This document shows positions 1 through 64,000 of a stretch of 64,000 nucleotides of DNA, one piece after another. The stretch comes from Paenibacillus physcomitrellae (GTDB lineage Bacteria > Bacillota > Bacilli > Paenibacillales > Paenibacillaceae). The notes under the pieces are model-generated. The model was not told the DNA's origin. It did not search any database and worked only from the letters and a program-made list of their open reading frames with translations. Position numbers and translations under genes: made by a program. Location of the stretch: positions 2,639,501-2,703,500 of the forward strand of contig NZ_CP022584.1 of the NCBI RefSeq assembly GCF_002240225.1, written 5' to 3'. Position 1 is the first letter of the stretch. Each line of letters opens with the position of its first letter.

Positions 1-15
1 CTCAATTGTTCTCAT
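1..15 (-). CDS. start of the gene after argC (probably argJ), partial
   Basis: An ATG at 15..13 on the minus strand is preceded by a GAGAGGGAGAG-type ribosome binding site and opens a frame beginning MRTIE that runs off the window. It follows argC by about 20 bases in the same direction. In Bacillus-type argCJBD operons the next gene is argJ (glutamate N-acetyltransferase), but only five codons are visible, so the identity is inferred from position alone. Confidence 0.4.
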
Positions 16-36
16 GATTCTCTCCCTCTCGAAGCC

Positions 37-1092
37 TTACGGATATACGGGACTCAGCTGCAGCCCGGTCGTCTCCTCCCAGCCCATCATCAGATTCAAA
101 TTCTGGATCGCCTGACCTGCCGCGCCTTTGACGACATTATCAATGACCGAAACGATTGTCAGCCTGCCCGTTCGGGCATCTACGGCAAAGCCGATATCGC
201 AATAATTGGAGCCAAAAACCTCTTTCGTCGCCGGAAACTTCCCAGGCTCCCGCACACGGACAAAAGGCCGACCTTCATAATAATGCCTGTATAAATCAAC
301 CAGCTCCTGCTCGGACCGGCTGCCCGTCAGCTTGGCATACATCGTGCTCATGATGCCCCTCGTCATCGGAACGAGATGCGTCGTAAAAGTAACGGTAACC
401 GGGCTGCCCGCCGCAATCGACAAGCCCTGTTCGATCTCCGGAATATGCTGGTGTTTGTTCACTTTGTATACTTTCATGTTCTCGTTGATCTCCGCATAAT
501 GCGTCATCAGGCTGGTTCCGCGCCCCGCTCCGGAAACGCCGGACTTGGCATCGATAATGATGCTGCCGGGATCAATCCAGCCTTCCTTAACCGCCGGCAG
601 AAGTCCCAGCAGCGTTGCTGTCGGGTAACATCCCGGATTGGAGACAAAATCAAGGCCCTTCACCTGGGCGCCGTTCTCTTCGCATAAGCCGTATACCGCC
701 TGCTCCAGCAGGCCCGCTGGAGGGGCATCGTGTTTGTACCACTCCTCGTAAACAGCCGCGTCCTTGATCCGGAAATCGCCGGATAGATCAATGACTTTCA
801 AGCCCTCTGCCAGGAGCTGCGGCACCAGCTTGCCGCTGACGCCGGAAGGCGTTGCCGTAAACACCACGTCCGCCTTGGACTTGATCAGCGCCGGATCAAC
901 GCCGTCCAGGCGCTGCACCAGAAGTTCGGACAGATGCGGAAATCCTTCGGTAATCGATTCGCCCGCATTCGAAGACGAGATGACCGAGGTAATTTCAACG
1001 TTTGGATGATTCAGTAAAAAACGAATCAGTTCCACCCCTCCATACCCGGTGGAACCGACAATGGCTGCTTTCACTTTGTTTGACTCTGTCAA
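37..1092 (-). CDS. argC: N-acetyl-gamma-glutamyl-phosphate reductase
   Basis: ArgC catalyses the NADPH-dependent reduction of N-acetylglutamyl phosphate to the semialdehyde, the third step of arginine synthesis in the cytosol. The 351-residue product has the N-terminal Rossmann motif IVGSTGYGGVELIR (residues 11-24) and the active-site segment SNPGCYPTA with nucleophile Cys155; a conserved HQHIPEIEQ follows. The start is a TTG preceded by GGGGGATACAGG; no better ATG exists before the Rossmann strand. The length is normal for the family. It is the first gene of what looks like an arginine operon, with a promoter about 150 bases upstream. Confidence 0.96.
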   Translation of the reverse strand: MTESNKVKAAIVGSTGYGGVELIRFLLNHPNVEITSVISSSNAGESITEGFPHLSELLVQRLDGVDPALIKSKADVVFTATPSGVSGKLVPQLLAEGLKVIDLSGDFRIKDAAVYEEWYKHDAPPAGLLEQAVYGLCEENGAQVKGLDFVSNPGCYPTATLLGLLPAVKEGWIDPGSIIIDAKSGVSGAGRGTSLMTHYAEINENMKVYKVNKHQHIPEIEQGLSIAAGSPVTVTFTTHLVPMTRGIMSTMYAKLTGSRSEQELVDLYRHYYEGRPFVRVREPGKFPATKEVFGSNYCDIGFAVDARTGRLTIVSVIDNVVKGAAGQAIQNLNLMMGWEETTGLQLSPVYP

Positions 1093-1200
1093 CCTGTATC
1101 CCCCGCTTTCGTGCTTTGGCTGCTATAGAAGTAACATTGTAGAATTCATGAGGAGCGAGTACGCCAGCATGTTTTCTTCAATTCATCTTATATAGCCGTT

Positions 1201-1267
1201 ATTAATTAAATATTCATGGCCGATAACATTTATGAATTATTATACATTCAGGGTTATATAAATACAA
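1201..1267 (-). promoter_or_regulatory. argC promoter with ARG-box-like sequence
   Basis: On the minus strand TTGTAT (1267..1262), a 17-base spacer and TATAAT (1244..1239) form a good sigma-A promoter. Just downstream, 1218..1201 reads CATGAATATTTAATTAAT, resembling the AhrC/ArgR operator TGAAT-N4-ATTCA, and the -10 itself lies within a TGAAT...ATTCA pair. Repression of argC by an arginine repressor is therefore likely by analogy. The leader to the TTG start is about 140 bases. Confidence 0.55.
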
Positions 1268-1318
1268 TGGTTTGGGCACAATTTAATAATTTGTCCTATT
1301 GTTGCTATCCTTTATACA

Positions 1319-1353
1319 TAAAAAAGCCCTCAAGACTTGGCCTGAGGGCTTTG
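1319..1353 (-). terminator. intrinsic terminator after the GNAT gene
   Basis: On the minus strand a stem AAAGCCCTCAGG / CTTGAGGGCTTT is followed directly by TTTTTTA. It lies between the GNAT gene and the argC promoter, so it isolates the two transcripts. Confidence 0.8.
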
Positions 1354-1500
1354 AAGCTTTTTACGTGAGGAGCTTTTACGTGAGGAGCTTTTTCCGTTTG
1401 AAGCTTTTTCCATGTGGAGCATTTCCGCGATGCGCTTCCGTGATGCTTTTTCCGTGTTCTGTATGAGGCTTTTTCCGCATGAAGCTGGCGCTTCCCCTGG
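1351..1500. repeat. degenerate short tandem repeat array
   Basis: About eight loose copies of a 15-18 base unit of the type GTGAGGAGCTTTTTCC (also GAAGCTTTTTCC and GGAGCATTTCCG) are visible. Two adjacent copies near 1363-1393 are almost identical (TTTACGTGAGGAGC). No coding frame runs through the array. Confidence 0.6.
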
Positions 1501-1563
1501 ATTACCTGCGCGTCTAACGTAACTCTAACGAATAATAACGTTTATCCGTTTATCGGGATCGAA

Positions 1564-2157
1564 CTATTCGGCTGCTTGCGCTGCTTCTACTGTTCGTGCC
1601 CCAGCCTTCTCCGGATGTAAGGGGATACTGAAGCATTTGACCAGCGTTGTTCCATTGAGCATTTCCTTCTCCGGTGTCCGTACGAAACCGAGATGCTCGT
1701 ATAAACGGATCGCTGGAGCCATCAGATCGGAGGAATGCAGATACAGCATCTCGCCGCCAAGCTGCCTGGAGCGCTCGATGCTTTCGCGGATCAGCAGGGT
1801 TGCGACCCCCCGTCCTCTGGCTTGTGGAGAGGTCGCAAGCAGACGAATGATGGGATCCTGGATGTTCAGATCTGAACGGCCGTAGGCGACTTCGGAATCC
1901 AGAAACATCTGCACACTGCCTACAATCTCCCCATTCAGCTCAGCAACGATTCGGGCCACAGGCCCTTCCTTGTATACAGAATCGCGAATGCTCTCCCGGT
2001 AGGCGAGCCAACGTTCTCCAGCCATGACCTCTTCATATTGGCCGTAAGCCTCCAGCAATAAGCGCTCAATATTCGGTTGGTCTTCCTCCTGGGCATCTCG
2101 AATGACGATGGCATCTTTCTCAGCCTGGTGGATCTGCTTGTCTTGCTCGTTTGCCAT
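1564..2157 (-). CDS. GNAT-family N-acetyltransferase
   Basis: This 197-residue cytosolic protein has a single GNAT fold. The acetyl-CoA pyrophosphate loop is visible as QARGRGVATLLI, followed by the typical helix (IRESIERSRQLG), the LYLHSSD strand and the AIRLYEHLGFV alpha-4/beta-7 region. The acceptor substrate cannot be told from sequence. The start ATG has an AAGGAGG site seven bases upstream. The first ~15 residues are charged and probably disordered. It is transcribed alone, with its own terminator. Confidence 0.85.
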   Translation of the reverse strand: MANEQDKQIHQAEKDAIVIRDAQEEDQPNIERLLLEAYGQYEEVMAGERWLAYRESIRDSVYKEGPVARIVAELNGEIVGSVQMFLDSEVAYGRSDLNIQDPIIRLLATSPQARGRGVATLLIRESIERSRQLGGEMLYLHSSDLMAPAIRLYEHLGFVRTPEKEMLNGTTLVKCFSIPLHPEKAGARTVEAAQAAE

Positions 2158-2532
2158 GTTCGTGCCTCCTTCTTTTTATATTGGAAAAATGGTCCCGTTT
2201 CCGTATCAATTCATTAAATTCCTATATGTTAAATATGAATTATGATGTGTGTTTACTTTATCTCTCCACCATTCTGGAGTCAATGCATCCGTTAATTGAG
2301 ATGCCCTATAGTTCAATAGAACTTTTTAATAAAAACACCCGCAAAACATTCCTCCAGAAGAAACCGGCGAAACCGGAAGCTCCCGGGGGAAATGCCTAGC
2401 GGGGGTGATTAGACTGTTCATTAAAACTATTGATTAAACTGTTTCATGAGAAACGGTTCATAAACCGTTTGTGAATCGGTGTCTGTCTTATGCTTTAATT
2501 TTGCTTGGTCTTGTTAATTCTGCTCGGTTTTG
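2158..2532. other. 375-base gap between prfB and the GNAT gene
   Basis: No gene is supported here. The gap holds a large branched hairpin (2330-2407), a 20-base inverted repeat AAACGGTTCATAAACCGTTT (2451-2470) and the start of a short tandem repeat that runs into the prfB stop codon. Confidence 0.6.
2330..2407 (-). terminator. branched hairpin, probable prfB terminator
   Basis: On the minus strand CACCCCCGC pairs with GCGGGTG, followed by TTTTTATT. Inside the loop are further arms (CCGGTTTCGCCGG and CTTCTGGAGG). The position downstream of prfB fits a terminator, but the outer stem is imperfect. Confidence 0.45.
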
Positions 2533-2549
2533 TTAATTCTGCTCAACCT
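2494..2549. repeat. 19-base tandem repeat over the prfB stop codon
   Basis: Three imperfect copies of a unit close to TTGTTAATTCTGCTCGGTT occur. The copy nearest the gene supplies the last prfB codons (GAG CAG AAT TAA); the other two are downstream and non-coding. Confidence 0.6.
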
Positions 2550-3652
2550 TGATTTGGCTGCGCAAATATCCGTCAATAAACGGATCCAGGTCGCCGTCCA
2601 TTACAGCGCCTACGTTGCCTGTCTCCACACTGGTCCGGTGATCTTTAACCATACTGTAAGGATGGAAAACGTAAGAACGGATTTGGCTGCCCCAGGCGAT
2701 GTCGGACTGCTCGCCGCGGATTTCGGCCAGTTCTTTCTGCTGCTCTTCAATCTTGCGTTCATAGAGCTTGGAACGGAGCATCGTCATGGCGCGCTCGCGG
2801 TTCTTGATCTGGGAGCGTTCGTTCTGGCACGTTACCACGATACCGGTCGGAATATGCGTGATCCGAACGGCCGAGTCGGTCGTATTGATGTGCTGACCGC
2901 CGGCGCCGCTGGCGCGGTACGTATCGATTTTTAAATCCTCGGTGCGAATGTCAATTTCAACATCATCGGAAATTTCCGGCACAACGTCGCAGGACACAAA
3001 CGAAGTGTGGCGTCTTCCTGAAGAGTCAAAAGGCGAGATGCGGACGAGCCGGTGTACGCCTTTTTCCGCTTTCAGGTAGCCGTAGGCATTGTAACCTTTG
3101 ATCAGCAGCGTAACGCTTTTGATGCCGGCTTCGTCACCAGGCAGATAGTCCAGCGTCTCCACTTTGAAGCCGCGTTTCTCGGCCCAGCGGGTGTACATCC
3201 GCAGCAGCATCGAACCCCAGTCCTGGGATTCCGTGCCGCCCGCGCCCGGGTGGAGCTCGAGAATCGCGTTCATTTTATCGTAAGGCTGGTTCAGCAGCAG
3301 CTGCAGCTCAAACGTGTTCAGCTTCTCAACCAGCTCCTGTACGGAGGCTTTGATGTCTGCTTCCAGCGATTCGTCGCCTTCCTCTTCAGCCAGCTCGATC
3401 ATCACCGTAATATCGTCATACTCCTGCTGCAGGCGGGAATACTGATCCACGGACGATTTGACCGCATTCATCTCATTGATGACCTGCTGAGCCGCATCGT
3501 TGTCGTCCCAGAAATCGGGAGCCGCCATCTTCTCTTCGAAGTTAGCGATCATCTCTTGCTTAAGGTCTAAGTCAAAGAGACCCCCTAAGGTTGGTTAGTT
3601 TCTTGCTCACTTCACGCAGATCCTGCTTTATGCTTACATCGTTCATCGTCAT
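2533..3652 (-). CDS. prfB: peptide chain release factor 2 (programmed +1 frameshift)
   Basis: RF2 releases peptides at UGA and UAA codons. The main frame (3552..2533 and a little upstream) carries the anticodon-like SPF tripeptide in [14 protein letters not shown] and the catalytic GGQ in [11 protein letters not shown]. The gene starts in another frame at ATG 3652 (or 3646), GGGGAAG upstream, and encodes about 26 residues ending NLRGSL before an in-frame TGA at 3574..3572. The context AGGGGGTCTCTTTGAC is the classical autoregulatory site: an internal SD-like AGGGGG, slippery CTT, then TGA. A +1 shift continues as [12 protein letters not shown]. Coordinates include both frames. Confidence 0.96.
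3571..3590 (-). promoter_or_regulatory. prfB programmed frameshift site
   Basis: The minus-strand sequence CCTTAGGGGGTCTCTTTGAC combines an internal Shine-Dalgarno (AGGGGG), a CTT P-site codon and a UGA stop followed by C. When RF2 is scarce, ribosomes pause and shift +1; this is well established for bacterial prfB. Confidence 0.95.
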
Positions 3653-3817
3653 TCTTCCCCTCAGGCAAAAGTATAGCCGCCGCCTCTTTCCACTGCTTCT
3701 GAAAAGAGACGGGGCTTCATTAGTAAAATATATTAAACTGGGGCCGCCCGGAACCGCTACAGATAAAAATAGCGATTCGGAAAGGCCGGCGATTCTTCAC
3801 TTTACAATTTACAAGCT

Positions 3818-6322
3818 TTACGCTTCCTGACCGTGGCAATGTTTATATTTCTTGCCGCTGCCGCATGGGCAGAGGTCGTTACGGCCTACGGCTTCTCCGC
3901 GCTGTACCGGATGTTTCTCCGCCGGTTCGCCGTTCGTCGAAACCTGGTTTTCGTCTACAACCGCTTGACGCTCCTGGTTAGTTTCGATCTGGGCTTTCAT
4001 GATGTAGGTCGCAATTTCCTCCTGGATCGTTGCGATCATCTCATGGAACATTTCAAAGCCCTCGAACTGGTATTCGCGGAGTGGATCCGTACCGCCGTAC
4101 GCACGCAGGTGGATACCTTGACGGAGCTGATCCATCGCATCGATGTGATCCATCCACTTGCTGTCTACAGAGCGGAGCACGATAACTTTCTCGAACTCGC
4201 GAATCATTTCTTCGCCGATTTGCTCTTCGCGGGCATTATATTTTTGCAGCACTTTCTCAAAAATATACTCGACGATCTCTTCTTTCTCTTTACCCCAAAG
4301 CTCGTCTTTGGTCATTTCACCGTCGAGCAGTTTGGCATTTACATAATCGGCCACTTCTTCAAGCTCCCAGTTCTCAGGGATGTCGTCGCTGCAGTGCGCT
4401 TCCACAATGCGTTCAACAACCGGCTTGATCATATCGAGCACGATTTCTTTGATGTTCTCGGACTCCAGAACCTCGCGGCGCTGTTTGTAGATGATTTCAC
4501 GCTGCTGGTTCATAACGTCATCATATTGGAGGACGATCTTACGAACGTCGAAGTTGTTGCCTTCAACCCGTTTCTGAGCGGATTCGATCGCACGGGTAAT
4601 CATTTTCGATTCGATAGGTGAATCTTCGTCAAAGCCGAGACGGTCCATCATGGCCAGCACGTTGTCCGCGCCAAACCGTTTCATCAGCTCATCGCCCATG
4701 GACAGATAGAACTGCGTAGAACCCGGGTCACCCTGACGGCCGGCACGGCCGCGCAGCTGGTTATCGATCCGGCGGGATTCGTGACGTTCCGTACCGATGA
4801 TGTGCAGACCGCCGACTTCCTCAACGCCTTCACCCAGTATAATGTCGGTACCGCGGCCCGCCATGTTAGTGGCGATCGTTACGGAACCGGCTTCGCCGGC
4901 ATGGGAGATGATCTCCGCTTCTTCAGCATGATATTTCGCGTTCAGCACTTTATGGGCTACACCTTTGCGTTTCAGCATTTCGGACAGCAGCTCGGAATTC
5001 TCAATAGATACCGTACCTACCAGTACCGGTTGCTTGTTCGCATGGCGCTTCACAATTTCGTCTACCACGGCGCGGAACTTGCCCGCTTCGGTCTTGTAGA
5101 CAACGTCCGGCATATCGACGCGGCGGTTCGGACGGTTCGTAGGCACTTGAAGCACTTCAAGGCCATAAATCTTCTTGAACTCTTCTTCCTCCGTCTTCGC
5201 CGTACCGGTCATACCCGCCAGCTTGCGGTACATCCGGAAGTAGTTCTGGAACGTAATCGTTGCCAGCGTCATACTTTCATTCTGCACTTCAAGCTGCTCT
5301 TTCGCTTCAATCGCCTGGTGCAGACCATCGCTGTAACGGCGGCCCTGCATAATGCGGCCTGTAAATTCATCGACGATCAGGACTTCGCCTTCGGATACTA
5401 CGTAGTCCACATCGAGACGCATGATCGCATTCGCTTTCAGCGCCTGCACGATATGGTGGTTAAGCGTAACGTTAGCGTGGTCGTACAGGTTCGAGATGCC
5501 GAAGGCTCTTTCCGCTTTCGCCACACCCGCTTCTGTCAGGGCTACCGATTTCACTTTAATATCTACGGTATAATCTTCCTCTTTAACGAGACGTTTCACG
5601 AAGCGATCCGCCGCATAATACAGCTCGGCCGATTTCTGAGCCTGACCGGAAATGATCAGCGGTGTACGCGCTTCGTCAATGAGGATGGAGTCCACTTCGT
5701 CAATAATACAAAAATACAGCGGACGCTGCACCATCTGTTCTTTATAAAGCACCATATTGTCACGAAGATAGTCGAAACCAAATTCGTTATTTGTTCCGTA
5801 AGTAATATCGCATGCGTAAGCTGCCTGCTTATCCGCATGTTCCATGCCGTTCAGGTTAACGCCGACCGTCATGCCAAGGAAATTGTAAATCTGGCCCATT
5901 TCCGCGCTGTCGCGCTGCGCCAGGTAATCGTTGACCGTAACGACGTGAACGCCTTTGCCGAGGAGGGCATTCAAATAGACCGGCAGGGTACCTACCAGCG
6001 TCTTACCTTCACCCGTCTTCATTTCGGCGATTCTGCCTTCGTGCAGTGCCATACCGCCGATCATCTGCACATCGTAATGACGTTTGCCAAGCACACGTTT
6101 GGAGGCTTCACGAACCGTTGCAAAAGCTTCCGGCAGCAGGTCGTCCAGCGTTTCTCCCTTGTCAAGGCGCTCACGGAATTCCACAGTCTTCGCTTGCAGC
6201 TGCTCATCCGTAAGCTCTACGAATTTCGGTTCTAATGTATTAATAAAGTCCACTGTCTTTGAAAGACGTTTGACATCACGTTCATTCATGTCGCCAAAAA
6301 TCTTCTTTACAAGTCCTAGCAT
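3818..6322 (-). CDS. secA: preprotein translocase ATPase SecA
   Basis: SecA drives Sec-dependent export at the SecYEG channel. The 834-residue protein has Walker A MKTGEGKT, the DEAD-like [18 protein letters not shown], the preprotein cross-linking domain, and motif VI in [15 protein letters not shown]. It ends in the zinc-binding SEC-C motif [13 protein letters not shown]. The ATG has a GGGGAAAACC site upstream. It lies just upstream of prfB, the same order as in Bacillus. The many large surface proteins in this window are Sec substrates. Confidence 0.98.
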
Positions 6323-6433
6323 GGTTTTCCCCTTTCACGCAAAACAGGTCGTTTGCCTAAATTGTAACAGTTTGTAAGACAGGCCGCAACACGGGTGTTG
6401 ATGCCAATTCCTCATTCTTCCTATATATACGAG

Positions 6434-6465
6434 TAAAGAGCCTTATTCGGGTGCGAACAAGGCTC
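6434..6465 (-). terminator. intrinsic terminator after hpf
   Basis: Minus-strand stem GAGCCTTGTTCG / CGAATAAGGCTC followed by TTTAC lies between hpf and secA. The U-tract is short, so termination may be partial. Confidence 0.55.
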
Positions 6466-6535
6466 CATTTTCAACAATTTTGCTAAAAAAGATTCATATT
6501 ATATTCACATATCCAAATCATCGATCATTTTCAAA

Positions 6536-7099
6536 TTAGTCCTGGGCAATTAATCCGTATCTGCCGTCGTTTCGTTTGTACACCACGTTGACATTTCTCG
6601 AATCAATGTTGGAGAAGACGAAGAAACTGTGTCCGAGCAGATCCATCTGCAGAATAGCTTCTTCCACGTCCATCGGCTTCAGTGTAAACCGTTTCGTCCG
6701 GACAACCTCAAGACCGTTGTACTCCTCACCATCACTCTCCAAATCGGCGAGCATAGGAGCATCCACCGGTTCCTCGACCACCAGGCCTTTAATGCCTTCC
6801 TGACGTCTGCGGTTCACCTTCGTTTTGTATTTGCGTATCTGACGTTCCAGCTTGTCCACGACGGCATCAATGGAGCCATACATATCATCGCTCTTGTGTT
6901 CCGCCCGAAGCAGCATGCCCGGGAGCGGGATTGTAACCTCAACCGTGTGTACGCCTTTCGCAACGCTCAGCGTAGCTGTTCCATCAGAAGTGGGGGGTGC
7001 ATCAAAGTATTTCTCTAGCCGGGTTAACTTCTTGCTCACGTAATCACGCAAAGCATCAGTCACTTCAATCTGTTGACCTCGAACACTTATATTTAGCAT
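6536..7099 (-). CDS. hpf: ribosome hibernation promoting factor (long form)
   Basis: Long HPF dimerises 70S ribosomes into inactive 100S particles. The protein has an N-terminal S30AE domain (MLNISVRGQQIEVTDALRDYVSKK) and a C-terminal dimerisation domain (VVRTKRFTLKPMDVEEAILQMDLLGH...). I chose the ATG at 7099, giving 187 residues, because GGAGGAG lies just upstream and the family starts there; an open frame extends 31 codons further without family similarity. In Bacillus this gene (yvyD) is sigma-B/sigma-H controlled; I did not find those promoters. Confidence 0.95.
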   Translation of the reverse strand: MLNISVRGQQIEVTDALRDYVSKKLTRLEKYFDAPPTSDGTATLSVAKGVHTVEVTIPLPGMLLRAEHKSDDMYGSIDAVVDKLERQIRKYKTKVNRRRQEGIKGLVVEEPVDAPMLADLESDGEEYNGLEVVRTKRFTLKPMDVEEAILQMDLLGHSFFVFSNIDSRNVNVVYKRNDGRYGLIAQD

Positions 7100-7255
7100 A
7101 AAGCACTCCTCCTTTGCCTCTTTATTATACCACACTGTTAAGGCAGTGTAAAAACTTTGCCGAGGATTTGGAAAGCGCTTAACACAGCGCAAATATAAGG
7201 AATTCAGCGAGCAGATCAGCGGGCAAGCCTGAGGTTGAAAGCGGCTAATTTAGAG

Positions 7256-7329
7256 GGGGCTCCAAAGGGGTTCAGAGGGGACTCAGAGGGGGTTCAGAGG
7301 CAAAAAGAAAGACCCCATTTCTGGGGTCT
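7256..7329 (-). terminator. terminator after the cold-shock gene with adjacent short repeats
   Basis: On the minus strand AGACCCCAGAAATGGGGTCT followed by TTCTTTTT (7329..7302) is a strong intrinsic terminator. Next to it (7256-7301) are three to four tandem GGTTCAGAGGGG-type units of about 11-12 bases. Nothing else is visible in the ~300-base gap between hpf and the csp gene. Confidence 0.8.
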
Positions 7330-7399
7330 GCTGCTATGCTAAGCGATTTCAATTGTTAACCATCAATACCGTATATGTAGGTCGGCCGGGCCGGGATGA

Positions 7400-7597
7400 T
7401 TATAATTTGATAACGTTAGCCGCTTGCGGTCCGCGTGCTCCTTCGACGATGTCGAATTCTACATCTTGTCCTTCTTCGAGCGTTTTGAAGCCTTCTGATT
7501 GGATAGCGGAGAAGTGAACGAATACGTCTCCACCTTCGGAAGTTTCGATGAAGCCATAACCCTTCTCTGCATTAAACCATTTAACTTTACCTTGCAT
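7400..7597 (-). CDS. cold-shock protein (CspA/CspB family)
   Basis: This 65-residue OB-fold RNA chaperone has both nucleic-acid-binding motifs, RNP1 KGYGFIE and RNP2 VFVHFSAI, and the family's standard length. It binds single-stranded RNA and DNA and prevents secondary structure. The ATG is preceded by GAAGGGAATG. The 5' region to 7825 is AT-rich and could form a cold-shock leader, but no specific structure could be confirmed. Confidence 0.96.
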
Positions 7598-7825
7598 GCA
7601 CTAACATTCCCTTCATTGTCAAATAAGTGAGTCAGTCCCACATTTCGAATATACCACCCGCCACCCCCTTCGTCAATCGGGGTAAAAACAGTTTAATTGT
7701 TGGGAAATGTAGAAAACTGTCTTTTTCCTTGTCTTTTCGAAGAAGACGGCTGTTTTTCTGACGTAAACAAAATGGAGCCTGTAGAAGTTATTACCCTTCT
7801 AATATTCATATGAAACCTAAAAAAA

Positions 7826-8161
7826 TTATTTTCTCTTGTCCATTAAAATACTTTCATAGGCATAACCTGCTTCATAGATTCTTTGACGCGAAACCGCTTG
7901 ACGTCTTTGTTGAAGCCAATCTCTGGCTTCTGCATACAGTTCCCTCATCCTCCCGCCAATTAGCTCGTCATGCTGAAGCAAAACCTTGATTCTCTCTTTC
8001 TGGTCTTCAGTCAGGTTACCCCCATCAAATTGCGTACGCATCATTTCAATGATTTGATCGCGTTGCTCCACAAAAGTCTGCATTTCCAAATAAGTAGCAT
8101 CCTGGATATGTTCCATTATTTCCTTCGTTGCCTCTTCAAGCTGATAAAGGGATTGTTCCAT
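7826..8161 (-). CDS. fliT: flagellar protein FliT-like
   Basis: This 111-residue, highly charged, mostly helical protein lies immediately after fliS with a 2-base gap, the position of fliT in Bacillus. FliT is an export chaperone for the filament cap protein FliD. Sequence conservation in the family is poor, so the assignment rests mainly on size, predicted coiled helices (EEATKEIMEHIQ..., QRDQIIEMMRTQF) and position. Confidence 0.7.
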   Translation of the reverse strand: MEQSLYQLEEATKEIMEHIQDATYLEMQTFVEQRDQIIEMMRTQFDGGNLTEDQKERIKVLLQHDELIGGRMRELYAEARDWLQQRRQAVSRQRIYEAGYAYESILMDKRK

Positions 8162-8163
8162 AA

Positions 8164-8541
8164 TTAAACTGCACCGCCCGTGGTCTTAAGTGCTTCAGAC
8201 CACGTTTCACGGAGATCTGTTAAATAGCCCAGAACCTCTTCCAAAGGTTCAGAGTTATTCTGAATATTGGCCGAAGCCAGAAGATGCCCCATATACTCGT
8301 ACAGAGCATAAAGATTCTTAGATACTCCTATTGAAGGATTTAAAGTAGACATCAGCTCGGTAACAATATTCTGTACTTTGCCCACATGCAGCTTGAAACT
8401 ATTAAGATCATTATTGTTTAAACCCTCAATACTTGCTTTAGTAAAACGGATGGCACCATCATACAGCATAATCAAAAGAGATGCAGGTGAAGAAGTTTGG
8501 ACTGATGACTGACGGTATTTCTCATAAGGAGATTTAATCAA
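8164..8541 (-). CDS. fliS: flagellin export chaperone FliS
   Basis: FliS binds flagellin in the cytosol and keeps it unpolymerised until export; in Bacillus it also affects the FliW-CsrA switch. The protein shows the family signature YEKYRQSSVQTSSPASLLIMLYDGAIRF cut across its first helix and the GLNNND loop. The start is not an ATG: I prefer TTG at 8541 (MIKSPYEKY), spaced five to six bases from AAGGGTGG, giving 125 residues. A GTG three codons upstream is the alternative. Confidence 0.92.
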   Translation of the reverse strand: MIKSPYEKYRQSSVQTSSPASLLIMLYDGAIRFTKASIEGLNNNDLNSFKLHVGKVQNIVTELMSTLNPSIGVSKNLYALYEYMGHLLASANIQNNSEPLEEVLGYLTDLRETWSEALKTTGGAV

Positions 8542-8560
8542 CTTTACCACCCTTTATAAA

Positions 8561-10057
8561 TTAAGATTGTACAAAACCGGCCAGATAACTGGATTGTGAA
8601 TTATATTTACTAATAGCTTGTTCCATAGCCGTAAATTGACTATAATAGCGATTCTCCATATCATCCAGTCTGTCCTGTAGATCGGATATACGCTGTTCAT
8701 AGTCTTTTAAACTTTTCCCCATTGTACTTTCCGTTTTGAAAGCAGCGGTGAGGTCAGCACTATATTTTGAAGTGCCTGCTTTGCTCGCAAGTTTGTCCAG
8801 AACACCATTGAGACTATCCGCCATCTGATCAAATAATCCCGGCTGTGTAGAGGAACCTTGGAAAAGATCCGTTACTCCTTGAGGGTTGCTTTCAATGGCC
8901 GACTTAAACTTATCCTCATCCAGGGTAAGCTTTCCTCCCTCGTACCATTGGCCTGTAGTAATGCCTACGTCCGTTAGATTGAAGACACCTGAGCTGCCAA
9001 TTGCTTTGGTGATAGCATCTCGCATAGAGCTAATAGCTGATTTCAAAATCTCGTCGTTCTTGAGTGTTCCGCTTTTAGCTTTATCCGTCCAGGCGGTGAT
9101 ATCGTCGTCGGTTAATTCCTTCTTCTGATCATCCGTCAAAGGAGGATAATCCCGATACTTCTCCTCAGAAACTTTCTTATTCAAGGTATCAAGCAGATCA
9201 TTATAGTTTTGAACAAAAGCTTTGATCGTTTCAAGAGCCTTGGAGGAATCCGGCTGGTTAGAAATCGTCGATTTCTCCCCTTCCGGAGTAACGGATAATA
9301 ACGAGATTTCAACCCCATTTAGCGTTAAAGAATTAGAATCCGGGGTATAAGACTTTCCGTTAACCTCAACAGAGGCTTTCATTCCTTTCTCCGGTTCCGT
9401 AAAACCTCCAAGAAGGGCCGTCAGAGAATTACTACTTGAATCAGAATCTATAGATAAATCCGTTGCACCAAATGTTTTGGATGAAATCGACAATTTTCCA
9501 GCAACTTCGTCAAACACCGCGTTGACATTTGCATCTTTGTTGGAGTTAATTTTGGTGACCACGCTAGATAATGAATCCGTTTTGTTCAAAGTAATGGTAG
9601 CCTTATTAATAGTTACCGTATAAGTGTCCGGAATATCCTCATCTGCCGTCCCCTGTTGCTTGGCCAAGTCAGCCAAAGTAGTCTGAGGAGTCACATCACT
9701 TCCAAGAGACCCCTTGGATTGAGCGGTTGTTTTGGTAGCTAAACTCTTAACTACAACATCCATAGAAATCTGGTTTGCGGATGAAGTCGCTTGTGCACTA
9801 ATAGACGTCGTATTTCCTGTAATAACAGCTTTCTGTGCCAGCATAGAAGATGATTTATCATACGTTAAAACCTTATTGTTACGAAAATCAACAAGCTTAC
9901 TGTTGATAGTCCGATAATCTTCACGTGTCCACTCCAACACTTGCTTTTGTTGATTCAGTTTGTCCAGGGGAGCACGGGCCGCGGTCATTAATTGTTTGAC
10001 AATGGTATCCGTGTCCATTCCTGAAGCTAAGCCACCAATTCTTAAATTTGTACTCAT
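8561..10057 (-). CDS. fliD: flagellar filament cap protein FliD (HAP2)
   Basis: FliD forms the distal cap under which flagellin folds. The 498-residue product has the N-terminal RIGGLASGMDTDTIVKQLM signature, an FliD_N coiled region, a central variable part, and the C-terminal FliD_C region (FNLTDVGITTGQWYEGGKLTLDEDKFKSA, split here only by loops) ending in a coiled coil. The ATG at 10057 is preceded by AAAGGAGG; a TTG overlapping the flaG stop is less likely. It is cotranscribed with flaG, fliS and fliT. Confidence 0.96.
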   Translation of the reverse strand: MSTNLRIGGLASGMDTDTIVKQLMTAARAPLDKLNQQKQVLEWTREDYRTINSKLVDFRNNKVLTYDKSSSMLAQKAVITGNTTSISAQATSSANQISMDVVVKSLATKTTAQSKGSLGSDVTPQTTLADLAKQQGTADEDIPDTYTVTINKATITLNKTDSLSSVVTKINSNKDANVNAVFDEVAGKLSISSKTFGATDLSIDSDSSSNSLTALLGGFTEPEKGMKASVEVNGKSYTPDSNSLTLNGVEISLLSVTPEGEKSTISNQPDSSKALETIKAFVQNYNDLLDTLNKKVSEEKYRDYPPLTDDQKKELTDDDITAWTDKAKSGTLKNDEILKSAISSMRDAITKAIGSSGVFNLTDVGITTGQWYEGGKLTLDEDKFKSAIESNPQGVTDLFQGSSTQPGLFDQMADSLNGVLDKLASKAGTSKYSADLTAAFKTESTMGKSLKDYEQRISDLQDRLDDMENRYYSQFTAMEQAISKYNSQSSYLAGFVQS

Positions 10058-10080
10058 TTGAACTCGTTTTCCTCCTTTAA

Positions 10081-10455
10081 TCAAGCTCGTTCATCGATAA
10101 TGATTCCAGCGATCTTCATCATATTTGCCACCAGATCCAGCGTTTTCTCTGGAGGAATTTCCCGGATCAGTTCTCCAGTATTTTTATTTATAACTTTAGC
10201 CATAATCGAATGCGTGGGTTTATGAATACTGAATTCCAGAGTAGTAGTTGGGCCTTCCAAAGCTTTTACCGCCTGCTCGATGCGTTTAATTAACTGCTCA
10301 TCACCCAGTGGAATGACTACGCCCTGCCTTTTTGCATTTTCCAAATCGGTTTCACTTTTTATATTCTCCGTCTTATCCTGCTGTTGTTCTGTTATTCCCG
10401 AATCATATTTTTGAGGGGCCTTCGGACTCGATGAAAATGAGAATTCAACATTCAT
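10081..10455 (-). CDS. flaG: flagellar protein FlaG
   Basis: This 124-residue protein has the C-terminal FlaG domain (LEFSIHKPTHSIMAKVINKN, then TGELIREIPPEKTLDLVANM) after a charged, disordered N-terminus. FlaG proteins influence filament length. It is the Bacillus yvyC equivalent and is the first gene of the flaG-fliD-fliS-fliT unit, with its own sigma-D-type promoter and a GGAGG site. Confidence 0.92.
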   Translation of the reverse strand: MNVEFSFSSSPKAPQKYDSGITEQQQDKTENIKSETDLENAKRQGVVIPLGDEQLIKRIEQAVKALEGPTTTLEFSIHKPTHSIMAKVINKNTGELIREIPPEKTLDLVANMMKIAGIIIDERA

Positions 10456-10487
10456 AACAAAGAACCTCCGTATTGGATATATTACTA

Positions 10488-10515
10488 TTATCGGGTTCTT
10501 AGCTGAACTGTTTTA
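10488..10515 (-). promoter_or_regulatory. sigma-D promoter for flaG-fliD-fliS-fliT
   Basis: Minus strand: TAAA (10515..10512), a 16-base spacer, then CCCGATAA (10495..10488), close to the flagellar sigma-D consensus TAAA-N15-GCCGATAT. It lies about 33 bases before the flaG ATG. Confidence 0.75.
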
Positions 10516-10547
10516 GTGGAAATGGCTAATTTGTTTCTTATTTATGT

Positions 10548-10585
10548 AAAAAGAAAAGACCGTGGTCGCCCACAGATCTTTGCTG
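10548..10585 (-). terminator. terminator after the small gene at 10.6 kb
   Basis: Minus-strand stem AAGATCTGTGG / ACCACGGTCTT with loop GCG, followed by TTCTTTTT, lies just after the 112-residue gene and before the flaG promoter. Confidence 0.65.
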
Positions 10586-10603
10586 ATTTATCTTCTATAT
10601 GAA

Positions 10604-10942
10604 TTAGTGCTGTAATTGCTCTAAACGTGAACGCCATTCCTTCACAACCGGAATGATATTGAGGTTTAGAATATTACCGATTTGAACCGCATCTCCCTGC
10701 TCATAAGCTGTCATCCATTGCTGCAAATAATGGTGCAGCTGGCGGGTGGACTCTTGAGCTCCCCCTGCCTCCGATGCAAAGCCTTCAAGGACTTGCTCCA
10801 CAACGGCAAAGCCTTCAATTACATCAGCTGCCAAATCAAGTGAAATTTCTCCTTCGGCAATTCTTGCAGATATGTGCAGGAATCCCTCTTCTACGGTCTC
10901 GGCAACCTGATTAAGTTGTTGAAACATTTCAATATTCGACAT
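10604..10942 (-). CDS. small acidic protein of unknown function, flagellar locus
   Basis: This 112-residue, acidic, probably all-helical protein has no signal peptide and no membrane segment. It lies between hag and flaG with its own AAGGGATG site and is bounded by terminators on both sides. I do not recognise a family. Position suggests a role linked to filament assembly or flagellin chaperoning, but this is guilt by association only. Confidence 0.7.
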   Translation of the reverse strand: MSNIEMFQQLNQVAETVEEGFLHISARIAEGEISLDLAADVIEGFAVVEQVLEGFASEAGGAQESTRQLHHYLQQWMTAYEQGDAVQIGNILNLNIIPVVKEWRSRLEQLQH

Positions 10943-10972
10943 TAACCGTCATCCCTTCTCTTACCATGCTAC

Positions 10973-11005
10973 AAAAAAGGAGACCTTAGATAAACTAAGG
11001 TCTCC
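10973..11005 (-). terminator. strong intrinsic terminator after flagellin
   Basis: Minus strand: GGAGACCTTAG-TTTAT-CTAAGGTCTCC followed by TTTTTT, a perfect 11-bp stem with a U-tract, as expected after a highly expressed gene. Confidence 0.93.
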
Positions 11006-11024
11006 CCATTTAAAGCCTTGAGTA

Positions 11025-14000
11025 TTAACGAAGCAACTGCAGTACTTGCTGCGGCTGCTGGTTCGCTTGAGCCAACATCGCTTGAGCTGCCTGGGACAGG
11101 ATGCTCGATTTGGTTTGGTTCATCATCTCTTTCGCCATGTCTACGTCGCGAATACGGGATTCGGCAGCAGTCAGGTTCTCGGAAGATGTTCCCAAGTTGT
11201 TGATCGTGTGCTCGAGACGGTTCTGATAAGCACCCAAGGAAGAACGTTGAGCGGATACTGAGTTGATAGCGTCATCCAATACGCTCAATGCGTTTGTAGC
11301 TTTAGTGCTGTCAGATACGTCCAGGGAGTACTCAACGTTGTCGTTGTTAGTACCGTTAGTTACGTTAGCAGTCTTCACAAAAGAGGCAATTTTGCCGTCT
11401 TTAGCTTGAACGGTATCTACAGATCCATCACCAGAAATACCCAGTGCAGCGGAACGCATGTCCTGGATGTCAATTGTCATCGTTTGACCTGCATTTGCGC
11501 CTACTTGGAAAGTAGTGGAGAAGTCACCTTTAGTGGAGCTTGTAGTTTCCACTTTAGGAGCGTCGGTATTACCGATCTTCTGATCCAATACCAGTTGGCC
11601 GTCTTCGTTAACGGAAGCGGAATATTTGCCGCTCAGATCCGTATTTTTGTTGATGGCATCAGCCAAAGCTTTAGTTTGATCAGCCAGGTTGCCTGCTTCT
11701 TTCACAGCAGTACCGTTAGCATACCCAACGTTAGCTTCTTTGCCGGATACAGTGATCTTCGTGCCGTCGATGCTGAAGGAACCGCCGTCTTTGATCAGTT
11801 CGTTCACGTCAACTGCGTATTGACCTTTAACGCCTGTTGCAGACACGCTGGCATCCGTAGTTTTGAGGTCCGTACCCGTTGCTTTGTTCTCAGTAATAGT
11901 AATCTTGCTGCCTGTAGCAGCAGCTGTATAGGAACCGTCAAGACCAAAGTTAATGGCATCCATCAAGCTCGAAGCTTGGGAATTCGCATCTCCGCCACTA
12001 ACGCTGAACTCACCTTTAGTGGAGTCCGCATCACCGGATACTGCAGTAAAGGTTTTACCTTTGATTGTTACTGTATCGCCTTCAGCAAAAGCTTTGTCGA
12101 TGTTCAGCTCGTATTGACCTTTCACTTCAGTAGTACCACCTACCAAAGTACCAACGGTTTTGTTGATGTCAGAACCTGTTTCAGTTGTATCCCAGTCGCC
12201 GGAGGAAGCTACTGTGTACTGGGAGAAGTCGACGGAAGTACCATCTGTAAGATTCACTTTTCCTAAATTTTGGATTTCATTTTGAATCTTCTCAGCTGTA
12301 TTTTTGGATGCAGTTTTATTGGCCAACTCAATAGTTAAATTTCCCGTATCTTTATCATACGATACATGAAGATCGTCCCCACCATTAGTAACGGGCGTAG
12401 TCCCATTTTGCCAGTTACCTGTCGTAGGGCTCTGTGCAATAGTAACCGTTTTAAGGTTGCCGCCACTAGCATCAGTAATTGTAAGCTTGTTGTCTTTCCC
12501 TGCTCCAGCAGTTGTTGGATCAGTAAGCGCTACACCTGTAGCTTTGCCAGCTACTTCTGTCAAGCTCACTTTACCACCAGCAATACTTGCAGTGTATTGG
12601 TCACCCAATGCAGAATTGATAGCTTGAGCCAAGCTTGCTTCTTGAGTAGCTGCAGAGGCAGCTGTACCAGCTGTCGAACCAGTATTACCAGTGTCAAGAC
12701 CAGTCAGAGTTGCAGCTAGGGCGCCTGTTGTTGTTGTTGATACGTTATCAGCAGAGGATTTACCAGTAATATTTAATTTGCCATCAGCACCAATGCTAAC
12801 GTTAGCAACATCAGATAACTTGCCACCAGCACCATTAGATGCATTCTTCAGGAAGTTTACTAAGTCAGCGTTAGAAGATCCTGTGTAGCCCGCCAGTGCA
12901 GTATTATCCAGCGTATATGTGGAATTAGCACCAGTACCCACTGTTACAGTAATTGCATCAGTTCCTGTAGCAGTAGAAGTGTCAGTACCCGCTGCAGCCA
13001 CATTTGTTCCATTTACAGTACTCAAGGAAGCTCCAATGTTAAACTCGCCTTTGCTTGCATCAGCACCACTTGACTTAGCAGTAAAAGTTTTACCGCCAAC
13101 TGTGATGGTGTCCCCATCTTCCATAACTGGCTTGGTAATATCAAAAGAGTATGTTCCTTGATGCTCTTCAACACCACCAGCAAATGTACCATTTGCAGTT
13201 ACATCGGTGACTGGAATGGAAGTTGTTGCATTTTCAGGTTTAGTAACAGAAATAGCTTGGTATTTTGTAGCATTTAGAGGATCTGCAGTTACAGCAGCTT
13301 CCAAAGCTTTTGTCATTTCGTTGTTCAGTTCACCACGATTAGATGCCAGGGAAGTGCCATCAGCATTTTGTCCAATGGTGAATTCGTAACCACCAGCCGC
13401 ACTATAACTAACAGAAGAAGCAGCAGTTGTGCCTTGTTTAACAGTGATCTTAGTTCCGTTCAAGTCAATGCCAGTATCGTTAGCCTTGATCGTAATTCCG
13501 TTACCAATAGTTACCGCCGCATTAGCGCCTTTAACACTTGGATCGTCTGTCGATACTTTGGAAACCGAACCAGTAGCTTTGCTAGTCAAGCCTTGAACTT
13601 CAGTAGTAGAAGACTTACCTGCAACACTCTTAGCAATTGTTGCAAGATCGCTAAGGGCACCAGTAGCAACGCCAGTTTGACCTGCTGCAATTGTTGTAGC
13701 TTGATCAGCTGTAGTTACAGCAGGAGCTGTAGAACCTTTCAGCAAGCTTTGCGTATTGAACTCAGTTGTGTTACCGATACGGTTGATTTCAGAAGTCAGC
13801 TGGTTCATTTCCTTCTGGATCGCGTCGCGGTCAGTATCACTGTTCGTTCCGTTCGCAGATTGGTCTGCAAGTTCACGCATACGCTGCAAGATGTCATGAG
13901 TTTCGTTCAATGCACCTTCAGCAGTTTGAATCATGGAAATGCCGTCTTGGGAGTTGCGGGATGCTTGATCCAGACCGCGGATCTGAGCGCGCATTTTCTC

Positions 14001-14147
14001 GGAAATCGAAAGACCTGCAGCGTCGTCGCCAGCACGGTTAATCCGAAGACCCGAAGACAATTTCTCCATGGATTTGGATTGAGCGTTGGAGTTAGACGTC
14101 AATTTGTTGTACGTGTTCAGTGCCGCAATATTGTGATTAATAATCAT
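11025..14147 (-). CDS. hag: giant flagellin with expanded, repeat-containing central domain
   Basis: Filament subunit of 1040 residues, against roughly 270-500 in typical flagellins. Residues 1-140 are a standard D0/D1 N-terminus ([36 protein letters not shown]) and residues ~948-1040 the D1/D0 C-terminus ([20 protein letters not shown]). Between them lie about 800 residues of Gly/Ala/Thr-rich surface domain. Modules of the kind [12 protein letters not shown]...GKTF recur at ~329-376, 675-765 and 773-855. The first appears split, its second half ([14 protein letters not shown], ~507-543) lying after a ~125-residue insertion. An AAGGAGG site precedes the ATG. Expression is probably sigma-D driven and CsrA-repressed. 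Confidence 0.97.
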
Positions 14148-14192
14148 GTAACTTTTCCTCCTTGAATTGTAAGGTCCACATCCTTGTGGTCC
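14148..14192 (-). promoter_or_regulatory. CsrA-binding leader of hag
   Basis: In the hag leader RNA a short hairpin GGACCACA-AGGA-TGTGG (14192..14173) presents GGA in its loop. The sequence ACAAGGATGT matches the published high-affinity CsrA consensus RUACARGGAUGU in its last ten positions. A second GGA-containing stretch (TTCAAGGAGG) is the ribosome binding site itself. This two-site layout is what is known for CsrA repression of hag in Bacillus. Confidence 0.75.
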
Positions 14193-14238
14193 GCTGTCGC
14201 TTAGGGTCGGCCGCCCCTGCTTTCAGCGTCTATTATAT

Positions 14239-14265
14239 ATATCGACCTGACTCGACTGTTTTTTA
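14239..14265 (-). promoter_or_regulatory. sigma-D promoter for flagellin
   Basis: Minus strand: TAAA (14265..14262), 15-base spacer, GTCGATAT (14246..14239); seven of eight -10 positions match the sigma-D consensus. The leader to the ATG is roughly 85 bases. Confidence 0.85.
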
Positions 14266-14283
14266 TAGTTTTCGAAATGTTTT

Positions 14284-14523
14284 CTAATTTTCTTCGGTTT
14301 GGCGGAAATGTTCAAACAAGTTTTTTATACTCAGCGGGTCCGGTGCAGCGGATTCCCTGTTCGATTCTTGAATAGTGAGATAAACTTCCTTACGAAAAAT
14401 ATCGACGTGCTTCGGTGCAGAAATACCGATTCTAACCGTATCTCCTTCTACGCCAAGTATAGTGACTTCAATCGAGTCCTGGATGATGACAGACTCTCCT
14501 TTTTTCCTTGAAAGCACCAGCAT
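14284..14523 (-). CDS. csrA: carbon storage regulator / translational repressor CsrA
   Basis: CsrA dimers bind GGA motifs in mRNA leaders; in Gram-positives the main target is hag. The 79-residue protein has the canonical start [16 protein letters not shown] and IRIGISAPK-type strand with the RNA-contacting region ([19 protein letters not shown]). It overlaps functionally with fliW, which ends three bases before it. It is convergent in role with the GGA hairpin of the hag leader immediately downstream. Confidence 0.97.
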
Positions 14524-14525
14524 CT

Positions 14526-14966
14526 TTATTCACCACTCTTCGTATTAGTTTCTTGATTCCACAATCGATGCCGCGGTTGATAACCGGATTGATGAAGCAC
14601 AATTTGTTTGGCGCTATGATTCTCTGGATTCAGTACTAACGGGGCCAGCAGATTCATTGTGCTGTCGGTCATCGGATTCTTCAGGGTCACCATGCAGCGT
14701 ACAATAAGTTTGCCTTCAATCCCAAGTTCCTCAGCTTCAGCATCAGACAATTCAAATTCATAAGAAGGGTAGAAGAGGAACGGGTCTGACAGTAAAAAGC
14801 CGATATTCTGATCTTTAACCGATTGTAAATAACAGAACGGGCTGTCCTCTACCTCAATCAGAGCAAACTCGGTTTCCTGTTCAAAGCCTGGGATTCCCTT
14901 CGAGAAATGATAAACTTCTCCTTCACTGATCTCCAGTGTCCCCCACGCGGTTGTTGCTACCTGCAT
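14526..14966 (-). CDS. fliW: flagellar assembly factor FliW
   Basis: FliW binds CsrA allosterically and also binds flagellin; free flagellin displaces CsrA-FliW and restores repression, coupling hag translation to export. The protein has the conserved FSKGIPGFE and [15 protein letters not shown] segments. I chose the ATG at 14966 (146 residues), ten bases after AAAGGAG; a TTG two codons upstream is an alternative. It is translated directly before csrA. Confidence 0.96.
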
Positions 14967-15046
14967 TCTCAAACCTCTCCTTTGGTATACTCAAATAATA
15001 AAAGCCATAGACAGGTTTATCTATCTACAGCCTTTTATCGAAAAAA

Positions 15047-15610
15047 TTATAATTTCATATCAATCTCGGGAGGGATAAACTCCACTTTCGGGGCTTGTCT
15101 CACATAGATGTCCAGCTTCCCCCGCTGGTACTCAATCTCCGGTTTGTTCACCTGAACCTGAATATCGACATTTCCTTCCTGAACCTCAATTTGAGGTTCT
15201 CTCCGCTCCACGTCAATATTAACAAGCTTACCGGAAGAAGGCCCTCTAAACTCCACAAATCCGTCCTGAGAAGCGTTGTCCTTCAAAACTTGAGGAATCG
15301 TATTTCCGGGCTTCCAAAATTCGGCCATACGTTTCCCCTGCTCCACCCGTCTAGCCAGATTCTGATTAAACAGAGGCTGCAAGTTTGATGTATGCCGCTT
15401 GGTCATCTCCAAATTACCACCGCCGGTAACAGCTGATCTTACCGCAGACTGGTCGATTGTAAGCTTGGCTGGTTCCTGGTGAATGTCAATCTGCGGCGAT
15501 GTAGTATGGATCTGCATATCGGCTTTAGGCTGACGGATAGAAAATTGTCCCAAATCGGCATCTATTCCTATATAGCCAGGAGTCTGCCGAATTTGTAAAA
15601 TACCTATCAT
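15047..15610 (-). CDS. DUF6470 (YviE-like) flagellar-locus protein
   Basis: This ~187-residue protein lies between flgL and fliW, where Bacillus has yviE. It starts MIGILQIRQTPGYIGIDAD and is made of alternating short beta-type segments (LDIYVRQAPKVEF, VDIQVQVNKPEIEYQ). No signal peptide or catalytic motif is visible and the molecular role is not known. The start is uncertain: ATG 15610 fits the family, with only a weak GGGGG upstream. Confidence 0.8.
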   Translation of the reverse strand: MIGILQIRQTPGYIGIDADLGQFSIRQPKADMQIHTTSPQIDIHQEPAKLTIDQSAVRSAVTGGGNLEMTKRHTSNLQPLFNQNLARRVEQGKRMAEFWKPGNTIPQVLKDNASQDGFVEFRGPSSGKLVNIDVERREPQIEVQEGNVDIQVQVNKPEIEYQRGKLDIYVRQAPKVEFIPPEIDMKL

Positions 15611-15630
15611 ATGCAACGCCCCCAATTATT

Positions 15631-16560
15631 CTACTTCAGAAAATCAGCCAGTGAAGGAGAAATAATCTTGGCTCCGGCAGACAGAGAAGCATTATAAATA
15701 TTTTCTTGTATTTGCGAGTTCATAATCAACTGCGCGTAATCCGCATCCTCCGTCTTGGATTGCAAATCTGTTAAATTCGTTTCCATATCGCTTAAACGAT
15801 TCTGGAGAAGTTCAATACGGTTGGTTTTGGCCCCTACCTCCGCTCTGACGGACAACATCTTATCGGACCGTGTATCAATATTATCCAACTGGGCCGATAC
15901 GGAGCTTATATCCCCCTTTGCCAATGCGGTCGAAATGTTATTAATGATGTTAAATATATTATCCTGGTCTTCAGCATTACCAAACACATCATTACTTGTT
16001 ATATTAACCGTCATCGACACGCCAGCGCTGACCGTATAGTTAACAGGACCTTGATCAATTTGATCCATAACCGTCTTAAGGTCATCCGTATTGGAGGTTC
16101 CGTCTTCGTTCTTTGGAAAAACAAAAGGTTTGTCCGTATATTTCTGGCCGTTAAAGACGTATTTGCCATTCAGTGTACTATTGGCGATATCGATTAACTG
16201 CTCTTTCAATTCTCCGATCTCCTCATTAATACTGTCTAAAGAGGATTGCGGATTTGTTCCCGTGCCCGCCTGTACCGTAAGTTCACGTATACGCTGTACC
16301 ACATCGCCAGCCTGACTCATTACGGTATCATTATAATCCAACCAGGAAACAGAGCTGTCCACATTCTTTTGATACTGTTCATTTGAAGAAAGTTCAGAAC
16401 GATAACGTAAGGAATAAGTGATTCCAACCGGATCATCTGATGGCTTGTTGATTTTACGCCCCGTTGCCATTTGAGTTTGCATATCGCTCATTTTCACTGA
16501 ATTCCGATTTATATTCAGCAAAAGCTGAGAACTCAGCATATTATTAGTAATGCGCTGCAC
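15631..16560 (-). CDS. flgL: flagellar hook-filament junction protein FlgL (HAP3)
   Basis: FlgL joins FlgK to the filament. The 309-residue product has the flagellin-like N-terminus (RITNNMLSSQLLLNINRN, ATGRKINKPSDDPVG) and C-terminus (AQLIMNSQIQENIYNASLSAGA). The start is a GTG at 16560, spaced seven bases from GGAGG; another GTG two codons upstream overlaps that site. It follows flgK by 27 bases in the same operon. Confidence 0.96.
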   Translation of the reverse strand: MQRITNNMLSSQLLLNINRNSVKMSDMQTQMATGRKINKPSDDPVGITYSLRYRSELSSNEQYQKNVDSSVSWLDYNDTVMSQAGDVVQRIRELTVQAGTGTNPQSSLDSINEEIGELKEQLIDIANSTLNGKYVFNGQKYTDKPFVFPKNEDGTSNTDDLKTVMDQIDQGPVNYTVSAGVSMTVNITSNDVFGNAEDQDNIFNIINNISTALAKGDISSVSAQLDNIDTRSDKMLSVRAEVGAKTNRIELLQNRLSDMETNLTDLQSKTEDADYAQLIMNSQIQENIYNASLSAGAKIISPSLADFLK

Positions 16561-16587
16561 GATCACCCCTCCATTCGTACTTCATTA

Positions 16588-18156
16588 TTATCTGCCGACC
16601 GTTCCGGTCGAATTAATCAATTTGTCTAACATCTCATCAAAAGTCGTCATAAACCGAGCCGCTGCACTATAGGCATGCTGGTATTTAATCATTTCGCTCA
16701 TTTCTTCATCAAGAGATACTCCGCTGACCGATTGTCTGCTGCTGTCCGACTGCTGGAGTAGAATATCGGAGTTCTGACTCTGGCGTGTTGCTTCTTGTGC
16801 CTGTACACCGAGTTGCCCTACCATGGAGCTATAATAAGAATCTACAGTTGCATTCCGTTTTCCGTCTACAGATAGGAAGGTAGTCTGCTTCAGGTTCCCC
16901 ATAAGAAGAGCCAGGCTGTTATTGCCTTTAACTACCGCTTCTTCGTCCCCTGTGCCAGTTGTTCTTAGCGAGGAAGCAATCAAGCTGGGATCACTCAGAA
17001 TAGCAGAGTTCACCTTAATGTTAGAAGCTGTAATTGGAGGTCCACCCTCAAAGAAAGGGAGTCCGCCAGTTGTCGTTCCATCGAGCGTATACCCCAGCTG
17101 ATGTAAGCCATTAATCCCATTGACTATAACTTCCGTATCCTCGGCAACAGTTCCCGAAATAGTTGATCCATCTACTCCTGTAACCGAAACTCCTGCCGGC
17201 AGATTCGAGCCTTTGGGCAAGGTAATTTTGATTTCCCCATTGGCAAGGGTATTAGCAAGTTCATCCATCTGTTTGCTGTAATCATTCACGTAATTCTCAC
17301 GGGAGTAAAGCATTCCATAAACTTCTCCGCCTGTAAGAGAACCTGAAGTAAATGCATTCTCAAGAAAAGCACCCTGTTCTTCCGGAGTATCGCCTTCATT
17401 CACCTGAACAGCAACTTCGTTCCCTTCGACCAGTGTCTCATTGCCCATTAGAATCGTATAGCCTTGATCGGTATCCTGTACGGAAATATTAATGATTTTT
17501 GAAAGTTTATCCGTTAAAAGGTCGCGCTGATCCCGCAAATCATTGGCATCGTCACCAAGACCCTCTATACGAGTAATCGACTTGTTCAGATCAGCGATCG
17601 AAGTTAGGTATCCCTGCACTTCGTTGGCCTTTACGCCCACATTGGTGGTTAAGTCCTGTTTCAGGTTCGTCAGCTGGCCGCTCATATAGTTCAGAGCATC
17701 GGTCAAAGCCGCTGCATTTTCCTTGACGATCCGGCGAGCCGTAACGTTCTCAGGGTCCTTGCTGAGATCAGACCATGCGTTCCAGAAGTTGTCCAGTACT
17801 GTACGAATACCTGAATCAGAGGGCTCATTAAAAATCCCCTGCAGCTTGTCCAGCGCATCCGCCTGGGTTGTCCAACTGCCATTTGCCGTATTCTCATTAC
17901 GAAACTGCCCATCAAGGAAACCTTCCCTAATCCGGGTGATCGAGCTGAATTCTACGCCAGTGCCCAGTTGACCGGGGCTAACAGAACGGTTTAAGCCGTA
18001 AGCTTCCATCGGGATGGAAGCCTGCATGTTTACACGTTGACGGGTATAGCCCTCCGTGTTCGCATTCGCGATATTGTGACCGGTTGTATTCAGGGCCGCT
18101 GTCTGCGTAAACAAACTCCGCTTCGCCGTTTCAATGGAATGGAATGTAGATGTCAT
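16588..18156 (-). CDS. flgK: flagellar hook-associated protein FlgK (HAP1)
   Basis: FlgK sits between the hook and FlgL. The 522-residue protein has the rod/hook N-terminal motif ALNTTGHNIANANTEGYTRQ and the C-terminal GVSLDEEMSEMIKYQHAYSAAARF. The central part is variable. The ATG is preceded by AAGGAGG. It lies 18 bases after flgN, its export chaperone. Confidence 0.97.
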   Translation of the reverse strand: MTSTFHSIETAKRSLFTQTAALNTTGHNIANANTEGYTRQRVNMQASIPMEAYGLNRSVSPGQLGTGVEFSSITRIREGFLDGQFRNENTANGSWTTQADALDKLQGIFNEPSDSGIRTVLDNFWNAWSDLSKDPENVTARRIVKENAAALTDALNYMSGQLTNLKQDLTTNVGVKANEVQGYLTSIADLNKSITRIEGLGDDANDLRDQRDLLTDKLSKIINISVQDTDQGYTILMGNETLVEGNEVAVQVNEGDTPEEQGAFLENAFTSGSLTGGEVYGMLYSRENYVNDYSKQMDELANTLANGEIKITLPKGSNLPAGVSVTGVDGSTISGTVAEDTEVIVNGINGLHQLGYTLDGTTTGGLPFFEGGPPITASNIKVNSAILSDPSLIASSLRTTGTGDEEAVVKGNNSLALLMGNLKQTTFLSVDGKRNATVDSYYSSMVGQLGVQAQEATRQSQNSDILLQQSDSSRQSVSGVSLDEEMSEMIKYQHAYSAAARFMTTFDEMLDKLINSTGTVGR

Positions 18157-18174
18157 AATTTCCTCCTTAAATGA

Positions 18175-18675
18175 TCAGCCGCGGGCATCAAAGAATCCTG
18201 TTCGAGTATAACCGCCTGCTTTATGCACAGGATGGTGATAAGTGGTCTCATCCTCTGGCGCGCCGACTAACAAATCGAGCGAATAATCAATGAAGCTAAG
18301 CGACTGTTCTACCAGCTTCTGGTTTAAATCATTCGCTTCCTTCAATCGATTCAAGGTCTGGCTGAGTCTAGTCTGGATCTCCTGGAGCCGCTGTTTATCC
18401 GCAGGATCAAACACCAGCCGCGAGATTTCCGTCATGTTCAGATCCAGCCGAGACTTGATCCCACGTTCACGCAGAAAAGACTGGCAAGCCTCCATCCGCT
18501 CTTCATCCAACTGTCCGATGCGTTTCATGCACCGCGACTCCTGGTTCAAAATGCCTATCAGCTTATCCACTTGATTATCTATAATGGCTTTGCGTTTCTC
18601 GTCAGCCCAGTTCAGCATCGTTCGATGCTCTTCGTCCAAACGCTCCAACACGCCGACCAATGCTTCTACTGACAT
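18175..18675 (-). CDS. flgN: flagellar export chaperone FlgN
   Basis: This 166-residue helical protein has a FlgN-type heptad-rich sequence (LVGVLERLDEEHRTMLNWADEK) and an RMKRIGQLDEER region. FlgN binds FlgK and FlgL and delivers them to the export gate. It lies between flgM and flgK, the position of yvyG in Bacillus. Confidence 0.9.
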   Translation of the reverse strand: MSVEALVGVLERLDEEHRTMLNWADEKRKAIIDNQVDKLIGILNQESRCMKRIGQLDEERMEACQSFLRERGIKSRLDLNMTEISRLVFDPADKQRLQEIQTRLSQTLNRLKEANDLNQKLVEQSLSFIDYSLDLLVGAPEDETTYHHPVHKAGGYTRTGFFDARG

Positions 18676-18691
18676 GTCTGCCTCCTAAATA

Positions 18692-18976
18692 CTACTTATC
18701 GGTATATGATTTAAAATAAGGGGCCAATTTCTCGGCAATTTTGCCGGCTTCTACCTGGTAGGTGCCGGATGCTACCTGGGCCTTCAAATCCTGGATTTTC
18801 TCCGCTTTGGCCGGATCTGTGGCCTTATCCTTGGACTTAAGAAGTTCCAAAGCTTCATTAGAAATCGAAACCTGATCCTGCCGTTTGATCTTCTTATCTT
18901 CAATCTGGCGCTGATGATCTGCTGTACGCTGATAGGAATTTACCGCTCCGAGCCGTCCAATATCATTTATCTTCAC
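18692..18976 (-). CDS. flgM: anti-sigma factor FlgM
   Basis: FlgM holds sigma-D inactive until the hook-basal body is finished, then is exported. The 94-residue protein starts MKINDIGRLGAVNSYQR and has the conserved C-terminal sigma-binding helices (ALELLKSKDKATDPAKAEKI, VEAGKIAEKLAPYF). A GGGGG site precedes the ATG. Its own sigma-D promoter upstream would create the usual negative feedback. Confidence 0.95.
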   Translation of the reverse strand: MKINDIGRLGAVNSYQRTADHQRQIEDKKIKRQDQVSISNEALELLKSKDKATDPAKAEKIQDLKAQVASGTYQVEAGKIAEKLAPYFKSYTDK

Positions 18977-19002
18977 GATTATAGTCCCCCTTCAAAATAA
19001 TA

Positions 19003-19051
19003 AGCCGATAACCTCATAACAAGTTTATCGGCATGGTTTAAAGCAATGTTA
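19003..19051 (-). promoter_or_regulatory. sigma-D promoter for flgM, overlapping a hairpin
   Basis: Minus strand: TAAC (19051..19048), 15-base spacer, GCCGATAA (19032..19025), which is seven of eight with the sigma-D -10 consensus. The -10 also forms the left arm of an inverted repeat GCCGATAA...TTATCGGC (19032..19003) followed by TTATTATTTT, which could act as a terminator for yvyF read-through. Confidence 0.7.
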
Positions 19052-19091
19052 ATAGATATTTAGTCCAAATAATTATAAGAGTTGGACCTGT

Positions 19092-19499
19092 TTAATCCTT
19101 GCGGAATTTGTTTAATGCCCCGTACGTCATAGTCCCCTGGACCTCAGTCTCACCGGACAATTGCTGCGCAGCCGAGCTCAAGTCCTTGGTCAGACGTGAT
19201 CGGCAGCTTTCACACATATTCCCTTCGCGAATCATCGTGACGCTGCATATCTCGCAAGGATACGCCATTCCCGGATTGTTCTCAATGGAAATCCGGCCCT
19301 CACGGATGAATTTGGTAATCTGCTTAATGCTGACCCCAGTAGCATCAGACAGCTGCTGCATATGGGTGCCTTTATTCTCACGAAGATAGGTTTTACATTT
19401 ATCGTATTCAATTTCGATCTCTTTAATACAATCGCCGCACAGACCCATGAAGTTCTTGGCATATAGTTTTCCGCAGCGAGGACAGTTATCCAGATTCAT
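19092..19499 (-). CDS. YvyF-like flagellar-operon zinc-ribbon protein
   Basis: This 135-residue protein belongs to the family annotated as flagellar operon protein YvyF (TIGR03826). It has an N-terminal zinc ribbon (CPRCGKLY...CGDC), an HTH-like segment (LSDATGVSIKQITKFIREGR) and a second Cys pair set (CEICS...CESC). I start it at ATG 19499 (MNLDNCPRCGK), eight bases after GGGG. DNA binding is suggested by the HTH, but its targets are unknown. In Bacillus it lies directly after comFC; here a decayed comF copy is its neighbour. Confidence 0.88.
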   Translation of the reverse strand: MNLDNCPRCGKLYAKNFMGLCGDCIKEIEIEYDKCKTYLRENKGTHMQQLSDATGVSIKQITKFIREGRISIENNPGMAYPCEICSVTMIREGNMCESCRSRLTKDLSSAAQQLSGETEVQGTMTYGALNKFRKD

Positions 19500-19618
19500 T
19501 CTCATTCCCCCACTAACATAGTTAAAAAAAGCTATTACTATATAGATTACTTCATACCTTGCCGTAAGTCTATCCAATCTAACTCTCTATATATCGGAAA
19601 AGAATCACGAAAAATGAA

Positions 19619-20536
19619 TCAGGAACGGGCCCAGGTAAGACTATAAATTTCGGCCTCCCGTCCTATTGAAGAAACCAGCGTTCGCAATTGCTCCGCACAG
19701 GCACCAATCGTGCTGCCTGTTGTATAAATATCGTCAACCAGCAGCAAGCGAAGCGGTCCTGTTTCGTCGGCCGGTCCATTCCTGTTCTGTTCCCTTATCC
19801 GTCCGGTCTCTGGCCTGCCACCACGGCTGGAATTCAGGATGGCTAGCGTATATTTCAACTGTTTTGCGGCTTCCATTTGAGGAACAAATACCTTCTTCAT
19901 ATCTTTAAGGCGCTCTGAACGAGATTTCAAGCTTTGTTTCTCGGTGTCACGGGAGCGCTCCAGCAAAGGGATGAAAGCAGCCGCTCCCGTTCTCTTTGCC
20001 AAATAGTCCGCTGTCGGGTCCAGAATAAAGACGTCGCTGCGCGGAACGGTCACGCCGCGCTCCAGAATGGTTGTCGTGATTAAAATCTGGATCTCGCGAT
20101 TGCGAAATCCCGTTACTTTAGCCGGACGTTCCCCATCCTGTGAAGAAGTGCCTTCTATCCTAATGCCAGGCAGCTTGTCCCGCAGCAGTGCAAGCAGCCG
20201 GGGAATTTGCTGAATCCGGGAAATGAACAGGAAAATTTGTGCGTCCCGCTGCAGCGAACGCTTCAGCTCTGCAATCAAGCTTGCAGGCAGCCGTTGACGA
20301 TTAATATTCTCGTCTGTGCCAGGAGCCTGGATCCTTTTGGGCACCGGAAGCGGGTATCCGTGGAATCTTGCCGGAACTTTAGCCACGCCGCGGCGACCAG
20401 CGGCAACATCCCGCTGGAGCTTCTTGGGCGGAACTGCCGAGAGAAAGATAAAGTGACCGGTGTCCTTTAGCAAGGCTTAGCGGCGTAAGCGACCACGGGA
20501 TCATTGGGGTAGGGAAAAGCATCGATATCATTTTCC
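19619..20536 (-). pseudogene. chimeric comFA'-comFC' pseudogene from a partial duplication
   Basis: Minus strand from 20536: the first ~500 bases match the 3' half of comFA (DAFPY, KDTGHFIFLSAVPPKK, ITTTILERGVTVPRSDVFIL), then the sequence jumps to the C-terminal half of comFC (AKRTGAAAFIPLLERSR... VDDIYTTGSTIGA ... IYSLTWARS). Compared with the intact genes, one base is missing near 20470, giving a TAA. One base is also missing just before the junction (~20027), which happens to put the two parts in one frame; 285 codons (20473..19619) remain open. Conserved helicase motif VI and the ComFC zinc fingers are absent, so no ComF activity is expected. Confidence 0.88.
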
Positions 20537-20642
20537 ACACGTTATTGAATTTTTCTTCTATTAAAAAGGCGGACTCCCTCCTACAGGATCCGCCATTATT
20601 TGTCTCAAGAAATAAATCATTTAACCTCATAAATTTATGGGG

Positions 20643-20864
20643 TCATTTTCTAAAACATCCATAAATAAAAACTAACAATAATATTGGGACGCAAATTGCT
20701 TTCAATTGAGTGGGTACCTCAACTATCAAACTCACTATTATAAACATTATTACAAAACCGACTTCTTCATTTAAAAAAGCAGAGAATGTTTTTTTTCTTA
20801 TACGATTAAAAGTTATCCCAGCATAAAGGAGAAAAATCAAACTGTATCCAATCGTAAAGAGCAT
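20643..20864 (-). CDS. small membrane protein of unknown function
   Basis: This 73-residue protein has two or three hydrophobic segments (MLFTIGYSLIFLLYAGITF, GFVIMFIIVSLIVEV, ICVPILLLVFIYG) separated by a basic loop NRIRKKTFS. The start at 20864 is placed six bases after GAGGAGG; an ATG at 20870 is too close. It lies inside the DNA between the intact and decayed comF copies, is AT-rich compared with comF, and has a hairpin upstream. It could be a bacteriocin-immunity-type or stress protein; I do not recognise it. Confidence 0.6.
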   Translation of the reverse strand: MLFTIGYSLIFLLYAGITFNRIRKKTFSAFLNEEVGFVIMFIIVSLIVEVPTQLKAICVPILLLVFIYGCFRK

Positions 20865-21313
20865 CCCCATCCTCCTCTTCTGAAATTATAAGAAGTCCAC
20901 TTTTGTGGACTTCTTATAATTATACTCAATAAATTACATTTGGCTAACTAAACCATAAGCTTTACTCAAATCAGAATTACAACTTTGATAATTACTGTAT
21001 AGCTCCGCACAAGCTAAACCAATGAAACCCCACAATAGGAGTGCTTGTTCTTAATAATCCGTGTTGCTTGTACATCTTTCTCTCCCATGACTGAATGGCT
21101 CTTCCTACCAACTTATCAAAATTACGATTTCTTAGGTGACCAGCTTATATGACCACTATATAAACCCCAACTTCTTCCAAGTTATTCAGAACTATGGGCA
21201 GCTGCGACTCTGACTATCTCATCGTTGCCTAATAGACATGGCCCGTTTGGCCAAACTGTAATCATTTTTGTAAGAAGTGATCTAACTCTCTATATCAGGT
21301 ACAAAAAAATGAA
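20865..21313 (-). other. 449-base AT-rich gap with hairpin and a possible peptide remnant
   Basis: A strong inverted repeat TATAAGAAGTCCACTTTTGTGGACTTCTTATA lies at 20888-20922. Upstream of it on the minus strand, an open stretch of about 38 codons ending at 20937 reads LLLWGFIGLACAELYSNYQS and continues to SQM before TAA. It has no convincing start or ribosome binding site. At 21283-21345 the sequence resembles 19577-19650, marking the edge of the comF duplication. Confidence 0.45.
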
Positions 21314-22165
21314 TCAGGAACGGGCCCAGGTGAGACTGTAAATTTCGGCCTTCTGTCCCACTGAATACGTCAGCATCTGCAATTGCGCCGCACAAGCCCC
21401 TATGGTACTGCCCGTGGTGTAAATATCGTCTACAAGCAGAAACCGAAGAGGCTTAGGGCGGCTCGATCTCTTTTGCGCCTGAAAAGCATTTGATCTGCTA
21501 ACTCCACAGGACTCCAGTCCTTTAATTAGATGGTTTAAGTGATCTGCCGCTCCCGGTCCAGGTACAAACACCTTCTTCATATCTTTAAGGCGCTCTGAAC
21601 GAGATTTCAAGCTTTGTTTCTCGGTGTCACGGGAACGCTCCAGCAAAGGGATAAATGCAGCCCCCGTTCTCTTCGCCACTGCCTCCGCCAGCTGCTCAGC
21701 CTGATTAAAGCCGCGTTCAAGCCATCTGGATGGACTTACGGGCACGCAGGTAACTGCATCAATCCGCCAGTTCGGGTCCTGCCAGGATTTTCGCATCTCC
21801 TGCTCTAAGCGGTTGTAGGCCTGGACCATCATTTTGCCGAATAAGGGGGCTAAAGTCTCGCGTCCTCTATATTTATACTGCCCAAGCCACTCTCTCATCC
21901 GATCATCGTACAGGACTGCGCTTCGGTTCAAGACAAAAGAACGTTCCACGGCCCAATCCCCGCGTATACAGTCCGGACATCCCATGCCCCTTCCGCAAAT
22001 CGGGCAGCGCGGCACCTTGATCCAGGGAATAGATCCAGCACAAGTGGGACAAAGCTCCGGGAATTCATCTGACATCCGGCGGGTTTGCTTGCCGCAGCCC
22101 AGGCAGATGCTGACGGAAGGCGCAAGCAGGGCGTAAAGCTGTTCTAATAAGGGAATTGAAGGCAT
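21314..22165 (-). CDS. comFC: competence protein ComFC (phosphoribosyltransferase-like)
   Basis: ComFC is needed for DNA uptake during transformation and works with the helicase ComFA. The 283-residue protein has an N-terminal zinc-ribbon region (CLGCGKQ, CPTCAG, CPICGRGMGCPDC) and the PRTase PRPP loop FLLVDDIYTTGSTIGA. AAGGAG precedes the ATG by nine bases. It is intact and follows comFA by 90 bases. Its last ~110 codons are duplicated in the pseudogene at 19.6-20.0 kb. Confidence 0.94.
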   Translation of the reverse strand: MPSIPLLEQLYALLAPSVSICLGCGKQTRRMSDEFPELCPTCAGSIPWIKVPRCPICGRGMGCPDCIRGDWAVERSFVLNRSAVLYDDRMREWLGQYKYRGRETLAPLFGKMMVQAYNRLEQEMRKSWQDPNWRIDAVTCVPVSPSRWLERGFNQAEQLAEAVAKRTGAAFIPLLERSRDTEKQSLKSRSERLKDMKKVFVPGPGAADHLNHLIKGLESCGVSRSNAFQAQKRSSRPKPLRFLLVDDIYTTGSTIGACAAQLQMLTYSVGQKAEIYSLTWARS

Positions 22166-22255
22166 GAGTTCCGGCTCCTTTTCATCTTTTATTTTAGATA
22201 GATTAGTTTAAGTAGTGGACATGCAGGGCTCGGCTTATTCGGTCGTGCATGCAAA

Positions 22256-24499
22256 TTAGATCCCCTTGGCCCTTAGGTAACCTTTACTTAGCGCAATCCG
22301 GTTCATCTGTTTAATTTGCCTGATCGCCCCGCGCTGGGCCGAAGTGGACTGACTTGAGAATAAAAACACTCTGCCTGCCGGGTCCTCCTTGGACCTCCCG
22401 GCTCGTCCGGCCATCTGCACCAGTGATGCTTCGTCAAACAGTCCGCTGTCGGCGTCCAGAATAAAGACGTCACTGCGGGGAACGGTCACGCCGCGCTCCA
22501 AAATGGTTGTCGTGATTAGAATTCGGATTTCACGGCTGCGAAACGCCATGACTTTGGCCGAACGTTCCCCGTCCTGCGAAGAAGTGCCTTCTATTCTGAC
22601 GCCTGGCAGCTTGCTCTGCAGCAACGCAAGCATTGGGGGAATCTGCTGGATCCGGGATACGAACAGGAAAATCTGCGCGTCCCGCTGCAGCGAGCGCTTC
22701 AGCTCTGTGATCAAGCCCGCGGGCAGCCCTTTACGTTTGATACTTTCGGCTGTGCCGGGAAACTGAATCCTTTTGGGCACCGGAAGCGGGTACCCGTGGA
22801 ATCTTGCCGGAACTTTGGCCACGCCGCAGCGACCGGCGGCAACGTCCCGCTGGAGCTTCTTAGGCGGTGTTGCCGAGAGAAAGATAAAGTTACCGGTGTC
22901 CTTACAGCAAGCCTCGGCGGCATAAGCAAGTATGGGATCATTGTGATAGGGGAAAGCATCCAACTCGTCAATAATGACCAGATCAAAAGCTTTGTGAAAC
23001 CGCAGCAGCTGGTGAGTGGTGGCTAATACGAGATTGGCCTGGCTCCACCGGTCTTCGCTTCCGCCGTAAAGGACGCTCATCTTCTGCTCTGGAAAAACCT
23101 TCGCCAGCCGGGGTGCCAGCTCCAGCACTATGTCGCGTCTGGGCGTCGCCACGAGCGCCCGTCCTCCGGCTTCCAGCACATAGGCGAGAAGCGGGAATAT
23201 CATCTCCGTCTTGCCGGCGCCCGTCACGGCCCATAGCAGAAAGCGGGCCGGGTTGCCGGGAACGGCGGAGCGGCGGGCAGGAGGGGCGGGGGACGGTAAT
23301 GCTGCGCACTTGGATCCGGTGGAGGGTGAGGCAGTGAGTATGGTTGGCGACGTTGTAGGCTGTGCGGGAGATGAGCCGGTAGACGGTATGGCCGATGATA
23401 TTGCAGACGATCCAGCAGCCGGGCCAGTGTACGGATTAGCCGGCGGCATGGCTGGCGATACGACAGCGGCGGACGCGGTGGACGGCACGTCAGGCCGCCC
23501 TGTTGGCGACGCGACGTTAGGAACGGTGCGCGGCGCGGCAAGGAAGCGCAGCGCGGCGGCAGCGGCCTCGCGCTGCGCCGGGCTGAGCCCCCACCGATCG
23601 AGCTGGAGATCGGTGGGGGCTTGCGGGGCCGCGCACACTGCCGCGGCCCGGGAAACCGCGCTGCCGCGAAGCAGCAGCGCACAGGAGCGGCTGCGCCCCA
23701 TAGCGAGGCAGGCCTCGCAGTAGGCGCAGCTGCTTTGCCCGCACGATGCGCATGGCGCCGTGCGGGTCACTTCGCTGCCGCAGCGCCGGCAGCGGGGAAG
23801 CGCCGGCCCGCGCAGCAGGCCGGCGAACCAGCGGCGCCGCCCCGCCTGCGCGGGGGCGACGGCCGCCATAAGCGCAGCTCGCCCGGCAAGCTGGGCGAGC
23901 TGCGCTAAAGTGCGCCAGCTGCCGGCCAGCTCCGGCAGCTGCGCATCCAGCAGCCCGCGCAGCTCGGGCTGCAGCAGTGAGCGCCCCGCGGTCAGCGCCG
24001 CGAAGCGCTTTACCTCCCGGGCCGACGGCATCCGGCCCGGCTCGGCATACCCGTGTGCCCCGTCCAGCTCCGGGGCACACAGCTCCCGCCACTGCGGGTG
24101 TACGCCCGCCCTGCGGTTGTATAAACCAAGCGGACAACTTAAGAGGTTGTCCCGTCCGCTCCGCTTCGTGTACCCTTCGCTGGTTACAGCCGCAGGCGTC
24201 TGTCTTTTCTCCAAGCCCGATAATGTCGGGCTATTACCGCCAGCCCGCATCAAGCTGGCCCAATCCTCCCATCCGAACCGGTCGAAACGAGGGTTCGAGA
24301 CAAAATGGTCGCGCCAGGCGGCGGCCTGGCCCAGCGGGATATTTTTCCCCAGCAAAATAAGTTGATCTGCCAGATCATTCCCCCTTGCCCCCTGGTCCGG
24401 AAGCCCGCCTGTCCACCAAAATAAATCGACCCGCAAATCCAGGCTGATATAAGCGCTCCACTTGCCGTTTGACCTCGCTACATACAGAGAAACCTTCAT
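22256..24499 (-). CDS. comFA: competence helicase ComFA, extended form
   Basis: ComFA is an ATP-dependent helicase/translocase for DNA uptake. From ATG 24499 (AGAAGGGGAGAG upstream) it has 747 residues, well above the ~460 of Bacillus ComFA. Features in order: a ~230-residue N-terminal region, a zinc-binding CRRCGS...CASCGQ...CAYCEAC (~237-265), a Pro/Ser/Ala/Thr-rich linker (~326-415), Walker A VTGAGKTEM (~425-433), DELD (~511-514), SATPPKK (motif III) and QMAGRAGRSKED (motif VI). DNA coding for the middle is very GC-rich. An in-frame extension upstream has no RBS. Probably cotranscribed with comFC. Confidence 0.93.
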   Translation of the reverse strand: MKVSLYVARSNGKWSAYISLDLRVDLFWWTGGLPDQGARGNDLADQLILLGKNIPLGQAAAWRDHFVSNPRFDRFGWEDWASLMRAGGNSPTLSGLEKRQTPAAVTSEGYTKRSGRDNLLSCPLGLYNRRAGVHPQWRELCAPELDGAHGYAEPGRMPSAREVKRFAALTAGRSLLQPELRGLLDAQLPELAGSWRTLAQLAQLAGRAALMAAVAPAQAGRRRWFAGLLRGPALPRCRRCGSEVTRTAPCASCGQSSCAYCEACLAMGRSRSCALLLRGSAVSRAAAVCAAPQAPTDLQLDRWGLSPAQREAAAAALRFLAAPRTVPNVASPTGRPDVPSTASAAVVSPAMPPANPYTGPAAGSSAISSAIPSTGSSPAQPTTSPTILTASPSTGSKCAALPSPAPPARRSAVPGNPARFLLWAVTGAGKTEMIFPLLAYVLEAGGRALVATPRRDIVLELAPRLAKVFPEQKMSVLYGGSEDRWSQANLVLATTHQLLRFHKAFDLVIIDELDAFPYHNDPILAYAAEACCKDTGNFIFLSATPPKKLQRDVAAGRCGVAKVPARFHGYPLPVPKRIQFPGTAESIKRKGLPAGLITELKRSLQRDAQIFLFVSRIQQIPPMLALLQSKLPGVRIEGTSSQDGERSAKVMAFRSREIRILITTTILERGVTVPRSDVFILDADSGLFDEASLVQMAGRAGRSKEDPAGRVFLFSSQSTSAQRGAIRQIKQMNRIALSKGYLRAKGI

Positions 24500-24584
24500 G
24501 TTCTCTCCCCTTCTTGTATGGATTCCAAGTCTAATCCCACTGCCAATTCTCCTTAAACTTGCAGCTATCTCTATCCCAGAGCAC

Positions 24585-24630
24585 AAAAAAAGCACACCCC
24601 ACCAAGTCCAAATAACTGGTAGAGTGTGCT
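24585..24630 (-). terminator. intrinsic terminator upstream of comFA
   Basis: Minus strand: AGCACACTCTACCAG...TTGGTGGGGTGTGCT followed by TTTTTTT. It ends the transcript of the membrane-anchored gene and separates it from comFA. Confidence 0.88.
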
Positions 24631-24679
24631 TCACCCGCCGTTTCTCTTTCGTTTCCGAACAGAGAAACCTCTTATGAAA

Positions 24680-25111
24680 TTAAACGACATGTACATAGGG
24701 GATTTTGGCAGCCTCCCCCGGCTTGCGAAGATCGATAAACAGGAAACCCTCCTGCTCCAGCTCCGGTGAATGCTGGGCCAAATCCTCCCGCGACAGCTCC
24801 CCGGAGAAACGAATGACCTGCAGCTCCATTCCTTCCGCACGGTTCATTCGCTCGGCAATTGCCAGTGTATCATCTTCCGAGTGCTCATCAACCAAAGTGA
24901 CCAAATGAGGTTTGCTGCTCAATTTGGCATACCAGGAAATAGCCCGCAAATACCATTCCAGCTGACGTCCGTGATTCCGCGTTACCAATACATAGTGAAC
25001 AAAACGCCGCTCGCCGGCGGCCGAATGGTTCAAAGAACGACGATACAACCCATGCACGGCGAGTGCCGCCAGCGCATATCCGGCAACAATCCATAAAGCC
25101 AACGTGATCAT
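24680..25111 (-). CDS. membrane-anchored glycosyltransferase-like protein of unknown role
   Basis: This 143-residue protein has an N-terminal membrane segment (MITLALWIVAGYALAALAVHGL) and a cytosolic part. That part contains VHYVLVTRNHGRQLEWYLRA and LVTLVDEHSEDDTLAIAER, reminiscent of the start of a GT-A (family 2) glycosyltransferase. It is much shorter than a complete GT2 enzyme and lacks a visible DxD plus acceptor half. AGGGAGGTGG precedes the ATG. It lies between degU and comFA, where Bacillus has an unrelated degV/yviA, so it may be lineage specific. Confidence 0.75.
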   Translation of the reverse strand: MITLALWIVAGYALAALAVHGLYRRSLNHSAAGERRFVHYVLVTRNHGRQLEWYLRAISWYAKLSSKPHLVTLVDEHSEDDTLAIAERMNRAEGMELQVIRFSGELSREDLAQHSPELEQEGFLFIDLRKPGEAAKIPYVHVV

Positions 25112-25382
25112 GGAGTCCACCTCCCTGTCTTGTCGGCGGAACGCTGCTTGCTTATAGCGTATAGCGTTATCCGCCTGCCGCAAAACCTTAGGTTTTAACT
25201 AAGATACTATATGCGGCCACAGGGGGTCCGGTTACTGGGCGGTCCGGTGCTGATCCAAATGAGTTCCTGCTCGGTTCATCCTCTTCGCGAGCTAGCTCCC
25301 AACCAGCGCCTAGGTAGGGCAGCCGGTGGTCTTATGTGCTTGTTTTTACTGCTTAAGTATTTAAACGGTCCGGTATTAGGGA

Positions 25383-26111
25383 TTACAACGTTACCCAGCC
25401 CAATTTGATTGCATTGATAACGGCCTGCGTGCGGTCGTCGACTTCCATCTTCTGCAGAATGCTGCTGACATGGTTCTTGACCGTCTTCTCGCTGATGAAC
25501 AAGTGTTCATTGATCATTTTGTTGCTGCGTCCCTCGGCCATCAGGCGGAGCACCTCGGCTTCACGCCGGGTCAGCGGATTGTCATCGCCGGCCACAAATT
25601 TAACGCCTGCTTCGCGCATCGTGCCATCTTCGGCAATCGCTCCCGTTTCATGCAGATATTCCATCCGGCGGAGCTGCTGAATCAGCTTGCCCGTTACCTT
25701 TGGATGGATAAAAGCATGGCCTTCCGCTACGGAACGAATCGCGTTGATCAGCGACTCCGCCTCCATATCCTTCAGCAGATAACCGGTTGCGCCTTTGCGC
25801 AGCGTTTCAAAGACATAACTTTCATCATCATGAATCGATAAAATAATGACCTTGATATTCGGCATCGCTTCTCGCAGCTGCTCTGTAGCATCAACGCCGT
25901 TCGTTCCCGGCATGTTGATGTCCATCAGCACGATCTGCGGATGGTAACGCTCGCAGGCTTCGAGCACCTGCGACCCGTCACTGCACTCCCCAACAACCTC
26001 GATCTCTTCCTCCATATTTAAAATCCGCTTCAGGCCTTCACGAAACAACTGGTGATCGTCCGCCAAAAGCACCTTGATCTTCGTGTTCTCTTCTACGTTG
26101 CTCTGCTCCAT
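25383..26111 (-). CDS. degU: two-component response regulator DegU
   Basis: DegU controls exoenzymes, competence, motility and biofilm genes. The 242-residue protein has a receiver domain ([14 protein letters not shown]; phospho-acceptor in [10 protein letters not shown]) and a C-terminal LuxR-type HTH ([19 protein letters not shown]... [17 protein letters not shown]). An AAAGGAG site lies within the end of degS, so the two genes are translationally close. Its location beside comF and the flagellar genes matches their known DegU control. Confidence 0.97.
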
Positions 26112-27278
26112 CTATTCTTGCTCCTTTCTCTTCTCTACATTTGTCGGGATATGAATCACAATCTTCGTTCCCTGGTTCTCTGCCGACTCAATTTCCATTC
26201 TGCCATCGAGCAGTTCAACCCGTTCACGCATGCCTATCAAGCCGAAATGAGAGTGTTCTTTGGTCTTCTGCTCAAGCTTATCCACTTTAAAGCCAAGCCC
26301 ATTATCCTGTACCACAATTTTGATCATCTGCGCTTGATAAGTAATTTCGACACCGACAAAAGTAGGATAGGCGTGTTTGGCCGCATTGTTAAGAGCCTCC
26401 TGCACGAGACGGAAGATTGCCGCCTCCATGGCAGACGATAACCGCTGCTCCTTGCCTCTCGTCTCAAAAGTGGTTCTGATCTTGGTCTTCTCTTCGTAGT
26501 CATGAACATATTTGCGCAGCGTTGGAACCAGGCCCAAATCGTCCAGCGCCATCGGACGCAGATTAAAGATGACTTTGCGCATCTCTTCCAGGCTGGATCT
26601 CACCTGCTGCTTCAAATCTATTATTTCGTCCCGTACCATGTTAAAGTCCTGCTTCACTAGCATTCTTTCGACAATTTCCGTCCTAAGCACCATATTAGCG
26701 AGCAGTTGAGCGGGACCATCGTGAATTTCCCTGGAGATCCGCTTGCGTTCTTCTTCCTGAGCCAAAATAATCTTCAGCCCGATCAGCTGTCTGTTCTTGG
26801 CCGACTCCAAAATCCGAGTAACCTGACCCAGCTCACCGGACAGGTACTCCAGCACCACATTCATCTGCGTGCCGATGGTCTCCGCCCGTTCCACGGATCG
26901 CTCGACGTTACGCGCACGCTTCTGAAGTTCGTCCCGCCGGGCCTTCAGATACATCTCTTTCTCCCGGTAGATCAGCAGATCCAACTGCAGCTGCGTGGCC
27001 ATTTCATAGGCCTGCTTGATATCTTCTTCCTTGTAACGCACAAAATCCCGGCTGACTTCCGTCAGCCGGATTCGTGAACGTCGGTAATTCAGCTCAAGCT
27101 GGTCGACTTTCTCAATCGTTTCGGCGGTCTCTTTCATGACCTGCTGAAGCTCAGAGCTCAGCATCTTCAGCTCGGTCTGAGCGGCATCAAGGATTTCGAT
27201 CATCTGCAGCTTGCTGTCCTGCATGACATCTATCGCATTTTTAATGACACGGTCGATCGCATCGGTTTGAAAATCCAC
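26112..27278 (-). CDS. degS: sensor histidine kinase DegS
   Basis: DegS is a cytosolic kinase that phosphorylates DegU. The 388-residue protein has an N-terminal coiled-coil sensor domain (residues ~1-185) without membrane segments, the HisKA_3 H-box RKRISREIHDGPAQLLANMV, and the HATPase domain (EALNNAAKHA N-box; GLGFKVDK; GLIGMRERVELL). The start is GTG at 27278. It abuts degU. Confidence 0.97.
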   Translation of the reverse strand: MDFQTDAIDRVIKNAIDVMQDSKLQMIEILDAAQTELKMLSSELQQVMKETAETIEKVDQLELNYRRSRIRLTEVSRDFVRYKEEDIKQAYEMATQLQLDLLIYREKEMYLKARRDELQKRARNVERSVERAETIGTQMNVVLEYLSGELGQVTRILESAKNRQLIGLKIILAQEEERKRISREIHDGPAQLLANMVLRTEIVERMLVKQDFNMVRDEIIDLKQQVRSSLEEMRKVIFNLRPMALDDLGLVPTLRKYVHDYEEKTKIRTTFETRGKEQRLSSAMEAAIFRLVQEALNNAAKHAYPTFVGVEITYQAQMIKIVVQDNGLGFKVDKLEQKTKEHSHFGLIGMRERVELLDGRMEIESAENQGTKIVIHIPTNVEKRKEQE

Positions 27279-27330
27279 GTAGGCCCAATCTCCATTCTTT
27301 TACATCCGTGTAATGATCAAACCTATCATA

Positions 27331-30021
27331 TCATGATTGCAGGGTGATGGACTTCGTTTTTTGTTCCCAATTTACAAAGATTCCTAGACGTTCAGACACC
27401 AGTCTAAGAGGGACTAAAGTCCTGCCATTGACGATCAAAGGTGTGACTTCAGCCGTTTGGCGTCCGCCGTTCAGAACGAATTCTTTGCTGCCTACGAACA
27501 AATCAATCAGCACACTGCCGCGGACAACGGTAATCCGTTTGCTGGACGCAATCCAGTCAGCAGATCCTCCAAAGGAATCAACCACATAGCGGATTGGCAC
27601 ATAAGTGGTTCCGTCCTTGATGACCGGAGCTGCATCGAAGGCTTTCTTCTGTCCGTTAAGGAAATAAGATTTCTGCCCAACGGTCATGGTCATTTTAGCG
27701 TCCGGATATAGGTCATCTCCGCCGGAAGGCACCGTGAACTGGATATTATCGAGCGACACACTGCCGATCATGGCCCGTTCATCCTGGCCATCCTCCAGAT
27801 TCACGAGGTAGATCCGCTTCAGCTTTGCACCGGAGGCGAGTCCATAAGGACTCAGATCAATATTGATGTTCTTCCAGCCGGTCCAATCGACCTGTTTGGC
27901 GATATCTACGTAGGTTGTTTTTCCATTATTATCGATTTCGGCCCGCAGCCAGTTCAGACTGGAGTCACCCATCACGTCAATCGACATCGCCGATGCTCCA
28001 TCTGGAATAGCGCGTCCGCTGGTTCCGTTAAACTGGGCATATGCGAACCGGCTGCCGGTGCCTGCTGTCATGTCATAGCTCAGCTGCAGCACTTTGCCGT
28101 GATTGTCCCCGCTGCTGACTACCTGCGCTTGGCCCGTTACCTGTGCAGGACTGCCTGTGAATTCAATGCTGTAGGCCAGTTTCTCAAAGTCTTCCCACGA
28201 CTGGCTGCCGGCTGCGCTGAATGCAATGACCGAGCTGAACCCGTCATAACGGGCAATCGCGTAAGCAACCTTGACGCCAGGGTTGATCGAGTTGACCGTT
28301 AACACGCCTCCGCCAACACTGGCTTTCATGCCTTTGAACTCCCATTTCAGGGCGCTGGCCGGCACATCAACCGTGCTGCCTGTCTTCAGCTTGGCTTTAG
28401 GCGTAATGGTCACCTGCGCTCCAGCCTGAAGCGGGCCGCTTTGTGCCCCCAGGCTTAAGCTGCTGAGGCTGTCTGCGCCCAGTACCGTCACTTTCGTGCT
28501 GGCCGAAGCTTGTCCGCTTACCGCTGTCAGCTGAGCTGTTCCCGGCTGTACGGCTTTAAATGTACTTCCGGTCCATACCACATTACCGTTGCTGGATTTC
28601 CAGGTTGGGCTGATCGTGGACGTATCAATCGGGTTGTAGTAAGTGTCATAGCCTTTCAGCGAATAAGTCGCTTCCTGGCCGATCAGCAGCGTTTGAGTGC
28701 CGCTTACGGTCAGGCCTTTGAGCGTGCCTTGCGGAGCGGTCGTGTAGACCCCAACGCCGTTAGCGACCTGACGCTGAACAGTTCCGCCGTTCGTTGTGGT
28801 AAACGTCAAGGTCGCATCCGTTTCACCGAGCGGACGGGAGACCAGGGTGGTAGAACCGCCGCCGTCCAGATCGAGGCCTTTCCATACGCCGATGCTGGTC
28901 ATAAAGCCTTGCAGCTCGGCTAAGGTCAAGCCGCTGCTGTTATCATTTTTCTCCGCTGTAATCAAATAAGCAAATTTACCGTCTTTGGAATATCCAATGG
29001 CTGTCCGGGCTACGGCACTGCTGCCGCTGACACCGCTCGTAGAACGGGTAAAGGAAGAAGCCTTGCCCTGATCAACAAGCAGCGTATGGCCGCTGATCAG
29101 CATCTGCAGGTCCGCCGGATTCACCAGCTTGCCGCCGGCTACCGTACGCAGCGCATAATTGGACGTAATCGGCTGGCCGACCTGCAAATGCGTTGTGATA
29201 TAGTTAGCCGCCGTACCATGAGCCCGCAAAATATAACCATCAGCCGGAACGGGTCCCGGAATAGCCGCTCCAGGCGAAATTTGCTGAATGATGCCATTCT
29301 GCACCAGCACCTCCGTCGGAGTCGTCGAAGAATCCTTCGGCCGGTCTGTTGAAGCCCAGGCGCTAGTATAAATGTACATGGCGTTAACGTGGCTGTAGCC
29401 CTTGTCCGGTTCGGTCTGGTAAGCTTCTTTGTTGATCCCGGTTAGCGGGAAGCTGGATCCGTCCGCTGCCGTTACATTCCCTTCAAACGTAAAGCTGTCG
29501 ATCGCCGGCACCCGGTTCTGATCCAGATAGAAAGCATACATGCCCTGCAGCTGATTTGGACTGGTAACGAGCGTCCCTTGAGAAACCGATGCCCCCATCG
29601 CCACGCCCTGGCCGCTGGTATTAAACACATCCCCGTTCACGCCGGCAACCGCGCCGGTCTCCTTCACCATACCGCTGACGGATTGGCGGGTCGTCACCTG
29701 GCCGTTCTTACCTGTCATCGTATCCAGCTTCACGTACGGATTCGTTAAATCAATCTGCACCACATCGGCCAGCACCTTCACCTGTTTGCCGGAGCGTGTG
29801 ACGGTGTATTGATATTTTTGAAGTTTAGCACCTGACGTAATGATATCTTCCGACAGTTTAACCGCCTGACTGCTAGCGGCATAAATCGTTGATGAATTTC
29901 CCCATAAAGGCGTTGTCCCCAGCACCGGCTGAACCCAAATCAATCCGGCCAAGGATAGGACGGCCCATTTTCTGCTTTTTTGTCCCCAGTTGTGCTTTGA
30001 CGCACCTCGTTGTTCTACCAT
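27331..30021 (-). CDS. secreted phosphodiester glycosidase (NAGPA-like) with stalk domain
   Basis: This 896-residue exported protein has a signal sequence around residues 17-37 and a NAGPA-type domain (~80-430; VAGVNGDVFN and LDLDGGGSTTLVSRP are family hallmarks). A bacterial Ig-like segment follows (LLIGQEATYSLKGYDTYY...), then a jelly-roll carbohydrate-binding-like region (~600-770). It ends in a copper-amine-oxidase-N-like stalk domain (~785-896) with the repeated pattern TYVPIRYVVDSFGG and TLVPLRLVSERLG. NAGPA domains occur in exopolysaccharide and wall-glycan metabolism; the substrate here is unknown. Confidence 0.85.
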   Translation of the reverse strand: MVEQRGASKHNWGQKSRKWAVLSLAGLIWVQPVLGTTPLWGNSSTIYAASSQAVKLSEDIITSGAKLQKYQYTVTRSGKQVKVLADVVQIDLTNPYVKLDTMTGKNGQVTTRQSVSGMVKETGAVAGVNGDVFNTSGQGVAMGASVSQGTLVTSPNQLQGMYAFYLDQNRVPAIDSFTFEGNVTAADGSSFPLTGINKEAYQTEPDKGYSHVNAMYIYTSAWASTDRPKDSSTTPTEVLVQNGIIQQISPGAAIPGPVPADGYILRAHGTAANYITTHLQVGQPITSNYALRTVAGGKLVNPADLQMLISGHTLLVDQGKASSFTRSTSGVSGSSAVARTAIGYSKDGKFAYLITAEKNDNSSGLTLAELQGFMTSIGVWKGLDLDGGGSTTLVSRPLGETDATLTFTTTNGGTVQRQVANGVGVYTTAPQGTLKGLTVSGTQTLLIGQEATYSLKGYDTYYNPIDTSTISPTWKSSNGNVVWTGSTFKAVQPGTAQLTAVSGQASASTKVTVLGADSLSSLSLGAQSGPLQAGAQVTITPKAKLKTGSTVDVPASALKWEFKGMKASVGGGVLTVNSINPGVKVAYAIARYDGFSSVIAFSAAGSQSWEDFEKLAYSIEFTGSPAQVTGQAQVVSSGDNHGKVLQLSYDMTAGTGSRFAYAQFNGTSGRAIPDGASAMSIDVMGDSSLNWLRAEIDNNGKTTYVDIAKQVDWTGWKNINIDLSPYGLASGAKLKRIYLVNLEDGQDERAMIGSVSLDNIQFTVPSGGDDLYPDAKMTMTVGQKSYFLNGQKKAFDAAPVIKDGTTYVPIRYVVDSFGGSADWIASSKRITVVRGSVLIDLFVGSKEFVLNGGRQTAEVTPLIVNGRTLVPLRLVSERLGIFVNWEQKTKSITLQS

Positions 30022-30189
30022 TTCTGAAGCGACTCTCCCATCTCTTCCGCCGTCTTCTAACGGCTGTTTCTCCTTAAACTACCAAGTCAGGAATACATCC
30101 TCTAGAATAATAGACTACAAAGTAACAAAAAAGTTACGAAAAATATTGAATTTTATGCTAGGGGAAATTTATGGAAGGGGGTTTTTGGC

Positions 30190-30247
30190 AAAAAAATAAC
30201 CTCTTTTGGTTCAAAACCTATTATCATAGGTCCGCCAAAAGAGGTTT
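30190..30247 (-). terminator. terminator after the SLH/Ig-like protein
   Basis: Minus strand: AACCTCTTTTGG...CCAAAAGAGGTT with an inner arm (ACCTATGATAATAGGT) followed by ATTTTTTT. The remaining gap to the gene at 30021 contains nothing else recognisable. Confidence 0.88.
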
Positions 30248-30278
30248 AGAGTTTAGAGTTTATACTCTCTAGTCTTCT

Positions 30279-33200
30279 TTATTGTAGAAATCTCAGTTTA
30301 TCCAATACGCGCTTGAGCATAACGGCTGCTTCGGCGCGTGTGGCCGTGCCTTTCGGATTAAAGGTGCCTGTACTGGTTCCCTGAATGATCCCCGCATTTA
30401 CCGCTTGAGCCACCACAGCCTTGGAGGCCGCAGAAATTTGTTTGTTGTCTTTAAAGCTGGACAGCACACCATTGGGGTTCAGCGAAGCATTAAGAGGCTG
30501 TCCGGCTGTGGACATCGCCCGGGTCATCATCAAGGTCATTTGCTCTCTTGTGATAAAGCTGCCCGGTTTAAAGGCCGTGCTGGACACCCCGGCCACGATC
30601 CCCGCTTTAGCCGCCGCACCGATATAACCGGCCGCCTCGGAGGATGGGGAAACGTCACCAAAAGCAGCCGCGCTCGCCTTGTCCGGCGATAAGCCAAGTC
30701 CTTTAGCGATATAGGTGGCGAATTCCGCCCGGGTAATATTTTGTTTCGGTTTAAATAAACCGCTCGCGGCCGGGTCCATAACGGACTTCGAAACCAGTTC
30801 GGAAATCGTTGTATTCGCCCAATGGTTCTGGATATCGGTAAGGTTCGCATACCCGCTTCTTGGGCCAACCAGACTGCTGCCCGACTTCAGTGTTGTCGTA
30901 AGAACCGTGTAGGCTCCGCTGGACGAAATCTTGGTTGGAACAAACAGCACCTTCTGAGTACCTCTATCATAAGCATACATAGCCGTATTGGAGACTGATA
31001 CCATTTCGTCAGTCTTCATGGATAGATCCCCCGAAACGTTCATATAGCTTAGTTCCGCAGAATCTCCTGTTCCTACACTAATAAATACATCTACCGGATC
31101 CAGCAGCGGATTCGTTGTGGCACCTTTATCACTGTTCACAACTCTTAAATTGTTTTCGGGTATGCGCTCAATCTGGAACCAGACATTTGCCGAATTAAAG
31201 CCTGATCCCAATGAAACTGCCAGATTGGAGAATTGAAGCTGATCCAGAGGCAGCAAGTACAAATAATTACCGTATTTGATGCCGAATTCCGCCTCACTGC
31301 TTCGAACGAAGGCATCCATCAATGCTTTTAAAGGAGCTCCTACATAGGCTGCTTTGTTGGTCTCAGGTACCTCAAATACTATCACCCGGGCATCTGCTGC
31401 AGAATTAGAAGCCACATAATTGTAAGCATCAGTCAGTTTGGAAACGTCTATCATATAATTATTGACGGTTTGTCCCTCTCTCGAATAACCCGATCTAGCG
31501 GTCGCTGCCCCTTTATCCAGCACATAGCCGCTTTGATTAAATTCACTGGAAGATAGAACTCTTAAATTCGGAGCTACTGCCAAGCCAGTTGTACTGCCGT
31601 TACCAGTTGTACTCCCGTTATTAGCAGAGCCTGTTGTATTTTGCACCGCCGCCTGGTTGATCGCATTCAGGCTGTTCCCCCGATTATCACTCAGAATCCC
31701 GGAAGAGCCTGGAATATATGAGAAAGTGACCGTCTGTCCGACATTTACCGGTGAACTTAGTGTGATCGTTAACGTATTCCCAATAAGGGAAGCCGACTTC
31801 AGGCTCCGATTCTGGTTATCTACCGTTACAGCGAAATAGCCGATTGAAATGCTGGAGGAAGAGGAGTTAGCCGACAGCGCATTATTAAATTGAATCTTCA
31901 TCGTATCCCCGTTAACCGTTGCACTGCTGATCCCCGCTGTTACATTTCCATACTGAACAGGTACAAGATTTAAATAACCGGCCAGTTTATTGTTCCAGTC
32001 GGAAACCCCGCCTACAGCCGAAACGTACGAAACTGTCACACTTTGTGTAGCTGTAAAGGACGAAGCAAGCGTTAAAGTCACCTGATTATTGTCAATATCA
32101 ATCGCCGTCACATAGACCGGGCTATTATTTACCAATACGGAATATTGGCTCTTTAGCGGCACATTAGTGGTGCTCAGTCCTTCATCATAGGTCAAAATAA
32201 TTTTGTTATTAGAGCCTGTAACGCTTTGAAATTGCGGAGGACGGTTATCGTTATAGTTCCTAACAAAGAAATCACTGAACGTCGGAATATCAAGCCCGCG
32301 ATAATCCTTGAGCGGGTAAGAACCCGGAGTATAGTTCACTTTAACAACGGCGTCCGCTATGGCTGAACCTGCCAGAGTGAGCGTAACCGTTGAACCGCTT
32401 TGACTGATTCCCGTAACCGAGGTCGAAGATCCATCTTGTGTTACCGTAAACTGACTGTCAGCATAAGAGGATACACTCTGCAGACTGTCTGCAAAATGCA
32501 GAACTACCGTACTGCCGGAAATATACCCGTCTTTAGGTTTCGGCATGGAAGTTTCAAGTCCATTATCGACTCCCATACTGGAGAAGGAAGCCGCTGCATT
32601 TTGACTCAGATCCGCGATCCTCAAGTAACTGCTGCTTGGACTGTAGCTGATTGTGATATTCTGTCCTACCGCTACGCCAACCTGCAGGGTGACATATACG
32701 CTATCCCCTGCCGCATACGCGCCGCTGATGTTTCTTGTCTCTCCGTTTACGGTTACGCTAAAAATATTTGCAGGCAGCGAAACCGAGTTTAAGCTCTCGT
32801 TATATTGCAGACGAATCGTATTGTTGGAATACACCTGAGCTTTCTGGATCACCGGTAATGTTTTATCTAAAGTAGCCGTAGTAAAATACCAGCCGCTTGT
32901 ACTCGTTAGTCCGGCAAAATAAGCGTTTGTAGCTGCATCCATAATCGCCGTGCGGGAAATAGTCACGTAATAACTGGAGCCTTCCGTTAAAGCCGAAGCA
33001 GGCGTAATAACTAAACTTCTTCCGCTAACGGCAGCCGTTCCTGAAAGCGGGGTTGAAGAACCATATTTATAAAGCAAGACCCCGCTGGAGCTTCCCAGAT
33101 TAAAAGTTGTCCCGGCCGCAGCTTTAATATTTGAATTGAACGTCGCTGTCAGAACCGAAGTGCCTGGAGACACGTTTGAACTGCCATTAGACGGACTCAG

Positions 33201-34049
33201 ATTACTAATGATCAATTGATTTGATGTGCTGCTGGCCGTCGTGAAGGTCCAGTTCGAGTTCGCTATGGCAGGGGTCAACACATGTTCACTGTCTTCGAAA
33301 GCACGTTCCGGAACAAAAACCGAGTAGGACGTATTATAACGCAAGCTTTGAGGCAGTGAGATAACAACGGTATTCGTCCCATTTACTGCTACAGAATTCG
33401 AGCTTACATCAATATTCTGTCTCGCGACTCCTTGTCCCTCAACGCTAATAATTCCACTTTTCTTGTCGATGATAGGCTTGCTAAATTGAATCGTCAGCCG
33501 TGCAGGAGGCTGGACATTATCCTCCCCGTTTGCTGGTGTCAGAGAAGTTACGGCTGCAGGAGCCTCCTTAGTTCGAAAGCTCCAGGTCTGATTGTCCTGA
33601 AACCCGCCATAAACCACCGTCGGATCGCCTGTATCTACAAAAGCTTCATCATCTATCGTAACGTAGTAGGTTTTCCCGGCGCTGAGCTTGGTCTTGTCCA
33701 CAGCGAGTGAAAGCACCGCCCCCCCTTCAGAAAGCAGCGTTGACTCTAGAACCCAAGCGGCAACATCGTCCTCAGGTTCAGTTGCAGCGGCATCTTTCAA
33801 ATGTGCGGAGCGGGTTACGTTATCCGGATTATTCGGATTGATCGCTACACTTGAAGTGAAGGTAGCTGTTAAAGTTATAGCTGCCTCAGACTGAGCTAAA
33901 TCAATCGTCGCCCCTGCAGCCGGTAAAGTCGGCGGAACCAAACTGCCAATAGGCAAAGGCAAAGCTTCCGCAGCCGAAACCGGTCGTAAGCCGGCAAATC
34001 CGTTAAATATAAGGGCTAAAGTCAGCAATAACCCTATCATTTTCTTCAT
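30279..34049 (-). CDS. cell-surface protein with Ig-like/SwmB repeats and C-terminal SLH domains
   Basis: About 1256 residues with a signal peptide (MIGLLLTLALIFNGFAGLRPVSAAEA). The N-terminal third has three Big_5/Ig-like modules (LTPANGEDNVQPPARLTIQF; LSPSNGSSNVSPGTSVLTA). The middle has repeated SwmB-like modules with the pattern VTVSYV/ITISYSPSS/VTFSYIPGSSG. The last ~185 residues are three SLH motifs (NITRAEFATYIAKGLGL; FITREQMTLMMTRAM; TATRAEAAVMLKRVL) that bind pyruvylated wall polymer. The start is ambiguous between TTG 34067, ATG 34049 and ATG 34040; I use 34049. Probably an adhesin or wall-associated structural protein. Confidence 0.88.
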   Translation of the reverse strand: MKKMIGLLLTLALIFNGFAGLRPVSAAEALPLPIGSLVPPTLPAAGATIDLAQSEAAITLTATFTSSVAINPNNPDNVTRSAHLKDAAATEPEDDVAAWVLESTLLSEGGAVLSLAVDKTKLSAGKTYYVTIDDEAFVDTGDPTVVYGGFQDNQTWSFRTKEAPAAVTSLTPANGEDNVQPPARLTIQFSKPIIDKKSGIISVEGQGVARQNIDVSSNSVAVNGTNTVVISLPQSLRYNTSYSVFVPERAFEDSEHVLTPAIANSNWTFTTASSTSNQLIISNLSPSNGSSNVSPGTSVLTATFNSNIKAAAGTTFNLGSSSGVLLYKYGSSTPLSGTAAVSGRSLVITPASALTEGSSYYVTISRTAIMDAATNAYFAGLTSTSGWYFTTATLDKTLPVIQKAQVYSNNTIRLQYNESLNSVSLPANIFSVTVNGETRNISGAYAAGDSVYVTLQVGVAVGQNITISYSPSSSYLRIADLSQNAAASFSSMGVDNGLETSMPKPKDGYISGSTVVLHFADSLQSVSSYADSQFTVTQDGSSTSVTGISQSGSTVTLTLAGSAIADAVVKVNYTPGSYPLKDYRGLDIPTFSDFFVRNYNDNRPPQFQSVTGSNNKIILTYDEGLSTTNVPLKSQYSVLVNNSPVYVTAIDIDNNQVTLTLASSFTATQSVTVSYVSAVGGVSDWNNKLAGYLNLVPVQYGNVTAGISSATVNGDTMKIQFNNALSANSSSSSISIGYFAVTVDNQNRSLKSASLIGNTLTITLSSPVNVGQTVTFSYIPGSSGILSDNRGNSLNAINQAAVQNTTGSANNGSTTGNGSTTGLAVAPNLRVLSSSEFNQSGYVLDKGAATARSGYSREGQTVNNYMIDVSKLTDAYNYVASNSAADARVIVFEVPETNKAAYVGAPLKALMDAFVRSSEAEFGIKYGNYLYLLPLDQLQFSNLAVSLGSGFNSANVWFQIERIPENNLRVVNSDKGATTNPLLDPVDVFISVGTGDSAELSYMNVSGDLSMKTDEMVSVSNTAMYAYDRGTQKVLFVPTKISSSGAYTVLTTTLKSGSSLVGPRSGYANLTDIQNHWANTTISELVSKSVMDPAASGLFKPKQNITRAEFATYIAKGLGLSPDKASAAAFGDVSPSSEAAGYIGAAAKAGIVAGVSSTAFKPGSFITREQMTLMMTRAMSTAGQPLNASLNPNGVLSSFKDNKQISAASKAVVAQAVNAGIIQGTSTGTFNPKGTATRAEAAVMLKRVLDKLRFLQ

Positions 34050-34209
34050 CCTTCTCAAAATCTTCAACTCCTCTTTGGTTAAGCGTTAAGTCTTATGTAC
34101 GGTCATTCTGCCCACGCGAAATAAAATAGAAAGCTACTATATTCGTCGGCAAGTTCTTATCTAATCTTTAGGAGTCTTCCAGAATTTGAGGCATCCATTT
34201 CCCCGGAAA

Positions 34210-34246
34210 ATAAAAAAAGAACAGCTGGCCTCAGGGCCGACTGTCC
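34210..34246 (-). terminator. intrinsic terminator after metK
   Basis: Minus strand: GACAGTCGGCC-CTGA-GGCCAGCTGTTC followed by TTTTTTTATTTT. Confidence 0.9.
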
Positions 34247-34312
34247 TCTAAACAAGCTAAGTATAAAGCTTTATTCTAAATGTAAAACTATCAGAGCCCG
34301 GTTGTCCCAAGC

Positions 34313-35515
34313 TTACAATCCCGCCTGCTTCTTCAGCAGCTCCGCCTTGTCTACGCGCTCCCAAGGCAGATCCAGATCCGTACGACCAAAATGGCCGTAA
34401 GCGGCTGTTTGACGGTAAATCGGACGACGCAGGTCCAGCATCGAGATGATGCCGGCAGGACGCAGGTCGAAGTTGTTGCGAACCAGCTCCACCAGCTTCT
34501 CTTCCGGCACTTTGCCTGTTCCGTAGGTGTCCACGTTAATGGAAACCGGATTCGCTACGCCGATTGCGTAAGCCAATTGGATTTCCACTTTGTCAGCCAG
34601 TCCTGCAGCCACCAGGTTCTTAGCCACATACCGCGCTGCGTATGCAGCGGAGCGATCTACCTTCGTAGGATCCTTACCGGAGAAAGCGCCGCCGCCATGG
34701 CGGGCGTAACCGCCGTAAGTATCGACGATGATTTTACGACCGGTCAAACCTGCATCCCCTTGCGGTCCGCCGATGACGAAACGGCCAGTCGGGTTGATGA
34801 AGTATTTAGTCTCTCCATCCAGCAATTCTGCAGGAACGACAGGAAGAATGACATGCTCCTTAATATCCTTCTGGATCTGCTCGAGCGTCGTATCTTCCGA
34901 GTGCTGGGTAGAAACGACAATCGTATCAACACGAGCCGGTTTGCCATCGATATACTCGATTGTGACTTGCGTTTTTCCATCCGGACGCAGATACTCCAAA
35001 GTACCGTCCTTGCGAACCTCCGACAAGCGGCGGGCAATACGGTGAGACAATGCGATAGGAAGAGGCATAAGTTCAGGTGTTTCATTCGTTGCAAAACCAA
35101 ACATCAAACCTTGGTCGCCTGCGCCGATATTGGCTGTCTCTTCAGCGACTTTAGCCGGGTCACGATCTTCAAGAGCCGCATTCACACCTTGGGCAATATC
35201 TGCCGATTGCTCGTTCAGGGACGTAAGCACAGCGCATGTATTGGAGTCGAAGCCGTATTTGGCCCGCGTATAGCCGATCTCTTTAATCGTGTTGCGTACG
35301 ATGGATGGAATATCTACATACTCTGATTTCGTGCTGATCTCGCCAATGACCAGAACCAGACCAGTCGCTACGGAAACCTCGCAGGCCACACGCGCATTCG
35401 GGTCATTCGCCAGGAAAGCGTCAAGAACCGCATCAGAGATTTGGTCACAAATTTTATCCGGATGTCCTTCGGTTACAGACTCGGAAGTAAATAGGTGTCG
35501 CCCTTGTATGGACAT
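34313..35515 (-). CDS. metK: S-adenosylmethionine synthetase
   Basis: MetK makes SAM from methionine and ATP. The 400-residue enzyme shows [29 protein letters not shown] (ATP/methionine binding) and the P-loop-like [19 protein letters not shown]. The length is standard. GGGAGG precedes the ATG. Unlike many Firmicute metK genes, I see no S-box (SAM-I) riboswitch in the ~210 bases upstream; only a terminator hairpin is present. Confidence 0.98.
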
Positions 35516-35567
35516 GAATGTTCAACCTCCCATAAGGATAGTATGGCTCCCGCCTGACCACCCTACA

Positions 35568-35600
35568 CAAAAAATGAACCTTTTCCGAATGGAAAAGGTT
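35568..35600 (-). terminator. terminator-like hairpin in front of metK
   Basis: Minus strand: AACCTTTTCC-ATTC-GGAAAAGGTT then CATTTTTT, ending only about 50 bases before the metK start. It is either the terminator of the upstream spore-protein transcript or an attenuator of metK. Confidence 0.75.
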
Positions 35601-35728
35601 GTTATACAAGCCTTACGTTTATTATCTTATTTAAAAACATAACTGTCAATCAATAGCCTGCGGAAATCAAGCCGATTTTGGCGAAATCCGCCGCTGTCAT
35701 GATTGACATTTGAAGGCTGTCATAGCTG

Positions 35729-36001
35729 TTATAACAGGGATTGTTTCTCCGCCTGGGCTACCAGACGTTTGGTGATTTCCCCGCCGACCGAACCATTCTC
35801 ACGCGAAGTCAGATGCCCCCAGTAGCTGGATCGGGAAGCTCCTTCCCCGAATGCGCCCAGTTCCCCGGCAAACTCTGTATCGCCAAAACCGCCGCCCCCA
35901 TACCCCACAGGCAGGCCAAACTCAGCTGCGATTTCATATTTCATTTGTTGGATGGCATCCTTTGCTTCCGGAATAAGCTTACGATTATTGCTTCTAGCCA
36001 T
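35729..36001 (-). CDS. alpha/beta-type small acid-soluble spore protein
   Basis: SASPs coat spore DNA and protect it. The 90-residue protein has the N-terminal helix ([23 protein letters not shown]) and the C-terminal signature [16 protein letters not shown]. The germination-protease site region is FGL/EFGLP-like. Between the two is a Gly-rich insert (residues ~32-60, [12 protein letters not shown]) longer than in typical SASPs. GGAGG precedes the ATG. Forespore (sigma-G) expression is expected but the promoter was not identified. Confidence 0.9.
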
Positions 36002-36153
36002 AATAAAACACCTCCAGATGATATTTGTTCCCTGATACGTGTATTATGCCGCCTGGCCGGAGACATACACGTATGAATCATTGTTAAACAGGGAAAAACA
36101 TACCTGGAGGCTTATGAAAATATTTAGGCCAATGCCAATGCTAATGCTAAAGC

Positions 36154-36672
36154 TTATTTGCTAATCGTATACCCGCCTCTAACCATGACAGTCAAACTGG
36201 TGGTTACGCCATCCTGCACCATAATGCCGCGGCCATCTCTTGGAAAAGAGAGCAGATGGTTATTGCCTACCGGCTTGCCATCCATAATATCCGTTCCGTC
36301 TGTCAGGTCCGCAACCCCGTTAGAGTCGGTGCTGTAAATCGCCGCTTTGCCTACACGGACAATAAATTCCGCGCCAGCTTTAGCGATCAGCTTCTCGCCC
36401 GGCTTAACCGTTACCACTTCAACCGCTTCGCTGTTAGCGGACGAACCGGAGCCGCTTCCCGTAGAAGGTGAAGTCGGAACCGTTGGCGTCTTGCCGTTCA
36501 GAGCGGCTTGAATTTGCTGATCCACGTAACTCTTCGTTACTACAGGATCGTCAGCCGTACCCGGCTGGACACTTGTTCCAGCGCCCTCGGCATTTTTATT
36601 CAGAAGCGACCCGGCCCAAAGACCGCCGCCGATCAATACAACTGCTGCTGTAACTTTCCAAACTCTGTTCAT
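36154..36672 (-). CDS. small exported or membrane-anchored protein of unknown function
   Basis: This 172-residue protein has an N-terminal hydrophobic segment (VTAAVVLIGGGLWAGSLL), a Ser/Gly/Thr-rich linker (~65-83) and a compact C-terminal domain (VVTVKPGEKLIAKAGAEFIVRVGKAA... DGRGIMVQDGVTTSLTVMVRGGY) that looks beta-rich. AGGAGG precedes the ATG. I do not recognise a characterised family. Confidence 0.8.
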   Translation of the reverse strand: MNRVWKVTAAVVLIGGGLWAGSLLNKNAEGAGTSVQPGTADDPVVTKSYVDQQIQAALNGKTPTVPTSPSTGSGSGSSANSEAVEVVTVKPGEKLIAKAGAEFIVRVGKAAIYSTDSNGVADLTDGTDIMDGKPVGNNHLLSFPRDGRGIMVQDGVTTSLTVMVRGGYTISK

Positions 36673-36953
36673 AAGTTCCTCCTAAACACATCATTCATTC
36701 TTTTCTATCGGATATTTTGATAGTTTTAATGATAGGAGGTTTTTGGAAGAGTTACAACCCTGCAATAGACCTGATTGTTGGGATGAACTTATAAATCGCC
36801 CTATACAGCTTACTGCGGGTCGAGTGTTCTTACAACCGCTGTTGTCTCCAAAATTATAGGAATCTATATCTAATGTTAAATTTCGGAGACAAAGGCGGAC
36901 GCTTCGCTTCTCCAGAATCACACGACCCCTCCGCTGAGTTAAGGGTTATAAAT
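36673..36953. other. 281-base gap, no feature seen
   Basis: A 76-codon open stretch on the minus strand here is Cys/Ser-rich, lacks a ribosome binding site and ends within the previous gene's upstream region. I do not regard it as a gene. No terminator or RNA is convincing. Confidence 0.5.
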
Positions 36954-39521
36954 TCATCTTAAACTATTATCCCCGTCATAAATATAGTAAAAGCCTTGGC
37001 TGGCCAGCGGGATTCTGGCTCCCTGGAACTCGTCGTAGACGGTGAGCGTAAAGTTGCCGCCTTTGAGATCCTGATAAATCGAATCGCTGTTGCTGAAGCT
37101 GAGCGTATTTCCCTCACCAGTCTTCAAGTCCGTTTCTGGCGTCAGCTCCTTGTCGAAGACACGTCCCAGCGAATCCTTCATCTCCAGCACATATTTATGG
37201 CCGAATTCTCCCATGATATAGGCATTGCCGCGGGTTAGCGTATACGTCAATCCAACCTGTACCGTAGAGGAACCATTTAATGTAGCAGCCACGTCAGTGA
37301 TACTTAAGGAGTAAGGATTAATCCCCATACCCGAAAGCGTCGAATTCGTTCCAGGTGTCTGGACATTCAGAGCCATTTCGCCGGCATTGATATAGCCAGT
37401 AGATTCAGTCTTAAGCGGAGTAAGCTTGTTGTCCGCGATTCCTTCTCCGACGACCAGCTTCATATCCTGCGTGTAAAGGCCTTTTGGCAGATTGGTCCAG
37501 AGCACGACAAGACCGCTTTGCTGGGATGGAGCAGGCGTATCTACTTGTACAACTTGCGCTTGATAGGTTTGTCCGGAGCTGGTTTCAAAATAACCCACCA
37601 ACTGCGACAAATCCAGTTGATGTTTCTCCAGATTCTTCACTTCAAGTTCGGTATACATAACATCGTTATAAGATCCTGTATAAACCGTGGATCTGACTTC
37701 TTTGATTTCCTCTTCGCGTCCTTGATTGTCGAGTTTGTAGCTCTTACCTTTGTCTACTACCGGAAGACTCGGCATTTCACCCAAATGGGTGAACCGGAAC
37801 CATTCGGACGAGTTGTCGCCTATTTTCTCCATCAACGCCACTTGAAGCTGGGTAACATCCAGGCCGGCAGGAAGCTTGCTGACCACATAAACATTCGTGC
37901 TTTGATCAGCGCCCAACAGACTGGAAGGCGAAGTGCTGACCAGATTCACATCATTGGCAAGCTGCGCAGAATCCACTTTAAACTGTCCGGTTAAGTCCGG
38001 TAGCGTAATCGTTTTGTTCGCATGGTTCGCGATCGTAATCTTGGCGCTTACTAAATCTCCGTCACTCCAAGGCAGGCGCTGTATGGAAGAGAGTGTTAAA
38101 CCAACCAGGCCGTTATTGGTTTGCATAAACTGCTCAGTACCCAAAGTATTCTGCAACTGGACAGCTTCAGGAAGCTGGAAAATCCCTACCGGGTAGTTGA
38201 AGGAAGCCGCTGAAGAAGTACCCCCACCAGTTCCGGTACCAGTAGAATCACTCGGCGTTTGCTGTGCAGCACCAGGAGCATTCACAAACAGCTGCAATCC
38301 ATCAGTAATGACGGAAGAATCTACCGTAATATTAAGTTTGATGCTTCTGCTCTCCTGCGGCGCCAATGTTACGTTATCCAAAGCAGACGTTGTGATCGGA
38401 AGGGTATAGCCGTTAGAAGTATGCAGCTCGAAGCCATAGTCAGGAACACTTACCGTTTTCATCCCTGAATTACGCAGCAGGAATTGGATGGACAAATCGC
38501 TTTTGCCATAGCTTTGATTCACCCAAGCTCCTGTTACACTAGCCGCCAACTTCCCGTTCGACAACTCAATCGTCTTCTCGGCGTTTGGTTTGACAGCGAC
38601 CGTTTCATTCTTAACGGATGCCAGCTGCATCGTAGCGATTGGCAAACTCGTTTTAGCTGTTTCATCGTCTTGAATCACTTGCAGTTCCAGATTCTTGAGA
38701 GAAACGGATTTAGGAATCGATGCCATCAGTTTCAGTGTTTGGCTATCTTGAGGCTGAATCGAGTAGCCTGTACTCGATGTGTCCGCTGTTAGAGGATAGT
38801 TCGACCCGCTGGCTGTCTTGATGACAAATTTTAACTTCGGATCTTCAAACAGTTTGTAACCGATGTTCTGTACGTTCAGATCTACCCCTACATAATTGTA
38901 GCTGCCGGAGAGGAATGAGGTTACGCTGTTTACTTTAAGTTTGACAGGCGCTTCATTAATTCGAAGCGTCTTGGAATAAGCCGCTGGCGTAGACAACAAA
39001 TACCCTTCGGGAATTTTGAACTGCCCCAGCTTCCTTTCATAATTAGCCTGACTGAAATCCCATTTCACAATATCAAAAATCAGGCCCGTAGGCTTAATAT
39101 GCTTGGCCACTTTAACGGAATAAGTCAACGTTACCGAAGATCCCGGTGCTACAGACTTCTTCTCTTTATCCGCTGTAATCAACGTTGGATTATATACGGT
39201 ACCGCTTACGGTTTTGACCTTAGTCCAGTAGTCAATCAGATTCAAGCTTTTGGTATCTCCGTTGGTAACGGTCAAAGTGTAAGTAATCAAATTTGAGTCG
39301 TCTTGGGAAAGAGTGTTGATGTCAGTTAATCGTATGTAGCTCTTGGAGGTAAGTTTAACGGAAGGAAGATTGTTGATCGTATGTATGACTGGTGTGGAAG
39401 CAGCCTTTGATGTCGATGCTTTGGAAGCTTCAGTACTGCTTGTTGCCGCCATAGCCGGTGGCACACTGCCAACCAAAAGAGTTAGTCCCAATGCCGTCGC
39501 TGTGATTTGGATCTTTTTCAA
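36954..39521 (-). CDS. large secreted beta-rich protein of unknown function
   Basis: This 855-residue protein has a clear signal peptide (IQITATALGLTLLVGSVPPAMA). The rest is a series of Ig-like beta modules of ~120-150 residues, each with hydrophobic strands and a turn such as APGSSVTL, QPQDSQTLKL or APQESRSIKL. A Ser/Thr/Gly linker (TPSDSTGTGTGGGTSS) sits mid-protein. There are no SLH, LPXTG or catalytic motifs. The start is TTG with GGAGGTC nine bases upstream. It lies next to the S-layer switch region, just outside the putative inverting segment. Confidence 0.82.
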   Translation of the reverse strand: MKKIQITATALGLTLLVGSVPPAMAATSSTEASKASTSKAASTPVIHTINNLPSVKLTSKSYIRLTDINTLSQDDSNLITYTLTVTNGDTKSLNLIDYWTKVKTVSGTVYNPTLITADKEKKSVAPGSSVTLTYSVKVAKHIKPTGLIFDIVKWDFSQANYERKLGQFKIPEGYLLSTPAAYSKTLRINEAPVKLKVNSVTSFLSGSYNYVGVDLNVQNIGYKLFEDPKLKFVIKTASGSNYPLTADTSSTGYSIQPQDSQTLKLMASIPKSVSLKNLELQVIQDDETAKTSLPIATMQLASVKNETVAVKPNAEKTIELSNGKLAASVTGAWVNQSYGKSDLSIQFLLRNSGMKTVSVPDYGFELHTSNGYTLPITTSALDNVTLAPQESRSIKLNITVDSSVITDGLQLFVNAPGAAQQTPSDSTGTGTGGGTSSAASFNYPVGIFQLPEAVQLQNTLGTEQFMQTNNGLVGLTLSSIQRLPWSDGDLVSAKITIANHANKTITLPDLTGQFKVDSAQLANDVNLVSTSPSSLLGADQSTNVYVVSKLPAGLDVTQLQVALMEKIGDNSSEWFRFTHLGEMPSLPVVDKGKSYKLDNQGREEEIKEVRSTVYTGSYNDVMYTELEVKNLEKHQLDLSQLVGYFETSSGQTYQAQVVQVDTPAPSQQSGLVVLWTNLPKGLYTQDMKLVVGEGIADNKLTPLKTESTGYINAGEMALNVQTPGTNSTLSGMGINPYSLSITDVAATLNGSSTVQVGLTYTLTRGNAYIMGEFGHKYVLEMKDSLGRVFDKELTPETDLKTGEGNTLSFSNSDSIYQDLKGGNFTLTVYDEFQGARIPLASQGFYYIYDGDNSLR

Positions 39522-39914
39522 GCCAGTTGACCTCCTGTGTTCTTGATATAGTAATAAACGAATTTGATAGGAGAATGTTTCTTGGAAATGGAAAAAAGTG
39601 CATAGTCTATAACCTAAAATGGGAAGGTTAGAATGTGCATATTTATCTTAACATTATTTTGTTGGACAGTAACTTAAAGTTGGCTGAATTAATATCTCTA
39701 ATTTAATTGTTGACCCAAAAAGAGGTACTCACTTTCTAATTGTTCGCTTCTAGCTTGTTCTCCCTTAAGGTTCTCATATTTCCCCATCTTATCCTATGAC
39801 GGTGTTGATGGTGCCTATGGCGAAGATGCTCGTCTACCAAATGTTAATAGTCATAGTATAATTTCAGATTTTGATTCGGGTGTCTCACCTCTGGGGAGCA
39901 TCATAGCACTTATA
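39522..39914. other. 393-base gap upstream of the silent S-layer cassette
   Basis: From about 39714 the plus strand is open in frame with the cassette, but it has no start codon preceded by a ribosome binding site and no similarity to the S-layer N-terminus. The segment would serve as the fixed left flank of the inversion. The left half must contain the promoter of the gene ending at 36954, not identified with confidence. Confidence 0.5.
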
Positions 39915-39941
39915 AGCGTAACTGCAACTAACCTTAAAGAA
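39915..39941 (+). repeat. 27-bp inverted repeat, left copy (candidate recombination site)
   Basis: The sequence begins AGCGTAACTGCAACTAACC and continues CTTAAAGAA; it is identical to the minus-strand sequence at 49851..49825. Upstream of position 39915 similarity to the S-layer gene stops at once; downstream it decays gradually into protein-level similarity. In both copies it encodes SVTATNLKE in the same frame. Confidence 0.92.
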
Positions 39942-42908
39942 ATCGATGTTAAATTCGACGGTTCTGTTGACGAAACAACTGCTACAGACAAAGCTAACTA
40001 CACACTGGCTTCCGGAGCTGTTGATTCTGCTGAGTTGCTTGACAACCAAACAGTACGTTTGACTGTTGTTGATCATCTTACTAACCAAACAGCAAACAAG
40101 TTGACTGTTAAAAATGTAAAAGCTGGCGACAAAGTTATTTCTGTCACTGATTTTGCATTTACTCCTGTTGACAACACTTTGCCAACTGTCACTGAGGTGA
40201 AGAGTCTTGGAACGAAGGCTATTAAAGTAACATTCTCTGAACCAGTGGAAAAAGCTACATCCGGAAACTTCCAAGTTGATGGAAAGTCTTTCTATGGATC
40301 TGCAACACAAGAATCAAGAGAAATTATCCTGACTCCATATGACTCTGCAACCCTTTCTGTTGGAGAACATACTCTGACAGTAGCTGGCGTTGAAGACTAC
40401 TTCGGTCTTAAAGCGTTGAGCTCTGACAGCAAATTTACAGTAGTTGAAGACAAAACTGCTCCTACTGTAACAAACGTTGAAGCTACTTTGGAAAAAGTAA
40501 CAGTAACATTCAGTGAAGAAGTGGATCCGGCTACAGTAACTAAAACTAATGTTTACTGGAAATCCGGTGACACTAAAATGACTGCTGTAGGTATGAAGAA
40601 AATCGCAGCTGATAAGTATGAATTTGATTTCACAGGAAAAGCATTGCCTGGTTATGAAACAACTTTGTTTGTTGAAGGTGTGAAGGATTACTCTGGCAAT
40701 GTGATCACTGAAACTCAAGTTAAAGTAACAGCGACTGTAGACCAAACTCGTCCTGAGGTTGCTAGTGTCAAAGTTGATTCTTTGATCCCTACCAAGGTTA
40801 CAGTTAAATTTACTAAAGCGGTTAGCGCTGCAGATGTAAAATACTACACTATCACTGATGCTGACGGAAAATCTGTTGGTATTCGCACAGTAACTGCCGC
40901 ACCTGGTGATACAACTGGTCAAGTATTTGAAATCACAACATACACTGCATTGACAAATACGAATACTATTAAAATTTCCGGTGTTCGTGATTTGACAACA
41001 CTGCAAAACACTATGTTGGACTTTACTACAACAATCTCTCTAGATGATAAAACTGCTCCAGAGTACTCTAGTACTTCTGCAAGTACTTCTAGAAACATCG
41101 TTATTGCTTTCAATGAAGCAATGGATCCAGCTACACTGGCTAATCCTGCAAACTACCTGATTACCGTAAATGGTACTGCAAGACAACTTCCTGAAGGAAC
41201 TGAGCTTACGCCAGTACAAAGTGGTAAAGCTGTACTTGTTAAGTTGCCGCAATACTACGGTACAACTGAATTGACAATCCCAACTACATTTGGTGGCGCT
41301 GGTTCTGTAACTGCGATCCAAGTAATGGGTGTTAAAGACGTTGCTGGTAACACATTGAAGGATTATTTCAAACTTATTACACTTGTTGCTGCACCGGCTG
41401 GGTTGTCTGTTTATGATACTGATATCCATCCAACTGCAAACGCTGCTTACACAGCTAATGGCGAAGTGAAAGTTCGTTTCAATCAACCAATCGGCAAAGC
41501 TGTTGCAGATGATTTCACAATCAATGGAGCAAACATCGATAGTGTTGACACTGATGGCACCGATGTTGTTACTCTTCATGTAAGTGGTACCGCGTTGAAT
41601 AGCACAACTCCAAACTTTACGTTGGCAATTGCGGCTAACAATGGTATCGAAACAGTGACTGGTAACGAGGCTACCAATGCTCTTACTACAATTACAGTAG
41701 CTGATGCTGTGAAACCAGAAATCAAGCTGGCTTCCGGAGCTTACTTGCCAACAGTTGCTGCATCGAACAAAATTATTGTTCCATTCAGTGAAACGCTTGA
41801 TACAGCAAATGACGCAAACTACAAATATGATTTGGTTGTTACTAAATTGTCGGATGGATCTGTTGTTCCAGTGACTGCTTACAATACTCAAGTGGGTGAT
41901 GCAACTGGTGCAGCTCATACTGCTCCAAACAATGCAGTAATTATTACACTGATTAATCCTACTGCAAGTGCTGAGTACTCTGTTGCAATTAAAGATGGTG
42001 CTGACTTCATTCAAGACCTTAACAATAATGTTGCTGCTAAATCTTCAACATTCTACACAGGTTTGAACGGAATTAGCCCAGCCCCAGCTGCTCCAACGGT
42101 AAATGCTGTGGCAGATAACGAAACTACAGTAACAGGTACTGCAGAAGCTGGTTCTACTGTAACAGTTAAAGATGCTGGTGGTACAACATTGGGATCAACA
42201 ACAGCTAACGCTGCGACTGGTGCTTTCTCTGTGACAATTACTGCTCAAACAGCAGGATCGGTACTTTCGGTGACTGCTACAAACGCTGCAGGAAATGTAA
42301 GCTCTGTAGCAACTGTTACTGTTTCTGACAATACTGCTCCAACTGCACCAACATTAACTGCACAAAATGTTAAAGGTGGAGACGTGGTAACAATTCCAGC
42401 TGCTGGCACTGGTAATACAGCATGGTTGGCTCCTGCAGGAACAACTACTTTTGTAGAAGGTCCAACGATGACTAAAGCTGCAAATGATGCTGTAACTACA
42501 ATTGCTGCACCAACTAACGAAGGAACATATTATCTGTACCTTGTTGATGCTGCTGGTAATGCTTCTACTGCATCTACTGGTACTGTTGTAGTTGATAACA
42601 CTGCTCCTTCTGTAGCAACTAAACTTTCTGCCCCTGGAGCATTGACTACCAGTGAATCATTAGTATTTAGTGAAGCTCTTGATTCAGCGAGCAGAAGTGC
42701 TGTAAAAACTGCAGTAGATGCTGCGTATGTTGCAGCTCCTGGTACTGGCACAGCCACTGTGTCTAGTGCCTGGGATACTGATAATAAGACTTTGAATGTT
42801 ACAATCACTGTAACAGGTGACGGTGTTGTGAACTCCTCGGCTATAGCTCCAATTGCTGTAACTGATCTTGCAGGAAATACTTCTGCTGCACTTGCCGTAC
42901 AAAACTAA
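39915..42908 (+). CDS. silent, start-less S-layer protein cassette (alternative C-terminal region)
   Basis: There are 997 open codons with no promoter, start, signal peptide or SLH domain. The product would match residues 260 onward of the expressed S-layer protein: VDNTLPTV...SLGTK, DGKSFYG, FTVVEDK.APTV, VEGVKDYSGN and LQNTMLD are shared. Overall identity looks around half and the C-termini are unrelated (cassette ends SSALAVQN-like, with Ig modules such as AAGNVSSVATVTVSDNTAPTAP). It is in inverted orientation to the expressed gene and has its own terminator. A TTG at 40035 could in theory start translation. It is best read as a donor/alternative allele. Confidence 0.85.
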   Translation, partial: SVTATNLKEIDVKFDGSVDETTATDKANYTLASGAVDSAELLDNQTVRLTVVDHLTNQTANKLTVKNVKAGDKVISVTDFAFTPVDNTLPTVTEVKSLGTKAIKVTFSEPVEKATSGNFQVDGKSFYGSATQESREIILTPYDSATLSVGEHTLTVAGVEDYFGLKALSSDSKFTVVEDKTAPTVTNVEATLEKVTVTFSEEVDPATVTKTNVYWKSGDTKMTAVGMKKIAADKYEFDFTGKALPGYETTLFVEGVKDYSGNVITETQVKVTATVDQTRPEVASVKVDSLIPTKVTVKFTKAVSAADVKYYTITDADGKSVGIRTVTAAPGDTTGQVFEITTYTALTNTNTIKISGVRDLTTLQNTMLDFTTTISLDDKTAPEYSSTSASTSRNIVIAFNEAMDPATLANPANYLITVNGTARQLPEGTELTPVQSGKAVLVKLPQYYGTTELTIPTTFGGAGSVTAIQVMGVKDVAGNTLKDYFKLITLVAAPAGLSVYDTDIHPTANAAYTANGEVKVRFNQPIGKAVADDFTINGANIDSVDTDGTDVVTLHVSGTALNSTTPNFTLAIAANNGIETVTGNEATNALTTITVADAVKPEIKLASGAYLPTVAASNKIIVPFSETLDTANDANYKYDLVVTKLSDGSVVPVTAYNTQVGDATGAAHTAPNNAVIITLINPTASAEYSVAIKDGADFIQDLNNNVAAKSSTFYTGLNGISPAPAAPTVNAVADNETTVTGTAEAGSTVTVKDAGGTTLGSTTANAATGAFSVTITAQTAGSVLSVTATNAAGNVSSVATVTVSDNTAPTAPTLTAQNVKGGDVVTIPAAGTGNTAWLAPAGTTTFVEGPTMTKAANDAVTTIAAPTNEGTYYLYLVDAAGNASTASTGTVVVDNTAPSVATKLSAPGALTTSESLVFSEALDSASRSAVKTAVDAAYVAAPGTGTATVSSAWDTDNKTLNVTITVTGDGVVNSSAIAPIAVTDLAGNTSAALAVQN

Positions 42909-42924
42909 TCGTATTATTCATCTA

Positions 42925-42956
42925 AAGGAAGTCCGATTTCTCGGACTTCCTTTTTT
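42925..42956 (+). terminator. terminator of the silent cassette
   Basis: GGAAGTCCGA-TTTC-TCGGACTTCC followed by TTTTTT on the plus strand, 17 bases after the stop codon. A preserved strong terminator argues that the cassette is expressed in some state. Confidence 0.93.
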
Positions 42957-43164
42957 AACTCTAAGGAAAATAACAACATGCATTTTTGTATAAGAAATCT
43001 GGTTTGAATAGAATTAAAAGCGTATATTATATTACTGAATAAGATGCACAGTCCTAATTCCCTTCGTGGAGTTAGGGCTATTTCTATTTCAAGGAGGAAT
43101 GAAGTCTAAATCATTACAACGCTTCAAAGCCAGAGCTATACAAACCGCAACCAGGAGCATCAAA

Positions 43165-43617
43165 ATGAATCACCAGCTCCAAAAGAGAATAAACATTGTC
43201 AGAGTGAAGCTAGTCAGGGAATCCAGTCTGCTGTACAAGGAAAGATCCCTCTGCTCCCCCGAAGATGGATACAAGCTGATGAGGCATTATCTCGCCGACC
43301 TAGACCGTGAGGCCTTCATCGTTGTCAGCTTGGATACCAAGAACTCCCCCGTCTCCATCAACGTCTGCCACATCGGCACCCTCAATGCCACAATCGTCCA
43401 CCCCAGGGAAGTCATGAAAGCCGCAATCCTCTCCAATGCGTCCTCCATCATCGTAGGACACAACCACCCCAGCGGAAACAGCTCCCCCTCTCAAGAAGAC
43501 ATTTCCACTACTGAAAGACTGGCGGAAGCAGGTAAGATCATCGGCATCGAGCTGCTGGATCACATCATCGTAGGTAACGATAACTTTGTCTCCTTGAAGA
43601 CACGGGGATACATTTGA
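43165..43617 (+). CDS. RadC-like JAB-domain protein
   Basis: This 150-residue protein carries the JAB/MPN metalloprotease-like fold of the RadC family, with the metal motif VGHNHPSGNSSPSQED (His99, His101, Asp112). RadC-like proteins are common on mobile elements; the function is unresolved. I chose ATG 43165, seven bases after AGGAG; GTG 43066 and ATG 43099 upstream have poor spacing. It lies within the putative inverting segment and overlaps nothing. Confidence 0.82.
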   Translation: MNHQLQKRINIVRVKLVRESSLLYKERSLCSPEDGYKLMRHYLADLDREAFIVVSLDTKNSPVSINVCHIGTLNATIVHPREVMKAAILSNASSIIVGHNHPSGNSSPSQEDISTTERLAEAGKIIGIELLDHIIVGNDNFVSLKTRGYI

Positions 43618-43631
43618 AAGGAAGTGACCGA

Positions 43632-43928
43632 ATGAAGGAACTGGATTGGTTTGTAACGACCCTAGAGAGCGAATTTCAGGTCAGAGTGAATCGGGAAGAG
43701 GTGAGCTATGAGGCCGTTGAATTATCGTTTGATGAGCTGGATGAGTCCCTAATCCCGCGTGAACTGATTCACGATCTGCCTGAGTTCCTACTCTTTGAGA
43801 CGCTTGTGAACGACAGCGAGGACGGGACCGAATGGCTTGGAGTGATCGCCATGTCCACGGAAACGAAGAAATGGCATCTGCAAATGATCCTGAGAAGTGG
43901 CGAACCACTCCTGAGAAGAAGAGTCTAA
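43632..43928 (+). CDS. small acidic protein of unknown function
   Basis: This 98-residue, acidic protein (ELDWFVTTLESEFQVRV, SFDELDESLIPRELIHD) starts at ATG 43632, eight bases after GGAAG and 14 bases after the RadC-like gene, so the two are probably cotranscribed. No recognised domain; no membrane segment. Confidence 0.65.
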   Translation: MKELDWFVTTLESEFQVRVNREEVSYEAVELSFDELDESLIPRELIHDLPEFLLFETLVNDSEDGTEWLGVIAMSTETKKWHLQMILRSGEPLLRRRV

Positions 43929-43947
43929 GAGAAGATCCCTAACCGCG

Positions 43948-44091
43948 AACTCACGATATTTCTACGTGCAGGCTCACGAGATAACTACTTTAGCGGAATG
44001 TCAGAGAGAAAAAGTAGAAGCAGGACAAGCATTTAGCCCCTATTTAAGAGGGTAGAACTCACGGCATAAATATAATTCTATCGTGAGTTAC
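43948..44091. repeat. cluster of ACTCACGATA-type repeats
   Basis: Four related 10-12 base motifs occur in a non-coding gap: AACTCACGATAT (43948-43959), GGCTCACGAGATAA (43971-43984), GAACTCACGGCATA (from 44055) and, inverted, ATCGTGAGTTAC (44080-44091). The first and last form a near-perfect inverted pair. The spacing suggests an operator or recombinase-accessory site. Confidence 0.6.
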
Positions 44092-44112
44092 AAAGACGGG
44101 GAGAGTGGTTAC

Positions 44113-44325
44113 ATGCTATTTCCAAACATCCCGACAAAGACACTCGGAGGGAACGTATTCTGGGAGACAGTGCTCCAGAGGAGAGGATGGAAGCTGCAGC
44201 GGAATGTCTTCACCGAGCATTTCCGAATCCTGGACCCCAGACAAATTCGTCAGGCATGGGGATACGATGAAATGGAGATCAGAGAAGCGTTTCGTGTATT
44301 TACAGAGAATCAAATAAACGTCTAA
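44113..44325 (+). CDS. small basic protein of unknown function
   Basis: This 70-residue protein (MLFPNIPTKTLGGNVFWET... DPRQIRQAWGYDEMEIREAF) starts at ATG 44113 with GGGGAGAG upstream. The FRILDPRQIRQAWG segment may be an HTH-like helix pair. It lies directly after the ACTCACGATA repeats and 50 bases before a decayed recombinase gene. Confidence 0.6.
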   Translation: MLFPNIPTKTLGGNVFWETVLQRRGWKLQRNVFTEHFRILDPRQIRQAWGYDEMEIREAFRVFTENQINV

Positions 44326-44374
44326 AGCCATGAATGCACCCTACAGGATTCATGGCTTTTTTGCGTGTAAGGGG

Positions 44375-44993
44375 ATGAATCGAGTGAATGAACTTTCGCC
44401 GGCTTTTAGGCGTTGGCTCTTTGAGGAAGGAAGAGCCGAGAAAACGATTGAGTCTTACGTGGGTGACGTTGTTGCGTTCCAAAAGTACCTCGGCGAAAAG
44501 GCGGTTGATATCAGTCAGCCCCTCTCCCGCTTCGCCTTCGTCAGATACAAGCAGCATTTGGTAGACGAGCACTTCGCCTTGGCCACCACCAACAAGAAGA
44601 TCAACAGCCTCAAAGTATACAAGGACTTCCTCCTCCAAAAGGATTGGGTGGAAGAAGCGTACACCCAGCTCAAGAAGGATCAGGTGAAGATCGCAGCCGG
44701 AAGCGGGCTGGTCGGCATCAGGCAAGACATCGACTTTCTGACTTCTTCGCTTCTCGTCCTGGGCAAAGGAGGGAAGGTGAGGGAAATCAGATCCCGTTCG
44801 GAACTGGCTTTCTATCATTTCAAGAGAGCTTGACTTCAAGCTGTACCCGCATCTGTTCAGGCATACATTCTGTACAAGACTATTGAAAAAGGGTCTAGAC
44901 CCCACAGCGGTAAGCAAATTGGCTGGGCACTCGCCCCGGTTTAACCGTCTGATGGAAGAAGCCACTGTTTTTGATTCTAAAAATTCGTGCTAG
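44375..44993 (+). pseudogene. degenerate tyrosine recombinase
   Basis: The N-terminal core-binding (SAM-like) domain is present (LSPAFRRWLFEEGRAEKTIESYV... YKQHLVDEHFALATTNKKIN) as far as LGKGGKVREI. The catalytic domain is then broken. The original frame stops at 44833, and the next frame reads HLFRHTFCTRLLKKG...AVSKLAGHSPRFNRLMEEAT to a stop at 44993. This keeps the HxxRH and GHS boxes but has lost the region in between and the Tyr context. Internal deletion plus frameshift; not functional alone. Confidence 0.85.
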
Positions 44994-45133
44994 AGCAGTG
45001 AAGGGAATAAAAGCGGCTGAAGTCGGAGATGAATAAGTTCACTAACTGGCACAAAGTAAGAAACAAATCAAGAAGAAGAAAACGAATAACAAGTAGTTTC
45101 CGGTCCAAATCACACGTAAAAGGAGCGAAACAT

Positions 45134-46042
45134 ATGACAACAATCCAACATCACATCCATTCACAAAAGGAAGCAAACATTCCCTTCAGAACGTACATAG
45201 CAAAATTCCTGGAAGGACTCCAGGCAAAAAACACAAGCAATGAAACGATAAGCGGATACAAAAAGGACTTGGAAATGATCAATCGCTTCCTGGAGGAACG
45301 ATATAATGGCATCGTGATGCTTCATGATATAAAGACGCAGGATTTAGAAGACTATTTGAATGGGTTAAGCCGTGAGCGTAAGTATCAGCCGGCGAGCGTG
45401 AATCGGCATTTATGTACGATGCGCTCCTTCTATAACTTCGCCATCAAGCGCGACTGGACGAACGTCCATGCGGCAGCCCCCATCGATCCGCTGAAAGCAC
45501 CTACGAAGGAGCGAACCTACATTGATGAGAAGGAATACCACGAACTCGTACAAGCCATTGACCATCCGACCATCAAAACCATCGTGCAATTTCTCTTCTA
45601 CACGGGGCTGCGAATTGCGGAATGCCTAAACCTTACACTGGATGACGTGGACATTGATAACCTCAACATCCATGTCAAACATGGGAAAGGGGATAAGGAG
45701 CGGAATGTTCCCATTAGCGCAAAACTATCGCCGATTCTGACGGAGTACAAAGACATCATTCGGCCCGAAATAAGCAGCAAACGGTTCTTCGCTCTCGAAA
45801 AAACAGGCAAGGTCTCGGACGTGTACGTGAACTATATTCTGCACAAAACCACAGCTAAGCTGGGTTGGAAGAAGGTGATTACTTGCCACATCCTCAGACA
45901 TAGCTTTGCTTCCAATCTAGTTAAGAAAGATGTTCACGTCGTTCACATCCAGAAGCTGTTAGGTCACAGCGACCTCAAGACAACCTCGCGCTATGTCCAC
46001 TCCAATTACGATCAGTTAGCAAAAGCTGTAGCGGTACTATAA
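45134..46042 (+). CDS. tyrosine recombinase (XerC/XerD-like)
   Basis: Site-specific recombinase of 302 residues, starting at ATG 45134 behind AAAGGAG. It has a core-binding domain (~15-110) and a complete catalytic set: Arg160 (FYTGLRIAE), Lys185 (GKGDKERNVP), His252-x-x-Arg255 (CHILRHSFAS), His278 (LLGHSD) and nucleophile Tyr287 (TTSRYVHS). It lies between the S-layer gene and its silent cassette, inside the segment that would invert. It is the natural candidate enzyme for the switch, although a host XerCD or RecA route is possible. Confidence 0.92.
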   Translation: MTTIQHHIHSQKEANIPFRTYIAKFLEGLQAKNTSNETISGYKKDLEMINRFLEERYNGIVMLHDIKTQDLEDYLNGLSRERKYQPASVNRHLCTMRSFYNFAIKRDWTNVHAAAPIDPLKAPTKERTYIDEKEYHELVQAIDHPTIKTIVQFLFYTGLRIAECLNLTLDDVDIDNLNIHVKHGKGDKERNVPISAKLSPILTEYKDIIRPEISSKRFFALEKTGKVSDVYVNYILHKTTAKLGWKKVITCHILRHSFASNLVKKDVHVVHIQKLLGHSDLKTTSRYVHSNYDQLAKAVAVL

Positions 46043-46088
46043 AGGGGCATATTGCTTCCTCTTATCTTTTGCAGAAGGGATGAACCTA

Positions 46089-46793
46089 ATGATAACTACT
46101 ACTCCAAACACAAAGCCAATCTATGATTCACGTGTCAATGAAATACTGGAAGGATTGTCCCAAGGCATTCGTCGGGATCAACTTGCGGAGCGATTTGGAC
46201 ATAAGAACTTCAAAACCCTCGACATCTACATGCGCCGTAGGAACTTTAAATGGGATCATTTGAACCAAACCTATGTTTTATCGGGCAGATTAGCAAGGGG
46301 GAAGATCACGCCTGCAAATAAAGCGGCGATCATTGTGGAGATGATGAACGAGCCTGATTTCGACATTCAGCAGATCTGTTCGACGGTTGGATTTAAGGAT
46401 AACCGGCAATTAGCAGAATACATGAGGGCAAAGGGATACATATGGTCATCCGCAGATCAGACGTACAGGAAGGAATTACAACCCTCTTCGGACTCTTTGC
46501 ATGATTGGGCTTCGTTCATTCAGCACTACGAGCCTATTCTGCGGTGGCTAGCGTCAAACAAAGACAGAATTTCAGATTGGATAAAGCCGAATCAAAAAGG
46601 TACCTTACCTCACTACATGATTCCGGGAAAACTTACAAGGAAAACCATTCAGATGTCTGAAACCCTGCAGGACCTGGCCGTTACCTTCTGCACGGAGCGA
46701 AACCTCAAACAGCATGAACTCTTTGAAGCCGCCCTGATTGAATTCTTCAGGAAACAAGGCTATGAAATAGACAACTTTTTGGAATTTCCTTAA
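46089..46793 (+). CDS. probable DNA-binding protein with two HTH-like repeats
   Basis: This 234-residue protein lies 46 bases after the recombinase in the same direction. Residues ~15-62 and ~79-126 are two related modules. Each consists of two helices with an HTH-like turn followed by an aromatic motif (DIYMRRRNFKWDHLNQTY versus AEYMRAKGYIWSSADQTY). The C-terminal part (TRKTIQMSETLQDLAVTFC... HELFEAALIEFFRKQGY) resembles a ribbon-helix-helix-type or helical dimerisation unit. It may act as an accessory or directionality factor for the recombinase, by inference from linkage. The start at 46089 is preferred over 46080 on RBS spacing. Confidence 0.72.
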   Translation: MITTTPNTKPIYDSRVNEILEGLSQGIRRDQLAERFGHKNFKTLDIYMRRRNFKWDHLNQTYVLSGRLARGKITPANKAAIIVEMMNEPDFDIQQICSTVGFKDNRQLAEYMRAKGYIWSSADQTYRKELQPSSDSLHDWASFIQHYEPILRWLASNKDRISDWIKPNQKGTLPHYMIPGKLTRKTIQMSETLQDLAVTFCTERNLKQHELFEAALIEFFRKQGYEIDNFLEFP

Positions 46794-46796
46794 AAA

Positions 46797-46901
46797 ATGA
46801 GAGTCCGCTCAAACGTCACCGAACAGGCGTTGATGACGGCCGCCGTGCAGAACATGAAGAAGATGGCGATCCACCTGGATCGCCTGGAAAAGAGGGGGTA
46901 A
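46797..46901 (+). mobile_element. transposase C-terminal remnant
   Basis: Thirty-four codons reading ...NVTEQALMTAAVQNMKKM then AIHLDRLEKRG, ending in TAA, resemble the very C-terminus of an IS1182-type transposase. Nothing of the remaining transposase is present. Family assignment is from memory of the motif and is tentative. Confidence 0.55.
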
Positions 46902-46935
46902 CCTTCTCGTTCTGAGCTTTCAAACAACGAGGAAT

Positions 46936-46978
46936 GAAAAAAAGAGAAACCCAACGTCTTTAAGACGTTGGGTTTCTC
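46936..46978 (-). terminator. perfect 17-bp palindrome, probable S-layer gene terminator
   Basis: At 46944-46978 GAGAAACCCAACGTCTT is followed by one base and its exact reverse complement. On the minus strand the stem is followed by TTTTTTTC, placing an intrinsic terminator about 50 bases after the S-layer stop. Confidence 0.85.
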
Positions 46979-46985
46979 GACACTT

Positions 46986-47023
46986 TGAGAGCCTTTCAGT
47001 CATATAGACCGAAGGGCTCTTTT
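46986..47023 (+). terminator. terminator facing the S-layer gene
   Basis: Plus strand: GAGCCCTTTCAGTCATATAGACCGAAGGGCTC followed by TTTTATT, ending the recombinase/accessory-gene transcript. Together with the palindrome at 46944 it insulates the two convergent units. Confidence 0.8.
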
Positions 47024-47028
47024 ATTCA

Positions 47029-50000
47029 TTAAGGAGTTACTGTAATAACTTGCTGATTAGACACATCACCAGATGTAGCTTTTACGGTAAAAGTACCTGC
47101 AGATACATCCTCATCTACTGTAACTTTACCTGTTGAATCAATTGTAACACCTGTAGGAGCGCCTCCAACAATTGTCCAATCGATAACTGGAGCTGGTGTA
47201 GTTACTTCAGCACCATACTGATCATATACAGTAGCAGTCAATTGAGTTTCGTTAGTGTCTCCTGCTGCTGGTATTGCTACAGTATTAGTTCCGCTAATGT
47301 TAAGAGATGTAGGTACTGCTGCCTCTTTTGTCAAAGACACTGTATAATCATTACTTACGGTCGAAGAGTCTGGAAGAGTCGCAATCACATGAATGGTAAT
47401 CGTTCCCTCACTTGCACTCGGTTGTACTGTAAGTTCACCAGTTGTTGGGTTGATTGATACTCCAATCGGAGTTCCGCTCAAAGACCATGCATAGGTAGAT
47501 CCAGTGATTTCACCTTGTTGATCACTTGTTTTAGCTACATAGTTCTCTGTTTTGTTTGTAGTACCAACTTCGATGCTACGAGGGCCTGTTACACCAACTG
47601 TAGCAACTGCAGCATAATCTACTTTATCAGCTGTAGTTGTTGCATCAAAAGAGGTTACCTCATTCTTAACTGGAGAAACATCAGTCAGATACTCGGAGCC
47701 TTTGAATGCAACGGTGTAGAAGCTATCGTCAATTCTGGAATCGGTATCTTTCAAATGAATTTTCAGAGAAGTTGTAGCAGTCCCTGGAGTAATTCCAGTA
47801 ACAGAATAATCAACTCCTGGTGTTAACTCTTTGCCATCTACATAACGAGTAACAACAAAGTCTCTAGCCAAGAGGTCTGCACTAGCAATAGTATCAAGCA
47901 CAACATTCTCAGTGAAGTCAACAGTAATATCTTCGCCAGACACCTGAAGGTTAGTATAACCACCTGAAACATTAGCTTTGATTGCTGGAGCTACTTTATC
48001 AAGTACATTGACAGTCTTAATATTTGTTGCACCACCAACATACCCAGCAAGAGTTGTCAATTGACTAAGATCAACCTTAACATTCAAACCAGAAGTTGAT
48101 GTTCCATAATCACTAGCCAATATAACTTTCACTGTAGAAGTACCATCAACTTGAACATCACTGATAGTTTTTCCTGAAACAGTAAAAGCAGAAATTGGGG
48201 CATCGACGATACCTGCACTGAATTTAACTTCAATAGTATCTGGAGCAGTCAATGCAGCGCTATAACCTGAATAATCAGTGTCATAAGTTCCTAAGTTAGC
48301 TGTTTGATCTGCACCTACAGGAATTTCATTATTAGAAGTAGTGAACTCTTTCAACAGGTTTCCTGCCTGATCCTTCACGCCTAGAACATAAAGTTTTTGG
48401 ACGTTTTGAGTAGAGCTACTTGTGAGAGAATTGAAGTTAAGAGTTTGGCCCTTATAACTTTCAACAAATTTAATTGCTACTGCATGGCTATCTTGAAGAA
48501 CAGTAATGTCAGCAAGATCAGAAGTCAACGGAAGACGAGTACCGTTAATAACTACATTATAATTCGAGTAGTCAGAAAGTGTACTAGCATCCATTTGTTT
48601 GTCAAATCCGAGAATAACAGTACGTTCGGATTTATTAACCAAGGTGGAATCTAATTCTGGAGCTTCTGTGTCCGCAAGATTAACTTTACCAGTGTAATCA
48701 AGCATAGTGTTCTGCAATTTAGTGTTATCTCTCAAGTTTTTAATTGTAACTGTATTTTCACCTGCGGACAAGCTACCATACAGTTCAATTCTCACCTTAG
48801 TATAGAGATGAGTAATAGGGTCCTGTACCGGAGTCGCGCGTTTTACGATAACATTTTTGCCATCAGCATCAGTTACAGTAAAGTTAGAGTTCGTATAAAT
48901 CGGGCCAGTTGTAGAAGAATACAACTCTTTAGAGAAAGTTACATCAATAGTCTTTGAATCAACTGCAACAATCTTTTTCACTTCAGGTCTAGTTGTATCA
49001 ATTTCAGCATTAACAACAACTGAAGTATTTGCTGCGATTTGATTTCCAGAGTAGTCTTTAACTCCTTCAACATAGATAGTCACTGGACCAGTTGGCAAGG
49101 AATTAGTTCCTGTTCCAAAAGTGAATTTATACTTATTGTCTGCAACTCGAATCGGGTCAGCAGCAGTAGCTTGTTTTTTGGAGTTACCAGACATCCAGTA
49201 CACTTTAGAACCAGAAATTGTGGAAGGATCAACAACTTCAGAGAATGTCAATGTAACATTTTCCAAGGTAGCAGAAGCTTCAGAAACAGTTGGTGCATCT
49301 TTATCTTCAACTACAGTGAAGTCAAAAGATTTAGCTAGTGCTACAAAGTTTGCATAATCTCGAACTTGAGAAACAGTCAACTGGTGATCACCTACAGCAA
49401 GTGCCCCAGTAGAGTATGGAGTTAGAATAGCCGACCGATTTTTTGCACCCAATTCAACTTTTCCATAGAACGATTTTCCATCCAATGTAAAATTAGATTG
49501 AGTCAATCCACTTACCGGCTCGCTAAATACAACTTTAACTGATTTAGTACCAAGAGATTCAACAGAATCAACCGTTGGAAGTGTATTATCAACAGTTGTA
49601 AATTCTACATTCGATGCACTAACAGTAGCGGATCCAGCTTTGATTCCTGTAACGGTCAAAGCATCAGCTTTGTTATTTGCGAGCGTGTTTGTAACAGTAA
49701 GAGTTACTGTTTTCTCGTCATCACTCAATACTGCGGAATCAATTGTCTTACCAGACTTCAAAGAGTAGTTAGACACGTCTTCGGCAGTATCAGCATCTAC
49801 AGTACCGTCAAAAGTAACTGTTACTTCTTTAAGGTTAGTTGCAGTTACGCTGTCAACTTTAGTTGCAGTAGTTACAACATAAGTTACTTTAGTAGAAAGC
49901 GTGTTACCTGCAGCATCTTTGAACTCGATTGGAGTTTCAACGTTAGGAGTCAACGCAGTTGGCAATTCTACTTTCACAACTTCACCAGTAGAAAGTGTAA

Positions 50001-50628
50001 CGTCAACGTGAGTTGCGTCGATTACTTTAGCGTCAGATACTGTAGGAAGTTGAGATTTCTCCCAAACTGCATATGCAGCAACGATTGCTTGGGAGCGAGT
50101 TGCAGCTGCAGTCCAGTTAGTGTTAGCTTCAAGCAAACCAGCGTTGATCGCAGCTTGAACTTCACCTTTAGCCCATACAGCAGCGCCGTTGTCAACGCCA
50201 GTTGTTGGAACTTCAAGGTTCATAGCGCGAGTCAGAACGATAGCCAATTCTTGAGCCGTTACGTTGCCGTTAGGGTTGAAGAATTGCTTACCGTTAACTA
50301 CGGAACCTTGCATGATCTTAGCACTAGTTACAGCTTCGATGAATGGAGCTGCCCAGTGGTTAGGACCATAGTTTTTATCTTTGTAAGTGTAAACGCCGTT
50401 TACTTCTTTCAGGCCCAAAGATTTAGTGATGATCTTCGCCAGTTCAGCGCGAGTCAACGTTTTGTCCAAATGAGCCAAGCCGTCTGGCAAACCATTAACG
50501 ATTTCAGCAGTTTTCAATGCATCGAATTTTTGGTCTGGCGTCAAAGTTGCGTCAGCACCAAATGCTACAGAAGCAAACATGGAGAATGCCATTGCTGTAG
50601 ACAGAGCTACGGATAAAATTTTCTTCAT
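47029..50628 (-). CDS. S-layer protein (expressed form)
   Basis: This 1199-residue secreted S-layer protein starts at ATG 50628 behind AAGGAGGAG. It has a signal peptide (MKKILSVALSTAMAFSMFASVAFGA) and SLH domains at ~28-190 (TLTRAELAKIITKSLGL; VTAQELAIVLTRAMNL; ATRSQAIVAAYAVWE). About eight Ig-like/SbsC-type modules follow, and a C-terminal Big-type repeat ends VITVTP. The in-frame extension upstream of ATG 50628 is not signal-peptide-like. The 27-bp repeat at codons 260-268 divides a constant SLH-containing part from the part that has a counterpart in the silent cassette. Confidence 0.95.
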   Translation of the reverse strand: MKKILSVALSTAMAFSMFASVAFGADATLTPDQKFDALKTAEIVNGLPDGLAHLDKTLTRAELAKIITKSLGLKEVNGVYTYKDKNYGPNHWAAPFIEAVTSAKIMQGSVVNGKQFFNPNGNVTAQELAIVLTRAMNLEVPTTGVDNGAAVWAKGEVQAAINAGLLEANTNWTAAATRSQAIVAAYAVWEKSQLPTVSDAKVIDATHVDVTLSTGEVVKVELPTALTPNVETPIEFKDAAGNTLSTKVTYVVTTATKVDSVTATNLKEVTVTFDGTVDADTAEDVSNYSLKSGKTIDSAVLSDDEKTVTLTVTNTLANNKADALTVTGIKAGSATVSASNVEFTTVDNTLPTVDSVESLGTKSVKVVFSEPVSGLTQSNFTLDGKSFYGKVELGAKNRSAILTPYSTGALAVGDHQLTVSQVRDYANFVALAKSFDFTVVEDKDAPTVSEASATLENVTLTFSEVVDPSTISGSKVYWMSGNSKKQATAADPIRVADNKYKFTFGTGTNSLPTGPVTIYVEGVKDYSGNQIAANTSVVVNAEIDTTRPEVKKIVAVDSKTIDVTFSKELYSSTTGPIYTNSNFTVTDADGKNVIVKRATPVQDPITHLYTKVRIELYGSLSAGENTVTIKNLRDNTKLQNTMLDYTGKVNLADTEAPELDSTLVNKSERTVILGFDKQMDASTLSDYSNYNVVINGTRLPLTSDLADITVLQDSHAVAIKFVESYKGQTLNFNSLTSSSTQNVQKLYVLGVKDQAGNLLKEFTTSNNEIPVGADQTANLGTYDTDYSGYSAALTAPDTIEVKFSAGIVDAPISAFTVSGKTISDVQVDGTSTVKVILASDYGTSTSGLNVKVDLSQLTTLAGYVGGATNIKTVNVLDKVAPAIKANVSGGYTNLQVSGEDITVDFTENVVLDTIASADLLARDFVVTRYVDGKELTPGVDYSVTGITPGTATTSLKIHLKDTDSRIDDSFYTVAFKGSEYLTDVSPVKNEVTSFDATTTADKVDYAAVATVGVTGPRSIEVGTTNKTENYVAKTSDQQGEITGSTYAWSLSGTPIGVSINPTTGELTVQPSASEGTITIHVIATLPDSSTVSNDYTVSLTKEAAVPTSLNISGTNTVAIPAAGDTNETQLTATVYDQYGAEVTTPAPVIDWTIVGGAPTGVTIDSTGKVTVDEDVSAGTFTVKATSGDVSNQQVITVTP
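49825..49851 (-). repeat. 27-bp inverted repeat, right copy (candidate recombination site)
   Basis: Identical to 39915-39941 in inverted orientation; it encodes residues 260-268 (SVTATNLKE) of the S-layer protein. On the gene side an extra ACTGCAACTAA lies about 23 bases upstream as a direct repeat of part of the site, absent from the cassette side. Confidence 0.92.
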
Positions 50629-51142
50629 AACCTTTTTTTCTCCTCCTTGAATAACTTTCATGTGTAAAGAGTTTTCTTTAGATGAATAGCTCGTGTTACT
50701 CATTAGCCGTGCACCCCCTTTCCCGAGTTGAGCAAGCTTCATATGAATGATGTCTGTGAGTTCGTCACAGAAACTTGTAAACATTTCCACAGGTAGAAAT
50801 AGAGTAGTTTCCTAATCCTACCTTCCACATTATACAATGTGCGACTTTAGCCGTAAAGCTAAATTTTCTAATAGATAGACAAGTTTCCCTATAAGGGACA
50901 CTCTTCCATGTCTAATTAGGTCGCCCTTGCGTAACGCTCTACATCTTAAACGCTGTAGTTTCAAAAAAGTTGCGCCTTTCGCAAAAAAAATTACATTTCT
51001 TTAATTACTGTTACCGCGCGCCTTTTATTGAACAATTTAGCAATTATGGCTTGTTACGGAATTCAGTATATCACCCCTAATTCTCCCAGTCATCAAGCAA
51101 CTTTTCCCAATACAATAACCTAAATTTATGCAGCTGAAACGA
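50629..51142 (-). promoter_or_regulatory. S-layer promoter region and long leader
   Basis: A -10 TATAAT at 50834..50829 with a 17-base spacer and weak -35 TTTACG (50857..50852) is the best promoter, giving a leader of about 195 bases. The leader contains pairing possibilities around the AAGGAGGAG site. Further upstream is AT-rich sequence with a GCGAAAGGCGC hairpin at about 50970. Long stable leaders are typical of S-layer genes. Nothing else is visible in this ~500-base gap. Confidence 0.6.
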
Positions 51143-51173
51143 GAAAAAGACATCCTGTGTCAGGATGTCTTTA
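51143..51173 (-). terminator. intrinsic terminator after the 113-residue gene
   Basis: Minus strand: AAAGACATCCTGACACAGGATGTCTTTTTC. Confidence 0.9.
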
Positions 51174-51216
51174 GAGAATTTCTGAATAATTTCTACTATA
51201 TAATAGCAGCTTGTAT

Positions 51217-51558
51217 TTATCTTACCTTCATAGCCAGGTTAATCAACTGAGCACGAAGCTCAGGATTGGCATTCACATTGGAATAGAAATTATCGATAGC
51301 ACCTTTGTTATCTTTATATTCCTTCTCATGTTTCATCGTTACGCGGGACCATTCGATCAGCTCGTTTTCTGCTTCAGTCAGGGCCACATAGGCTTCATGA
51401 AATCCTGTTTCCAATACGAGTCCTTCCATAACCTGCTCCGTAATTTCTTGCAGCTTCTGTGTTTCTTCGATCTTCTTCTCCAAAACTTTCGCTCTATCCT
51501 CAAATTTCGTCTTAGCTTTCGTATAGTTCAGCTGCGGTTTTGATAAAATCGGTTTCAT
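51217..51558 (-). CDS. small coiled-coil protein of unknown function
   Basis: This 113-residue, charged, helical protein (FEDRAKVLEKKIEETQKLQ; FHEAYVALTEAENELIEW) has no signal peptide. The ATG at 51558 follows GAAGGGG; a non-ATG start four codons upstream is less likely. It lies between two S-layer-type genes and has its own terminator. No family recognised. Confidence 0.7.
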   Translation of the reverse strand: MKPILSKPQLNYTKAKTKFEDRAKVLEKKIEETQKLQEITEQVMEGLVLETGFHEAYVALTEAENELIEWSRVTMKHEKEYKDNKGAIDNFYSNVNANPELRAQLINLAMKVR

Positions 51559-51662
51559 ATTCCCCTTCACCCTTTTGCAAAAAATGTCTGGCCTTCTGTT
51601 ATTGTATCCTAAATTCTATTAAATTACAAAAAGATGTAATTGGTAATTACGGCTGTCCTGTG

Positions 51663-51701
51663 AAAAGGGCTCCCGGCCGTCTGGCCGAAAGCCCCTTTAT
51701 T
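51663..51701 (-). terminator. terminator after the second SLH protein
   Basis: Minus strand: AAAGGGGCTTTCGGCC-AGAC-GGCCGGGAGCCCTTTT, with a short U-tract, 20 bases after the stop codon. Confidence 0.8.
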
Positions 51702-51720
51702 GTTTATTGTCACATCACTT

Positions 51721-54700
51721 TTAACTAAAAGTCTTAGGGAAGATACCCGTGCTCTTCTTAAGCAATTCAACTGCGATTTTACCCGCTTCTGCCCGTGACA
51801 TGTAACCTTTAGGGTTGAAGCTGTAGACCGGCTTGGTTGAGCCAGGAAGAGTTGTAGCACTACCCGTCATAATCTTGGCTTTAGAGACTGCCGATATAGC
51901 CGGTTTAGCATAATTGTCTATGCTGCCTGAATCAACAAAAGACTTGGCTAATGTGGCACTCAGTTTATCATCATTTAATGCCAGTTTCAGATTCAGGGCT
52001 CTTGCAATCATGACCGCCGCCTGTTCTCTTGTAATCGGCTGCTCAGGTCCAAAGAACCCATCCGTCTGCCCGGTGATGATCCCCGCTCTGGCGGCCGTTT
52101 CAATATAGTCATAACTGTAAGTTGCCGTAATCAGATTTGGAGCAACATCCGAGAATGTTCGTGGCGTCAGTGATGTGTCTGAATTAATCGGCAAATTCAG
52201 ACCTTTGACAAGCAAAGTGGCGAATTCGCCGCGTGTTGTCCGGTCATCCGTACCAAACGCATCCGTCCGCAGGTTATTCATAATTCCTTTGGAATACAAA
52301 GCATTCAGAATGTTACGCGCCCAGCCATGGTTCGTAATGTCGGCAAACCCCATACGAAGCTTCATCACTTTATAGTAGCCAAACTCGTCAAACGGAACGG
52401 TTACAGTATGATCTTTGGTATCCACTTCGCCGCCGATATTCTCCCAAATACCGCCATCGTCGTAGCGGAATACTGTAATCGTTGTGCCCGCATCATCGAC
52501 GATATTGGGATCATAAGCTAAAGTGAGCGTACCTCGTTGCGATGGCACCAATTTCCTTTCTTGTTCAAACCGGGTGAATGACCCTTCAACCGAATACGGG
52601 GAAACCCCGTTCATCGGCGGTTTGCTTCCAAATTCCGCAAGACCTCCATTAATCCAGTAGATAGAGGACACCAGCGAGAAGTTCGTTGTTCTTGCTGTAG
52701 TGGTGAACTGAAGCCTGATAGCATCCGGAATTGTCATTACCGGCTGATTACTTTCCGGTAAAAGTATATTATTTATTATGTTACCATAATCATCCTGATG
52801 GGTAATTGCACCATCCACCGGATCGGCAATACCAAACAAGATCTTGTTGTCTGGATAGAATTTGGTCACTTCCGTGCCCGTCGGAATGGTCTGTAGAATA
52901 GTCCCTTTAGGGAATGACAGGGTCAGATTTTTGTTGAACACCGTATATTTGTTGCTTACTTTCTCCGCCATGTATTCTGTATTTACACCGACCGAAGTCG
53001 TGTAATATACCGAAATCACACCATTCAGAGTCGTATCCGAACGTACGATTTGAATCTTGATATCGTTCTGCTTATCGGGCTTGAGTCCAACATAATCATA
53101 AATGAACCGGTCCTTGATGTCCGCCCGTGGAGTAGCAGCCTCCTTGCCAATCAATACCTGAGTGGCTCCGGCCGCTTCAATATCAATGTGAACAAAGTTC
53201 TTGTTTACAACAATTTGATCTCCTGAAGTCGGCTGCGGTGAAATCACCCGAAAAGGCTCGACTACCCGTTCGATTTCAATCTTCTTCGTAGTCCGCGCTC
53301 CTGTATCATTCACCAGCTCCAACGTATAGAATTGGCTGCCTGGAATATCAAACGGAATATCTTTAATACGAAGAATAAAGTCCTCGGAAGTACCAACAAT
53401 GTCGTACTTTATAGTTTTACCATCCATGTCAAACTGGAAAGGCTGCTTCAATGTTTCATTGAAATTAATACTGAACATCACCTGAGAACCCCGATAGAAG
53501 TTCAGGACACTGACCCCGCCACCTCTCGCTACCAAGTCATACTGCGTTTGACTTGTAACATACTTATCATTGGTTGAGTCATAGGTAAACAAGGTTGAAT
53601 TAGCCAAAATCTGATCAATGTTGTCTTGCTGTGTGGCATCCCCCAAATCCGTTGGGAAAGGAATATCTTTGGGTCTTACATTCGGATGAAACTGCTCAAG
53701 CGTCGATCCGTTCTTATCCGTAATGTAAATAGTCAAAGAGGTCTGCACTGTAGTCGGACTGCCCTGACTGTCCAGATAAACACCAGAGAACACAATGACG
53801 TTCTCCCCGTAAACAAGCGGCCCTTTGTTAGATACACGCAACTTCAGGGAGAACGAAGGATTAGCTTTTGTTACTCCCAAATCGTATTCGGTTTCTGAAT
53901 CCGTTCCTGTCTCTGAATCTGCACTTAAATTATCCCCTTGCAGGCCATTAACAAAATATTCGGCGCTCGATATATTAGGAAACCCGATATATTGCCCTTG
54001 GATTGGAATGATGGTTTCATCAGCAACCTCAGGATTGGATTGCGTTGTAGAATCCACCTCAATGCTCTGGCCATTCTGCAAATTACTGATTGAAATCGAG
54101 GCCTTGGAGATAAACGAGATCGTTACATCTCTTCTGTCTGATGGGTTCGTTGGATCGAATTGCAGCCGCACCTTTTGCTGGCCGCTCGCAAATCCGGTAA
54201 CTTTATAAACCTCGTAATAAGTAGTCTTACCATTAACTTTAATAGCTATATTTCTAATAGGTATGTTTAAAGGCAGGACATTCACATCTCTTGTACCTAA
54301 AGGAAGATAACGGCCTGACAAAGCTTCGCCCGCCTGTCTCGGCTTAAGCGATTCAACCATGATGTAGTAATCGCTGGCATTAACCGTCGCCCCGTCTAAT
54401 GATTCCTTGGAGACTTTCGACAGATAGTCAGGCATATCTGCTGCAGATGTTGTACCTGCTTCTGTTTCATTAAATTTTGGCGCATAATAAATGTTCACGA
54501 TTTGATTACTGTCTGGATAATAATCAAAGGTTCTCGAAATCGATTTATCAAAATTTGCCTCTGGAGTACCGTCCATTGTTACATGAAGACCAACCACATT
54601 AGTCTTGCCAGCAACAGGAACAATTACTGGGATAAACTTGCTAAGGTCAATTTGAAAAGTGACAAGATGATATTGAGGAGTAACTCCATCCGATCCCGGT

Positions 54701-55872
54701 ACAACCACTTCTTCATCGGATTTCGGATCATCCAAAAGTTGTCCTTTATCATCAAAAGGGTTGGCTTTCAGCAAAGTAATAGCACCTAATGGTACCGGCA
54801 CTTCTGCTGGAGCTGGCTTCAGAGCCGAATCTCCCAATTTCAGTTTGACGGTTGCGTCACCTGCTGTTAGTGCATCCATAAACTTATCGCTGCTCACAGA
54901 ATAAGGGATGACAACCTGCGCGATGATAGAAGGGGTATCCAGTTCTTTAACAATCTGCGGCGGCTTGTTCTCCATCAGATTCTGTGACTGCTTTCCATCC
55001 ATCAAATACAGACCTGTAAATGGAGTGGATTCATCATATAGATAGATGGAGCGTTTAATCGAAACTGAATCCGTATCATTGTATATATTGATATTCAGAT
55101 TGTTGATTCCCGGATTCACGGTCAACCCGGAGGCGAAGAAGTTGCCCGAGCTTCTGTCCAGGGAGGCGCTGAGAACCGTTCCATTATCCACCGAGACTGT
55201 CACCCGCGTTGCATTCTGAGCAACCCCCTGCAAGGCAATCGGAGATTCCGTCACAACCACAGGAGTTCCCTCGTTAAGAGGTACCGGATTATCTCCCCCA
55301 CCAGTAACAACAAGACTTTGTAAATAAGGAACTTTATCGAATAAGACATAGAAAGATTCTGACCGCGTCAGCTCGCCCTGCTTACCCGAGAAGGTGATTT
55401 TGTTATAACCAGGATAGAGCGGAAGATTGTCAGCAATAAACCTTTGTCCCGTAGTAGAGCTTGGATCTACCGTCACCACACCATTGGTGTAATGCGTAGG
55501 GTCTTCGACGTAATAGGAAAGGGGTTGTCCCGTTACAGAATCCTTGCCCGATTTTGTCGTATCCGGAACGATCTGTTGAACGACTATGGACAAGCTGTTT
55601 CCTGATACGCTTGTGAATGATCCCTCAATCTTTAGAGAAGGCATGGTCGTAGAGTATACACTTGTTCTGTTAATGTCCTCATCCGCCTTAGTCGGCTCCA
55701 TGCTAAGACTAATCGTCTTGCGGAGATCCAATATGTCCGGACTGAAATATCTTGTAGACGTTATGACGTCGGCGGCCTGCACATTTTGAGTCAACCCTGC
55801 AGGAATAGCTCCGAATATCAGGGTCATCATTAGCAGCCAAATTAATGGCTTGTTAAGACGCTGCATGTACAT
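51721..55872 (-). CDS. large SLH-domain cell-surface protein
   Basis: This 1383-residue exported protein starts at ATG 55872 behind AAAGGAGAG; the signal peptide is LIWLLMMTLIFGAIPAGLTQ... About 1150 residues of beta-rich Ig-like repeats follow. The last ~190 residues are three SLH motifs (TTRGEFATLLVKGLNL; ITREQAAVMIARALNL; MSRAEAGKIAVELLKK). In contrast to the S-layer protein, its SLH domains are C-terminal. It probably decorates the wall or S-layer. It lies outside the putative inverting segment. Confidence 0.9.
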   Translation of the reverse strand: MYMQRLNKPLIWLLMMTLIFGAIPAGLTQNVQAADVITSTRYFSPDILDLRKTISLSMEPTKADEDINRTSVYSTTMPSLKIEGSFTSVSGNSLSIVVQQIVPDTTKSGKDSVTGQPLSYYVEDPTHYTNGVVTVDPSSTTGQRFIADNLPLYPGYNKITFSGKQGELTRSESFYVLFDKVPYLQSLVVTGGGDNPVPLNEGTPVVVTESPIALQGVAQNATRVTVSVDNGTVLSASLDRSSGNFFASGLTVNPGINNLNINIYNDTDSVSIKRSIYLYDESTPFTGLYLMDGKQSQNLMENKPPQIVKELDTPSIIAQVVIPYSVSSDKFMDALTAGDATVKLKLGDSALKPAPAEVPVPLGAITLLKANPFDDKGQLLDDPKSDEEVVVPGSDGVTPQYHLVTFQIDLSKFIPVIVPVAGKTNVVGLHVTMDGTPEANFDKSISRTFDYYPDSNQIVNIYYAPKFNETEAGTTSAADMPDYLSKVSKESLDGATVNASDYYIMVESLKPRQAGEALSGRYLPLGTRDVNVLPLNIPIRNIAIKVNGKTTYYEVYKVTGFASGQQKVRLQFDPTNPSDRRDVTISFISKASISISNLQNGQSIEVDSTTQSNPEVADETIIPIQGQYIGFPNISSAEYFVNGLQGDNLSADSETGTDSETEYDLGVTKANPSFSLKLRVSNKGPLVYGENVIVFSGVYLDSQGSPTTVQTSLTIYITDKNGSTLEQFHPNVRPKDIPFPTDLGDATQQDNIDQILANSTLFTYDSTNDKYVTSQTQYDLVARGGGVSVLNFYRGSQVMFSINFNETLKQPFQFDMDGKTIKYDIVGTSEDFILRIKDIPFDIPGSQFYTLELVNDTGARTTKKIEIERVVEPFRVISPQPTSGDQIVVNKNFVHIDIEAAGATQVLIGKEAATPRADIKDRFIYDYVGLKPDKQNDIKIQIVRSDTTLNGVISVYYTTSVGVNTEYMAEKVSNKYTVFNKNLTLSFPKGTILQTIPTGTEVTKFYPDNKILFGIADPVDGAITHQDDYGNIINNILLPESNQPVMTIPDAIRLQFTTTARTTNFSLVSSIYWINGGLAEFGSKPPMNGVSPYSVEGSFTRFEQERKLVPSQRGTLTLAYDPNIVDDAGTTITVFRYDDGGIWENIGGEVDTKDHTVTVPFDEFGYYKVMKLRMGFADITNHGWARNILNALYSKGIMNNLRTDAFGTDDRTTRGEFATLLVKGLNLPINSDTSLTPRTFSDVAPNLITATYSYDYIETAARAGIITGQTDGFFGPEQPITREQAAVMIARALNLKLALNDDKLSATLAKSFVDSGSIDNYAKPAISAVSKAKIMTGSATTLPGSTKPVYSFNPKGYMSRAEAGKIAVELLKKSTGIFPKTFS

Positions 55873-55946
55873 AATCTCTCCTTTTTCCTCGATAGTATTA
55901 CCTCTTTTATCGGACAATCCCCTCTAAATTTGAAGAAAATTGGCAT

Positions 55947-56026
55947 AAAAAAGTCCCCTTTTCTCGGAAAAGGGGACCTGGTGCCTAGGTAACAACAAGC
56001 CCTTCACTAAAGGGTGAAGGGACTTG
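55947..56026 (-). terminator. tandem terminators after tagO
   Basis: Minus strand: first CAAGTCCCTTCACCC/GTGAAGGGCTTG (56026..55995), then the strong GGTCCCCTTTTCCGAGAAAAGGGGACTTTTTT (55978..55947). They end the wall-polymer operon. Confidence 0.9.
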
Positions 56027-56038
56027 TCCGGTATGATT

Positions 56039-57163
56039 TTACTTCGATCCACGTTCCGCCGTTACCTTGAGGCGCAGGCGCATCAGGAAGTTCAGCAGCG
56101 GACGTTTGGTCTTGCCGATCAGGCCGATGACTTCTGCGCCGATCTGCAGGAAGAAAGCCATGATGCAGATGACGACGAAGGTTACCCAGTTGGCTGAATA
56201 GAGCGCAGCCGAGGACTGGATGACGGCCAGGATGCCGAAGAATGCGGCGATCCCGTAAATGATCAGTACCGTCTGGCGGTGGCTGAAGCCGAGCTCGCGC
56301 AGACAGTGATGCAGATGGCCTTTGTCCGGCGAGAAGATTGGTTTCTTCTGCATCCAGCGGCGCACAATCGCGAACATCGTATCCGACAGCGGCACGCCGA
56401 TCAGAATCAGCGGTGTCAGGAAGGAAACGATCGCCACCTGTTTGAATCCGAGCAGGGACAGGAGCGCAAGGCTGAAGCCCAGGAACAGCGCACCGGAGTC
56501 GCCCATAAAGATCTTCGCCGGGTGAAAGTTGAAATACAGGAATCCGATAATACTGCCCAGCAGCAGCAAGCAAATTACAGCAATAATTTCGTTGCCTATA
56601 ATAAAGGACATAACGGCAATTGTACCGATGGCAATGGCAGATACACCTGCAGCAAGACCATCCAAACCGTCAATCAGGTTAATCGCATTGGTCACGCCCA
56701 CGATCCAGAGAATCGTAAACGGAATGGCAATCCAGCTTTCAACGGAAGAATAAGAATGAAATGGAATATTGGCAAATTCGATTCGAATATCAAATCCAAA
56801 AACAACGATACAAGCCGTCACAATCTGAACCACAAATTTCAGCTTTGCGTTCAATTGGAAGCGGTCATCCAGCGCACCGAGCAGCATAGTCAGCGTGCCG
56901 CCGACCATAAAGGCCTTAACGAAATTTACGTCACGCGTAGACAAGTACTCGTCAGGAATGAACGGCAGGACGGCAAACAGAGCAACCATAACAGCTGCAA
57001 AAATTCCCAGTCCTCCAAGTCTCGGCATAATGGTGGTGTGCACCTTGCGAGCGTTTGGCTTATCAACTGCCCCAATAAGGAAAGCAAACTTCTTAACCAG
57101 CGGAGTCAGGACCAGTGCCAAAGCTAATGTCAGCACAAACCCGATGATATAAATCATCAACAT
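56039..57163 (-). CDS. tagO: undecaprenyl-phosphate GlcNAc-1-phosphate transferase (TagO/WecA type)
   Basis: This enzyme starts wall-polymer synthesis by linking GlcNAc-1-P to undecaprenyl phosphate. The 374-residue polytopic membrane protein has the family motifs VDKPNARKVH, GALDDRFQL, NAINLIDGLDGLAAG, FMGDSGALFLGF and the cytosolic HLHH (DKGHLHHCLRELG). I chose ATG 57163, ten bases after GGGGG. It is downstream of tagA and csaB, consistent with a secondary cell wall polymer pathway for SLH anchoring. Confidence 0.94.
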   Translation of the reverse strand: MLMIYIIGFVLTLALALVLTPLVKKFAFLIGAVDKPNARKVHTTIMPRLGGLGIFAAVMVALFAVLPFIPDEYLSTRDVNFVKAFMVGGTLTMLLGALDDRFQLNAKLKFVVQIVTACIVVFGFDIRIEFANIPFHSYSSVESWIAIPFTILWIVGVTNAINLIDGLDGLAAGVSAIAIGTIAVMSFIIGNEIIAVICLLLLGSIIGFLYFNFHPAKIFMGDSGALFLGFSLALLSLLGFKQVAIVSFLTPLILIGVPLSDTMFAIVRRWMQKKPIFSPDKGHLHHCLRELGFSHRQTVLIIYGIAAFFGILAVIQSSAALYSANWVTFVVICIMAFFLQIGAEVIGLIGKTKRPLLNFLMRLRLKVTAERGSK

Positions 57164-57284
57164 GTCAATTTCAACCCCCATTTGTTCTACCGAATGAATT
57201 ATACTCCGAAAGCCACCAAAGACCAACCTCTCCAAAGCGCGATTGTAGGCTGATATCCCGGGGAATTAGCCCATTTTCCCGGAA

Positions 57285-58097
57285 TTAGCCGAGGTTTTCT
57301 TTCTCCCTCAGTACTTTTACGGCGAATTTCGGCAGCGCAAGCATTCTGCGGTAGCGGGTCGGCTCCTTAATGAGCCGGTACAGCCATTCGGCACGCAGCT
57401 TCTGCATCCATTTCGGCGCCCGCTTGGAGCGTCCGGAAATGACGTCAAAGCTTCCGCCGACACCCATCATCACAGGCACGGCCAGCTGCTGTTTATACTT
57501 CGCGATCCAGGGCTCCTGGGTATCCGCTCCGCGTGCCACAAACAGAACATCAGGTGCAGCCGCCTGAATAGCTTCAACCACTTCCTGATCTTGTTCGGAT
57601 TTAAAGTATCCATCGCGCCATCCGACAATTTTCACACCCGGATAAAGCATTTGTAACCGATCTTTTGCTGCCTGAATCACTTCCGGCGAGGAGCCTAGCA
57701 GGTAAAATTTCCAAGCCCGCTGCTCGCCCAGCTTCATCAGCTCATGCAGCAGATCAAAACCGGCCACCCGCTCCTTCACGGGATTCCCCGCCTTGCCTGC
57801 CGCCCAGACGACCCCGGTGCCGTCCGGCACGATCAGTTCCGCCTTCTTCATAATCTCCATATAGGAAGGATCTTCAAGCGCAGCCATAACCATAATGGGA
57901 TTTGCCGTAATCACCTGATGCGGCGTGCCCGACTCAATCGCTTGGGCCAAATACCGGACCGTATCGTCCATCCCCCATTTGCTCACCCGGATGCCGAATA
58001 AATCCACCGTCGGTACCGCCTCATTCGGAACCGAGTTGTTTGGAACCGAATGGTTCGGAATCGCCTTATTCTGATTCACCTGATTCACTTGATCCAC
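57285..58097 (-). CDS. tagA: WecG/TagA/CpsF-family glycosyltransferase
   Basis: TagA adds ManNAc to GlcNAc-PP-undecaprenol. The 270-residue protein has the family blocks DLFGIRVSKWGMDDTV, ITANPIMVMAALEDPSY, IVPDGTGVVWA, FYLLGSSPEVIQAA and VMMGVGGSFDVISGRSKRAP. The GTG start follows AAGGGTG. The first ~30 residues are an unusual Asn/Val/Pro repeat (NHSVPNNSVPNEAVP) from 15-bp and 9-bp tandem DNA repeats. The gene begins six bases after the csaB stop. Confidence 0.93.
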   Translation of the reverse strand: MDQVNQVNQNKAIPNHSVPNNSVPNEAVPTVDLFGIRVSKWGMDDTVRYLAQAIESGTPHQVITANPIMVMAALEDPSYMEIMKKAELIVPDGTGVVWAAGKAGNPVKERVAGFDLLHELMKLGEQRAWKFYLLGSSPEVIQAAKDRLQMLYPGVKIVGWRDGYFKSEQDQEVVEAIQAAAPDVLFVARGADTQEPWIAKYKQQLAVPVMMGVGGSFDVISGRSKRAPKWMQKLRAEWLYRLIKEPTRYRRMLALPKFAVKVLREKENLG

Positions 58098-58103
58098 CTT
58101 CAG

Positions 58104-59258
58104 TCACCCTTTATCCTTCAAAAAATAATCCGCAATCCGCCGGGCCGGAACCCTGGCTTCCTGCTTAAGCCCGGCAATCTGGCCGCTGTGCTGCTTCTGC
58201 CAGTCGCCTATGCTGCCCAGAAAATGCTGGGCTTTCGCGGCCAGCTTCTCTGCTGACAGCTGATCGCTTGTCCCCACAGGGACACTGCCCAGACGGGCCA
58301 GAAAATGATCGATCTTCGGATCATAAGAAATGCCCAGCAGGGGAACGCTTCTGGAGGCGGCGTAGATCAGGCTGTGCAGCCTCATGCCGATCAGCAGCGA
58401 GCAGCCGTCCACCTCCCGCAGCATATCCTGCGGATTATCCGTAGCCGGCGCTATGCTGACCAAGCTGCCGGTGCCTTCCAAATCGCCGATCCGTTCCATA
58501 CAGAAGCGGGAAGCTTCTTCGTCGGAAGGCAGATGGAAAGGCAGGAAACGCAGATGGACGCTGCGCTGACGGGCCAGCTGCGCCAGCCCTTCGGCCAAGG
58601 CCGACAGCTCCGTGCGCTCCTTGTTCCAGAAGCGGACGGAAATGCCGATCACCGGCAGCTCTTTCTCTTGCACGCCCTGCGGCTCTGGAGCAGCCGTCTC
58701 AGCTCCTTCGGCCTCTTCCGGCAGCCGCATGCCCATAACCGGGTCAGGGACAACCTCGACCCGATCCTGCTTCACTCCCATGGTATGGAGCAGCTCCGCC
58801 GATTCCATATCTCTGACCGAGATATACCGGCATTTCTTGAACACAGAAGCGATCAGGCGGTGGAACAGCCTGCGGTTCACCGGGCCAACGCCCTGTGCAT
58901 AGACAAAGGTCGGTTTGCCCAGCCACTGCGCAAGCTTGATGACCCCCAAATAATAAGGGACGGAAGCCGGGCCTGTAGCGTCCTGGAGTAGACTGCCTCC
59001 GCCGCTGATCAAGCCATCACTTTCCTGTATAGCTTTCCTGACTTCGGACAATTTCATCCGAGGTACAGCGCGAACTTTATACATTTTGCTCGTCCATTCC
59101 GGATCTGCAGATAATACGATCGGCTCAAACGTTATGCCGGCCTTCTTGCCTTCTTCATCAAGCGCGGTCAAAATCGAGCGAAGCACCGCTTCATCCCCGC
59201 TGTTGCGGAAGCCGTAGTAACCGGACAACACTATTTTTCGAGTAACAGAGGCGACCAT
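58104..59258 (-). CDS. csaB: polysaccharide pyruvyltransferase CsaB
   Basis: CsaB adds pyruvate ketals to the secondary wall polymer, which is what SLH domains recognise. The ~384-residue protein has the N-terminal VLSGYYGFRNSGDEAVLRS, GGGSLLQDATG and FVYAQGVGPV motifs, and the C-terminal GMRLHSLIYAASRSVPLLGISYDPK. An acidic insertion (~205-225) lies between its halves. I chose ATG 59258, nine bases after GAAAGG. It overlaps the end of the upstream gene by 28 bases. Confidence 0.95.
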   Translation of the reverse strand: MVASVTRKIVLSGYYGFRNSGDEAVLRSILTALDEEGKKAGITFEPIVLSADPEWTSKMYKVRAVPRMKLSEVRKAIQESDGLISGGGSLLQDATGPASVPYYLGVIKLAQWLGKPTFVYAQGVGPVNRRLFHRLIASVFKKCRYISVRDMESAELLHTMGVKQDRVEVVPDPVMGMRLPEEAEGAETAAPEPQGVQEKELPVIGISVRFWNKERTELSALAEGLAQLARQRSVHLRFLPFHLPSDEEASRFCMERIGDLEGTGSLVSIAPATDNPQDMLREVDGCSLLIGMRLHSLIYAASRSVPLLGISYDPKIDHFLARLGSVPVGTSDQLSAEKLAAKAQHFLGSIGDWQKQHSGQIAGLKQEARVPARRIADYFLKDKG

Positions 59259-61249
59259 TTCTTCCAGCACCTTTCAAGGATTTGCCAAATCAGGACAAAG
59301 ACCAGTCCGACGATCAGGCCGAAGCCAAGCCCCAGCACGCCGCGGATCAAGGAAATAAAGAATGGCGAATGAATATGAGCGAACGTATCCACCATGGACA
59401 GCTGCCCCATCGCGGCCACGATCATGATGTACAGCACCTTCGGATACCGCAGGGACGCAAAGACCCCGACGATAAACAGCGGATGCGCAAACAAAAATTC
59501 TTTATTCCGCGGGCGAACACCAATCGTATTCTCCAGGAACGCGCGGAACGAAGCTTCACCCGGCAGCAGGCTGCCCGAGTTGCCTGTCCGTGACAGGTAA
59601 TACAAACCGGCAATCCCGATAATGGCGACAATGACGACCCAAAGCACGGTAATCGGCATACGCAGCCATCTGCGCAGCTCGGCCATAACCGATTCTCCCT
59701 GATAGAGGAATACGTAAATGGCGACCAGCAGCATCGGAACGGCATGCAGCAGGCTTACACCGCGGAACTGGTTCAGAACAAGCGCATAAGTAATGTTATT
59801 TAGAAGACCAACCACAAACGGAACAGCACTCAAGCTGATCAGCGCGGACTTGATAAACAATACGAGACTGTGCGAAAGTCTGCGCGAGGTGCTCATCCCC
59901 GGATGGGCGGCGCCCAGTTCCTTAACCTTGCGAATCGCCAGAATCGTTGCTACCGTAGGTGCGCTGATCGCTGCGGCGAGCGCCAGCATCTGTTCGAGCA
60001 GCGTCGGCTTAAGCACATACAAACCTGCGCTGCCGATCAGACCCAAAATCAACAGAGCCAGTGTCCATGAAGGCAGGAACAAGGAGATCATCATCGCTGT
60101 AAAAGCAACGGCTCCCAGCACCACAAACAATTTGGCTGCTTTCTCCCACGAATGATCGACTACCTTAAACGCTTCGGCTGTGCCGATTTGGTATCCGTCC
60201 TTCTCAACCCGGCTGACCGCATTACCCGGCTCTTGAAGGGTGTTAATCACGTTGTCGATCGGGTCTGTAATGGTCGCTTTCTCCGGATTGCGGGCAGGCG
60301 AAGCATTCAGATACACCATCCGGATCTTCCGGTCTTTCACGGCCAGCGCAATCCGGTCAGACAACGTAGAGGTCGACTGCGTGATATCCGTGTCACTGAT
60401 CGAGTGCAGGCGAACTACATTGTAGTCCAGCAGGTAAGCCAGCTTGGCAAACCCTTTCTGCTGCTCTTTCAAACCTTCGATAGCGGCAATGCCCATTCCT
60501 CTTTGTTTGAGGGAGTCGGCAAAAGCCTGGAGGGTGTTCTTGTCCGCATTATCGCCATAGCCCTTAACCGAGCTGCCGTCGAACAAAATCCGGTTCACGC
60601 CGTAGCCGGCGAACAAATCCAGCTCTTTGTCCACGATCTCCTGACTGTAAGGACCGTTGTCATTCATCCGCGGCAGGATCATAAATCCTTTGCTGTGGAT
60701 CAGCTCAAGCGCCTGCGGATCAGGCTGCAGCGTCTTGAGGCCTGCATCCTCCGGCGAGGTGTTCAGGCGAAGACCCTGCAAACCGTTCACGCTCCAAGGC
60801 GTGACCGCAATATCAAACGGCTTGAAAGCATCCTCAATAATCGGCGCGTAGATCTTCGCATTCTCATCAGACGTAAAAGCGATATAAGTAGCATTATCCT
60901 GGGCCGTAACGGCCGACTTATTCATCTCCGCTACATCCTGCGAGTTATAAACCATAATCCGGCGCGACTTCTTCAGCTCGTCGAGATTGCTCTCGAATAC
61001 GGCAATGGTGTTCACTCCCGAGTCACGCAGCTTATCAAGCTCAGCGGACAAAGCTTCCTGCTGGTTCACCTGGTAAGACGAAATGTCGAGCAAGCTGCGA
61101 TAATTGAATACAAACTGTACCTGCTTGGCGGAATTCTCCGTCTCTACCCGTTCATAAATGATCGGCAGAGAGGCCACCAATCCCACAACAACCAAAGTCC
61201 ACAGCCATTTGCGGGTGGTGTTGTTCCACTTGTTCCATGTTGAATACAC
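59231..61249 (-). CDS. DUF5693-family polytopic membrane protein
   Basis: This 672-residue protein has an N-terminal membrane anchor (WLWTLVVVGLVASLPIIY), an extracellular region (~45-385) and then about seven to eight membrane segments (~385-660). In Firmicutes DUF5693 proteins neighbour csaB, as here, and the overlap with csaB implies translational coupling. A role in export or modification of the wall polymer is inferred, not shown. Its function is unknown. Confidence 0.85.
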   Translation of the reverse strand: MYSTWNKWNNTTRKWLWTLVVVGLVASLPIIYERVETENSAKQVQFVFNYRSLLDISSYQVNQQEALSAELDKLRDSGVNTIAVFESNLDELKKSRRIMVYNSQDVAEMNKSAVTAQDNATYIAFTSDENAKIYAPIIEDAFKPFDIAVTPWSVNGLQGLRLNTSPEDAGLKTLQPDPQALELIHSKGFMILPRMNDNGPYSQEIVDKELDLFAGYGVNRILFDGSSVKGYGDNADKNTLQAFADSLKQRGMGIAAIEGLKEQQKGFAKLAYLLDYNVVRLHSISDTDITQSTSTLSDRIALAVKDRKIRMVYLNASPARNPEKATITDPIDNVINTLQEPGNAVSRVEKDGYQIGTAEAFKVVDHSWEKAAKLFVVLGAVAFTAMMISLFLPSWTLALLILGLIGSAGLYVLKPTLLEQMLALAAAISAPTVATILAIRKVKELGAAHPGMSTSRRLSHSLVLFIKSALISLSAVPFVVGLLNNITYALVLNQFRGVSLLHAVPMLLVAIYVFLYQGESVMAELRRWLRMPITVLWVVIVAIIGIAGLYYLSRTGNSGSLLPGEASFRAFLENTIGVRPRNKEFLFAHPLFIVGVFASLRYPKVLYIMIVAAMGQLSMVDTFAHIHSPFFISLIRGVLGLGFGLIVGLVFVLIWQILERCWKKWSPLLLEK

Positions 61250-61394
61250 GAAAGAACCTCCTCATTAATGTAGGAACGGCTTCCGCACATTCCCGCTAAA
61301 AATCCAAAAATGGAAAGGCCAAGGCCTGTCCATTCCTGAATTTGTATATAAGGCGGGCACAAGTCCCGCCACAAGCCATAACCGCTAATCAAGC

Positions 61395-63113
61395 TTACGC
61401 TTCAACGCGGGATAAAACCTCTTCCTGCAGCGAAGCCAGACGTGCTTTGGCCTCCTCATCGGTCGACCCCTTAACCGCGAAATAGAACTTGATCTTAGGT
61501 TCGGTTCCCGAAGGGCGCAGACAGAACCACGAGCCGTCTTCGAGCAGGAATTTAAGTACATTCTCTTTCGGCAGGCCGTCCAGACCTTTCGAATAATCAA
61601 GCACCTTCGTAACTTTGGCGCCGTTCACGGCATCCGGAGGACTTACGCGCCAAGCGGTCATCAGATCGTTGATCTTAGCTACGCCGTCTTTACCCTTCAT
61701 TGTCAGGGAAGACAAGGCCTCCCGGTAATAACCGAACTTCCGGTAAATGTCCTCAAGCGCATCCATCAGCGTTTTGCCCTGCTGTTTGTAGTATGCCGCC
61801 GCTTCGGAAATTAATGATGCCGCTACAACCGCGTCTTTGTCCCGGGCATAATTGCCGGCCAGATAACCGTAGCTCTCTTCATAACCAAAGACAAAGGTGT
61901 GGTCACCAGATTTCTCGAATTCGTTCATCTTCTCGCCAATGTATTTGAAGCCGGTGAGGGTGTTGAATACGGTCAACCCGTAGTGTTCAGCGATTACCGC
62001 TCCAAGCTCGCTTGTGACGATCGTCTTGACGACGGCGCCGTTTGCCGGCAGGTTCCCCTGCTCCTTCAACTGGCTTAATAAATAATTAACGATTATTGCA
62101 CCCGATTGGTTACCGGTTAATATTTCATATTTGCCATCTTTCGTACGGACCACGGCTCCCATGCGGTCTGCATCCGGGTCAGTACCGATCAGCAGATCGG
62201 CATTGATCTTAGTTCCAAGTTCAATCGCTTTCGTAAAAGCTTCCCGTTCCTCCGGATTCGGCGATTTCACGGTGGAGAATTCAGGATCCGGCTGCTCCTG
62301 CTCCGGCACGATATGAATCTGCGAGAAGCCCAGCTTGTCCAGCACCTGACGTACAGGTTTGTTGCCGGTACCATGCAGCGGCGTATAAACCACTACAACG
62401 TCTTTGCCTGCTCCGTTCTGCAGCAGCTCGCGGTTCACGCTGACCGAAGCGACTGTATCGGCAAAAGCTTCATCTTCGGCTTCATCCAGCCACACAAGTA
62501 AACCTTTCGCTTCCGCTTCTTCCTGGGTCAGGCGTTTGACTTCGCCGAAAGACTGTACCTGGCGAATCTGCTCAATCACCTGCTCCGCTTCATGCGGAAC
62601 CAGCTGGCCGCCGGTGTTGTTGTATACCTTATAACCATTATACTCCGGCGGGTTATGGCTCGCTGTAATCACGATACCCCCGTCGGCGTTCAAGCGGCGT
62701 ACCTCAAAAGATAATTGCGGAGTTGGACGCAGCGAACGGAACAACTTGGCTGTAATTCCGTTGCCGGCCAGCACCAGTGCCGATTCCAGGGCAAATTCCG
62801 GCGAGAAGTGGCGCGAGTCATGGGCGATGACGACCGAAGGCGCCTTATTGCCATGCTCCTGCGCATTGGCCAGCAGATACGCCGCGAATCCCTGCGTAGC
62901 CCGGCCAACCGTATAACGGTTCATCCGGTTGCTGCCTGCGCCGATCACGCCGCGCAGTCCCCCTGTGCCAAACTCCAGATCTTTATAGAAACGATCCTCC
63001 AGTTCGGCTGTATGGCCTTCAAGCGAACGAAGCTCCTGTTTCGTGGCCTCGTCAATGTTGGCATCCTCAAGCCAGCTTTGTACTTTGTCCAGAACGGTCA
63101 ATGGGTTGCTCAT
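61395..63113 (-). CDS. phosphohexomutase (phosphoglucomutase/phosphomannomutase)
   Basis: Interconverts hexose 1- and 6-phosphates to supply nucleotide sugars. The 572-residue enzyme has the active-site serine loop VVIAHDSRHFS, metal-binding GTDPDADRMG, the sugar-binding GYEESYGYL and the phosphate-binding RPSGTEPKIKFYF. It is the size of Bacillus PgcA. The ATG at 63113 is spaced eight bases from AGGAGG. The context next to csaB/tagA suggests it feeds glycan synthesis. Confidence 0.95.
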   Translation of the reverse strand: MSNPLTVLDKVQSWLEDANIDEATKQELRSLEGHTAELEDRFYKDLEFGTGGLRGVIGAGSNRMNRYTVGRATQGFAAYLLANAQEHGNKAPSVVIAHDSRHFSPEFALESALVLAGNGITAKLFRSLRPTPQLSFEVRRLNADGGIVITASHNPPEYNGYKVYNNTGGQLVPHEAEQVIEQIRQVQSFGEVKRLTQEEAEAKGLLVWLDEAEDEAFADTVASVSVNRELLQNGAGKDVVVVYTPLHGTGNKPVRQVLDKLGFSQIHIVPEQEQPDPEFSTVKSPNPEEREAFTKAIELGTKINADLLIGTDPDADRMGAVVRTKDGKYEILTGNQSGAIIVNYLLSQLKEQGNLPANGAVVKTIVTSELGAVIAEHYGLTVFNTLTGFKYIGEKMNEFEKSGDHTFVFGYEESYGYLAGNYARDKDAVVAASLISEAAAYYKQQGKTLMDALEDIYRKFGYYREALSSLTMKGKDGVAKINDLMTAWRVSPPDAVNGAKVTKVLDYSKGLDGLPKENVLKFLLEDGSWFCLRPSGTEPKIKFYFAVKGSTDEEAKARLASLQEEVLSRVEA

Positions 63114-63162
63114 CACAATTCCTCCTATAGGTAAGATTGTTGAGTATATGTTTCTCTACAAA

Positions 63163-63585
63163 TTAAGACAAAGCAAACATAATTTCGCCTTCAGCCACCA
63201 CTTTATCTTCGACTTTGGCGACAGCTTTCCCTTTGCCGATAGAGCCTTTCACCCGGATAATCTCGACTTCCAGGCGCAGGGTGTCTCCCGGCACGACTTG
63301 TCCGCGGAAACGGAAGCCGTCCAGACCGGCCAGAAAACCGATCTTCCCTTTATTATCTTCCAGCGTCAGAATCGCGGTTGCCCCGACCTGAGCCAGCGCT
63401 TCCGTAATCAGCACGCCTGGCATGACCGGATAATCCGGGAAATGGCCTGTAAAGAAAGGTTCATTAATCGTTACATTCTTAATGCCGACAGCCCGCTTGC
63501 CCGGCTCCATCTCCAAAATCCGGTCCACCAGCAGAAACGGAGGGCGGTGCGGAATAATTTGCTGAATTTCACGTACGTCCATCAT
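63163..63585 (-). CDS. fabZ: 3-hydroxyacyl-ACP dehydratase FabZ
   Basis: FabZ dehydrates 3-hydroxyacyl-ACP in fatty acid elongation. The 140-residue hot-dog-fold protein has [13 protein letters not shown], the catalytic His in [14 protein letters not shown] and the Glu in [12 protein letters not shown]. It lies 49 bases upstream of the phosphohexomutase gene. The start ATG (MMDVREIQQ) follows an AAAGGGG site. Confidence 0.96.
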
Positions 63586-64000
63586 GGTTAGTTGTTACCC
63601 CTTTCAAATAAAGGCCCTGAATAAATCGACAAAAGAGGGCCATACTGTAATTATCCTTCGTCCCTGCAGAAGCGAAGGTTCAGATAAGGGGCTTATCCTT
63701 TAGGACGGCGGCTGTGCCGAATAAAGGATACAGCCCTTTTGAATTACCCAACCTTGCCTGCTGTATAACAATCCCACACCATTATACATTTTCCTCCACC
63801 AAAAAGGAAACTACCTTCGTCTACCGCAAATCCGCCTTTGGAGGGATGTTTTTCCGCAAAATAACCTCCGTCAGACCGGCTTCAAACCGGAATGCGGAGG
63901 TTATTTGTACAAGCCAAACTTATTTCATTATTAAAGCTTACTAATGTACTATTGAAGCTTTCTGATGTCTTAAGGAGAGAACACCAGATCATAAACATGA
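63586..64000. other. 415-base gap with two inverted-repeat structures
   Basis: At 63685-63738 GGGCTTATCCTTTA...TAAAGGATACAGCCC encloses an inner CGGC/GCCG arm; a CCTTCG...CGAAGG hairpin lies at 63655-63677. At 63855-63910 AAATAACCTCCG...CGGAGGTTATTT encloses CCGGCTTCAAACCGG and is probably a bidirectional terminator. No coding region is supported. Confidence 0.6.

Follow-up and report, generated by a model that had tools for sequence, protein, structure and literature searches.

The window, by which we mean the whole 64,000-nucleotide stretch of Paenibacillus physcomitrellae DNA analysed here, holds a tyrosine recombinase gene followed by a gene for a predicted DNA-binding accessory protein. 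Both genes lie on the + strand, between the copies of a duplicated 27-bp sequence; the first copy opens an S-layer tail that has no head, and the second lies inside an S-layer gene that has one. The features of this segment and its flanks are given below, where G038 is the only other genome of the genus found to carry the recombinase.

36954..39521, - strand: host flank, a gene of 855 aa located after the S-layer gene in 8 of the 10 element-free relatives fetched
39915..39941, + strand: copy 1 of the putative 27-bp recombination site, at the opening codons of the headless S-layer tail; exact inverted repeat
39915..42908, + strand: headless (silent) S-layer tail, 997 aa, with Big_5 and Big_6 domains
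43066..43617, + strand: RadC-like gene of the element (PF04002, E 9.2e-44), also in the G038 element and, by BLAST, in the G751 and G758 elements
43614..43928, + strand: small ORF of the element, 104 aa, without a Pfam family, within a stretch conserved in G038
44330..44936, + strand: remains of a second tyrosine recombinase, matching the N-terminal domain only; deletions break its alignment with G038
45134..46042, + strand: tyrosine recombinase (integrase/invertase; PF00589, E 7.2e-34); a start at 45029 is also open
46080..46793, + strand: predicted accessory DNA-binding protein, with two HTH-plus-hairpin modules and a helical C-terminal part
46944..46978, no strand assigned: near-perfect palindrome of 35 nt (97% self-complementary), between the convergent accessory and S-layer genes
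47029..50790, - strand: S-layer gene with an SLH head (about 49852-50790) and a variable Ig-like tail (about 47029-49851); SLH and Big_5 matches
49825..49851, - strand: putative 27-bp recombination site, copy 2, inside the S-layer gene that has a head; the same 27 bases stand exactly in the G038 S-layer head
51217..55917, - strand: host flank on the promoter side, 117-aa and 1398-aa genes, syntenic in relatives

The two 27-bp copies form an exact inverted repeat (expected count 0, from 100 shuffles), and a search of the 4.83-Mb genome for a third site with up to 3 mismatches found none. The initial annotation had placed both genes inside the segment that would invert, and the coordinates of the repeat, 39915-39941(+) and 49825-49851(-), agree with this. 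Leftward of the repeat the two places are unrelated, while rightward they are homologous coding DNA, and the identity between the copies begins abruptly at 39915. The frame of the headless tail has no ATG, GTG or TTG upstream of the site, and its product is 37.7% identical to the tail of the headed gene. We take the S-layer gene at 47029-50790 to be the expressed copy because it is the sole copy with a head. Within the window, the inverted repeats link this one SLH head in frame to an alternative tail: inversion of the segment in silico yields an uninterrupted S-layer protein of 1310 aa, compared with the present 1253 aa. The 35-nt palindrome is possibly a terminator. Immediately left of site copy 1, an antisense piece of 41 bp is similar to the second recombinase and may be left over from a rearrangement; that recombinase is intact in G038 and has an intact relative, P0002.

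The recombinase has the catalytic R, K, H-x-x-R, H and Y of its family and belongs to PF00589, and the corresponding residues (R160, K185, H252, R255, H278 and Y287) are invariant across 14 aligned members, the window's included, so that the earlier description of a complete tyrosine recombinase with its catalytic residues in place stands. The closest solved structures are XerC-like, XerA and XerD proteins, and the same names head the NCBIfam models that it resembles, but an equivalog identity was rejected in all three cases on scores that fall short of the cut-offs (XerC, 194.9 versus 335.15 bits; XerD, 171 versus 329.6; XerA, 189.1 versus 220). More distant tyrosine recombinases, below 60% identity, occur in 1176 phage records and at least 5000 plasmid records; of these, that of Haliovirga is considered below. 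A contig scan, of little weight because it used two short peptide patterns, also returned recombinase matches of 28-30% on L019 and L020.

The accessory protein, which the initial annotation had read as two similar HTH-like modules, does contain such a repeat: the local score between modules 1 and 2 of the window protein is 58, against a maximum of 40 in 200 shuffles, and the score beats its shuffle maximum in 27 of 28 family members (the exception is V112). To this we add a helical C-terminal part, absent from that first description. In an AlphaFold model of moderate confidence (mean pLDDT 76.5, pTM 0.32), each module consists of three helices and a hairpin, and the modules are followed by a long helix and two further helices. 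These last two helices are modeled without a strand and with low confidence in the stretch before them, and their resemblance to ribbon-helix-helix (RHH) proteins is weak (Arc and MatP at Z 4.0 and 4.1); the C-terminal part is possibly RHH-like. No Pfam or NCBIfam family matched the protein at cut-off, and its best library match is phrog_2727, of unknown function (E 1.7e-9). Structure comparison with the model gave no confident match either by Foldseek (best E 0.078 against the PDB and 0.047 against viral models) or by VIA-align (best Z 5.4, on a common HTH), and a profile built from the accessory alignment matched PDB sequences with nothing better than E 0.09. We posit that the accessory protein probably attaches to the att arms, where it would determine the target and the direction of the reaction. 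It may be an accessory factor or a recombination directionality factor (excisionase); the features that bear on this are its position and the predicted HTH modules.

How widely is this arrangement distributed in the genus? The recombinase is found (E 1e-25) in just 2 of 40 genus genomes, those of the window and G038, whereas 36 of 39 have the S-layer head. Among the 10 relatives fetched, 8 have the 855-aa gene 0.14-0.79 kb after the S-layer gene, with the 117-aa and 1398-aa genes on the opposite side, and the ten stretches contain no match to the recombinase or the accessory protein; an unoccupied S-layer locus is thus present in relatives within the genus. The distance from the S-layer stop to the 855-aa gene is about 7.5 kb in the window and about 12.5 kb in G038. 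Individual stretches vary: G033 has a 168-aa ORF between the S-layer gene and the 855-aa gene, the 172-aa gene farther out was left unmatched in G024, G026 has no 855-aa gene, and the S-layer gene of G018 has an antisense ORF drawn over it. S-layer proteins of the genus have conserved heads and divergent tails.

The G038 copy is the fuller of the two. Reading from the head, it has the site, a new tail, RadC, the second tyrosine recombinase, an acidic protein, a DUF927/HTH_56 helicase, the recombinase, the accessory gene, an oppositely oriented ORF of 215 aa and, in direct orientation, the old tail without its head. The helicase is above the Pfam cut-offs for DUF927 and HTH_56 and scores 291 bits with the NCBIfam model SCCmet_Cch1, below its cut-off of 700; it is missing from the window element, in which the second recombinase is also broken. 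Both flanks are collinear between the two genomes, and the block from RadC to the accessory gene is inverted. That G038 might be an exact mirror isomer of the window was ruled out, since its displaced tail is direct and the site of that tail has diverged. The recombinases of the two copies are 90% identical and the accessory proteins 63%. The 27-bp site is matched at 27 of 27 positions in both window copies and the G038 head, compared with 16-21 of 27 in element-free relatives (9 of 18, those in which the pattern found the motif).

Outside the genus, the accessory protein served as the marker. It occurs in 13 of 398 genomes of the phylum and 3 of 394 of the family (the window genome included in both counts, and in the latter also G359, later dropped), in 4 of 97 and 3 of 26 genomes of two classes (some already known), in 1 of 46 of another class (already known), on one plasmid of Haliovirga abyssi (Fusobacteriota) and on 11 IMG/VR contigs; none was found among INPHARED phage records. 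G359 was rejected as a relative, its match being 27% over 77 aa (E 8.5e-4) with an internal stop, and L114 was merged with G591, whose contig agrees with it in length and content, leaving 28 records. Across Bacillota, the Fusobacteriota plasmid and the viral contigs, 30 of 33 accessory copies have a recombinase or its remnant directly upstream on the same strand, the exceptions being the second G399 copy, G468 (at a contig edge) and G907 (a decayed copy). In 29 of these 30 pairs, at most 50 bases separate the end of the recombinase match from the accessory start, or the two overlap. Scanning viral contigs with sequence patterns gave 1 and 3 contigs, and three of these four carry the pair; since the patterns were partly built from those same contigs, this does not amount to an independent test. 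The fourth, L153, has pilin-like genes and no pair.

Beside the pair there is, in most cases, a piece of a surface-protein gene. Six of the 28 records (G591's contig, V107, V109, V110, V112 and V113) end within 1.1 kb past the accessory gene, and among the 22 that extend farther, 18 have a surface-protein segment within about 10 kb. The segments fall into four types:

S-layer or Ig-type segment: G000, G038, G426, G468, G687, G734, G747, V104, V105, V106
Pilin segment: G624, G758, G884, V108, V111
Flagellin segment: G399, G751
RHS tips: Haliovirga

No surface cassette was found in G584, G632, G883 or G907, which have enough flank to show one. The tails of V104 and V105 are identified as surface proteins by motif alone, and phage, primase-like and Rpn-like genes in the fetched loci were named by eye unless matched. 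In most of the 18 loci the segment comes after the accessory gene and shares its strand; the spare segment is on the strand opposite the pair in G426, G624 and G884, and upstream of the pair in the window. Seventeen of the 18 segments have no normal N terminus and instead begin at a motif that is normally internal to the protein: GFTLVEL or GFTLIEL in pilins, a 13-residue motif in flagellin, YRYCLGNP-RYVDPSG in RHS and, in S-layers, an Ig strand such as SAINAKEIQIKF. The flagellin copy of G751 differs in keeping its own start codon. Among 21 headless frames, a count from which L112 was set aside as unclear, 18 have no ATG, GTG or TTG ahead of the motif, while G468, the first G399 cassette and V108 have one. 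Two loci carry more than one cassette. In G399, a full flagellin gene is followed by the element (a second recombinase and a large gene read by eye as primase-like), the pair, a headless flagellin, an accessory copy and a second headless flagellin, an order that reads as repeated insertion at one site. On the Haliovirga plasmid, an RHS gene is followed by three RHS tip cassettes, each after the pair or its remnant. As a small control, we looked within 1.5 kb of the other tyrosine recombinases of the window genome, and at 0 of 6 loci (two of which are one gene) was there an S-layer, flagellin or pilin neighbor.

GTGCTATTA is unchanged across nine S-layer-type tails from clostridia and phages, whereas the preceding base can be A, T or G, giving Ser, Cys or Gly; because the sequence is kept while that base alters the amino acid, the constraint on the junction would seem to act on DNA rather than on protein. 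The sites of the window and G038 have another sequence, without the GTGCTATTA core of the clostridial set. A search of 10 genomes with the S-layer site pattern at 0-1 mismatches found matches in G426 (2), G747 (2), G687 (4), G591 (1) and G468 (1), and at 2-3 mismatches 10 further matches, against 2 for a reversed-pattern control at the same setting in the 10 genomes; the pattern found no head site in G734. The left repeat boundaries are abrupt and fall at one motif in unrelated species.

Two of the relatives are informative as to what such a junction may do. In G687, a prophage of about 42 kb lies between an S-layer-like head and the old tail, with direct core copies at 2543830 and 2502013 that resemble attL and attR; its phage nature was judged by eye from the genes and from a related contig in IMG/VR (L114). 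G591 carries related phage DNA (recombinase 98.6% identical to that of G687, right end 96.9%, early region 73%) in a joined order (C11) of phage right end, core, tail and phage left end; this may represent a circle, an attP or a tandem. The tails of G591 and G687 are 38% identical, and the two tails of G687 are 87.5% identical to each other. The element flanked by direct att-core repeats (G687) and the joined form (G591) are seen in relatives only; the window copies are inverted. In all, head and spare tail are direct in G038, G399, G758, G687 and Haliovirga, and inverted in the window, G426 (40398 and 47016) and G747 (146506 and 168679). The direct arrangement predicts integration and excision and the inverted arrangement predicts inversion. 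The pair of G426, like that of G747, stands outside the invertible piece.

Recombinases at pilin loci form one clade (support 100/99), and over all labels the recombinase tree needs 9 changes, against a shuffled mean of 12.5, a value as low being reached in 0 of 200 shuffles ("unknown" counted as a label). The S-layer label is unclustered (6 changes, a value that 74 of 500 shuffles also reach), and on the accessory tree, whose branches are long, the pilin label needs 3 changes. These labels would fit integrases tuned to their targets, short of proof.

In total, the observations outlined above make it quite likely, in our judgment, that the pair is the integration module of phages and integrative elements whose att site lies inside surface-protein genes and which replace the exposed part of the protein, and that the window holds a reduced copy with inverted sites. 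We propose that the att core sits in a conserved, mostly N-terminal coding stretch of the host surface gene and that the element carries, across its own att core, a replacement 3' part of that gene. The integrase, which we expect to be catalytically active, and the accessory protein would recombine the host core with the element core just ahead of the element's tail, such that integration would fuse the host head to the element tail and leave the old tail headless beside the element, and excision would reverse the fusion. In the window, the reduced element would have kept RadC, the intact pair, a second recombinase that is broken and a single spare tail. Since its sites are inverted, the same reaction would flip the segment of 9.9 kb and so give the S-layer protein a different exposed part. 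The segment is probably a two-state S-layer switch, in which an integration system seems to have been put secondarily to inversion. The proposal draws on the conservation of the pair, the headless tails, att-like junctions in both orientations, the joined and integrated forms, element-free syntenic loci and the in-frame fusion; from these we infer the direction of the reaction, inversion in living cells and a benefit such as a change of phage receptor. We counted several observations against this reading: the single orientation of the window segment in the one assembly, the missing surface cassette in four records, the start codon that G751 retains, the position of the pair outside the segment in G426 and G747, the direct G038 tail with its diverged site, the unclustered S-layer label, the opposite-strand tails in G426, G624 and G884, a possible start codon before the motif in 3 of 21 frames, and the want of GTGCTATTA in the window and G038.

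Could the pair instead have evolved with the S-layer locus of the genus as a host phase-variation system, its mobile relatives being side branches? This is close to what the initial annotation had suggested, a dedicated S-layer invertase and its accessory factor. It gains from the position of both genes between the sites and beside S-layer genes in the two genus carriers, and G426 and G747 likewise have an S-layer-type head and an inverted spare tail on one contig. Yet the recombinase is far rarer in the genus than the S-layer head, relatives have syntenic S-layer genes without the element, related pairs stand at flagellin, pilin and RHS genes and on prophages, and a Cch-like helicase and a second recombinase are part of the G038 copy. 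The simple form of the idea was rejected on distribution and relatives, and we regard the explanation as a whole as quite unlikely. What survives of the suggestion is a two-gene module tied to the S-layer in this genome, with sites that would give an in-frame switch; a dedication to S-layers is not supported, given 2 carriers in 40 against 36 heads in 39 and the existence of mobile relatives. Likewise, the expected co-occurrence beside S-layer genes in the genus is seen in both carriers, but these are just 2 of 40. Homologues on prophages or plasmids with att sites of their own had been named as the finding that would speak against dedication; such homologues exist, but their apparent att sites are surface-protein genes.

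It is also unlikely that the window holds a dead remnant, a decayed element with an inactive repeat whose 27-bp identity is kept by encoding a conserved Ig strand or by gene conversion. The broken second recombinase, the loss of the helicase gene and the fact that the site encodes a conserved protein motif are what such decay would leave, but the recombinase and accessory frames are intact and have G038 counterparts at 90% and 63% identity, and the site is perfect in the window copies and the G038 head while nine element-free relatives keep only 16-21 of its 27 bases. It is highly improbable that paralogous S-layer genes exchange their tails by homologous recombination or gene conversion while the recombinase is an unrelated passenger. 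The tails are homologous over hundreds of residues, and homologous tails resemble known silent-cassette systems; against this, the left repeat borders are abrupt at one motif in unrelated species, on which ground the passenger explanation was rejected, the pair is found near such cassettes of four unrelated protein families, and the other tyrosine recombinases of the genome have no surface-gene neighbors (0 of 6 loci).

How does integration inside surface-protein genes compare with known systems? Phage 21 integrates into icd by the same scheme as prophage e14. Prophage e14 integrates inside E. coli icd, supplies a replacement 3' end and leaves the old end as a fragment (PMC6379469). The likeness to the window family lies in integration inside a protein-coding gene with 3'-end replacement; the difference is that icd is a metabolic gene and that the displaced 3' region measures 163 bp. 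In the present family, the site would fall in the early part of the surface protein or, for RHS, close to the end of the core; the replacement would take in most of what is exposed, the new version often being divergent, and the integrase has a conserved accessory protein encoded beside it. In Campylobacter fetus sap, one promoter and head serve several cassettes that are exchanged by inversion, a process that is RecA-linked, uses long 5' homology and involves no element-borne integrase; the window shares the one head with cassettes swapped by inversion and differs in its element-borne integrase. In Lactobacillus acidophilus, a chromosomal inversion exchanges active and silent S-layer genes, slpA and slpB (PMC7858073, citing Boot et al. 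1996). The window segment differs in carrying an integrase and an accessory gene and in having a headless spare tail. To our knowledge, no recombinase is linked to the Lactobacillus slpA/slpB inversion. Clostridioides difficile cwpV offers a further likeness, a tyrosine recombinase and surface-protein phase variation in Bacillota. The cwpV recombinase is RecV, and the switch acts on expression rather than on the protein tail; we know of no accessory protein of the present family in that system. Of these systems, e14 in icd is the closest precedent for 3'-end replacement and the Lactobacillus slp inversion the closest for the switch. No description of this system was found among the matches listed for open-licence PMC literature, in titles and abstract starts, subscription papers and preprints being outside that scope, and within the same matches, titles and abstract starts the combination of four unrelated surface-family targets with a conserved accessory protein was not seen.

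To generalize further, we lean somewhat toward the view that temperate phages and integrative elements from Bacillota to Fusobacteriota form an undescribed class, whose integrase and three-domain accessory protein are fitted to short stretches of coding sequence that specify motifs of S-layer, flagellin, type IV pilin and RHS surface proteins. Each integration would replace the exposed part, possibly the phage's own receptor, and store the old part, and hosts would repeatedly have made the inverted form into antigenic switches. If this is true, lysogeny and the integration of other mobile elements would be linked directly to surface variation, and the replacement of an S-layer, pilin or flagellin tail could alter phage adsorption, immune recognition and adhesion in one step. 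Searches can pick out such elements by their conserved two-gene module, their headless tails and their core motifs, and in Gram-positive bacteria the pair might be put to use for exchanging the tails of proteins. The proposal also suggests, in a form that can be tested, how S-layer inversion switches arose and why S-layer proteins are so unevenly conserved in this genus.

The element that carries the pair, that is, the tyrosine recombinase and its accessory DNA-binding protein, also holds a second, distinct tyrosine recombinase gene, which in the window is disrupted by deletions. Its undamaged counterpart in G038, another member of the genus with the pair, encodes 309 aa, and relatives occur in other elements (47% identical in G399 and 42% in G751). 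The features concerned, together with those at the edges of the S-layer genes and those that accompany the pair, are as follows.

39803-39843: 41-bp stretch immediately left of the silent S-layer tail; antisense, 88% match to part of the G038 second recombinase gene
43066-43617: RadC-like gene
44330-44936: second tyrosine recombinase, disrupted
46944-46978: 35-nt near-perfect palindrome separating the convergent accessory and S-layer genes
L013:15584-16480 (G038 element): 299-aa protein, strongly acidic and rich in repeats

The 41-bp piece is perhaps a vestige of an earlier rearrangement, and the palindrome is possibly a terminator common to the accessory and S-layer genes.

RadC-like genes lie alongside the pair in four genomes: that of the window (G000), G038, G751, and G758 (the last three at loci L013, L063, and L051). 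Rpn-family open reading frames (ORFs) adjoin it in many loci (L042, L044, L045, L050, L053, L110, L148, and L021), an assignment made by a PF04754 test for L042 only, by annotation for L021, and by eye for the rest.

A Haliovirga abyssi plasmid (L021) has three units made up of a replication initiator, the pair, and an orphan RHS tip, and one recombinase there is split by an IS3 element. The viral contig IMGVR_UViG_2851175764_000002 (L104/L152) carries two differing pairs, the second adjoining repressor-like genes, with a headless S-layer-type tail between them.

In the prophage-bearing genome G687, an additional exact copy of the S-layer site, the att-like core motif at S-layer-type tail starts, lies at G687:C1:2577260-2577288 (L149), not within any ORF of at least 80 aa drawn there. 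The related prophages of G687 (L042) and G591 (L151) have recombinases that are 98.6% identical but S-layer tails that are only 38% identical; from this sequence comparison, the tails themselves seem to have been swapped among phages.
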